From Salvelinus alpinus (taxonomy: Eukaryota > Chordata > Actinopteri > Salmoniformes > Salmonidae): a stretch of DNA of 64,000 nt. Position numbers and translations under genes: made by a program. The DNA lies in contig NC_092098.1 of assembly GCF_045679555.1 (NCBI RefSeq), positions 19,419,038-19,483,037 of the forward strand, in the 5' to 3' direction. The notes under the pieces were generated by a model. The model was not told the DNA's origin and did not search any database. It saw nothing but the letters and a program-made list of their open reading frames with translations. Below are positions 1 through 64,000 of this stretch, piece by piece (position 1 is the first letter of the stretch; every line of letters starts with the position of its first letter).

Positions 1-596
1 TTAGCTAGCCAACGTTGCAATGGCGTGATCAGGGACTTCATTGGAAAAGCAATTTATGCCCATCTTCATACTGTACTGTCTTTGCTACAGCTACTCCTCG
101 ATGATTTACATATACATATTGATTAACGGACAACAAATCATTGTCGTTTAGGGGTGGGGTTAACAATAGCTAATGCAATTCTAGCCCCCCCATGTGGCGA
201 CGAAGTATTATTGCAAGCACCTGGTTGAAAATATTTGGTCGTGATTTGGTGAATGTCGTTAGAAATTTAAACTTCTCGGAGACTGGCATATCTGCATTAT
301 CGCACGTGCAAACGGTAATGTAACTAGCTATTGGCTGCGTTGGTGGTTAAACTGGTTTGAACGGTTAAAAAGGTGCATCAAGTTGCGGAGATCAACCAGG
401 GTATTGTCCGTTCAATTATTGCTTCAATCCAAGATGAAACGTACGGTGGGCGTGGCTCCCTATTTTCGTTTGGACTAGCTAACTAACCTCCGCAGCAGCA
501 AAATCAGGTGAGGCTGCACTCATTCACCACAACAATTCTGATGAGGATGACTAAAACTCTAGTGACCACAGTTCGAGCCCGAGGAGCAAGGGGGAT
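1..596. promoter_or_regulatory. 5' flank and 5' UTR of the IP3 3-kinase gene
   Basis: No coding region or repeat family is recognisable before the first ATG at 597. An in-frame stop lies about 45 bases upstream of that ATG, so the coding region cannot extend further 5' without another exon. The stretch presumably holds the promoter and 5' UTR, but I could not place a convincing TATA box or CpG island. This role is inferred from position only. Confidence 0.4.
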
Positions 597-3500
597 ATGA
601 ACCACAGTTGCTCAAACGCGTCGGAGGAGCCAGTGTTGTCGGCGAACGGGAAGACAGACTCCACAAAACATGCTGCTGATTTCCCCTCACATTGCGAAAC
701 CGTACACGAAAATGTTACACAACTGGTGGTCACATGTGAATCGAGCCGAATTGAATTGGAGGCCATGAGGATTAGCGGGCTCTCGGTTGGATCTCATCCC
801 GACGAGGAGTCGATTTGCTCGGACAGTGGGTTCGGAGGCTCCCCCGCGTCTCTTCTCCTCAGAAAACTGTCAAACGCCTCATCGTCTGTGTTGTCACCAG
901 CCTCGTCTTTTGAAGAAAATGAGGACGACCGCGGCTGTCCTGATGAGGTCCCCCGGGTGAGTGTAGGTGGTCATGATAATGATTATAATGCTCTATCAGC
1001 TGCCATATGATTGGACCAATCGGCATGAGTCTATGTAACGTTTTGCTCAGGAAGATGCATGTGTCATTAGAATATATCATACCAAAACATCTTTGATTGT
1101 ATGATTAGAACTGGTTTTGGTTCAACAGTACTGCTTAGTTTAATCTGAACTGATTGAAATTAGGGCAAAGTGTGACTTCTGAAGTCCCAGTAAATTTCCA
1201 TCTGTCATGATGCCTGTAAATCATATGCTTTTTTTTACTGCTGTGGAAGCACTAGTGCTGGGTGGATCTGTAAACACTGACACAGAAACTGTAAACACTT
1301 GTATCCTAGGTGCCCACTCTCCCTACCCCCTCTCCTCATCCCTCTATACACAGACAGAGGCTCAAAGCCTGAGACTGTATAGGCTGAGCTGGGGATAGGA
1401 TAGGTTTATCACAGAACAAGGAGCCACGGGCCTCCCGAGTGGAGCAGCGTTCTAAGGCATTGCTAGAGGCATCACTACAGACCCGGGTTCGACCCCAGGC
1501 TGTGTCGCAGCCTGCCGCGACCGGGAGACCCATGAGGCGGCGCACAATTGACCCAGCATCGTCTAGGTTAGGGTAGGGTTTGGCCGGCCGGGATGTCCTT
1601 GTCCCATCTAGCGACTCCTTGTGGTGGGCCGGGCGCATGCATGCTGACTTCGGTCGCCGGTTGTACAGTGTTTCCTCCGACACATTGGTGCGGCTGGCTT
1701 CCGGGTTAAGCGAGCAGTGTCAAGAAGCAGTGTGGCGTTTCAGGGGATGCATGGCTCTCGACTTTTGCCTCTCCCGAGTCTGTACGGGAGTTGCAGCGAT
1801 GGGACAAGACTGTAACTTCCAATTTGGTATCATGAAATTCGGGAGAAAAGGGGGTAAAAAAGAAGAACAATGAGCCAGATATTTCACTGGATGTATAAGT
1901 GTGAAGCATCCGATTGGCGTTTCCACTCACTACCACATATAGTGATGAGAGGAAGCCCAGTGGCAGCAGTGGGAGAAGATGGCGTGAGATGGATTTTAGC
2001 TGACATTATTCTAATTTTCTCATTGATGAAACATTTGATCTCAGTTTTCTGTTCCCCAAACTATAATCTGTTAAGAACAGAGTAAGTTTGTAGATTTTAC
2101 CCTTTGCCCCAAAAATGTAAAATTGCTTTGTTTAGAAGAAGCGCAAGGGCGAATTGAGTTACTGTTCACTTCAGAGTAGGCGCCAATAGGCTCTTGCTAG
2201 CTCGTGCTTGGCTCTGCCTTCCTACTTGCTTGTTCTGCCCACTGACTAATTTGTTCCTATTGGGAATGACAGGCTGTGGTCTGTTTTGTTATAACACATC
2301 TTTGGTTTTGTCATGCTAGTAGGCCTTTTAGGGCATTAGAGTATTAGACTGTATGGATAATATTAGAGACTGGACAAAGATGGGACAGTCCTTCTTTGAA
2401 ATCTCATTGTATTTATATGGTAAACATGTAGTCTAGGCAACTAAGGTTTGAAGTACAATAAGGTTTGTTCAACTCAACTTGCGGTGTAGCCTCTCCTTGC
2501 CAGGGGGTTTTGTAATGTGTAGTTTCAGGTGTAGCTGCAGGCCACTGCATACATAGAGAACAGGTTGGGCAAGTATTTCCACAGATCCTCATCTGTACAT
2601 ATTTCCAAGGGACACGTTTAGAGTATTGTCAAACTACAGAGACATAGAGCAGAAGAATAGAAACTTAATAAAAGAGAGAGACATGTTAGCACCTTTTAAT
2701 TAAAAAAATAAATATATAATATATATACATAAAAATCTTTGATGTAAACAATGCCAGAGTGTTGCTGACAATTCCCTATGAAGTGACCTGCTGTAAAGAA
2801 GCAAAAAATAACAGCGAATTTAACAGATGGTTTTATTGATTAGCGTTTAGGATTATGTTAATCCAAGTCTGTTGTGGTGTCAACAAATTGCATGTCTGCT
2901 TTCGCTGGACATCATCATAGGTTTTGAAAACCATGAGAAATAAACAGCACAACGCGGAAGCGTCAATTATCACTTAGCAAAGGCCATGGAGGAAAAAGTG
3001 ACGCTCTCGGAACATTCAGACAGAAACAGCGTTGGCCGGTCTGTCCTGTTTGTCTATCTGTGAATGACTCTGCACATACTCACTGGGGTACTTTAATGTG
3101 TGTTGTGGTCCAGACTTTTCTCAAGTTCATCACAGCTTTCAACAAAACAAGTCCAGCAGCCTGTAAATTATTGAATGTGTGCAGCTGTTACACAAGATCC
3201 CAGCCCAACCCCTCCTACATGTCTTGGCTCAGTCTGGTGGCCAATGGTTGTTTCCATAGAGACGCTCGGCCATAGGTCAGAAAGTTGTGTGATGGAGTTT
3301 GAGGTTGTCGCTCTCATGACAGTGTCTCTCAGTAAAGTCACAGGGGAGCAGGACAGACAAGAGTGAATGTAAGCTAGAGGTGTTGTACTGTACACTAAGT
3401 AATGAGGTGTAATTGCACGATTGATTGCTCTCCCCATGCAGAGTGTCACATGGAAGAAACCCAGAAGCACAGGGACCTCGTCTCCCCTCTCAGTGCCCCC

Positions 3501-6500
3501 CAAGAAGCCACAGCCCTGGGTGCAAGTAGTCGGACATGCAGGTTGGTTCTTTCTGTCTGACTTTTTCTTTAATTGATCAACTTAATTTTAACCATTATTT
3601 AACTAGGCAAGTCAGTTAAGAACAAATTCTTATTTTACAATGACGGCCTACCCCGGCCAAACCCTCCCCTAACCCGGATGACGCTGGGCCAGTTGTGCGC
3701 CGCCCTATGGGACTCCCGATCATGGCAGGTTGTGATACATTCCGGGATCGAACCAGGCTCTTTAGTGACGCCTCTAGCACTGAGATGCAGTGCCTTAGAT
3801 TGCTGCGCCACTCGGGAGCTGACTTCTGCCTTTCTGTATAGTGAAGTTAGTCTTTCTTGCTGGCTTACTGCTAATAGAGGATGGCTGTGTAGTACTAATG
3901 TGTTTTGAGAGTATAACATGCCCCCCCCCCCCCCCCCCCCTTTGCCCTCTCGTGCCTGGTGGTCCAGGGAGCTTCCATGCAGGGGACTATGGGATGCTGC
4001 TGAAGCGCTACACTGAGGGAGAGCAAAAGTGCCTGCAGAGGCTAATGGAGGACTCTCTGAGACCCTTTGTGCCAGGCTACCATGGAGTGGTGCAGCGGGC
4101 CGAGCAGGACTACAACATGATGGACGACCTGCTCACACACTTCAACTCCCCTGCCATCATGGATTGCAAGATGGGCACCCGGTGAGTGAGACTGTGATTT
4201 AGAGACACTGGGGTCTGGAAATGTTTGCAAAAAAAAACAGATACCTTATTTATTTCAGTTTTCAGACCCGTTGCTATGAGACTCGAAATTGAGCTCCGGT
4301 GCATCCTGTTTCCGTTGATCATCCTTGAGATGTTTCTACAACTTGATCGGAGTCCACCTGTGGTAAATTCAGTTGATTGGACATGATTAGGAAAGGCACA
4401 CACACAGGTCCCACAGTTGACAGTGCATGTCAGACAGAGCAAAAACCGAGCCATGAGGTTGAAGGAATTGTCCGTAGAGTTCCGAAACAGGATTGTGTTG
4501 GCACAAATCTGGAGAAAGGTACAAAAAAATGTCAGCAGCATTTAAGGTCCCCAGGAACACAGTGGCCTCCATTCTTAAATGAAGGAAGTTTGGAACAGAG
4601 AAGGTCCTTGGTCAGCCAGGTGACCAAGAACCCGATGGTCACTCTGACAGAGCTCCTCTGTGGAGATGGAGAACCTTTCAGAAGGACAACCATCTCTGCA
4701 GCATTCCACCAATCAGGCCTTTATGGTAGAGTGGCCAGACAAGCCACTCTTCAGTAAAAGGCACATGATAGCCCGCTTGGAGTTTGCCTGAAGGACTGAG
4801 AAACCAGATTCTCTGGTTTGATGAAACCAAAATTGAGCTCTTTAGCCTGAATGGGAAAAATGAAAACCTGCTCCAGAGTGCTCAGGACCTCAGACTGGAG
4901 TGAAGGTTCACCTTCCAACAGGACAATGACCCTGAGCACACAGCCAAGACAATGCAGGAGTGGCTTCGGGACAAGTCTTTGAATGTACTTGAGTGGCCCA
5001 GCCAGAGCCCGGAATAGAACCCAATCGAACATCTCTGGAGTGACATGAAAATAGCTGTACAGCGACGCTCCCCATCCAACCTGACCGAGCTTGAGAGGAT
5101 CTGCAGAGAAGAATGGGAGAAACTCTCCAAATACAGGTGTGCCAAGATTGTAGCTTCATACCCAAGAAGACTCGAGGCTGTAATCGCTGCCGAAGATGCT
5201 TCAACAAAGTACTGAGTAAAGGGTCTGAATATCTGAATACTCATGTAAATGTGATATTTTTTTTTATTTGTAAATTTGTCTAAACCAGTTTCTGCTTTGT
5301 CGTTATTGGGTATTGTGTGTAGATTGATTGGGGGGGGGAACAACGACAATTGAATCAATTTTAGAATAAGGCTGTAATGTAACAAAATGGGGAAAAAGTC
5401 AAGGTGTCTGAATACTTTCCGAATGCACTGTAACTATTGTTTGATTGCATTTTCATGGAGGTCTATAGGGAAGGCCTAATGTAATTTTTGGTAGTAAAAA
5501 ATGACACAAAATTCACATCAGGTCACCCTCCCAAATGAGTTAATTTGAACTGGACACTAGAACAGTCCAGAAAAATAGGATGTGGAGATGTTGTTTTTTT
5601 TAATAGATTTTCTTAGTATCTCATGTGAGCTGCACTGCAACTCAGTTTTCTGTATTGTAAAGTGCACCAGTGTATAGGCCCTTAGTTGACTATAAAATGT
5701 AGATCACTAAACCCATTTAAAGAGAAACAAGTTATTAATGTGTTTGATAAGATTACAGATTCTCTCAGGGGACCCACATGGGTCCCTGACCCCAAGTTTG
5801 GGAACCACTGCAATAACCTCTCTCTCTGCTTGCTTCCTCTCTCTGTGTAACTCCTTTGCCCCCTGCATTGCAGCCTGCCACTGGCTTTCTCACTACTCTC
5901 TGTAAAGAAAAGTTATTTTGTGAGAATTTATAGTAGCCTTTTTTTAAGATTATAGCTAGCTTAATTTCTGTCAACTGCTCCTGCTGAGGTCAGGCTCCGT
6001 TTAACTTCATCCTTCTAGCCAGCTAGTTGTACAGTGAGCTATCTGGCTAACAGTAGCCAGGTCACCGTTAGCTAGCCGTCTGACTGAAATATCAGCGACT
6101 ATTTACCAATTGTACACTCATTCCCTGAGAGTCAGGTTTTTTGTTTGTTTGGGGGATGTCTGTTGACACGGCAGGAGTCAAGGGACGTTAAAAAAATTGC
6201 CTTAAGCCTCCCGAGTAGCGCAGTGGTCTAAGGTGCTTGAGGTGTCACTACAGACCCGGGTTCGATCTCGGGCTGTGTCGCAGCCGGCTGCAACCAGGAG
6301 ACAGCGCACAATTGGCCCAGTATTGTCCATGTTAGGGGAGGGTTTGTCCGGTTGGGATGTCCTTGTCACATCGCGCTCTGGCGACTCCTGTGGCGGGTCG
6401 GGTGCATGCACGCTGACCCGGGCGCAAGGTGTACGGTGTTTCCTCCAACACATTGGTGCGGCTGGCTTCCAGGTTTAGCGAGCAGTGTGTCAAGAAGCAG

Positions 6501-9500
6501 TGCGACGTGGCAGGGTCGTGTTTCTGGGGACGCATGGCTCTCGACCATCGCCTCTCCCGAGTCCCATCGTTGCAACTACCGTACGGACAAGACTGTAACT
6601 ACCAATTGGGGAGTAAAAAAAAAATTGTTTTACATACGTCCGGCATTTCGCAAGACCATTGTCAGCAGCGTGTCTCTCTGCCACTTGCCAGCGTTGGTCT
6701 GGGCAGAGGTAGTTTGTTTCACATCTCGGCCTGAGTTTGCCGTTTGGCAGAGTGGTAAATGAAATGCGCTGCTGACAAGGCACATCCCGGGGGAGCAGGT
6801 GAGCATACCTGAATTATGAATACACTCGTTCGCAGAGGCAGGCGTGGTTAGAATATTAGCGTTCTGAGATTTGATCAACGCTGGGAACGCAATAATAATA
6901 AGTGGGTAAACTATAATTAACAGAATAAAAAGGTTAGTAAACACTTTCACAAATTAAAAAAAGTGCAGAAATGGTGATTCCATGCGTTTACCCTCCAGTA
7001 CATCCCTGCTTGTGATGAGTATGTATGTGATATTAAGCTGTCTGCTCTGTTAGGACATACCTGGAGGAGGAGCTGGCGAAGGCTCGGGAGAGGCCCCAGC
7101 CTCGTCAGGACATGTATGAGAAGATGGTGGACGTGGACCCAGAGGCCCCCACTGCAGAGGAGCGAGCCCTACAGGCAGTACTCAAGACCAGATACATGCA
7201 GTGGAGAGAGACCCTAAGCTCCACCACCACTCTGGGCTTCCGCATCGAGGGACTCAAGGCACGAACACGCACAGACACACACGCACAGACACACACAGAC
7301 ACACAAACACAGACAGTCTGGGGCAAGTGAGCTGAGCAAGTTGAGCCTGCTCTGAGGTTGCCCAGGTGTAAAAATCCCCATTGTTTAAGTCACGTGTCAA
7401 ACACAAGGACACATTTCTATCAGGCAGCATGCACTGCCAACTGGCTGTGTGCCATATGAGCCAGCCAGTGTGTGTGGGTCTGGGAGGAGGGGCATGTGTG
7501 GCAATGTGCTGCCATTTGGCACACAGCCAGTTGGCAGTGCTTGCTGCCTGATAGAAATGTGTCCTTGTGTTTGACACATGTGATTTAAAAAATTGGGATT
7601 TTTTTACAATGGGGATTTTTTTATATCATTACTAATGACACTGACCGAATCTTCTACCAGCTAAGTTTCATTTCCGTGTGAATAAAGGATTCACACGCTA
7701 GTATAAATTACTACTAAATGACACTAGGGCATACGCGAGTATTAAGGAGTTGTAAATTGTCATCTACTTTATGAAATTACAGCCTGAATTCAATGTGGCT
7801 TTCACTCGCCATAGAGTGAAAGTGCACAGACACATGCCACAGTCCTAGGCTTCTAAAATGTTGGCGACTGGTATCGGTTTCTAAAGCTTGACAATGAATA
7901 ACCAAAAGAACAAACCTACAACAAAACACCATTGCGAAGGAGAAACATGTCGGCCTATTACAGCAACATTTGATCAGAAGCCTAGGCTGACTACTCAACT
8001 GCAAGAAGTTGAGCGCACCATACAGCGGTGCTGCATTCAAGAACACCATGATCCATGCATTGCAAATAACAATTAAAACATGTTTTAAGTTCATGTTATA
8101 ACAACCTAGCTATGTTTTTATTTTGAATCTTTAAATACATTTTGATTAGGGTCGCAGTATATTATGCAAAGCTAATACTTGTCCAGCCTTTGCAGCTAAT
8201 CTCCTTTATTTTATGTATGTTAAAATGCTATATACAGTGTCCTATGTACATTTATAAGACATTGTAAAGGGGCATATTTCTTTGTTTTATGAAACAATGG
8301 CCAGTTTGGGTAGCAGTTGTATGCACATTTATATGTAAAAACAAACTGGCAAAGTCTGGCCAGCAAATTCGTTGGCCCGATTTGAGTTTGACGCCCCTGG
8401 TTTAAGTGAAGGATAGAAAAGTTGAGACTCCTCTGTGGTTTCCCACATTAGGCTGATGACTTCTTTTAAAACTGAAAACAAACAAACTGCAAAGAATTTC
8501 AGTAGCCTAACAGACTCACTCCCCTATGTATTTATCTGGACGGTGAAGCTAAAATGTTTAATTTGACTCTATAATGCAGAATTTTGGATTCGAGAAAATG
8601 TTTCATATTAGGCGACATTACAGAATGTCATCTTTTTTTATTTGAGGGTATTTTCATACATATCCATTGTACCGTTATATAAAACATTTCATTTCTAATC
8701 TAGCTACCATTTCTAAGGAGGGGACAGTACATGTACATCAAAGTTGGGATCAAGAGACTGATAAACAGTTTTATCACCAGGCCGTCAGACTGTTAAACAG
8801 TCACCACTAGCCGGCCAACGCCCAGTACACTGTCCTGAACCTTATTCACTGTTACTAGCCTGCTACCTCCCAGTACACTGTCCTGAACCTTATTCACTGT
8901 TAATAGCCGGCTACCTCCCGGTACACTGTCCTGAACCTTATTCACTGTTAATAGCCGGCTACCTCCCGGTACACTGTCCTGAACCTTATTCACTGTTACT
9001 AGCCGGCTACCTCCCGGTACACTGTCCTGAACCTTATTCACTGTTAATAGCCGGCTACCTCCCAGTACACTGTCCTGAACCTTATTCACTGTTACTAGCC
9101 GGCTACCTCCCGGTACTCAACCCTGCTCCTTAGACTGCTTTGCCCTATTTACATAGTCATTGAACACTGGTCACTTTTAATAATGTTTACATACCGTTTT
9201 ACCCACTTCATATGTATATACTGTATTCTAGTCTTGACTCATCCTATATAACTACTCCTGTACACATCTTTACTATTCATATACTGTCCATACTATCTCT
9301 ACAGTGCCTTCAAAGTATAAATACCCCTTGACTTATAGCACATTTTGTTGTTACAGCCTGAATTCAAAATTGATTAAAATAAAATAAAGTAGCACCCATC
9401 TACACACAATACTCCATAATGACAAAAGTGAAAATGTTTTTACAAATTTGATAAATCAAATACAGAAATATTTAATTTACATAAGTATTCACACTGCCTG

Positions 9501-12500
9501 AGTCAATACATGTTAGAATCACCTTTGGCAGCGATTACAGCTGTTAGTCTTTCTGGGCAAATCTCTAAGCGCTTTGCACACCTGGACTGTACAATATTAG
9601 CCCATTTTATCTTTTTTTTTTTATTCTTCAAGCTCTGAAGTTGGTTGTTGATCATTGCTTGACAGCCATTTTCTAGTCTTGCCATAGATTTTCAAGCAGA
9701 TTTAAGTAAACTGTAACTAGGCCACTCAGGAACATTCATTGTTGTCTTGGTGAGCAACTCCAGTGTATATTTGGCCTTGTGTTTTAGGTTATTGTCCTGC
9801 TGAAAGGTGAATATATCTTCAGACTGAACCAGGTTTTCCTCTAGGACTTTTCCTGTGCTTAGCTCTAATCCGTTTCTTTTTATCCTAAAAAACTCCCTAG
9901 TCCTTGCCGATGACAGTTATGGGTATGATCGTCATCGGCAAGGACTAGGGAATATTTTAGGATAAAAAGAAACGGAGGCCTGGAAGCCTGGTTCAATGCC
10001 TCGCAAAGAAGGGAACCTATTGGTAGGGTAAGGGTAAAGGAAGGGTAAAAATAAAAAAGCATACATTTGAATATCCCTTTGAGCATTGTGAAGTTATTAA
10101 TTACACTTTGGATGGTGCATCAATATACACAGTCACTACAAAGATACAGGCGTCCTTCCTAACTCAGTTCCCGGACAGAAAGGAAACCGCTCAGGGATTT
10201 CACCATGAGGCCAATGGTGACAGATTTTGAGAGTATGAGCAATACTCCATCACCTATTCTGCCTTCCTCTTGTGATGATTTAGTTTAACTTTAATAGCAA
10301 ATTAAGGGCAACCATTGATGCCATATCCAAACGTAGAGGCCCTTGGATGAGTGAGGAAACGAATGCAGAGATGACGTGGAGAAAGGCAAAAGTTGCAGGT
10401 CCATTATGATATTCTGAGACAGGAACTTGGCATATATAACAAGACCATTAGAAATGCCAGACGGGCTCATTTTTCTCACTTGATCACTAATAATCAGAAT
10501 AATACGAAAGTGCTTTTCTCGACCATTGGTCTGATAAATCCTACCCCTGCAAACCTATGTGAACGTTCCTCCACATCTGAATGTGATGAGTTTGCTGCAT
10601 ATTTCAGAGATAAGAACCATTAGGCTGGGTATCAGTCAAACAAGACCTGAATAGGAGTTTGACCTGTGCCCTACCCTACCACGCAAAGGCTCTATGGATT
10701 TATTTTCCCTGGTTGACACAGACATGCTCAGGAAAGAAATATCACAATTTAAACCTTTAACCTGCCTTCTCAATCTTATCCCCACCACCTTCAAAAGTGT
10801 TTAATTGCATATCTGAAGAAATGCAAGCTATTATTAATCACTCCCTGTTCAAAGGCACTTTCCCCACTGCACTAAAAACAGCTATGGTGAAACCTCTTCT
10901 GAAGAAAATCTAGATTCTCCATATGATCTTAGAGCCAACACAGATGCCAAACAGCTCTCTGTCCTTGTACTCTTGGATTTAAGTGCTGCATTCGACACTG
11001 TTGACCACGATGTCCTTCTGGACACACTGGAGAGGTGGGTTGGCCTCTAAATTGGTTTAGGACCTATTTAACCGGTCGAGAGTTTTCTTTGTCACCAACA
11101 TAACTCAGAAAATACATATCATGTGGCGTTCCACAAGGTTTGATTTTTGGTCCGGTACTGTTCAGTTTATATATGTTACTTCTTGACAGCTTATCAGACA
11201 GCACAGCATTGATTTTCACTGCTACGCTGATACACAGCTTTACAGTTCTGTGTCACCAGAGGATTTTAGCGCCACAGATAAATGATTAGACTGTATTATT
11301 AGTGATTTAAATACTTGGATGGCTCAACTTCCTACAGCTAAATCAAGACAAGGCCGAGGTATATATTGTTGGAGCCAAAGCACAGCGAGAGAATCTTTGT
11401 CTGCACATTTTCATTCACAGGCAATAAAGATAAAACCCCATGTAAAAAAAACCAACCTAGGTGTAAATTCTATCACATGTTAGGAAAGTGACCAAAATAG
11501 TTTTTTACCAACTGAGGAACGTTGCCAAGGTGTGTCTGTTTCTCTCTCAGGCTGATACAGAGAGACTCATCCATGCTTTTATTACAAGCAGGCTTGACTA
11601 CTGTAATACTCTCCTGTCTGGTCTACCCAAGAAAGCCATTGGTCAACTGCAAACGTACAGAATGCTGCTACACGGGTACTGAGCAAGACCAGACGGAGAG
11701 CACACTGCCTGGTTTTAAGGTCTCTGTACTGACTGCCTGTGAGTTTTAGAATTCATTTTAAGATTCTTCTATTGATTTTTAAATCAATCCGCGATTGGGC
11801 ACCCCAATATGTCAGACAGGCTTTTAAGTTATGTACCCAGTAAGTCCCACAGGTCCTCTGGCACTGGCCTTTTAACTATCCCAAAGACTATGACCAAGAG
11901 CCATGGAGAGGCAGCCTTTAGTTACTATGCCCCCAGCCTCTGGAATAGCCTGCCAGAGAACCCGAGGGGGGACAAAACTGTGGACCTAGTTAAATGAGAT
12001 CTTAAAACACACCTTTTCTGCTTTGTTTTTCCTTAGGGTGCTTTTAGTTGTTCAGTTTGTATTATTCTTGTTTTTTTTATCCTCATGTTTGTTGTATAGT
12101 AAATATTTCAGTTTATTTTCATTGTTTTGTATTTGTTTTTTTCCTTGTGTTGCACCTTGTGTTGCGTTCCATGTCTGAAATGTGCTGTGTAAATAAAGCT
12201 TGATTTGATTTGACTTTAAAACAGTTAGTTTAATAGCTGTGATGGGGGAACTTAGGATGGATCAACAATATTTTAGTTACTCCACAATACTAACCTAAAT
12301 GACTGACAAGAAGGAAGGCTGTACAGAATACAAATATACCAAATCCTGTTTGCAGTAAGACACTAAAGTAAAAACTGCAAAAAATGTGGTAAAGAAATTA
12401 TCTTTTTAGGATAAAAATAAACTGAATAGATCTCAGCACAGGCAAAATCCTAGAGGAAAACTTGGTTCAGTCTTCTTTCCACCAGCCACTGTGAGATGAA

Positions 12501-15500
12501 TTTACCTTTCAGCAGGACAATAACCTAAAACACAAGGCCACATGTTGCTTACCAAGATGACATTGAATGTTCCTGAGTGGCCTAGTTACAGTTTTGACTT
12601 AAATCATCTTGGAAAATCTGTCAAGACATGAAAATGGCTGTTTAGCAATGATCAACAAAAAACTTGACAGAGCTTGGAGAATTTTAAAAGAATAGTCTGC
12701 AAATATTGCACAATCTAGGTGAGCAAAGCTCTTAGAGACTTCCCCAGAAAGAGTCACGGCTGTAAACCCTGCCAAGGGTGATTCTAACATGTATTGACTC
12801 AGGGGTGTGAATACTAATGTAAAGTAGATATTTCTGTATTTGATGTTCATTAAATTTGCAAAAATGTATAAACATGTTTTCACTTTGTCATTATGGGGTG
12901 TTATGTGTAGATGGGTGAGAAAGAAATCTATATGAATCCGTTTTGAATTCCATGTAACACAGCAAAATATGGATTAAGTCTAGGGGTAGGAATACTTTCT
13001 GAAGGCACTGTAGAGATAATATGGACAGTATATTTATATAAAAGGTGTGCAGTAGTTTTTAGAGTGAGCCATGACTAGAATACAGTATATACATATAAAG
13101 TGGGTAAAATGGTATGTGAACATTTATTAAAGTGAACAGTGTTCAATGACTATAGGGCATAGCCGTCTCGAAGGTGCAGGGTAAAGTACCGGGTGGTAGC
13201 AGGCTAGTAACAGTGACCAAGGTTCAGGGTAGTGTACTGGGCGTAGGCCCGGCTAGTGGTCAATGTTTAACAGTCTGATCGCCTGGAGATGAAGCTGTTT
13301 ATCATTCTCTTGATCCCAACTTTGATGCACCTGTACTGTCTCCACCTTCTAGATGGTAGTGAGGTGAACAGGCCGTGGCTCTGGTGGCTGAGGTCTTTTG
13401 ATGATCTTCTTGGCCTTCATGTGACACTGGGTGTTGTAGATGTCCTGGAGGGAAGGCAGTGTGCTTTGATGATGCTTTGGGCTGATCGCACCACCCTCTG
13501 GAGAGCCCTGCGGTTGAGGACGGTGCAATTTGTATTTTTTATTTAACTAGGCATGTCAGTTAGGAACACCGGCCATACCCAGACGACGCTGGGCCAATGT
13601 TGCGGCGCCCTATGGGACTCCCAATCATGGTCAGTTGTGATACAGCCTGGAATCGAACCAGGATGTCTGTAGTGACGCCTCAAGCACTGAGATGCAGTGC
13701 CTTAGACCGCTGTGCCACTCGGGAGCCCCAATTGCTGTACCAGGCGGTGATACAGCACGACATGATGCTCTCACTGGTGCCTACCTTCACCACTTGGGGT
13801 CAGCTCTTCAGGAAGTCCAGAAGTTTCTATTCTTTAAAAAGGTTATTGGAAATGTTCTTGAACTATTTCTTATGTTTCTCCTTAAACAAGAAGTTAAGTT
13901 AGATGATTGAAAATCAAGTTCTTGGATTTGTTCTTTATTCCAGTATAGCTAAACCCTTCAACTCAGGGCAGTGAGACAATAAGGTCATGAAAGTAATTGA
14001 ACATTCACCCACAAACTTTGTCTGAAAGTTTCAGTATAGATTATTATAAACCCAAGAACATGTTTCAGAACAGTCATCTCAGTACAAATATGCTAAAATG
14101 ATTGCCATTGCTAGCTAAGAAGATGGTTAAGAAATGATTTGAGAAGTTCATAAGAAAATCATTAAATCTTAGTTTAAGTGCAATTCATCAACAATATCCT
14201 ATCTTTTTCTTAAGAAGCTTCTTAATTTTTTTTGCGTAAAAAGTGTTTTCTGTGAGTCTGGGCCCAGGACCCAGTTCCACAGGGATGGGTTCAGACCCAG
14301 GCCCCTGAGCTTAGTGATGAGCTTGGAGGGAAATATGGTGATTGAAGGTTGAGCTGTAGTCAATGAACAGCATTATTACATAGGTATTTATATTGTCCAG
14401 GTGGGATAGGGCAGTGTGCTGTGCAATGGCGATTGTGTCGTCCGTGGATCTGTTGAGGTGGTATGCGAATTGTAGGTTGTCGGGTAAGATGGAGGTGATA
14501 TCCTTAACTAGCCTCTTGAAGCACTTCGTGATGATAGAAGTGAGTGCTACGGGGCGATAGTCATTTAGTTCAGTTACCTTCGCCGTCTTTGGTACAGGAA
14601 CATCTTGAGATGCCGTCTGGGCCGGCAGTCTTGCGAGGGTTAAAATGCTTAAATGACTTACTCACGTCAGGCAAGGAGAACGAGAGCACACCGTCCTCGT
14701 TAGTGGAGGGGGCCCGCGTTGGGGGCTCCATGTTTTCCTCGAAGCAGGCAAAGGTGTTTAGCTTATCCGGGAGCGCGGCGTCGGTGTCCGAGGTGGCTGG
14801 CTTTCCCTTTATAATACATGATTGTCTGGAGTTCCTGCCACATTTCTCGTGTCGTTTTGCCTCTAGATGGAATGCTGCCGTCTGTCCAGGGTTGTTGGTT
14901 TGGATAAGTTGTAATCGTCACAGTGGCAACAACATCCTCTATGCACTTCCTGATGAACCCAGTGTATACGTCGATACTATTCTCAGAGGCGACCCGGGAA
15001 AATGTTCCAGTCCGCGTGATCAAAACAATCTTGAAGCATAGAGTCCAATTGGTCAGACCAATGTTAAACAGTCCTTACCACGGGTGCTTCCTGTTGGAAG
15101 TTTCTGCCTATAGGTGTGATATGATTTTCCGAAGAGAGGGCGGGGGAGGGCCTTGTAGCTGTAGCAATGATCACGAGTTTGTGAGTATAGCCCAGGAGAT
15201 GTTGACAGAATTTCGGTAGCGTTTTACTCAGATTTCCTTTGTTAAAGTCCCCAGCTGCAATACATGCGGCCTCAGGATATGCGGTTTCCAGACCTAAATG
15301 TCATTCCCTGAGGATGTGTAGCCTAAAGACCAGTGTATATAAAGTTACCCGTTTGGGCTCGAATGTCTAATCCAGTTTGCACATAGTCCAGTGTAGTTCC
15401 CTGAGAGCCGTCGTGGTGTCTGCTTGGGGGGGAATATACACGACAGTGATGATGACCAAAGAAAATGATCTCTGGAGGTCATGTGGTCGGCATTTGATGG

Positions 15501-18500
15501 TGAGATATTACAGATCGGGAGAACAAAAGGACTTGAGTCCCTGTACGTTACCACAATGCTATTGGTCTTTCGCACTCATTATTCATGATTCATTCATGAT
15601 TATCCGTAATCATGGTAGCATCCACATTAGTGCAGGTGTTCAGAAACATATTCTATTCTTATTTACAATAAAATTAACTCCAAAATGTCACAATACATTA
15701 TTTACAATTCATTTCTATTGAGCACAACATAATCTGAAGCACAACCAAAACAAACTGCAAATGCATCCATTAAATGCATCCAGCTAGGAATATGTGACCA
15801 AAATATGAAACTTTTGACTACTTTAATATACATTTAAGTGAATTTGTCCAAATACTTATGACAAATTCAAAATGCATTCATTTCTAAATGGTAAAAGCCA
15901 CTGTCTTATTGCTATCCAGCGTGAGCCACTGTCTTATTGCTATCCAGCGTGAGCCACTGTCTTATTGCTATCCAGCGTGAGCCACTGTCTTATTGCTATC
16001 CAGCGTGAGCCACTGTCTTATTGCTCTCCAGCGTGAGCCACTGTCTTATTGCTCTCCAGCGTGAGCCACTGTCTTATTGCTCTCCAGCGTGAGCCACTGT
16101 CTTATTGCTCTCCAGCGTGAGCCACTGTCTTATTGCTCTCCAGCGTGAGCCACTGTCTTATTGCTCTCCAGCGTGAGCCACTGTCTTATTGCTCTCTAGC
16201 GTGAGCCACTGTCTTATTGTTCTCCAGCGTGAGCCACTGTCTTATTGCTCTCCAGCGTGAGCCACTGTCTTATTGCTCTCCAGCGTGAGCCACTGTCTTA
16301 TTGCTCTCCAGCGTGAGCCACTGTCTTATTGTTCTCCAGCGTGAGCCACTGTCTTATTGTTCTCCAGCGTGAGCCACTGTCTTATTGCTCTCTAGCGTGA
16401 GCCACTGTCTTATTGCTCTCCAGCGTGAGCCACTGTCTTATTGCTCTCCAGCGTGAGCCACTGTCTTATTGCTCTCCAGCGTGAGCCACTGTCTTATTGC
16501 TATCCAGCGTGAGCCACTGTCTTATTGCTCTCCAGCGTGAGCCACTGTCTTATTGCTCTCCAGCGTGAGCCACTGTCTTATTGCTCTCCAGCGTGAGCCA
16601 CTGTCTTATTGCTCTCCACCGTGAGCCACTGTCTTATTGCTCTCCACCGTGAGCCACTGTCTTATTGCTCTCCACCGTGAGCCACTGTCTTATTGCTCTC
16701 CACCGTGAGCCACTGTCTTATTGCTCTCCAGCGTGAGCCACTGTCTTATTGCTATCTAGCGTGAGCCACTGTCTTATTGCTCTCCAGCGTGAGCCACTGT
16801 CTTATTGCTCTCTAGCGTGAGCCACTGTCTTATTGCTCTCCAGCGTGAGCCACTGTCTTATTGCTCTCTAGCGTGAGCCACTGTCTTATTGCTATCCAGC
16901 GTGAGCCACTGTCTTATTGCTCTCTAGCGTGAGCCACTGTCTTATTGTTCTCCAGCGTGAGCCACTGTCTTATTGCTCTCTAGCGTGAGCCACTGTCTTA
17001 TTGCTCTCCAGCGTGAGCCACTGTCTTATTGCTCTCTAGCGTGAGCCACTGTCTTATTGCTCTCTAGCTTGAGCCACTGTCTTATTGCTCTCTAGCGTGA
17101 GCCACTGTCTTATTGTTCTCCAGCGTGAGCCACTGTCTTATTGCTCTCTAGCGTGAGCCACTGTCTTATTGCTCTCCAGCGTGAGCCACTGTCTTATTGC
17201 TCTCCAGCGTGAGCCACTGTCTTATTGCTCTCCAGCGTGAGCCACTGTCTTATTGCTCTCTAGCGTGAGCCACTGTCTTATTGCTCTCCAGCGTGAGCCA
17301 CTGTCTTATTGCTCTCCAGCGTGAGCCACTGTCTTATTGCTCTCCAGCGTGAGCCACTGTCTTATTGCTCTCCAGCGTGAGCCACTGTCTTATTGCTCTC
17401 TAGCGTGAGCCACTGTCTTATTGCTCTCTAGCGTGAGCCACTGTCTTATTGCTCTCCAGCGTGAGCCACTGTCTTATTGCTCTCTAGCGTGAGCCACTGT
17501 CTTATTGCTATCCAGCGTGAGCCACTGTCTTATTGCTATCCAGCGTGAGCCACTGTCTTATTGCTCTCCAGCGTGAGCCACTGTCTTATTGCTCTCCAGC
17601 GTGAGCCACTGTCTTATTGCTCTCCAGCGTGAGCCACTGTCTTATTGCTCTCCAGCGTGAGCCACTGTCTTATTGCTCTCCAGCGTGAGCCACTGTCTTA
17701 TTGCTCTCCAGCGTGAGCCACTGTCTTATTGCTCTCCACCGTGAGCCACTGTCTTATTGCTCTCCAGCGTGAGCCACTGTCTTATTGCTCTCCAGCGTGA
17801 GCCACTGTCTTATTGTTCTCCAGCGTGAGCCACTGTCTTATTGTTCTCCAGCGTGAGCCACTGTCTTATTGCTCTCCAGCGTGAGCCACTGTCTTATTGC
17901 TCTCCACCGTGAGCCACTGTCTTATTGCTCTCCAGCGTGAGCCACTGTCTTATTGCTCTCCACCGTGAGCCACTGTCTTATTGCTCTCCACCGTGAGCCA
18001 CTGTCTTATTGCTCTCCAGCGTGAGCCACTGTCTTATTGCTCTCCAGCGTGAGCCACTGTCTTATTGTTCTCCAGCGTGAGCCACTGTCTTATTGCTCTC
18101 CAGCGTGAGCCACTGTCTTATTGTTCTCCAGCGTGAGCCACTGTCTTATTGCTCTCTAGCGTGAGCCACTGTCTTATTGCTCTCTAGCGTGAGCCACTGT
18201 CTTATTGCTCTCCAGCGTGAGCCACTGTCTTATTGCTATCCAGCGTGAGCCACTGTCTTATTGCTCTCCAGCGTGAGCCACTGTCTTATTGCTCTCCAGC
18301 GTGAGCCACTGTCTTATTGCTATACAGCGTGAGCCACTGTCTTATTGCTATCTAGCGTGAGCCACTGTCTTATTGCTCTCTAGCGTGAGCCACTGTCTTA
18401 TTGCTCTCCAGCGTGAGCCACTGTCTTATTGCTATCTAGCGTGAGCCACTGTCTTATTGCTCTCTAGCGTGAGCCACTGTCTTATTGCTCTCCAGCGTGA

Positions 18501-21500
18501 GCCACTGTCTTATTGCTCTCTAGCGTGAGCCACTGTCTTATTGCTCTCTAGCGTGAGCCACTGTCTTATTGCTCTCCAGCGTGAGCCACTGTCTTATTGC
18601 TCTCTAGCGTGAGCCACTGTCTTATTGCTCTCCAGCGTGAGCCACTGTCTTATTGCTCTCCAGCGTGAGCCACTGTCTTATTGCTCTCTAGCGTGAGCCA
18701 CTGTCTTATTGCTATCCAGCGTGAGCCACTGTCTTATTGCTCTCCAGCGTGAGCCACTGTCTTATTGCTATCCAGCGTGAGCCACTGTCTTATTGCTCTC
18801 TAGCGTGAGCCACTGTCTTATTGCTATCCAGCGTGAGCCACTGTCTTATTGCTCTCTAGCGTGAGCCACTGTCTTATTGCTATCCAGCGTGAGCCACTGT
18901 CTTATTGCTCTCTAGCGTGAGCCACTGTCTTATTGCTATCCAGCGTGAGCCACTGTCTTATTGCTCTCCAGCGTGAGCCACTGTCTTATTGCTCTCTAGC
19001 GTGAGCCACTGTCTTATTGCTATCCAGCGTGAGCCACTGTCTTATTGTTCTCTAGCGTGAGCCACTGTCTTATTGCTATCCAGCGTGAGCCACTGTCTTA
19101 TTGCTCTCTAGCGTGAGCCACTGTCTTATTGCTATCCAGCGTGAGCCACTGTCTTATTGCTCTCTAGCGTGAGCCACTGTCTTATTGCTATCCAGCGTGA
19201 GCCACTGTCTTATTGCTCTCCAGCGTGAGCCACTGTCTTATTGCTCTCCAGCGTGAGCCACTGTCTTATTGCTCTCCACCGTGAGCCACTGTCTTATTGC
19301 TATCCAGCGTGAGCCACTGTCTTATTGCTCTCTAGCGTGAGCCACTGTCTTATTGCTATCCAGCGTGAGCCACTGTCTTATTGCTCTCCAGCGTGAGCCA
19401 CTGTCTTATTGCTATCCAGCGTGAGCCACTGTCTTATTTCTATCCAGCGTGAGCCACTGTCTTATTGCTATCCAGCGTGAGCCACTGTCTTATTGCTATC
19501 CAGCGTGAGCCACTGTCTTATTGCTATCCAGCGTGAGCCACTGTCTTATTGCTATCCAGCGTGAGCCACTGTCTTATTGCTATCCAGCGTGAGCCACTGT
19601 CTTATTGCTCTCTAGCGTGAGCCACTGTCTTATTGCTATCCAGCGTGAGCCACTGTCTTATTGCTCTCCAGCGTGAGCCACTGTCTTATTGCTCTCCAGC
19701 GTGAGCCACTGTCTTATTGCTATCCAGCGTGAGCCACTGTCTTATTGCTATCCAGCGTGAGCCACTGTCTTATTGCTATCCAGCATGAGCCACTGTCTTA
19801 TTGCTCTCTAGCGTGAGCCACTGTCTTATTGCTATCCAGCGTGAGCCACTGTCTTATTGCTATCCAGCGTGAGCCACTGTCTTATTGCTATCCAGCGTGA
19901 GCCACTGTCTTATTGCTATCCAGCGTGAGCCACTGTCTTATTGCTCTCCAGCGTGAGCCACTGTCTTATTGCTATCCAGCGTGAGCCACTGTCTTATTGC
20001 TATCCAGCGTGAGCCACTGTCTTATTGCTCTCCAGCGTGAGCCACTGTCTTATTGCTATCCAGCGTGAGCCACTGTCTTATTGCTCTCTAGCGTGAGCCA
20101 CTGTCTTATTGCTATCCAGCGTGAGCCACTGTCTTATTGCTATCCAGCGTGAGCCACTGTCTTATTGCTCTCTAGCGTGAGCCACTGTCTTATTGCTCTC
20201 CAGCGTGAGCCACTGTCTTATTGCTATCCAGCGTGAGCCACTGTCTTATTGCTCTCCAGCGTGAGCCACTGTCTTATTGCTATCCAGCGTGAGCCACTGT
20301 CTTATTGCTATCCAGCGTGAGCCACTGTCTTATTGCTATCCAGCGTGAGCCACTGTCTTATTGCTCTCCAGCGTGAGCCACTGTCTTATTGCTCTCTAGC
20401 TTGAGCCACTGTCTTATTGCTCTCCACCGTGAGCCACTGTCTTATTGCTCTCCAGCGTGAGCCACTGTCTTATTGCTCTCTAGCGTGAGCCACTGTCTTA
20501 TTGCTCTCTAGCGTGAGCCACTGTCTTATTGCTCTCTAGCGTGAGCCACTGTCTTATTGCTATCCAGCGTGAGCCACTGTCTTATTGCTCTCTAGCTTGA
20601 GCCACTGTCTTATTGTTCTCCAGCGTGAGCCACTGTCTTATTGCTCTCCAGCGTGAGCCACTGTCTTATTGCTCTCTAGCGTGAGCCACTGTCTTATTGT
20701 TCTCTAGCTTGAGCCACTGTCTTATTGTTCTCTAGCTTGAGCCACTGTCTTATTGCTCTCTAGCTTGAGCCACTGTCTTATTGTTCTCTAGCTTGAGCCA
20801 CTGTCTTATTGTTCTCTAGCTTGAGCCACTGTCTTATTGTTCTCTAGCTTGAGCCACTGTCTTATTGTTCTCTAGCGTGAGCCACTGTCTTATTGCTCTC
20901 TAGCTTGAGCCACTGTCTTATTGCTATCCAGCGTGAGCCACTGTCTTATTGCTCTCTAGCGTGAGCCACTGTCTTATTGTTCTCTAGCGTGAGCCACTGT
21001 CTTATTGTTCTCTAGCTTGAGCCACTGTCTTATTGTTCTCTAGCGTGAGCCACTGTCTTATTGCTCTCCAGCGTGAGCCACTGTCTTATTGCTATCCAGC
21101 GTGAGCCACTGTCTTATTGCTATCCAGCGTGAGCCACTGTCTTATTGCTATCCAGCATGAGCCACTGTCTTATTGCTCTCTAGCGTGAGCCACTGTCTTA
21201 TTGCTATCCAGCGTGAGCCACTGTCTTATTGCTATCCAGCGTGAGCCACTGTCTTATTGCTATCCAGCGTGAGCCACTGTCTTATTGCTATCCAGCGTGA
21301 GCCACTGTCTTATTGCTCTCCAGCGTGAGCCACTGTCTTATTGCTATCCAGCGTGAGCCACTGTCTTATTGCTATCCAGCGTGAGCCACTGTCTTATTGC
21401 TCTCCAGCGTGAGCCACTGTCTTATTGCTCTCCAGCGTGAGCCACTGTCTTATTGCTATCCAGCGTGAGCCACTGTCTTATTGCTCTCTAGCGTGAGCCA

Positions 21501-24500
21501 CTGTCTTATTGCTCTCTAGCGTGAGCCACTGTCTTATTGCTATCCAGCGTGAGCCACTGTCTTATTGCTCTCTAGCGTGAGCCACTGTCTTATTGCTCTC
21601 TAGCGTGAGCCACTGTCTTATTGCTATCCAGCGTGAGCCACTGTCTTATTGCTATCCAGCGTGAGCCACTGTCTTATTGCTATCCAGCGTGAGCCACTGT
21701 CTTATTGCTATCCAGCGTGAGCCACTGTCTTATTGCTCTCCAGCGTGAGCCACTGTCTTATTGCTATCCAGCGTGAGCCACTGTCTTATTGCTATCCAGC
21801 GTGAGCCACTGTCTTATTGCTCTCCAGCGTGAGCCACTGTCTTATTGCTCTCCAGCGTGAGCCACTGTCTTATTGCTATCCAGCGTGAGCCACTGTCTTA
21901 TTGCTCTCTAGCGTGAGCCACTGTCTTATTGCTCTCTAGCGTGAGCCACTGTCTTATTGCTATCCAGCGTGAGCCACTGTCTTATTGCTATCCAGCGTGA
22001 GCCACTGTCTTATTGCTCTCCAGCGTGAGCCACTGTCTTATTGCTCTCCAGCGTGAGCCACTGTCTTATTGCTCTCCAGCGTGAGCCACTGTCTTATTGC
22101 TCTCCAGCGTGAGCCACTGTCGTATTGCTCTCCAGCGTGAGCCACTGTCTTATTGCTATCCAGCGTGAGCCACTGTCTTATTGCTCTCTAGCGTGAGCCA
22201 CTGTCTTATTGTTCTCCAGCGTGAGCCACTGTCTTATTGTTCTCCAGCGTGAGCCACTGTCTTATTGCTCTCTAGCGTGAGCCACTGTCTTATTGCTCTC
22301 CAGCGTGAGCCACTGTCTTATTGCTCTCCAGAGTGAGCCACTGTCTTATTGCTCTCCAGCGTGAGCCACTGTCTTATTGCTCTCCAGCGTGAGCCACTGT
22401 CTTATTGCTCTCCAGCGTGAGCCACTGTCTTATTGCTCTCCACCGTGAGCCACTGTCTTATTGCTCTCCACCGTGAGCCACTGTCTTATTGCTCTCCACC
22501 GTGAGCCACTGTCTTATTGCTCTCCACCGTGAGCCACTGTCTTATTGCTCTCCAGCGTGAGCCACTGTCTTATTGCTATCTAGCGTGAGCCACTGTCTTA
22601 TTGCTCTCCAGCGTGAGCCACTGTCTTATTGCTCTCTAGCGTGAGCCACTGTCTTATTGCTCTCCAGCGTGAGCCACTGTCTTATTGCTCTCTAGCGTGA
22701 GCCACTGTCTTATTGTTCTCCAGCGTGAGCCACTGTCTTATTGCTCTCTAGCGTGAGCCACTGTCTTATTGCTCTCCAGCGTGAGCCACTGTCTTATTGC
22801 TCTCCAGCGTGAGCCACTGTCTTATTGCTCTCCAGCGTGAGCCACTGTCTTATTGCTCTCTAGCGTGAGCCACTGTCTTATTGCTCTCCAGCGTGAGCCA
22901 CTGTCTTATTGCTCTCCAGCGTGAGCCACTGTCTTATTGCTCTCTAGCGTGAGCCACTGTCTTATTGCTCTCCAGCGTGAGCCACTGTCTTATTGCTCTC
23001 TAGCGTGAGCCACTGTCTTATTGCTATCCAGCGTGATCCACTGTCTTATTGCTATCCAGCGTGAGCCACTGTCTTATTGCTCTCTAGCGTGAGCCACTGT
23101 CTTATTGCTATCCAGCGTGAGCCACTGTCTTATTGCTATCCAGCGTGAGCCACTGTCTTATTGCTCTCCAGCGTGAGCCACTGTCTTATTGCTCTCCAGC
23201 GTGAGCCACTGTCTTATTGCTCTCCACCGTGAGCCACTGTCTTATTGCTCTCCTGCGTGAGCCACTGTCTTATTGCTCTCCAGCGTGAGCCACTGTCTTA
23301 TTGTTCTCCAGCGTGAGCCACTGTCTTATTGTTCTCCAGCGTGAGCCACTGTCTTATTGCTCTCCAGCGTGAGCCACTGTCTTATTGCTCTCCACCGTGA
23401 GCCACTGTCTTATTGCTCTCCAGCGTGAGCCACTGTCTTATTGCTCTCCACCGTGAGCCACTGTCTTATTGCTCTCCACCGTGAGCCACTGTCTTATTGC
23501 TCTCCAGCGTGAGCCACTGTCTTATTGCTCTCCAGCGTGAGCCACTGTCTTATTGTTCTCCAGCGTGAGCCACTGTCTTATTGCTCTCCAGCGTGAGCCA
23601 CTGTCTTATTGTTCTCCAGCGTGAGCCACTGTCTTATTGCTCTCTAGCGTGAGCCACTGTCTTATTGCTCTCCAGCGTGAGCCACTGTCTTATTGCTATC
23701 CAGCGTGAGCCACTGTCTTATTGCTATCCAGCGTGAGCCACTGTCTTATTGTTCTCTAGCGTGAGCCACTGTCTTATTGCTCTCCAGCGTGAGCCACTGT
23801 CTTATTGCTCTCCAGCGTGAGCCACTGTCTTATTGCTATCCAGCGTGAGCCACTGTCTTATTGCTCTCCAGCGTGAGCCACTGTCTTATTGCTCTCCAGC
23901 GTGAGCCACTGTCTTATTGCTCTCCAGCGTGAGCCACTGTCTTATTGCTCTCCAGCGTGAGCCACTGTCTTATTGCTCTCCAGCGTGAGCCACTGTCTTA
24001 TTGCTCTCCAGCGTGAGCCACTGTCTTATTGCTCTCTAGCGTGAGCCACTGTCTTATTGCTCTCCACCGTGAGCCACTGTCTTATTGCTCTCCAGCGTGA
24101 GCCACTGTCTTATTGCTCTCTAGCGTGAGCCACTGTCTTATTGCTCTCCAGCGTGAGCCACTGTCTTATTGCTCTCCAGCGTGAGCCACTGTCTTATTGC
24201 TATCCAGCGTGAGCCACTGTCTTATTGCTCTCCAGCGTGAGCCACTGTCTTATTGCTATCCAGCGTGAGCCACTGTCTTATTGCTCTCCAGCGTGAGCCA
24301 CTGTCTTATTGCTATCCAGCGTGAGCCACTGTCTTATTGCTATCCAGCGTGAGCCACTGTCTTATTGCTCTCCAGCGTGAGCCACTGTCTTATTGCTATC
24401 CAGCGTGAGCCACTGTCTTATTGCTCTCCAGCGTGAGCCACTGTCTTATTGCTCTCCAGCGTGAGCCACTGTCTTATTGCTATCCAGCGTGAGCCACTGT

Positions 24501-27500
24501 CTTATTGCTCTCCAGCGTGAGCCACTGTCTTATTGCTATCCAGCGTGAGCCACTGTCTTATTGCTCTCCAGCGTGAGCCACTGTCTTATTGCTCTCCAGC
24601 GTGAGCCACTGTCTTATTGCTCTCTAGCGTGAGCCACTGTCTTATTGCTCTCCAGCGTGAGCCACTGTCTTATTGCTCTCCAGCGTGAGCCACTGTCTTA
24701 TTGCTCTCCAGCGTGAGCCACTGTCTTATTGCTCTCCAGCGTGAGCCACTGTCTTATTGCTATCCAGCGTGAGCCACTGTCTTATTGCTCTCCAGCGTGA
24801 GCCACTGTCTTATTGCTATCCAGCGTGAGCCACTGTCTTATTGCTCTCCAGCGTGAGCCACTGTCTTATTGCTATCCAGCGTGAGCCACTGTCTTATTTC
24901 TATCCAGCGTGAGCCACTGTCTTATTGCTATCCAGCGTGAGCCACTGTCTTATTGCTATCCAGCGTGAGCCACTGTCTTATTGCTATCCAGCGTGAGCCA
25001 CTGTCTTATTGCTCTCTAGCGTGAGCCACTGTCTTATTGCTATCCAGCGTGAGCCACTGTCTTATTGCTCTCCAGCGTGAGCCACTGTCTTATTGCTCTC
25101 CAGCGTGAGCCACTGTCTTATTGCTATCCAGCGTGAGCCACTGTCTTATTGCTATCCAGCGTGAGCCACTGTCTTATTGCTATCCAGCATGAGCCACTGT
25201 CTTATTGCTCTCTAGCGTGAGCCACTGTCTTATTGCTATCCAGCGTGAGCCACTGTCTTATTGCTATCCAGCGTGAGCCACTGTCTTATTGCTATCCAGC
25301 GTGAGCCACTGTCTTATTGCTATCCAGCGTGAGCCACTGTCTTATTGCTCTCCAGCGTGAGCCACTGTCTTATTGCTATCCAGCGTGAGCCACTGTCTTA
25401 TTGCTATCCAGCGTGAGCCACTGTCTTATTGCTCTCCAGCGTGAGCCACTGTCTTATTGCTATCCAGCGTGAGCCACTGTCTTATTGCTCTCTAGCGTGA
25501 GCCACTGTCTTATTGCTATCCAGCGTGAGCCACTGTCTTATTGCTATCCAGCGTGAGCCACTGTCTTATTGCTCTCTAGCGTGAGCCACTGTCTTATTGC
25601 TCTCCAGCGTGAGCCACTGTCTTATTGCTATCCAGCGTGAGCCACTGTCTTATTGCTCTCCAGCGTGAGCCACTGTCTTATTGCTATCCAGCGTGAGCCA
25701 CTGTCTTATTGCTCTCTAGCTTGAGCCACTGTCTTATTGCTCTCCACCGTGAGCCACTGTCTTATTGCTCTCCAGCGTGAGCCACTGTCTTATTGCTCTC
25801 TAGCGTGAGCCACTGTCTTATTGCTCTCTAGCGTGAGCCACTGTCTTATTGCTCTCTAGCTTGAGCCACTGTCTTATTGCTATCCAGCGTGAGCCACTGT
25901 CTTATTGCTCTCTAGCGTGAGCCACTGTCTTATTGTTCTCTAGCTTGAGCCACTGTCTTATTGTTCTCTAGCTTGAGCCACTGTCTTATTGCTCTCTAGC
26001 GTGAGCCACTGTCTTATTGTTCTCTAGCTTGAGCCACTGTCTTATTGTTCTCTAGCGTGAGCCACTGTCTTATTGCTCTCCAGCGTGAGCCACTGTCTTA
26101 TTGCTATCCAGCGTGAGCCACTGTCTTATTGCTATCCAGCGTGAGCCACTGTCTTATTGCTATCCAGCATGAGCCACTGTCTTATTGCTCTCTAGCGTGA
26201 GCCACTGTCTTATTGCTATCCAGCGTGAGCCACTGTCTTATTGCTATCCAGCGTGAGCCACTGTCTTATTGCTATCCAGCGTGAGCCACTGTCTTATTGC
26301 TATCCAGCGTGAGCCACTGTCTTATTGCTATCCAGCGTGAGCCACTGTCTTATTGCTATCCAGCGTGAGCCACTGTCTTATTGCTCTCCAGCGTGAGCCA
26401 CTGTCTTATTGCTCTCCAGCGTGAGCCACTGTCTTATTGCTATCCAGCGTGAGCCACTGTCTTATTGCTCTCCAGCGTGAGCCACTGTCTTATTGCTATC
26501 CAGCGTGAGCCACTGTCTTATTTCTATCCAGCGTGAGCCACTGTCTTATTGCTATCCAGCGTGAGCCACTGTCTTATTGCTATCCAGCGTGAGCCACTGT
26601 CTTATTGCTATCCAGCGTGAGCCACTGTCTTATTGCTCTCTAGCGTGAGCCACTGTCTTATTGCTATCCAGCGTGAGCCACTGTCTTATTGCTCTCCAGC
26701 GTGAGCCACTGTCTTATTGCTCTCCAGCGTGAGCCACTGTCTTATTGCTATCCAGCGTGAGCCACTGTCTTATTGCTATCCAGCGTGAGCCACTGTCTTA
26801 TTGCTATCCAGCATGAGCCACTGTCTTATTGCTCTCTAGCGTGAGCCACTGTCTTATTGCTATCCAGCGTGAGCCACTGTCTTATTGCTATCCAGCGTGA
26901 GCCACTGTCTTATTGCTATCCAGCGTGAGCCACTGTCTTATTGCTATCCAGCGTGAGCCACTGTCTTATTGCTCTCCAGCGTGAGCCACTGTCTTATTGC
27001 TATCCAGCGTGAGCCACTGTCTTATTGCTATCCAGCGTGAGCCACTGTCTTATTGCTCTCCAGCGTGAGCCACTGTCTTATTGCTATCCAGCGTGAGCCA
27101 CTGTCTTATTGCTCTCTAGCGTGAGCCACTGTCTTATTGCTATCCAGCGTGAGCCACTGTCTTATTGCTATCCAGCGTGAGCCACTGTCTTATTGCTCTC
27201 TAGCGTGAGCCACTGTCTTATTGCTCTCCAGCGTGAGCCACTGTCTTATTGCTATCCAGCGTGAGCCACTGTCTTATTGCTCTCCAGCGTGAGCCACTGT
27301 CTTATTGCTATCCAGCGTGAGCCACTGTCTTATTGCTCTCTAGCTTGAGCCACTGTCTTATTGCTATCCAGCGTGAGCCACTGTCTTATTGCTCTCCAGC
27401 GTGAGCCACTGTCTTATTGCTATCCAGCGTGAGCCACTGTCTTATTTCTATCCAGCGTGAGCCACTGTCTTATTGCTATCCAGCGTGAGCCACTGTCTTA

Positions 27501-30500
27501 TTGCTATCCAGCGTGAGCCACTGTCTTATTGCTATCCAGCGTGAGCCACTGTCTTATTGCTCTCTAGCGTGAGCCACTGTCTTATTGCTATCCAGCGTGA
27601 GCCACTGTCTTATTGCTCTCCAGCGTGAGCCACTGTCTTATTGCTCTCCAGCGTGAGCCACTGTCTTATTGCTATCCAGCGTGAGCCACTGTCTTATTGC
27701 TATCCAGCGTGAGCCACTGTCTTATTGCTATCCAGCATGAGCCACTGTCTTATTGCTCTCTAGCGTGAGCCACTGTCTTATTGCTATCCAGCGTGAGCCA
27801 CTGTCTTATTGCTATCCAGCGTGAGCCACTGTCTTATTGCTATCCAGCGTGAGCCACTGTCTTATTGCTATCCAGCGTGAGCCACTGTCTTATTGCTCTC
27901 CAGCGTGAGCCACTGTCTTATTGCTATCCAGCGTGAGCCACTGTCTTATTGCTATCCAGCGTGAGCCACTGTCTTATTGCTCTCCAGCGTGAGCCACTGT
28001 CTTATTGCTATCCAGCGTGAGCCACTGTCTTATTGCTCTCTAGCGTGAGCCACTGTCTTATTGCTATCCAGCGTGAGCCACTGTCTTATTGCTATCCAGC
28101 GTGAGCCACTGTCTTATTGCTCTCTAGCGTGAGCCACTGTCTTATTGCTCTCCAGCGTGAGCCACTGTCTTATTGCTATCCAGCGTGAGCCACTGTCTTA
28201 TTGCTCTCCAGCGTGAGCCACTGTCTTATTGCTATCCAGCGTGAGCCACTGTCTTATTGCTCTCTAGCTTGAGCCACTGTCTTATTGCTCTCCACCGTGA
28301 GCCACTGTCTTATTGCTCTCCAGCGTGAGCCACTGTCTTATTGCTCTCTAGCGTGAGCCACTGTCTTATTGCTCTCTAGCGTGAGCCACTGTCTTATTGC
28401 TCTCTAGCTTGAGCCACTGTCTTATTGCTATCCAGCGTGAGCCACTGTCTTATTGCTCTCTAGCGTGAGCCACTGTCTTATTGTTCTCTAGCTTGAGCCA
28501 CTGTCTTATTGTTCTCTAGCTTGAGCCACTGTCTTATTGCTCTCTAGCGTGAGCCACTGTCTTATTGTTCTCTAGCTTGAGCCACTGTCTTATTGTTCTC
28601 TAGCGTGAGCCACTGTCTTATTGCTCTCCAGCGTGAGCCACTGTCTTATTGCTATCCAGCGTGAGCCACTGTCTTATTGCTATCCAGCGTGAGCCACTGT
28701 CTTATTGCTATCCAGCATGAGCCACTGTCTTATTGCTCTCTAGCGTGAGCCACTGTCTTATTGCTATCCAGCGTGAGCCACTGTCTTATTGCTATCCAGC
28801 GTGAGCCACTGTCTTATTGCTATCCAGCGTGAGCCACTGTCTTATTGCTATCCAGCGTGAGCCACTGTCTTATTGCTATCCAGCGTGAGCCACTGTCTTA
28901 TTGCTATCCAGCGTGAGCCACTGTCTTATTGCTCTCCAGCGTGAGCCACTGTCTTATTGCTCTCCAGCGTGAGCCACTGTCTTATTGCTATCCAGCGTGA
29001 GCCACTGTCTTATTGCTCTCCAGCGTGAGCCACTGTCTTATTGCTCTCCAGCGTGAGCCACTGTCTTATTGCTATCCAGCGTGAGCCACTGTCTTATTGC
29101 TCTCTAGCGTGAGCCACTGTCTTATTGCTCTCTAGCGTGAGCCACTGTCTTATTGCTCTCTAGCGTGAGCCACTGTCTTATTGCTATCCAGCGTGAGCCA
29201 CTGTCTTATTGCTCTCCAGCGTGAGCCACTGTCTTATTGCTCTCCAGCGTGAGCCACTGTCTTATTGCTCTCTAGCGTGAGCCACTGTCTTATTGCTCTC
29301 CAGCGTGAGCCACTGTCTTATTGCTCTCTAGCGTGAGCCACTGTCTTATTGCTCTCCAGCGTGAGCCACTGTCTTATTGTTCTCCAGCGTGAGCCACTGT
29401 CTTATTGCTCTCTAGCGTGAGCCACTGTCTTATTGCTCTCCAGCGTGAGCCACTGTCTTATTGCTCTCCAGCGTGAGCCACTGTCTTATTGCTATCCAGC
29501 GTGAGCCACTGTCTTATTGCTATCCAGCGTGAGCCACTGTCTTATTGCTCTCTAGCGTGAGCCACTGTCTTATTGCTCTCCAGCGTGAGCCACTGTCTTA
29601 TTGCTATCCAGCGTGAGCCACTGTCTTATTGCTATCCAGCGTGAGCCACTGTCTTATTGCTCTCCAGCGTGAGCCACTGTCTTATTGCTATCCAGCGTGA
29701 GCCACTGTCTTATTGCTATCCAGCGTGAGCCACTGTCTTATTGCTATCCAGCGTGAGCCACTGTCTTATTGCTATCCAGCGTGAGCCACTGTCTTATTGC
29801 TCTCCAGCGTGAGCCACTGTCTTATTGCTATCCAGCGTGAGCCACTGTCTTATTGCTATCCAGCGTGAGCCACTGTCTTATTGCTATCCAGCGTGAGCCA
29901 CTGTCTTATTGCTATCCAGCGTGAGCCACTGTCTTATTGCTCTCTAGCGTGAGCCACTGTCTTATTGCTCTCCAGCGTGAGCCACTGTCTTATTGCTCTC
30001 TAGCGTGAGCCACTGTCTTATTGCTCTCCAGCGTGAGCCACTGTCTTATTGCTCTCCAGCGTGAGCCACTGTCTTATTGCTATCCAGCGTGAGCCACTGT
30101 CTTATTGCTCTCCAGCGTGAGCCACTGTCTTATTGCTATCCAGCGTGAGCCACTGTCTTATTGCTATCCAGCGTGAGCCACTGTCTTATTGCTATCCAGC
30201 GTGAGCCACTGTCTTATTGCTCTCCAGCGTGAGCCACTGTCTTATTGCTCTCTAGCGTGAGCCACTGTCTTATTGCTCTCTAGCTTGAGCCACTGTCTTA
30301 TTGCTCTCCAGCGTGAGCCACTGTCTTATTGCTCTCTAGCGTGAGCCACTGTCTTATTGCTCTCCAGCGTGAGCCACTGTCTTATTGCTCTCTAGCTTGA
30401 GCCACTGTCTTATTGCTATCCAGCGTGAGCCACTGTCTTATTGCTCTCTAGCGTGAGCCACTGTCTTATTGTTCTCTAGCTTGAGCCACTGTCTTATTGC

Positions 30501-31736
30501 TCTCTAGCGTGAGCTGCGCGTCGGTCTTGAAAATGGAACCAGAGTTTAGTTATATGTTCGGGCAGCGCAAGTATTTTAGGATTTTATGGAGCTGACCTGC
30601 TCACCTCCAGGTTTTGTTGAAATGAATAAAAGCATCTCATGCGCTGCAAAAGTTGCAGGTCCAATGTTAGCAAGCCAGTAAAACTGTTTGTGACCGTGTT
30701 ACGGTGTTTTTGTTGTTGCATGTAAACTATTTTCACATTTTGTGACTATAATCTTCGGGCATGCCAAAAATACTCCGGACTTGCCTGTTGGACATTTCAG
30801 ACCTAAATGTCATTCCCTGAGGATGTGTAGCCAAAAGACTTGTATATATAAAGTTACCCGTTTGTGCACGCATGTCTAAACCATTGTTAAATCCTTGTGT
30901 AGAAGGCTGATGGTGTGTGCAACACAAACTTTAAAAGGACCAAGAGCAGAGAAGAGGTGATGCAGGCACTGCAGGACTTTGTGGGTTGCAACACCCTAAT
31001 TCTGGTGAGTGTTTCTCTTTCTCTTAAAGCTGAAATTTGCTTAAGGTGAAACAGAGCCACTGTTCGCCCCGGCCGTCTATTTGTTTTTTTGTTAATTAAA
31101 CAGAAGAGCAGAGCATCCAGCATTGTGGTCAAAAATATTTGCAGTAACTTCTCTGTTGTTCTATTGCGCAAATAATGATGTGCAGTGATATCAACGGGGG
31201 GAAAAGTGTTTGTTGTTTGGAGTAACTTCTTTTTTTGTAATATCGCAAATGGACGTGGCAGTTTTACCAAGTATATATTCCAGCTTTAATCTTACCCCCT
31301 TTACCTTTATCTTCCTCTCTCAGGATTATAGTTCTCTTTCTCTTCTCTTTCAGAAGGGATATCTGAGACGAATGAAGGATCTTCGACTGGTGTTGGAGGC
31401 ATCCATCTTCTTCAGAACACATGAGGTAAGCCGTTTTCCACTGCGTTCATGGTATAATGCATGCTTTGCATGTCTTGATGCTGGTCTCTGAATGGCGAGG
31501 TGCACACTAACATCTGTTTCTCTCTGCAGGTGGTGGGCAGCTCCCTACTATTTGTGCATGACAGTACAGGGAAAACAGGAGTATGGATGATTGATTTTGG
31601 GAGGACTGTCCCCCTGCCGCCGCCTCTCACCCTGGACCACCGCACCCCCTGGATAGAGGGCAACCGAGAGGATGGGTACCTTTGGGGGCTGGATAACCTC
31701 ATTGATGTCCTGACCGATATGCTGCATCTCACCTGA
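597..31736 (+). CDS. itpkc: Inositol-trisphosphate 3-kinase (ITPKC-like), complete, 7 exons, 419 aa
   Basis: Phosphorylates inositol 1,4,5-trisphosphate to the 1,3,4,5-tetrakisphosphate in the cytosol. Exons: 597-956, 3442-3541, 3968-4181, 7054-7258, 30903-31004, 31354-31425, 31530-31736 (stop TGA). Phases join without a break. The N-terminal exon (120 aa) is Ser/Asp-rich and family-variable. The kinase domain shows [15 protein letters not shown], the IP3-binding stretch [30 protein letters not shown] and the catalytic WMIDFG. All introns are GT-AG except intron 4, whose donor reads AAG|GCACGA. Intron 4 is 23.6 kb and full of repeats. The calmodulin-binding segment (exon 2) matches human ITPKA/C in length but not in residues. 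The kinase assignment is secure. The choice of C over A or B rests on synteny with human 19q13 genes. The short N-terminus is closer to ITPKA in size than to the 683-aa human ITPKC. Confidence 0.88.
1423..1875 (+). repeat. tRNA-derived salmonid SINE, long type, about full length
   Basis: Lies in intron 1. The head reads GCCTCCCGAGTGGAGCAGCG with A-box and B-box-like GGGTTCGACCC, followed by the tRNA-unrelated body found in long salmonid SINEs (GGCCGGCCGGGATGTCCTTG, ACATTGGTGCGGCTGGCTTC). It ends in an A-rich tail near AAAAAAGAAGAA. A second copy lies at 6207-6640. The subfamily (Slm-type or other) is not assigned. Confidence 0.85.
1876..3441. other. Rest of intron 1, no recognised content
   Basis: AT-rich intron sequence with an A/T microsatellite-like patch around 2697-2735. 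I see no exon, RNA gene or named repeat. The short open frames here have no homology I recognise. The 3' end is a normal acceptor (CTCTCCCCATGCAG) for exon 2. Confidence 0.4.
3594..3819 (-). repeat. HpaI-type tRNA SINE, minus strand
   Basis: On the minus strand it starts GCTCCCGAGTGGCGCAGCAA, carries a B-box-like GGTTCGATCCCGG and ends with the typical tail CTTAACTGACTTGCCTAGTT. It lies in intron 2, about 150 bases before exon 3. Other copies of the same short type are at 13532-13727 and 38911-39106. Confidence 0.88.
3920..3941 (+). repeat. Poly-C run near the exon 3 acceptor
   Basis: About 21 consecutive C residues lie 26 bases upstream of the exon 3 splice acceptor (GTGCCTGGTGGTCCAG at 3967). 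The run sits where the polypyrimidine tract and branch point would be expected, so its length may affect splicing. Its exact length is also prone to sequencing error. Confidence 0.8.
4226..5432 (+). mobile_element. Tc1-like DNA transposon, 5' truncated, decayed
   Basis: Transposase sequence runs on the plus strand. It includes the 5' UTR-like CATCCTTGAGATGTTTCTAC, fragments matching the Tc1 N-terminus (about 4430-4760) and decayed DDE parts (FDETKIEL-like at about 4818, NPIEHLW-like at about 5020). The 3' end reads TCTGAATACTTTCCGAATGCA followed by CTGTA. The 5' terminal inverted repeat is missing. Several stops and frameshifts make it inactive. Intron 3 of the kinase gene. Confidence 0.85.
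5433..6206. other. Intron 3 segment with a hAT-type repeat end
   Basis: GGTCCCTGACCCCAAGTTTGG then GAACCACTG at about 5781-5811 is the terminal signature of hAT-type nonautonomous elements (inverted, CAGTGGTTCCCAAACTT). I could not define the other end. The remainder is AT-rich intron with GCTAGC-rich patches around 6000-6080 and no gene. Confidence 0.4.
6207..6640 (+). repeat. tRNA-derived salmonid SINE, long type, second copy
   Basis: Same architecture as the copy at 1423-1875. The head reads CCTCCCGAGTAGCGCAGTGG, with B-box-like GGGTTCGATCTC, a body with CACATTGGTGCGGCTGGCTT and a terminal A-run near 6620. A short internal deletion in the head relative to the other copy is likely. Intron 3. 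Confidence 0.85.
6641..7053. other. End of intron 3 with a small inverted repeat
   Basis: Twelve-base arms TTGTCAGCAGCG (about 6659) and CGCTGCTGACAA (about 6767) flank roughly 100 bases and could fold back. They may be the remains of a MITE. Otherwise there is no recognisable content before exon 4. Confidence 0.35.
7259..7318 (+). repeat. CA-rich microsatellite abutting the exon 4 donor
   Basis: An (AC/AG)-rich simple repeat begins within a few bases of the exon 4 end and occupies the donor region itself. The inferred donor is AAG|GCACGA, a GC donor with a weak match. The only good GT donor nearby (GCAA|GTGAGC at about 7325) would break the reading phase with exon 5. Confidence 0.7.
7368..7618. 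repeat. Foldback (palindromic) element, about 250 bp
   Basis: Two near-identical arms of about 65-70 bases lie in opposite orientation around a spacer of roughly 55 bases. The left arm includes GTCAAACACAAGGACACATT and GCACTGCCAACTGGCTGTGT. The right arm includes the complements ACACAGCCAGTTGGCAGTGC and AATGTGTCCTTGTGTTTGAC. Weaker symmetry extends outward to AATCCCCATT / AATGGGGATT. It resembles a MITE or foldback with hAT-like GTGTCAAAC ends. Confidence 0.75.
7619..8718. other. Intron 4 segment with a hAT-like end
   Basis: A terminal-like motif GAGTTTGACGCCCCTGG at about 8384-8400, preceded by AACTGGCAAAGTCTGGCCAG, is typical of hAT-related nonautonomous elements. It may pair with GTCAAAC motifs in the foldback just upstream. 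No coding potential is recognised. Confidence 0.4.
8719..9302 (+). mobile_element. LINE 3' end (RT-encoding salmonid family), plus strand
   Basis: The segment begins with the C-terminal coding tail of the LINE (ATCAAAGTTGGGATCAAGAG, TTTTATCACCAGGCCGTCAG) and runs into the family's 3' UTR (CTATTTACATAGTCATTGAA, CACTTTTAATAATGTTTACA). It stops exactly at the Tc1 end at 9303. A mirror copy lies at 13013-13523, so the pair form arms of a larger inverted repeat. Truncated and inactive. Confidence 0.75.
8816..9115. repeat. 48-bp minisatellite inside the LINE 3' region
   Basis: About six tandem copies of a 48-bp unit containing CACTGTCCTGAACCTTATTC and GGCTACCTCCCGGTA. The unit length is a multiple of three, which produces a spurious 16-residue repeating open frame on the minus strand. 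The mirror copy of the same LINE region at about 13190-13255 has only one unit, so the array expanded after the two copies separated. Confidence 0.9.
9880..9966. repeat. Perfect-type hairpin at the inversion junction
   Basis: Arms of about 36 bases (TCCCTAGTCCTTGCCGATGA and its complement TCATCGGCAAGGACTAGGGA) flank a loop of roughly 15 bases (AGTTATGGGTATGAT). The arm is a known internal Tc1 segment, so the hairpin marks the point where the element was copied in inverted orientation. Confidence 0.85.
10217..12213 (+). mobile_element. L2-type LINE, decayed, inserted in the Tc1
   Basis: Plus-strand fragments of an L2-like non-LTR retrotransposon. They include an N-terminal part with [20 protein letters not shown] (about 10460-10520), RT pieces ([16 protein letters not shown]-like at 10975-11025, GVPQG-like at about 11125) and a C-terminal part with [16 protein letters not shown] and [16 protein letters not shown] (11825-11960). 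The 3' end is the L2-like tail AATAAAGCTTGATTTGATTTGA. Many stops and frameshifts are present. The host Tc1 sequence resumes at ACTTTAAAACAGTTAG. Confidence 0.85.
13013..13820 (-). mobile_element. LINE C-terminal and 3' region, minus strand, split by a SINE
   Basis: On the minus strand it encodes the RT C-terminal signature seen in fish LINEs: [14 protein letters not shown], then [20 protein letters not shown] and the end of the frame, followed by the 3' UTR mirroring 8719-9302. A SINE (13532-13727) interrupts the RT frame. The rest of the RT continues at 14235-15580. Truncated and frameshifted. Confidence 0.78.
13532..13727 (-). repeat. HpaI-type SINE inserted within the LINE
   Basis: Minus-strand head GGGGCTCCCGAGTGGCACAG, tail ending GCCTAGTTAAATAAAAAATA. 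The flanks GCAATTTG and CAATTGC look like a short target duplication. The LINE sequence is continuous across it, so the order of events is LINE first, SINE second. Confidence 0.85.
13821..14234. other. AT-rich insert between LINE segments
   Basis: LINE RT sequence breaks off after CAGGAAGTCCAG and resumes at GTGAGTCTGGGCCCAGGACC. The roughly 410 bases between are AT-rich, with no recognised family and no reading frame of note. They are probably a further insertion. Confidence 0.4.
14235..15580 (-). mobile_element. LINE RT and endonuclease region, minus strand, decayed
   Basis: The minus strand carries the RT palm region with [20 protein letters not shown]-like sequence (about 14540-14605) and [13 protein letters not shown]. 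Further 5' lie the linker and endonuclease-domain parts of the same salmonid LINE (about 14800-15560). Several frames are needed to follow it, so it is not functional. An 80-bp foreign segment at about 15289-15370 interrupts it. With 13013-13820 it forms one antisense LINE copy in intron 4. Confidence 0.78.
15581..15895. repeat. AT-rich dispersed repeat before the 28-bp array
   Basis: Sequence such as CAAACTGCAAATGCATCCA, GCTAGGAATATGTGACC and CTTTTGACTACTTTAATA resembles a dispersed element seen repeatedly in salmonid introns. I cannot name its class. The 28-bp array starts directly after GTAAAA at 15895. Confidence 0.4.
15896..30514. repeat. Giant 28-bp minisatellite array, about 522 units
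   Basis: One uninterrupted array of a 28-bp unit containing GTGAGCCACTGTCTTATTGC followed by a variable octamer, mostly TCTCCAGC, TATCCAGC or TCTCTAGC. Rarer variants are GTTCTC, CACCG, AGCTTG, AGCATG and TTATTTC. The phase at 16381, 18481, 20161, 22261, 24361, 26461, 28561 and 30241 is identical, so there is no net insertion or deletion over 14 kb. Variant order shows higher-order repeats: the run starting at 24891 recurs at 26515 and 27439, and rows 21241-21540 recur 420 bases later. Both strands have stops in the unit, so it is non-coding. It lies in intron 4 of the kinase gene. No intervening unique spacers exist, so it is not CRISPR-like. Confidence 0.97.
30515..30902. other. End of intron 4
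   Basis: Unique-looking sequence between the 28-bp array and exon 5. It contains at about 30798-30882 a segment (ATGTCATTCCCTGAGGATGT, TATATAAAGTTACCCGTTTG) that is repeated at about 15289-15370 inside the antisense LINE. The acceptor for exon 5 is CCTTGTGTAG. Confidence 0.5.
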
Positions 31737-32310
31737 ACTGAACCTCACAATTGAATGACTGACACAGGACCTCATCCCAACCAAAACACCCTTTCCCACC
31801 TGAACCAAATCCGAATGGCCATTTCAGCTTTTACCTGAGAGTTTTGACAAACGAGAGATTGTTCACATATTGGACTCGGATTCTGTGTTGGGGTTTAGGG
31901 GGTACTGGACTACCGTCTGTGGCTATAATGAAGGCAATGGGAGAGGAACAGAGGTGTATGTGGTGGACAAAGGAAAATAGTAGCACTAGTTCCTCAGAAG
32001 AACTATACAACAGCAATGCAAAATGAAACACTGCCCTTTTATCATCTTCCACATAATCCCCCCCAAACAAATTCCGCCATTTTGTTCTATTACAATTGTA
32101 CTTAATAATCATCAGCTCTAAGTGTTTCTTACTCCAGGTTTGAGGGCTGTAGGACCTAAACAATTAATGTTGATACTATACTATTATGCTCCACATAATG
32201 GAGTGGCCCTTAATATTAATAGAGGACTCATAAAACCTAGTAAAACCTCTGCGAACTGTGTTAATGAACACTGCCTTCAAGTTTGTTTATTATTCATATA
32301 CTCATGATAT
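31737..32310 (+). other. 3' UTR / downstream flank of the kinase gene
   Basis: Follows the TGA at 31734-31736. No further coding potential and no named repeat. I could not identify a single convincing polyadenylation signal before the Tc1 at 32312, so the transcript end is undetermined. Confidence 0.4.
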
Positions 32311-32311
32311 A

Positions 32312-33652
32312 CAGTGCATTCGGGAAGTATGCAGGCCCCTTGACCTTTTTCCACATTCTGTTACATTACAGCCTTATTCTAAAATGGATTCAATATTTTT
32401 TTCCCTCATAAATCTACACACAATACCCCCTAATGTCAAAGCAAAAACAAGCTTTTAGAATTATTTGCAAATTTATAAAAATTAAAACTGATATCACATT
32501 TACATGAGTATTCAGACCCTTTACTCAGTACTTTGAAGTACCTTTGGCAGCGATTACAGCCTCGAGTCTTCTTGGGTATGACTCTACAAGCTTGGCACAC
32601 CTGTATTTGGGGAGTTTCTCCCATTCTTCTCTGCAGATCTTCTCAAGCTCTGTCAGGTTGGATGGAGAGCATCACTGCACAGCTATTTTCAGGTCTCTCC
32701 AGAGATCGATTTGGTTCAAGTCCGGGCTCTGGCTGGGCCACTCAAGGACATTCAGAGACTTGTCCCGAAGCCACTCCTGCGTTGTCTTGGCTGTGTGTTT
32801 CGGGTCGTTGTCCTGAACCTTCGCTCCCAGTCCTGAGCGCTCTGGAGCAGGCTTTCATCAAGGATCTCTCTGTACTTTGCTCTGTTAATCTTTCCCTCGA
32901 TCCTGACTAGTCTCCCAGTCCCTGCCGCTGAAAAACATCCCCACAGCATGATGTTGCCGCCACCATGCTTCACCTTGCCAGGTTTCCTCCAGACGTGACA
33001 CTTGGCATTCAGGCCAATGAGTTCAATCTTGGTTTCATCAGACCGGATAATCTTGTTTCTCATGGTCTGAGAGTCCTTTAGGTGCCTTTTGGCAAACTCC
33101 AAGTGGCCTATCATGTGCCTTTTACTGAGGAGTGGCTTCGTTCAGGCCACTACCATAAAGACCTGATTGGTTGAGTGCTGCGGTGATGGTTGTCCTTCCG
33201 GAAGGTTCTCTCATCTCCACAGAGGAACTCTTGGGCTCTGTCAGAGTGACCATCGGGTTCTTGTGCACTTCCCTGACAATACCTTCGACCTCATTGCTTT
33301 GCTCTGACATGCACTGTCAACTGTGGGACCTTATATAAACAGGTGTGTGCCTTTCCAAATAATATCCAATCAATTGAATTTACCACAGGTGGACTTCAAT
33401 CAAGTTGTAGAAACATCTCAAGGATGATCAATGGAAACAGGATGCACCTGAGCTCTATTTCGAGTCTCCTAGCAAAGGGTCTGAATACTTATGTAAATAA
33501 GGTATTTTTTTATTTAGTAAATGTGTCATCATGGGGTATAGCATGTAGATTAATGATGGAAAAACATTTTATTTAATACATTTTTGAATAATGCTGTAAC
33601 GTAACAAAATGTGTAAAAAGGAAAGGGTTCTGAATACTTTCTGAATGCACCG
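32312..33652 (-). mobile_element. Tc1-like DNA transposon, both ends present, decayed
   Basis: Terminal repeats CAGTGCATTCGGGAAGTATG and (mirror) AATACTTTCTGAATGCACCG flank about 1.34 kb, with TA at the borders. The transposase lies on the minus strand. The most intact part (32752-33114) shows SDETKIEL with the first catalytic Asp, then [18 protein letters not shown]. The N-terminal HTH part and the last DDE motif lie in other frames. Broken by several frameshifts. It belongs to the same family as the elements at 4226-5432 and 43206-43938. Confidence 0.88.
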
Positions 33653-34420
33653 TACATAGTGCAACGAAATACTTACTTGCAGGTTCAGCTCACGACAATA
33701 GAAATTAAGCGAAGAAAAACATTTGGGGCCATAAATATAATTCAAAGCGGCACTCGGACAAATTGTGAATTTACATGTGCCAGGGAATTGTGCAATAATA
33801 AATAGACATTGTGCAGTAGGTGTGTGTGTGCATGTGTGTGAGTCCATGTGTGATAGGGTGCAGGGAGTCTGTTATTCCGGCAGTCAGTCCTGGTTCAAGA
33901 GTTAAGTAGTCTGTTGGCTTGTGGGTAAAGAACTGTCTCTGAGATGGTGGTCCGGGAACAGACGGTAACGGAGTGAATAGTCCATGGCTGGGCTGAGCGG
34001 GGTCCTTGTCCTGTATGGTGGGGAGCACGGTTCCAGTGATGTACTGGGCAGTCTTCTCCCCCCTCTGAAGGGCCTTGCGGTCGTGAATGGAGCAGTTTCT
34101 GTACCAAGCCGGGATGCAGCCGGTCAGGATGCTGTCAATGTTGCTGCGGTAGAATTAGGAGAGGACCCGGGGGAGCGTGCCGATTTTCTTCAGCCACCTG
34201 AGAAAGTAGAGGCGCAGTTGCACCTTGACCAGGGCTGTGGTGTTGTCTGTCACTGTGAGGTTCTCTGTGATGTGGACGCAGAGGAACCTGAAGCTGCTGA
34301 CTCCACTGCAGTGTTGTTGATATGGAGTGGGGCGTAATCCCTGCTTCCTGAAGTCGGCAATCAACTCCTTTGTTTTGCACCACACATTTATCCCCTTCTT
34401 TGAGAGAGAAACAGTCTAGT
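33653..34420 (-). mobile_element. LINE fragment (RT C-terminal part), minus strand
   Basis: The minus strand encodes WCKTKELIADFRKQGL, FRFLCVHITENLTV and QLRLYFLRWLKKIGTLPRVL, the post-catalytic RT segment of fish non-LTR elements. After a frame change, HDRKALQRGEKTAQYITG follows. It is a 5'-truncated, frameshifted copy starting directly at the Tc1 border. The family differs from the LINE at 13.0-15.6 kb. Confidence 0.78.
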
Positions 34421-34995
34421 TATCCTGTAAGAATGTGTGACTTTAGAGGGCAATATAGGACCCAAACAACATGCTTCCAGGCATAGAGCCTAGTGGGGTA
34501 TCCTGCAGGCTGAAACAATGACAGCATTTGTGAATCTTAAATATCCTAAATATAATCCGACAAGGAGTTCTTCACTTGCACAAAGTGCCACTGCACAAAT
34601 ACTTTTCTATTGATGAGACTGTTATGGTCCCCCCCCCCCACCTTTGCTATACAGTACAACTAAGATATGAAGGCAAAGGCCTAATGTACAACTATAAGTG
34701 TGTTGATGGATTTAGTATTATTATGTGAGTAGCAGTTCATCAAATTGGCAGATTAAGATGTCCTGGAACTGAGTTGAACAACTGTGATATTTTGAGCAAT
34801 GTCTGCAACTGGTTTCTTAGACCAGGCTACTCAAATGGAAGCCATTAAAATGTGGACCAACTCTTGTCTTGCGATAATTGCTGTCCTGTGTTATTTGTCA
34901 GGCTCACACCAGTTTCAGTCAGCTGCTATGACAAAGGCATACTGAAGAGGTTGCTGTACAAAAATATATTTGTTTGTAACTGGTTCTAAATGAAA
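34421..34995. other. Intergenic, no recognised content
   Basis: AT-rich sequence with a short C-run at about 34630. I see no gene, RNA or named repeat. It separates the LINE fragment from the remains of the WD-repeat gene. Confidence 0.4.
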
Positions 34996-35361
34996 AATAA
35001 TGCTAGTTAACTTTGGTAAGAGATGAGGGCGTTGCTGCCGCTGAAGACGGACAGGATGTCGCCCCACGCTTTAGCAAAACACCTGGCCAAGCCCAGCCTA
35101 ATTTCACTCAGCATGTTGTCACAGCAATCCCAGATCTCCACGTTCCTCACAGGGCCAGACCTTGATCAACAGCTTTCCCCCTCAGCTCCACTCCTTCACC
35201 CAGCCGCACACTGAAGACGTCAGCAAGCATGTCGGGCGCAGCAGCTCGGAGCTCATTGGCTGGGCGTCAAACTTATTTAGCAGGCTGCCTATGTCCCGGC
35301 TCCATGTCTACACGTAGCCTGTGGCATTACCTGTGTAGCAGTAGCGTTGCAGCCAGTCTGT

Positions 35362-35862
35362 TGATACAGTGCAGCATAGCCCGGCTGCAGCCAGTCTTTT
35401 ATGATACAGTGCAGCATAGCCCGGCTGCAGCCAGTCTTTTATGATACAGTGCAGCATAGCCCGGCTGCAGCCAGTCTTTTATGATACAGTGCAGCATAGC
35501 CCGGCTGCAGCCAGTCTTTTATGATACAGTGCAGCATAGCCCGGCTGCAGCCAGTCTTTTATGATACAGTGCAGCATAGCCCGGCTGCAGCCAGTCTTTT
35601 ATGATACAGTGCAGCATAGCCCGGCTGCAGCCAGTCTTTTATGATACAGTGCAGCATAGCCCGGCTGCAGCCAGTATTTTATGATACAGTGCAGCATAGC
35701 CCGGCTGCAGCCAGTCTTTTATGGTACAGTGCAGCATAGCCCGGCTGCAGCCAGTCTTTTATGATACAGTGCAGCATAGCCCGGCTGCAGCCAGTATTTT
35801 ATGATACAGTGCAGCATAGCCTGGCTGCAGCCAGTCTGTTAATACAGTGCAGCATAGCCCGG
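35362..35862. repeat. 40-bp minisatellite derived from a WD-repeat exon
   Basis: About 12 tandem copies of a 40-bp unit containing ATACAGTGCAGCATAGCCCG and GCTGCAGCCAGTCTTTTATG, with few substitutions. On the minus strand the unit includes the coding phrase CSRAMLHCI that ends the neighbouring WD exon at about 35850. The array was therefore amplified from the exon edge itself. Confidence 0.93.
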
Positions 35863-36347
35863 CTGCAGCCGTGGAACTGTAGCAGCTCACGCTGGCCCGT
35901 GAGCTCAAAGCTCTTGACGTGGCGGTTGCACAGGTCGTAGATGGAGGTCTGGCGCTATGTCACTAGGGCCCCACCAGGGTATCCCTATGCAGGGAGCAGC
36001 CGTTTCAGTCCAGCACTTTCACCAGCCCCAGGGGGGTTCTGAGGGGACGTCCAGAATCCCCAGAAGGCAATGAGGCCCATGCTTCTGGTCAGCAGCTCGT
36101 TGGTCTCGGGGCAGAAGTGCATGCCAACTCCAGAAGCAGGGCAGGTGGTTCTGTGAAACACGGTCATGTCCTGGGGGGTCAGTGAAGACACACAGAGACA
36201 GATCACTGCAGGCCCCCACCAGAATACGCTGGGTCGGCACAAACACCAGGTGCTCTACCCGGTACTTCCTCTCCATAGGGATGCTCAAGTAGTGCATCAG
36301 CTGGCCCTACCCATAGTCTCAGCAGGTGACTCACTTTATGCCTGAGC

Positions 36348-36899
36348 AGTGGTGGGAAAAGTACCCAATTGTCATACTTAAGTAAAAGTAGAGAACCTAA
36401 TAGAAAATTACTAAAGTAAAAGTGAGTCACCCAGTAAAATACTACTTGAGTAAAAGTCTAAAAGTATTTGGTTTTAAGTGTCAAAAATAAGTATAATTGC
36501 TAAAATATCAAAAGTAAAAGTATAAATAATTTCAAATTCCTTATTAAGCAAACCAGATGGCACCATTTCATTTATGGATAGCCAGGGGCACCCTCCAACT
36601 CTCAGACACCATTTATTAACAAAGCATGTGTGTTTAGTGAGTCTGCCAGATCAGAGACAGTAAAGATGACCAGGGATGTTATTTTGTTCAGTGTGTGAAT
36701 TGGACCATTTTCATGTCCTGCTAAGCATTCAAAATGTAACGAGTACTTTTGGGTGTCAGAGAAAATGTATGTAAAAAGTACATTGTTTTCTTTAGGAATG
36801 TAGTGAAATAAAAGTTGTCAAAAATATAAACAGTAAAGTACAGATACCCCCCAAAAACTAGTACTTTAAAGTAATTTTACTTAAGTACTTTACACCACT
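36348..36899. mobile_element. hAT-type nonautonomous element (MITE)
   Basis: Terminal inverted repeats AGTGGTGGGAAAAGTAC and (mirror) GTACTTTACACCACT enclose about 550 AT-rich, non-coding bases full of AAGTAAAAGT motifs. An 8-bp target duplication, GCCTGAGC at the left and GCCTGAGG at the right, fits hAT transposition. It lies inside the broken WD-repeat gene. Confidence 0.85.
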
Positions 36900-37224
36900 G
36901 CCTGAGGAGGGTGTGTCCACACTAAAATCCCACCACTGTGCCACCTCACCCAGAGAAAGTTGTGAGGCAATGTAGGTAGTTAGGGGCACAGGTGTATTCG
37001 AAATGTGTACTTGGAGAGGCATCCAAGTACAGTGGAGCTTCTTGCTCCTCATCTTTAGATGAACCTAAAAAATAGGACTGAGATTCCTGGCTCTTCTGCT
37101 TTTTCTCCTTTAGAATTCAAATGGAATGGATGGTTTAACAAAAAACTGAAATATGTCCTCAAATATATTTAAATATACAATCCTTAGTTGCTACATCCAT
37201 TTTTGGACTTAAAAATGAATGACA

Positions 37225-37976
37225 TACTGAACAAAAATATAAATGCAACATGTAAAGTGTTGCATTTAAGATACTAGAAATGTTTCATATGCAAAAACCC
37301 CCCCAAAAGTTTTTGCATTCATTTGTTTACATCCCTGTTAGTGAGCATTTTCCTTTTCCAAGATAATCCATCCACCTGACAGGTGTGGCATATCAAGAAG
37401 CTGATTAAACAGCATGATCATTACACAGGTGCACTTTGTGATGGGAACAATAAAAGACCACTCTAAAATGTGCAGTTTTGTCATACAACACAATGACACA
37501 TATGTATCAAGTTTTGAGGGAGAGTGCAATTGGCATGCTGACTGCAGGAATGCCTATCAGAGCTGTTGCCAGAGAATTTAATGTTAACTTCTCTACCATA
37601 AGCTGCCTCCAATGTCATTTTAGAGAATTTTGCAGTACATCCAACTGGCCTCACAAACGCAGACCATGTGTAACCACGCCAGCCCAGGACCTCCAAATCC
37701 GGCTTCTTCACCTGCGGAATCGTATGAGACCCGCCACCCGGACAGCTGGTGAAGCTGAGGAGTATTTCTGGGGAAAACTCATTCTGAATGGCTGGGCCTG
37801 GCTCCCAAGTGAGTAGGTCTATGCCCTCCCAGGCCCACCCATGGCTGCGTCCCTGCCCAGTCATGTGAAATCCATAGATTAGGGCCTAATGAATTTATGT
37901 CAATTGACTGATTTCCTTATATGAACTGTAACTCAGTAAAATCGTTGCATGTTGCATTTACATTTTTGTTCAGTAT
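37225..37976 (+). mobile_element. Tc1-type nonautonomous element keeping only the DNA-binding domain
   Basis: Ends CTGAACAAAAATATAAATGC and (mirror) ACATTTTTGTTCAG lie next to TA. The internal frame at 37478-37816 (about 112 aa) carries the N-terminal helix-turn-helix of a Tc1 transposase: LRESAIGMLTAGMPIRAVAR, FNVNFSTISCLQ, then basic PHKRRPCVTTPAQDLQIRLL. There is no DDE catalytic domain. Such truncated elements are common in salmonids. The frame here is open, but several substitutions (for example Cys in the recognition helix) suggest decay. Confidence 0.82.
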
Positions 37977-38353
37977 ATTTACCCATTGATTCTTGAAGAA
38001 TATCACTTATAAATGCCTCATAAGCATAGTCAAACTGTCATACCCCATCAGAACCCAAAATGTAAGCTTGTTTTACTCTGTAAACAATGTAAATGTAAAC
38101 AAACACTTTATAGCCTCAAAACATTGTTAAAACTATCATTTTTATATCATGAATGGTCAGTCCTTGTATCCAAGGTCACATTTCTCCAGGCCCATCCCAT
38201 AGCTTTTTACCAAAATAGAGGTTGGGTGTCCGCTTTGTTATTGTTTCAACTAAGGACTCTAGCTTTAAGCTTGAAACTTTTTACCTGTATGGTTTGTTTC
38301 AGTTGTGATATAAAGGTCTTCCAGTCTGGTATAATTATTTTAATTGATCCCAT

Positions 38354-38527
38354 CAGAGGAGGCTGGTGGGAGGAGCTATAGGATGACGGGCTCATTCTAA
38401 TGCTGTAATGGAATATTTGGAACGCAGTCAAATGGGGTTTCTAGATGTTTGAATCCATGCCATTTATTCCATTCCAGCCATTACAATGAGCCCATCCTCC
38501 TATAGCGCATTCCCACCAGCCTCCTCT
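38354..38527. mobile_element. Short palindromic MITE
   Basis: Inverted ends AGAGGAGGCTGGTGGGAGGA and (mirror) TCCCACCAGCCTCCTCT enclose about 170 bases, including GGAATGGAATAAATGGCATG-type sequence. This is a well-known short dispersed element in salmonids. It is non-coding. Confidence 0.8.
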
Positions 38528-38910
38528 TCATCCCATATTTATTGTAATTTGAGCTCTCCCACGCATATCCTAAGCGACTAGTCACATGCTTTCCCATACA
38601 GAATTATGCTTTATCCACTTTCCTTTTCATGAATTGATACATTTTACCGCGTCATGATGGTCATATAGAATCATTGCGACAAATAATGTGTAATTGGAAT
38701 GGTATTGTTGTGGGTTTGATAGCATAGACAATGGATTGGTTTTGTGGATTAGTGAAGTAAACTGGATGGGAGAGAGGAAGAAAATTAATGGACATTGCAA
38801 ATTTAGGAAATTAAAACAACTGACAGATCTGTTTAATGGCTCTGCGCCAACAATCTTCTTTTTAATTAAATGGACTTCATAGAATTTGATGCTACTATAT
38901 GAATTTAAAA

Positions 38911-39106
38911 TATTTATTTTATTTTACAATGACGGCCTACCCCGGCCAAACCCTCCCCTAACCCAGACAACACTGGGCCAATTGTGTGCCGTCCTATGGG
39001 ACTCCCGATTACGGCTTGTGATATAGCCCGGGATTGAACCAGGGTCTGTAGTGACGCCTCTAGCACTGAGATGCAGTGCCTTAGACCGCTGCACCACTCG
39101 GGAGCC
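38911..39106 (-). repeat. HpaI-type tRNA SINE, minus strand, tail truncated
   Basis: Minus-strand head GGGCTCCCGAGTGGTGCAGC, then CTCAGTGCTAGAGGCGTCAC and GGCCGGGGTAGGCCGTCATT before a T-rich end. The terminal TTCTTAACTGACTTGCC tail seen at 3594-3819 is missing. Confidence 0.87.
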
Positions 39107-39204
39107 CACTCAGGAATGAATACATGGTTTACTCAGCAAATATTTAGAGCCAAATTAGCATGTCATGAAATGTCAAAAAATGAAATTCTATAGGAGCTTG
39201 TGTG

Positions 39205-39233
<29 letters not shown>
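39205..39233. repeat. (AC)n microsatellite
   Basis: About 14 AC dinucleotides between TGTG and AAAGAGC. It is a simple repeat with no associated gene. Confidence 0.9.
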
Positions 39234-39235
<2 letters not shown>

Positions 39236-39423
39236 GAGCACTGTGAGCCCATTGAGGATATGTGAACTGGCTCATTGACACTTGGGAGAGGTAAGTATTC
39301 CGTTTTTCCTCTACAAGTTATACCCGGATTTCTTTGGAATGTGTTTTAGCATGTGCAGGTGAGGGCTGACAAATTGTCTGTTGTATTTTGTTGCCTTGCA
39401 TTCAACCGCAGATCATCAGTGGT

Positions 39424-40068
39424 GACTGATTACATAGTCTATGTACTTGACAAGATAGACTGATTACATAGTCTATGTACTTGACAAAATGGACTGATTA
39501 CATAGTCTATGTACTTGACAAAATGGACTGATTACATAGTCTATGTACTTGACAAAATGGACTGATTACATAGTCTATGTACTTTACAAAGGGGGCTGAT
39601 TACATAGTCTAAGTACTTGACAAAAGGGACTGATTACATAGTCTAAGTACTTGACAACAGGGACTGATTACATAGTCTAAGTACTTGACAACAGGGACTG
39701 ATTACATAGTCTAAGTACTTGACAAAAGGGACTGATTACTTAGTCTAAGTACTTGACAAAAGGGACTGATTACATAGTCTATGTACTTGACAAAAGGGAC
39801 TGATTACATAGTCTATGTACTTGACAACAGGGACTGATTACATAGTCTAAGTACTTGACAAAAGGGACTGATTACATAGTCTAAGTACTTGACAACAGGG
39901 ACTGATTACATAGTCTAAGTACTTGACAAAAGGGACTGATTACATAGTCTATGTACTTGACAAAAGGGACTGATTACATAGTCTATGTAGTTGACAAAAG
40001 GGACTGATTACATAGTCTATGTACTTGACAAAAGGGACTGATTACATAGTCTATGTACTTGACAAAAG
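39424..40068. repeat. 34-bp minisatellite, about 19 units
   Basis: Tandem 34-bp units reading GACTGATTACATAGTCTATG and then TACTTGACAAAAGG, with a few point variants (CTAAG for CTATG, ACAACAG for ACAAAAG). The array is in register throughout. Each unit contains the palindrome ACATAGTCTATGT, so single strands could form short hairpins. It is non-coding and lies upstream of the SIPA1L exons. Confidence 0.95.
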
Positions 40069-40771
40069 CTATCCTACTGTTTTGTGAGTGGTCATGATTG
40101 AGGGATGCTTTGGGGAATTTTGCTGGTAGTCTTGACCACCTGCTATTTGTTATGTGCTGCTATGAGGCCTGCGGGCACTAACCTGTGGGGGTTAGTCAAT
40201 ACACTTTGCAACAATAAAGTTTTACAACCTGTTCTCAAAAAATGACCAGAAGAATGGTCATTGATTTGGTTGATACATGCTTTGTGGTTGGGATGTTAAA
40301 ATGGACTCGAGAATAATGGATTGATATTAATGCAAAATACAAAGTTTTGCATTAAAAAGCAATTGGTGACCATGTATGAAGAAATTCCTTAAACATTGAT
40401 TTGTTCAATCTGTGCTATTCAGTGCAATCCAGAGCTGTGAATCCCAGTGCAGTACAATGCAGCTTGGTGTGAACAAAGGGAGCACTGACTACACTCACAT
40501 GAACAATCAGCCCTTTATTCCTCAGCCAGAGCATATAGCCGTGCCTTTTCTAGGGTGGCTCTGGACAGCCCCTCCTCTCATATAGCAAATGAGACGGCTA
40601 TATGAGACTCCTAAAGACTGTACAAGGTTAGGACTGAACAAGGCTGCTTCGTACTGCCACACACACACACACTGTTAGCGGTTATATTGTACATGCATGT
40701 TTTACATTTTACCGTTGACTTTTGCTTATGTATTTCTCTTTCCCTCACTCTGTTTTACACTTTCAAACCAG
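40069..40771. other. Flank upstream of the SIPA1L3-like exons
   Basis: No exon recognised. A short AC run lies at about 40658-40674. The region ends in a good acceptor (TTTACACTTTCAAACCAG), showing that the first SIPA1L-like exon is an internal exon and that its upstream partner is elsewhere. Confidence 0.45.
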
Positions 40772-43700
40772 TCTGGTCGTACATTCCCCCATAGGTGCTG
40801 TGGAACATACCAACCATTACCTCTGTCAAACACTCACTCTTTCTCAGTTGGAGGTGCTGTACTACCCCCACCCCCACCCAGCAGTGACTCTCTCTCCATG
40901 ATGGCCTCCTATAGCCCTACCCACAAGGGCTGGTTTGGTGAGAGGGAGGTTCACCAGGGGATTGGGCTGGACATCCTATTCAGTGGCAGAGACTTTGACA
41001 CATATAATCTGTACTCCCAAAATGGCACTCAACAACTTCAGGAGGCCAAGTCCCATAATGCCTGTCCCAGGGCCCCCCAGAGGTCCCTGCATGGCTGGGG
41101 CACATACAGCCCCCCTCCACAGAGACCCAGCACTGGGAGCAGAGGGGGGACCAACCAGTGCCAGGGCTACTACGCCCACACCCTGCTCTTGCCCTTGCCC
41201 CACAGAGCACTGCCTGTCTTCAGACCCTGGTGAGTAACAGACAGGGGGAGTGAGGGTGGGACACCCTGGTGGGTGAGACATGGGGAGTGAGAGACGGGAA
41301 GGGAGGGAGGGAGGAAAGGGACACACCGGTGGGAGACAGGTGTAGTGAGACAGAGACCCTAGTGGGAGGGACCTTGGTGGGGTATACATTTATATGTGTG
41401 CGGATTCCGGGTCAGCTGAGAGCTGCAGGGTCCCAGGGAGGGGAGGATTAGGGGAAATGTGAGACACACCCTCCCCTCCACCATCACCATGTGACACATA
41501 ACTTATAAAACACACTGGGTGGGGCATCGTGGCAGCAATACATTATTGGATTAATGCTTGGGTAAGTCTCAATGGTGTTGAAATTTGATTCGAAAATGTC
41601 GATGCATGCCATGTGTGAGTTTGCACGTCACCACTGGGTGTGCATTTATTTGGTGTGTGTCTGTCTGCTGTGTGTTTGTTTGTGGTGCGTTTTTGTATGT
41701 GCTGCTGTGTGTGTCTGTGCTGTACCCGTGGATATGGTATGTGTGTGTTTGTTTTGCCTTCAGTGTCTGCAGCAGCCCTCAGGGATATAACACTACCACA
41801 GTGGACAAACCTCGCATGCTTAGAGCCACTATTACATCCAGCCCCTCGGATTCCAACCACCCTGTCCAGCACCAGAGCCAGCAACCCAGACCAAACCAGC
41901 AGCAGGTCATCAAGCAGCAGCATCAGCCAAGTCTCAGTCAAAAGCCTGTCTACCTCAGTCCCACTCCAATCTATAGGAGACTCACAACCTGGCAGCTCAA
42001 GGACAACACCAATACAGACAACACCATCAAGACTAACAGCCCTCACAGTAACAGAATCAAGAGGTGAGTGTTTCTGTAAGTTTGAGCATGAGGAGAGAGT
42101 TATTCTATATTAATGCAGTTGTTGTATAGTGCCTGTACCAAGTACTTCATTAATGTGTATTATTCATTGATTTAGAATAATTATAGTTCTGTAATATTTA
42201 GAGAAAAGGGTCTTTCAGATCTGAGTTGACAGGAGTATTTCTATTGAGTTGATCCAGACAGGATTTGCAGTGTGTTGAGATTGATTACTGAGTAACTGTA
42301 CAGTACCACTCTGTAATCAGACAGGTGGACATGACGTCCCAGAACGTGTTTGGTCAGCCGCGTGTCCTGGCCTCTCTGCGCTGCCCGCCCTCTCCACGAC
42401 AGACCCACAAGACAACTAACCTAGAGGAGGAACTGAGGCTCATCATACTGGACACAGAGGACTCAGGGAGGGATGCAGTGAGTTAGGCAGACATCAGCTG
42501 CGTTTACACAGGCTGCCCAATTCTGATATTTCTTCCACTAATTGGTCTTTTGACCAATCACGTCTGATCTTTTCACAGCAGATATTTTTCAGAGCTGACA
42601 TGATTGGTCAAAAGACCAATTAGTGAAAAAGATCAGAATTGGGCTGCCTGTGTAAAGACTGCTATCTAGAAACATCATAGATGCACAAGTGAGGCGATCG
42701 AAAAATAAATGTAGCCAATTCTACACCACAGGTTTAGTTAAACAAGAACATTGGGAGCTCTGCCTCCGATAAAGATGTCAACAGGTTTTATTTTCTCCTC
42801 CACCATTAGTCAAAACCACAGACTTCTCTTTCAAACCTAGTTAACGGACAAGAAGCACACAATGAAATATACAAACAGAAACAGGTTCTGGACTAGTGCA
42901 GGGTCGAGGGAAGAACTACCTAAACATTCATTCATATTCAAATCAAGAATAATCAAATATATTCTCTCAACGTAGTCAGACAGTAAAAACTAACAACATG
43001 ACAAGTCACCCTCTTACCTGCACCTTCCCAGGCAGATGCACCTCAAACAAAAAAGAAACAGTATTTAAAGAAATAGAATATAATAACTATTTTTCCAGAA
43101 GGAACTTCAGTTGTGGCAAGTTGGAATAGATAAAGATATACTGTATAGTAAACATATTAACAGCAACATTCACATACAAATGCTTACAAAGTATATACAC
43201 ACACACGCCTTCGGAAAGTTATCAGACCCCTAGACTTTTTCCACATTTTGTTACGTTACAGCCTTATTCTAAAATTGATTTCAATAGTTTTCCCCCCCTC
43301 ATCAATCTGCACACAATACCCCCTAATGACAAAGCAAAAACAGGTTTAGAAATGTTTGCCAATTCATTAAAAATAAAATACTTAAATATCACATTTACGT
43401 AAGTATTCAGACACTTTGCTCAGTACTTTGTTGAAGCACCTTTGGCAGTGATTACTGCCTCAAGTCTTCTTTGGTATGACGCTACAAGCTTGGCACAATC
43501 CTGTCTCTGAGCTCTACGGACAATGCCTTCGACCTCATGGCTTGGTTTTTGCTCTGACATGCACTGTCAACTGTGGAACCTTATATAGACAGGTGTGTGC
43601 CTTTCCAAATCATGTGAAATCAATTGAATTTACCACAGGTGGACTCCAATCAAGTTGTAGAAACATCTCAAGGATGATCAATAGAAACAGGCTGCACCTG

Positions 43701-45369
43701 AGCTCAATTTCGAGTCACATAGCAAAGGGTCTGAATACTTATGTAAATAAGGTATTTCTTCTTTTTATTTGAATAAATTTGCAAAAATTTATAAAAACCT
43801 GTTTTCACTTTGTCATTATATGGGTATTGTGTGTAGATTGATGAGAATTTTTTTAATTTAATCCATTTTAGAATAAGGCTGTAACATAACAAAATGTGGA
43901 AAAAGTCAAGGTGTCTGAATACTTTCCGAACGCACCGTGTATGTGTATAATTATATATATACAAGATAAATGTAAGTCACAATTATTTTTTGAGTTTTCA
44001 TTTATGAGCTGTGCTGATGATGGTACTCAACTTTTAGTGGCTCTTGCTTTTTGGAGGTGAAGACCTGAGTCTGTGCCCTCAGTCAGCCAATGAAATTACA
44101 GGATCAATCATTCAATTAGCAGTTTTTTTCTAAAAGCAAGGTAGGGTTTGCAAGAAAATAGAGGCTCATTGTCAGACCTGTGACACACAGATGTTGAATA
44201 TTCTAACATACTCATATTCAATGAGTACTAACCTTAAAGTTACAGAGTATGTCCATGTACTCATTTAACTGACCACAGCTCTGTCCCCTAGTCCTGCCGT
44301 CATAGCCTCTCTACAGAGATCAGCCTCGGCAGTGGTCCCCTGGATTCCAGTCTGGCATGTTCCCCAGTCTCTGACTGCCCAGAGCTGGAGGGGCTAGAAG
44401 ACCTGTCTGCCTCTGAGCTGTCCCTGACAGAGGGCTGGGACCCTGGGCACATCCCCCTACTGGACCCTGCCTGGGGCCTGGAGTGGAGCAACCTTGTCAA
44501 TGCTGCCAAGGCCTATGAAGGTAGGAGACTGTGTGTGCAAGAAGCATGTCTATGTGCCTGAGTTTGCTTATGAATGTTTGTGAGGAGCATGGCATTTTAG
44601 ACCAAATTATAATATGCAATGATTTTTTTGTGATATCAGTGTATGTTGCGTTCATTTTTTATGCTTGTAGCAAAGAGGACAGTGGAGCCCATTCCTCCCA
44701 GCAAGTCCAAGAAGCATGGATCAGAGGGTGGACCTGCTGCTTGCCCACCTAATCATTACCCTCCTCAGGGCTACAATGCCCAGCCCACATTAAGAAGGTA
44801 CAGTACACACACTCTCTCTCTCTATGGGCCCATTCCCTTTACTGGACACACACTCATAATGGCTGTACTCCGACTTAATGACCCAAGTCCTCTAAGATAT
44901 TCATTCTCAAGCAGACATGGATACGTTTGGAGTGTGCCATTTATAGAGTTATGCATTTTAATTCAGCTTCAGCAAATTTGTTTTTTCCCTCATGAAGTTT
45001 GTGTTGAAGTTATTCTTTATTAACAATATGTTTTGCTTCTCTACAGTGAAGTGCCCAGTGATCTGTCAAGACTTCACCACCTGGAGGCGCTGCTGAGACA
45101 CTTGGAGAGCAACCTGGAGAAGGTGCGACACTTCTGCCTCAGATACACAACCCCCATATCTCATCATTAAATCAATTTTGACCACTTCACCATCTCTTTT
45201 TAAATAACCCCATGACCTCTCTCTCTGTGACGGTCAGGAAAGGGAGGATAAAGTAGCCCTGATGGAGGAAGTGATGATTCTGAGAGAGACCAACCAGCGC
45301 CTGTGGGAGGAGTCTCTTTCATCCAACGAACAACTATGTAAACTCAGCCTGTTGTGGCCCCAGGAATGA
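40772..45369 (+). CDS. sipa1l3: SIPA1L3-like RapGAP protein, C-terminal exons only (partial)
   Basis: Seven exons join in phase: 40772-41229, 41764-42063, 42321-42477, 44292-44520, 44671-44797, 45047-45122, 45238-45369 (stop TGA), about 492 codons. Hallmarks of the SIPA1L C-terminus: QVDMTSQNVFGQPRVLASLR and LEEELRLIIL (exon 3), then ASELSLTEGWDPGHIPLLDP and GLEWSNLVNAAKAYE (exon 4). A terminal leucine-zipper coiled coil follows, with LHHLEALLRHLESNLEK and LMEEVMILRETNQRLWEESL. In the family this tail follows RapGAP, PDZ and Ser-rich regions of a scaffold at junctions and synapses. None of those upstream exons is visible here. All seven exons are open and have GT-AG borders, so this part is under constraint. 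The paralogue is chosen by synteny (human SIPA1L3 is on 19q13); SIPA1L1 or L2 cannot be excluded. Confidence 0.82.
42488..42662. mobile_element. Palindromic MITE in a SIPA1L intron
   Basis: Long inverted arms: GCGTTTACACAGGCTGCCCA with ACTAATTGGTCTTTTGACCA, and the mirrored TGGTCAAAAGACCAATTAGT with TTGGGCTGCCTGTGTAAA. They can fold into one hairpin of about 170 bases. It is a widespread teleost MITE type. Non-coding. Confidence 0.85.
42663..43205. other. SIPA1L-like intron, no recognised content
   Basis: AT-rich intron sequence ending in a short ACAC run at about 43196. No exon or named repeat. Confidence 0.4.
43206..43938. mobile_element. Internally deleted Tc1-like element
   Basis: Ends CGCCTTCGGAAAGTTATCAG and (mirror) CTGAATACTTTCCGAACGCA, with matching subterminal sequence on both sides (TTTTCCACATTTTGTTACG and its mirror). 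About half of the length of a full copy is missing, including most of the transposase. Same family as 32312-33652. It lies in a SIPA1L-like intron. Confidence 0.87.
43939..44291. other. SIPA1L-like intron, remainder
   Basis: Short AT-rich stretch, nothing recognised, ending in the acceptor CAGCTCTGTCCCCTAG. Confidence 0.4.
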
Positions 45370-45512
45370 TGCCTAGAGAGAGAGAATGACCAGCGACACT
45401 AAGAGGAGAGAGAGATGATTTGAAAAGAGGAGTAGAGGAAAAAATGGTTTCAACAAAGATAGTACCTTGAAACTGAGTTTTCAAATGTAAATTGTCTTTA
45501 AAATGTGATCAG

Positions 45513-46196
45513 AGAAAGAGGACAGATCACGGCGAGTTACCAGAGTTTGTTGTAGAGGTTACTTATGCTGGGACAGTGACATGTACAAGCTGGCTAGATG
45601 CTTGAGTTGTTAGCCAGTTCAGTTGTACACAGTTGGTATGTTTTAACTCCATGACATTGGAATATTTCAGTTGTGTAATCCTCATGTTCTCTCGCCTCTC
45701 CTGCTTGTCAAAACCCATTGGATGAGAAAACCAGAGGTCCATCCCCTCTGACCTTCTCCACCAATGGGTACAATAAAATATTTAAGAAGGCACTGCTGAG
45801 ATTTGAACTCAGGATCTCTTGTTTACTAGACAGGTACTTTAACCAACTAAGCCACAGCACCCATAGCTGTAATTTCTGTTGGGTATGAAAACCCACAACT
45901 ATTTTGAATCAACCCAGTCATGTTCATTTAACCCATAACTCTGTCTATCAAAATTACATGTAAAAAACAAACAGATGTAATTTCCTAATATTGGAATCGA
46001 TACGGACACCTTAAATTGACTAGCAAAAGGGTTTCTTAAACTATGGTTTGGGAACAAAAGTGGGCCCTGAGCATGTGAGAGGTGGGTCGCGAGTTATGAG
46101 TAAACATTTAGAAACATACACTATTTCTTCTTCATTTGGGTTGTTCGAGGACAGTACATTTCCCATTTGGGTCTTGATTTAAAAAATCATAAGAAC
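45513..46196. repeat. Tandem segmental duplication, copy 1 (tRNA-bearing)
   Basis: This block and 46400-47098 share collinear sequence at an offset of about 890 bases. It starts at AGATCACGGCGAG (the first bases of a tRNA-His copy on the minus strand) and runs through GGGACAGTGACATGTACAAG, the tRNA-Thr, GTAATTTCCTAATATTGGAA and a hAT-like AAACTATGGTTTGGGAACAA. The copies have diverged by point changes and small indels. Confidence 0.85.
45788..45861 (-). tRNA. tRNA-Thr (anticodon AGT)
   Basis: The minus strand begins GGTGCTGTGGCTTAGTTGGT, has the anticodon loop CTAGTAA, the B-box AGTTCAAATCT and ends CAGTGCCT. It closely matches vertebrate tRNA-Thr(AGT), with no intron. The acceptor and T stems pair. 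The anticodon stem has one C-A mismatch (CCTGT with ACAAG), so function is likely but not certain. Confidence 0.85.
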
Positions 46197-46337
46197 CTTT
46201 GAAATAGCAGATGAATCAGTTTGTGTAAGTCATTAAACTACCATGAGCTGGGGGACTTTTTCAAATGGCAGAGTTTCCACAGTAAGTTTGAACTCATTCA
46301 AAGTTAGGGCCTTTCGCCATGACATTCTGCATACCAA

Positions 46338-46409
46338 TGCCGTGACCGGGATTCGAACCAGGATTTCCGAGGCCACAGCGCAGAGTACTGACCACTATAA
46401 GATCACGGC
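46338..46409 (-). tRNA. tRNA-His (anticodon GTG), probably decaying
   Basis: The minus strand begins GCCGTGATCTTATAGTGGTC, has the anticodon loop CTGTGGC and the B-box GGTTCGAATCC, and ends TCACGGCA. It follows vertebrate tRNA-His along its length and the acceptor stem pairs fully. The D, anticodon and T stems each have a mismatch compared with the canonical gene, so it may be a tRNA pseudogene. Confidence 0.72.
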
Positions 46410-47098
46410 GAGCTACAAGAGTTTGCTTGTAGGGGATATTTATGCTGGGACAGTGACGTGTACAAGCTGGCTAAATGCTTGAGTTGTTTGCAGGTTCAAC
46501 TTTACACAGCTGGTACGTTTTAACTCTTTCAAAAGGTGCCCTTTTTCGATGACATTGGAATATCCCAATCGCATATTCCTCACGTCCTCTCCCCTCGCCT
46601 ACTTCTCAAAACCCATTGGATGAGAAAACCAGAGATCCCTCCCCTCTGACCTTCTCCACCAATGGGTAAAAAGAAATGCACGAAAACGCACTGCTGCGAT
46701 TTGAACTCAGGATCTCCTGTTTACTAGACCAGCTAAATCACAGCCCCCACGCGGCGGAGATAGACGTAATTTCTATCGCGGGTATGAAAATCTGTCTAAT
46801 TTGAATCAAATCAGTCTCATTCATTTCAGTCTCATTCATTTAACCCATATCTCTGTCTAGCGAAATAACATGTCACAAAACAGATGTAATTTCCTAATAT
46901 TGGAATCGATACACCTTGAATTGACTAGCAACAGTGTTTCTTAAACTATGGTTTGGTACCCAAAGTGGGCCCCGAGCATAAGAGTTGGGTCGCAAGTTAT
47001 GAATAAACATTTATCACACACTATTTCTTCTCAATTTGGGTCATTCGAGGACAGTACATTTGGGTCTCGAGCTTAGAAATCTTAAGAACCACTGGGCT
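46400..47098. repeat. Tandem segmental duplication, copy 2
   Basis: Collinear with 45513-46196. It begins within the 5' end of the tRNA-His and holds the truncated tRNA-Thr, the GTAATTTCCTAATATTGGAA stretch, and the hAT-like GTGTTTCTTAAACTATGGTT through AAGAACCACTGGGCTAGAG. Confidence 0.85.
46688..46748 (-). pseudogene. Truncated tRNA-Thr copy
   Basis: The minus strand keeps the anticodon loop and 3' half (CTAGTAAACAGGAGATCCTG, AGTTCAAATCGCAG). It has lost about a dozen bases of the D arm, so no cloverleaf can form. It is the counterpart of the tRNA-Thr at 45788-45861. Confidence 0.85.
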
Positions 47099-47970
47099 AG
47101 AGACCTGCTGCTCTGTACCTTGATAGATTGCCTGTTAACATTATTTATCGTTTAATAAATTCTGGTATGAAAAAGGCTAAGTAATAACTACCTGATTGTA
47201 TTACCAGCGCTTTGAATATACTGCAACCTGAGATTCCCAGTCAAGCGATAACTTCTAAACGACTACCATGTAGTTTGAGGAAACAGTGGTCTTGACTTTA
47301 GATGAAAAACTGAGCCGTGCAATGTGACTTGTTTTGTTTAAAGAATGATTGTTATATTTGTAATAATCTAAAATACCATATTGTATGGTATCTAAAATAA
47401 ATGTTCACTTGTTTCATTTATCTCAAATAACTCATCAAAGTAGTAACAATTGAATAATTTTAATTTACAGAACATCTTAACATATTTTGACACCACACAT
47501 AGAAACACTTCAGCAAACTTTCAATTGACAATTTGAATAACTCAATACAATGGTAAGACTTCAGTTCCTACCTGCCTTGTAAAAAAGGAATTTACACAAT
47601 GTGTAATAGAGAAACACATAGACATTTCACACATATTAATAAATGCAGTGTGTATAAATAGGTAATAAATTAAATGGTCAGTCCATGGGGCAAGTGATTT
47701 ATGTGCTGCACTGTGTAGCCTGGAATTTCTTTGGCCCTTATGTTCATAAATATAGACTGATTGATGAAATAAACTTCAGGATGACATGACTAGTAAAACA
47801 CTGCCTTGGCATTATAACCCACGGGAAGACATCACTTAATGTAAATACAAAACTTCCTACTAAAATGGTTCTCAATGATATCTGTAAAACCACGTTTGAA
47901 CATGTTGTATAAATAACTTTAACATGAGGCAGAAAACAAAAAGTAACAGTTAAATGTGGTGTGCTATAGA
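47099..47970. other. Intergenic between the tRNA block and MEIOSIN-like gene
   Basis: AT-rich, no coding potential. AATAAA-type motifs occur at about 47153 and 47396 on the plus strand. They could serve the SIPA1L-like gene, though that would require a 1.8-2 kb 3' UTR. This is unproven. Confidence 0.35.
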
Positions 47971-48384
47971 CCAGGGGTTCCCAAACCTTTTCACTCGGGC
48001 CCCCCTTCTAGCATTGGGGAACAACTTATCTTTTGCAATTCTATACATTTTGTCATGGGGTGCAAAGAAAATGTTGCCGTTTTAAAGCAAATTATCTTGC
48101 ACTTCTATACATTTTGCCATGTATTGGAGTGACACAAAAATTACAACAATATCTATGGGCTAAAAAACATAAATAAAAAAATGTTAGCTGACATGGGCTA
48201 GTTGTTCTGGACATTTGACAAGTTATACATAGCTCTCTAAGGTATGCAATGACAAACATGACAAGAGGGACTGATGATTCAGTACCTAATTTCAGTACCT
48301 AATTCTACTATTACAACTTCAAGAGTCAGTTTAAAGTTGGACTGACTTCCTTTAAAAAACGTATATAATTTGAGAACCACTGTG
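47971..48384. mobile_element. hAT-type nonautonomous element
   Basis: The ends CAGGGGTTCCCAAACCTTTT and (mirror) AATTTGAGAACCACTG are typical hAT-type termini. The flanks TGCTATAGAC and TGCTAGAC look like a target duplication with a small indel. The interior is non-coding and contains a duplicated TTCTATACATTTTG motif. Confidence 0.75.
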
Positions 48385-48564
48385 CTAGACAGAGATTAAG
48401 TGTCTGTGTTTGAGAATATAATTTAAACTCCAAAGAACTTCATAATTAACTCATACAGTGTTTCTTAAATAAACAATATTGTTGATTTGAATATGGACAG
48501 ATACAGTATAAATATGGACATCCAATGCTAGATGCATATGGTCAGTGAAGGGTCAGTAGCTACT

Positions 48565-54654
<6,090 letters not shown>

Positions 54655-56064
54655 GCTCAAATCTGCCACAGGGGGCGTCAAAGATGCTAAATTAACGTTC
54701 ACAGTCCCTTGCGCGGTAACGTTAGTTTGCTAGCCAGTTAACTTAGCTAGCTGAAGTTTGCCATCTATCAGTCTAGCAAATTATTTTCACGCCTTTAACC
54801 AACGAGTGTCTATCTACACGCGTCGCCTCTTGCTCTCTGCTTTAACTAAAATATATTAACATAGTTACGTTGAGCTAATTGCACAGAAAAATGTATATAA
54901 CGTTAGCTAGCTAGTTAGCAATCCAGCTAACTTTATGGGTTAGCTGGATAGCGAGGGCGAGCCAATGACTGTATATGAAGGGTGAGCAGAGATAAGCAAG
55001 ATAAATATACATTTGAATTATTAGCCACTATAAAAATATTAATATCTGTGGAAATAATTGTTAGTGACAATTTATGGCCAGTCACTTACCTAGAAGAAGT
55101 TTAGCAGCAAAGAGAATGTTGGCTATCTATTTTTTAAATGATTGTTCTCTAGCCAGCTAGTCATGTCACCTCATTGGTTAAGAAAAGACCAATCCCTTCG
55201 CACGAGGCAGGTCATTGGCTAGACACAGACCTATCCTAGCGGGTACATTGAACGTTCTAAGACTTTTAAGAAATGTGATTTTAATGCTACCATGCAGAAA
55301 TATTTTGCCTACATGACAAACCAATCAGTGGTTTGGTTCACTAGAAATCAATCAATAAATCAATAATTGATTAATTCGTTCAGCAATGTACAATTATACA
55401 GATGTAGATAGAACAATACACATAAAAATTCATATTTTTGGGCTAATGTGTGACTTTTTTTCAATTTTAGTCTAAATTTTAGAATTTCTTTCAAATAAAC
55501 AAGGCACATTTTTCAGTCTCATTTTTCCATCAATTGATAGCATTCTCCTGAATCATTTTCGCGTACAATTTTCACAGCAGGCGGTCGGAGCTCTGCACCA
55601 ACTGCAGACACAGAACACCGCGTGTGCACTAAAAATGGGGCCATAACGAAACGACGACGATATGGCGGGGGTCAATATGCGATTAGTGCGGACGTTGATA
55701 GTTTATTATACCTCAGTGGTTGATAGATTTGATTGGATAGATCCGTCGCTGCATGTATGTCCCAACATGACTGCGTGAGTGCTCCATTCAGGTAAAATAG
55801 CCTGTATCTTGTTGTTAAATTGTAGCCTATCCTGATGAGATTGTGTTAAATGAAAATAATAGATGTCATAAATGGTTTCATGTTTATTTGCCCACCCTCG
55901 GCTCGAGTCTAAGCAGCCAGTGGCCTCATTAATTCAATCGGTCATGGACGTTATTCTCCATTGCCATACGCTAGCATGGAATCATAAGCACTATAACGCA
56001 CATAGTTAAGAAAGGCTCTGTACCGGACTGAACTGTTGTATGAATCTAACGGTTCTTCCAAGTT
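54655..56064. promoter_or_regulatory. Shared intergenic region between two divergent genes
   Basis: The MEIOSIN-like gene reads left and the QPCTL-like gene reads right from this 1.4-kb stretch, so both promoters must lie here. I see GCTAGCTAGTTAGC-type palindromes around 54905-54920 and a CpG-containing patch at 55580-55680, but no defined TATA box. No repeat family is recognised. The regulatory role is inferred from the gene arrangement. Confidence 0.5.
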
Positions 56065-61373
<5,309 letters not shown>

Positions 61374-61984
61374 CTGACGTTTCCTCCCTTTACTGTTGCT
61401 CATAGACATGTATCCTTTAGACTTTATGCCACAATCACCCAGATGCATTTTATAATACCAGCCACTCTCCCACATAATCAATTTACAATCATCAAAGTCC
61501 TATCATACCATGCCTTTTTTCTACATCACCTATATCCCTCGTTCTAGAATCTATACCCTAGTAGTCTTGTTGTTGTTGTTTTCTATCCATTCTGGAGCCA
61601 TACTAGAAAACGGTTGAAATTAGGATTGTGATTATAGAGGCCTTTTATATACCCTGTCCCTCACATTCCCATAATCCATGTGGAACTCAGACTTATGCAA
61701 AAACAGAATGATAAACTTGATTAGGTGACTTTTCTCAATACGTTCAGTAAATGAGGTTGTGAACACTAGAGTATATAGTGTTTCCCAATGAGGGAAGTTC
61801 AAGCTAGATCATGTGGACAAAAAAAGATTAAAATACTAAATAAAGAGGTGATATACAGACATTACTGTACATATTTGTTCCCCAAAAATCACTTATATGT
61901 TTAGGACAGACAGTCCAGTAATAATATAGCAATAAATATGTGCTTTGGGAAGTGCTAGATTATATGGGATATAGTTGTGTATTA
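61374..61984 (+). other. QPCTL-like 3' UTR / flank
   Basis: Downstream of the stop at 61371-61373. A GTTGTTGTTGTT run lies at about 61570. No second gene and no clear polyadenylation signal that I can assign with confidence. Confidence 0.4.
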
Positions 61985-63501
61985 ACAGTGCCTTCAGAAA
62001 GTATTCACACCCCTAGACTTTTTTCACATTTTGTTGTGTTACAGCCTGAATTTAAAATGGATTAAATTTAGATTTTTTTTTGCCACTAGCCTACCTACAA
62101 TACTCCATAATGTCAAAGTGGAATTATATTTTTGAAAATGTTGCAAATTAATTACAAATGAAAAGCTGAAATATCTTGAGTCAATAAGTATTTGACCCTT
62201 TTGTTATGGCAAGCATAAATAAGTCTCATGGACACACTGTGTGCAATAATAGTGTTTTACATGATTTTTGAATGACTACCTCATCTCTGTGTCCCACACA
62301 TACAATTATCTGTAAGGTCCCTCAGTCAAGCAGTGAAATTCAAACACAGATTCAACCACAAAGACAGGAGTTTTTCCAATGCCTCACAAAGAAGGGCACC
62401 TATTGATAGAAGGGAAAAATAAAATTTAAAAAATACATTGAATATCCCTTTGAGTATGGTAAAGTTATTAATTACACTTTGGGTGGTGTATCAATACACC
62501 CAGTCACTATAAAGATACGAGCTTCCTTCTTAACTCAGTTGCCAGAGAGGAAGGAAGCCGCTCAGGGATTTCAACATAAGACCAATGGTGACTTTAAAAC
62601 AGTTACAGAGTTTTTTTGGGCTGTGATAGGATAAAACTGAGGATGGATGGATCAACAACGCTGTAGTTACTCCACAATACTAACCTAATTGACAGAGTGA
62701 AAGGAAGCCTGTACAGAATAAAAATATTCCAAAACATGCATTCTGTTTGCAACGAGGCACTAAAGTAATAATGCAATGAAATGTGGCAAAGCAATTAACT
62801 CTTTGTACTGAATACAAAATGTTATGTTTGGGGCAAATCCAATACAACACATTACTGAGTACCACTCTCCATATTTTCAAGCATAGTGGTGGCTGCATCA
62901 TGTTATGGGTATGCATGTAATTGTTAAGGATGGGAGTTTTTCAGGATAAAAAGAAACAGAATGTAGCTAAGCACAGGCAAAATCCTAGATGAAAACTTGG
63001 TTCAGTCTGCTTTCCACCAGACACTGGGAGATTAATTCACCTTTCAGCAGGACAATAACCTAAAACACAAGGCCAAATCTACACAGGAGTTGCTTACCAA
63101 GATGACAGTGAATGTTCCTGAGTGGCCGAGTTACAGTTTTGACTTAAATTTACTTGGAAATCTATGGCAAGACTTGAAAATGGCTGTCTAGAGCTTGAAT
63201 AAGTTTTTAAAGAATAATGTGAAAATATTGTACAATCCATGAGTGCAAAGCTCTTCGAGACTTACCCAGAAAGACTCCCAGCTGTAATCGCTGCTAAAGG
63301 TGCAAAGTATTGACTTGGGTGTGAATTCTTGTGTAAATTAGATATTTCTGTATTTCATTTTCAATACATTTGCTAAAATTTGTCATTATGGGGTATTGTG
63401 TGTAGATGGGTGAGAAAATCCCTCGATTTAATCCATATTGAATTCAGGCTGTAACACGACAAAATATGAAATAAGTCAAGGGGTATGAATACTTTCTGAA
63501 G
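61985..63501 (+). mobile_element. Tc1-like element, full length, heavily decayed
   Basis: Ends CAGTGCCTTCAGAAAGTATT and (mirror) AATACTTTCTGAAG, with the interior in the standard order: GAAGGGCACCTATTGATAGA, GGATTTCAACATAAGACCAA, GTGGTGGCTGCATCATGTTA, TTTCAGCAGGACAATAACCT and AATGTTCCTGAGTGGCC. It preserves the Tc1 layout (GG-CATCATGT and the second Asp region) but no long frame. It is the unrearranged relative of the 9303-13012 element. Confidence 0.85.
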
Positions 63502-64000
63502 TATTTTATAGTAGCTTATGCAAGTAATGCGAAGTTATGCTTCCTACATAGACCCAACAGTTCCAACTCTGTTTGTAGAAATACATGTACTATGTATTAG
63601 GATGAAGATAAAGATGAATCAAATGTATTGGTATGACTTTGTATATTGAGCATTACGATATGTAGAGATATATATCTAGAAGTAATACTAGGTTCAGTGC
63701 CAATGTGTCACATAGTATTTGTATACTGAAAGAGTCGCATCCACCAGTTAACTGGTCAAAAAGCGATAATAACTGAATTGAAAAGTATGATTATTGTGTA
63801 CTGTATGCATCCTCAATTGTAGCACAACAATGGCTTTCACATGATAAGTTGTCAGCCAGCAGAATCTAATAATGCATAATAAGAAACTATTTTATGCGCA
63901 ATACTTGCTACAGCAAACTCAGTGACAACATTATTATACTGAATGAACCAGACTGTGTGAATGGATGCTGTAACTGTCACAGTGTTGTTACATAGCCTGG
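63502..64000. other. End of window, no recognised content
   Basis: AT-rich sequence with no gene, RNA or named repeat. A TATGTAGAGATATATATCTAG patch at about 63658 is low-complexity. Confidence 0.4.

Follow-up and report, generated by a model that had tools for sequence, protein, structure and literature searches.

The host gene and its intron

The 64-kb window (the whole stretch of Salvelinus alpinus DNA analysed here) contains, at 15896-30514 on the plus strand, a minisatellite array of 522 units of 28 bp (consensus AGCCACTGTCTTATTGCTCTCCAGCGTG) that closes with a terminal AGC. The array lies in an intron of a gene that the earlier note had taken for an IP3 3-kinase. This identification is upheld by the exons on either side, which encode the catalytic domain (IPK domain, 143 bits) and find their best PDB sequence match in ITPKC (E 3.6e-111), with ITPKB close behind (3.1e-110); we lean towards ITPKC as the identity of the host gene and do not regard this as proof. 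The upstream exon (7054-7258, plus strand, ending RIEGLK) is followed by a GC donor, and the downstream exon (30903-31004, plus strand, starting KADG) is preceded by a weak acceptor. As bounded by exon-end homology, the intron extends over 7259-30902 (23,644 bp) and the array makes up 61.8% of it, in line with the proposal that it fills more than half of the intron.

The closest paralogue in the same genome is found on contig C1, with protein identities of 95, 95, 88, 80 and 93% across five exons. Over 266 codons the two genes show a dN/dS of 0.19 and a dS of 0.24, with stops in neither; a few codons at the end of the last exon are out of register in this comparison, and dN is slightly raised by them. 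We infer that the C1 gene is the whole-genome-duplication ohnolog of the host gene. A duplicate at this dS and an assembly of 2.37 Gb would fit a salmonid genome. The donor of the intron is GC instead of GT in the window gene (AAG/GCACGA, 7256-7264), in the ohnolog (AAG/GCATGG) and in a further paralogue, L030 (AAA/GCAAGT), while paralogues L023 and L024 have a GT donor (AAG/GTCAGG). Elsewhere on the plus strand of the window, an exon with a SPAR C-terminal domain (44292-44561) and one with a peptidase M28 domain (56906-57328) probably belong to neighbouring genes, and an open frame at 52264-52929 carries a DDE_3 transposase domain.

Structure and growth of the array

TRF analysis of the array (period 28, 522.1 copies, 96% matches, 0% indels) and its cutting at 28-base steps, which yields 522 whole head-to-tail units and a 3-nt AGC remnant, both confirm the 14.6-kb array of about 522 copies described previously, and a genome pattern search returns the same number of units. 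The array thereby falls within the usual definition of a minisatellite, with units of about 10-100 bp arranged head-to-tail in one array. The few variable positions per unit that had been remarked upon are also evident: the units fall into 16 types, with 431 of the 522 belonging to the three most frequent (173, 166 and 92 units), and they are on average 97.1% identical to the consensus. Variation is common at unit positions 17, 19, 22, 24 and 26, with rare variants (1-4 units each) at positions 2, 11, 16, 21, 23 and 25. Of the 12 distinct substitutions, ten lie in unit positions 16-26 (scan P 0.017); this weak deviation from a uniform spread is not what a simple neutral history would predict.

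The sense strand of the gene is the pyrimidine-rich strand of the array. A coding repeat was considered and rejected, since 28 is not divisible by 3 and the array contains no frame of 80 aa running from stop to stop. RNA folding of six units, predicted for both strands, gave no gain over shuffled sequence (z 0.25 and 0.24), and a scan of the window with Rfam at gathering thresholds returned no match in the array. The Rfam tRNA matches obtained elsewhere in the window, on the minus strand at 45788-45861 (57.4 bits) and 46338-46409 (36.7 bits), are either genes or SINE heads.

Comparison of the array as a string of units reveals a nested block structure on the plus strand at approximately 18700-28999, and the array appears to have grown by duplication both of units and of blocks, including a 4.9-kb block whose copies have since diverged by ∼0.6%. 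In this older duplication, units 15-190 (16316-21243) match units 225-369 (22196-26255; coordinates approximate) over an alignment of 141 units, with 122 identical, 25 nucleotide differences (0.63%) and several gains or losses of units (score 144.5, compared to at most 21 in 20 shuffles). Further along, units 318-466 (24800-28971, approximate) can be written as X Y X X Y, and within units 318-467 blocks of 33 and of 25 units recur without any difference, as does a string of 60 units at 2,548 bp. Such a repeat is far from expectation (500 shuffles gave none above 11 units and 300 Markov strings none above 14). Repeated strings of at least 12 units take in 266 of the 522, and no run of identical units exceeds 6.

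The perfect blocks may be recent, or they may reflect assembly error, and the exact 33-, 25- and 60-unit repeats are what could be expected if a real array had been inflated in its assembled length through repeated blocks. We regard such inflation as unlikely. The window holds no N bases, and the copies of the older superblock are not an assembly duplicate, since they are 0.63% apart and have gained and lost units relative to one another.

A founder segment in a dispersed element

The array is hosted by an ancient dispersed element. Its right arm (30506-30860, approximate ends, plus strand) starts GCGTGAGC/TGCGC, and its left arm is found at 8389-8520 (approximate ends, plus strand), where alignment to the ohnolog is best at 8400-8512 and the extent beyond the aligned part was judged by eye. 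Other dispersed repeats, to which no strand was assigned, occupy the sequence between the left arm and the array (8521-15895), the final one, from 15590 to about 15871, being very common. Within these repeats, a fragment of the right arm (about 30797-30859) recurs to the left of the array at 15286-15350, as matched by eye within the window. The same region has a 48-bp minisatellite of 6.5 copies (8806-9116, TRF) that belongs to a large inverted repeat; the opposite arm of the latter (about 13170-13270) has ∼2 copies of the 48-bp unit by eye, so this may be another array grown within a dispersed repeat.

A search of the ohnolog intron had first suggested that the unit was without a source, with a score of 11 for the unit, lower than the five best shuffles of 30 (12 to 14), and scores of 13 and 9 for the left and right flanks of the array. 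This was overturned by a search with the right flank, which gave three matches, all diverged copies of the element on contigs C8, C18 and C2. In the C8 copy (L043), homology continues past the edge of the array into a tandem pair of 26-bp segments resembling the unit (TRF, 2.0 copies, 96%), after which GTGAGCTGCGC comes just as it does in the window. Querying with 551 bases of L043 yielded 46 matches from 40 scored of 132 first-look candidates, and a 171-base query yielded 30 matches from 27 candidates. In all, 27 copies of the element were read besides those of the window and the ohnolog, picked for covering or adjoining the founder region and not as a random sample. At a score threshold of 13 (maximum 12 in 400 shuffles), the founder segment is present once in 16 copies, twice in one (L043), more than twice in none and is absent from 10; some of these ten are fragments or are eroded at this place, and several align partly with the segment in a multiple alignment.

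The founder reads approximately AGCCACTATGTCCTATTGCTCTCAGGCGTG, then AGCTGC, and is ∼30 bp long; compared with it, the window unit lacks 2 bp and carries a few substitutions. A founder pattern allowing 3 mismatches identifies only four sites (C8 twice, C30 and C32), because older copies are too diverged. These comparisons indicate that the unit is derived from a segment of which many copies of the ancient element have a single example. Among the copies, L072 and L073 look like copies of each other, and five matches to the element lie within about 0.11 Mb of contig C1 (22444395 to 22555387), perhaps through a local segmental duplication.

Birth of the array

We consider it probable that the array is a single-locus giant minisatellite that arose within the old dispersed element carried by this itpkc intron. 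In the window's copy of the element, the array occupies the founder's place and ends in the AGC that comes after the founder. Of the 16 copies with a single founder, 6 have AGC to either side of it, 7 have lost the right-hand one and 3 differ on one side; the bounding pair is exact over only 3 bp, and a longer imperfect pair, GCGCTAGC and GCGTGAGC (6 of 8 alike), occurs together only in L043. Slippage or unequal exchange between the short AGC repeats bounding the founder would have produced the first duplicate, and duplication at the level of units and of blocks would then have led to 522 copies. No function need be supposed for the array to exist, as introns would tolerate it.

An incomplete terminal unit is stated in PMC3389668 to be a mark of slipped mispairing between noncontiguous short repeats, and both this and the Haber-Louis model are cited there; the terminal AGC of the array appears to fit slipped mispairing or the related Haber-Louis model. 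The array may resemble the transposon-derived minisatellites described in that study in having started from short direct repeats within a dispersed element, and its terminal unit is likewise incomplete, although the direct repeats counted there were of 5-20 bp, longer than the exact 3-bp pair seen here. The joints of the two-copy state of L043 differ, so that the founder segment seems to have been duplicated there separately, for a second time.

The relative age of the element is suggested by the ohnolog, whose matching intron is ∼2,075 bp long and contains the element with neither founder nor array. Sensitive alignment pairs window 8400-8512 with ohnolog-intron 1200-1308 (78%) and window 30607-30859 with 1327-1603 (65%), so that ∼22 kb of array and other repeats in the window correspond to 18 bp between the aligned arms in the ohnolog. 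Because the ohnolog retains both arms without the segment between them, it is most likely that the element predates the gene duplication and that the founder was lost in one gene copy and amplified in the other. There are also observations that count against this model of birth: the founder is not shown by 10 of the 27 copies, the exact bounding repeat is short, the founder pattern with 3 mismatches reaches only four sites, no intermediate of 3 to 500 units was found among the copies examined, the part of the left arm beside the founder is missing at the left edge of the array, and the clustering of substitutions in unit positions 16-26 sits poorly with simple neutrality.

Possible effects on splicing and RNA

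Most units comprise a pyrimidine stretch ending in AG, then GTGAGC. Scored with hand-written splice-site weight matrices (cut-offs of at least 7 bits for acceptors and at least 5 bits for donors), the array has 21.5 acceptor-like sites per kb compared to 2.9 in the ohnolog intron and 2.0 in the rest of the host intron, whereas donor-like sites number 0.07 per kb compared to 3.9 and 4.3 in the comparison introns. By the same matrices, the true acceptor of the host intron scores 3.1 bits at best. Several copies of the element already read CTCTCAGG at the founder's place, so the units apparently owe their acceptor-like appearance to the founder and not to selection at this locus.

The passive effects to be expected would be 14.6 kb of extra transcription and ∼500 pyrimidine-tract/AG modules in the pre-mRNA, and an effect of the array on splicing is possible. 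It could, for instance, act as a splicing brake in cis, with hundreds of acceptor-like modules set against a weak acceptor and a GC donor and with a product that alters with array length. The excess of acceptor-like sites over both comparison sequences, the low score of the true acceptor and the GC donor of the host would all suit such a brake, as would the association of an intronic VNTR with exon skipping in human ABCA7 (PMC5954066). We nevertheless hold it to be rather improbable: donor-like sites are nearly absent from the array, making full cryptic exons less likely, the splice-like motifs were already present in the founder, and the weakness of the acceptor was scored for the host intron by itself, apart from the other exons and the ohnolog acceptor. 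The ABCA7 VNTR, as described in that report, resembles the array as a tandem repeat within an intron that could plausibly influence splicing; there, length correlates with exon skipping, whereas for the array such an effect would be hypothetical. Similarly doubtful is the broader proposal that ∼500 acceptor-like modules together with PTB-type motifs might form a length-tunable brake on one itpkc copy, in which repeat number would set output and from which the duplicate with the short intron would be free.

The PTB-type motifs (YUCUYY/YYUCUY) number 332 in the array, or 22.7 per kb, compared to 4.3 and 4.4 in the comparison introns. This density would suit the idea, by analogy with PNCTR, a pyrimidine-rich repeat RNA that binds PTBP1 (PMC6224606), that the transcribed array might titrate pyrimidine-binding proteins such as PTBP1. 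As PNCTR is presented in that paper, the two are alike in having dense YUCUYY/YYUCUY motifs on the transcribed strand. However, PNCTR has 2,178 motifs (565 non-overlapping), so the array has about one-seventh as many, and it is intronic; introns are normally removed and degraded. We judge titration to be very improbable.

A single locus of unusual length

A degenerate 31-nt pattern of the unit, allowing at most 3 mismatches, was searched against the 2.37-Gb assembly and matched 522 sites, with none on the other strand and none for a reversed-pattern control, which excludes a chance origin of the matches. Since the window itself accounts for 522, none of the sites matched by the pattern lies elsewhere in the assembly; likewise, the exact consensus unit was counted 166 times both in the genome and in the window. 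The earlier note had asked whether the unit is specific to its locus, and in this one assembly it is (522 of 522 matches in the window). Its remark that the unit was not recognised as a named satellite is correct insofar as this is not a multi-locus satellite, but the unit is not without relatives, the founder segment being found in copies of the dispersed element. Although the element that carries the founder occurs dispersed through the genome (132 first-look candidates, of which 40 were scored), that the unit itself is a common satellite of many loci is hardly credible and is refuted for the present assembly by the equality of genome and window counts and by the presence of more than two units in 0 of the 27 element copies read. 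A scan of IMG/VR for the unit gave 0 matches.

The single-locus giant minisatellite that we favour is unusually long, yet of a known kind, namely transposon-derived. Minisatellite lengths quoted in PMC2820488 range from 0.5 kb to several kb, and the array is far longer than these. Other arrays in the window are at most 672 bp (TRF), and a 50-kb ohnolog stretch gave seven TRF rows, all <100 bp. Three further minisatellites were recorded by TRF in the window, at 35348-35870, 39424-40068 and 49419-50090, with units of 40, 34 and 53 bp in 13, 19 and 13 copies, respectively. Among those titles and abstract openings of the literature on fish intronic minisatellites that were listed, none names the array, which is no proof of absence.

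Among known systems, TRACT, a 30-bp VNTR of 3-30+ kb in an intron of human CACNA1C (PMC13131567), is comparable, and as described there it shares with the array a unit of ∼30 bp, an intronic location, a length of kilobases to tens of kilobases and few substitution variants. The longest perfect run is 6 units in the array compared to 26 in the shortest long-class TRACT alleles and, by analogy with the model put forward in that paper, the present array would be fairly stable. Polymorphism and effects on expression are known for TRACT; unlike TRACT, the array has a founder traced to a dispersed element and nested blocks that are visible.

The chief value of this locus lies in a readable founder and in an array-free ohnolog as a natural control. 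As the founder can be read at sister copies of the element, how a segment of ∼30 bp grows 500-fold becomes testable, and the array-free duplicate in the same genome provides a natural control for whether 14.6 kb of acceptor-like repeat changes the output of a gene.
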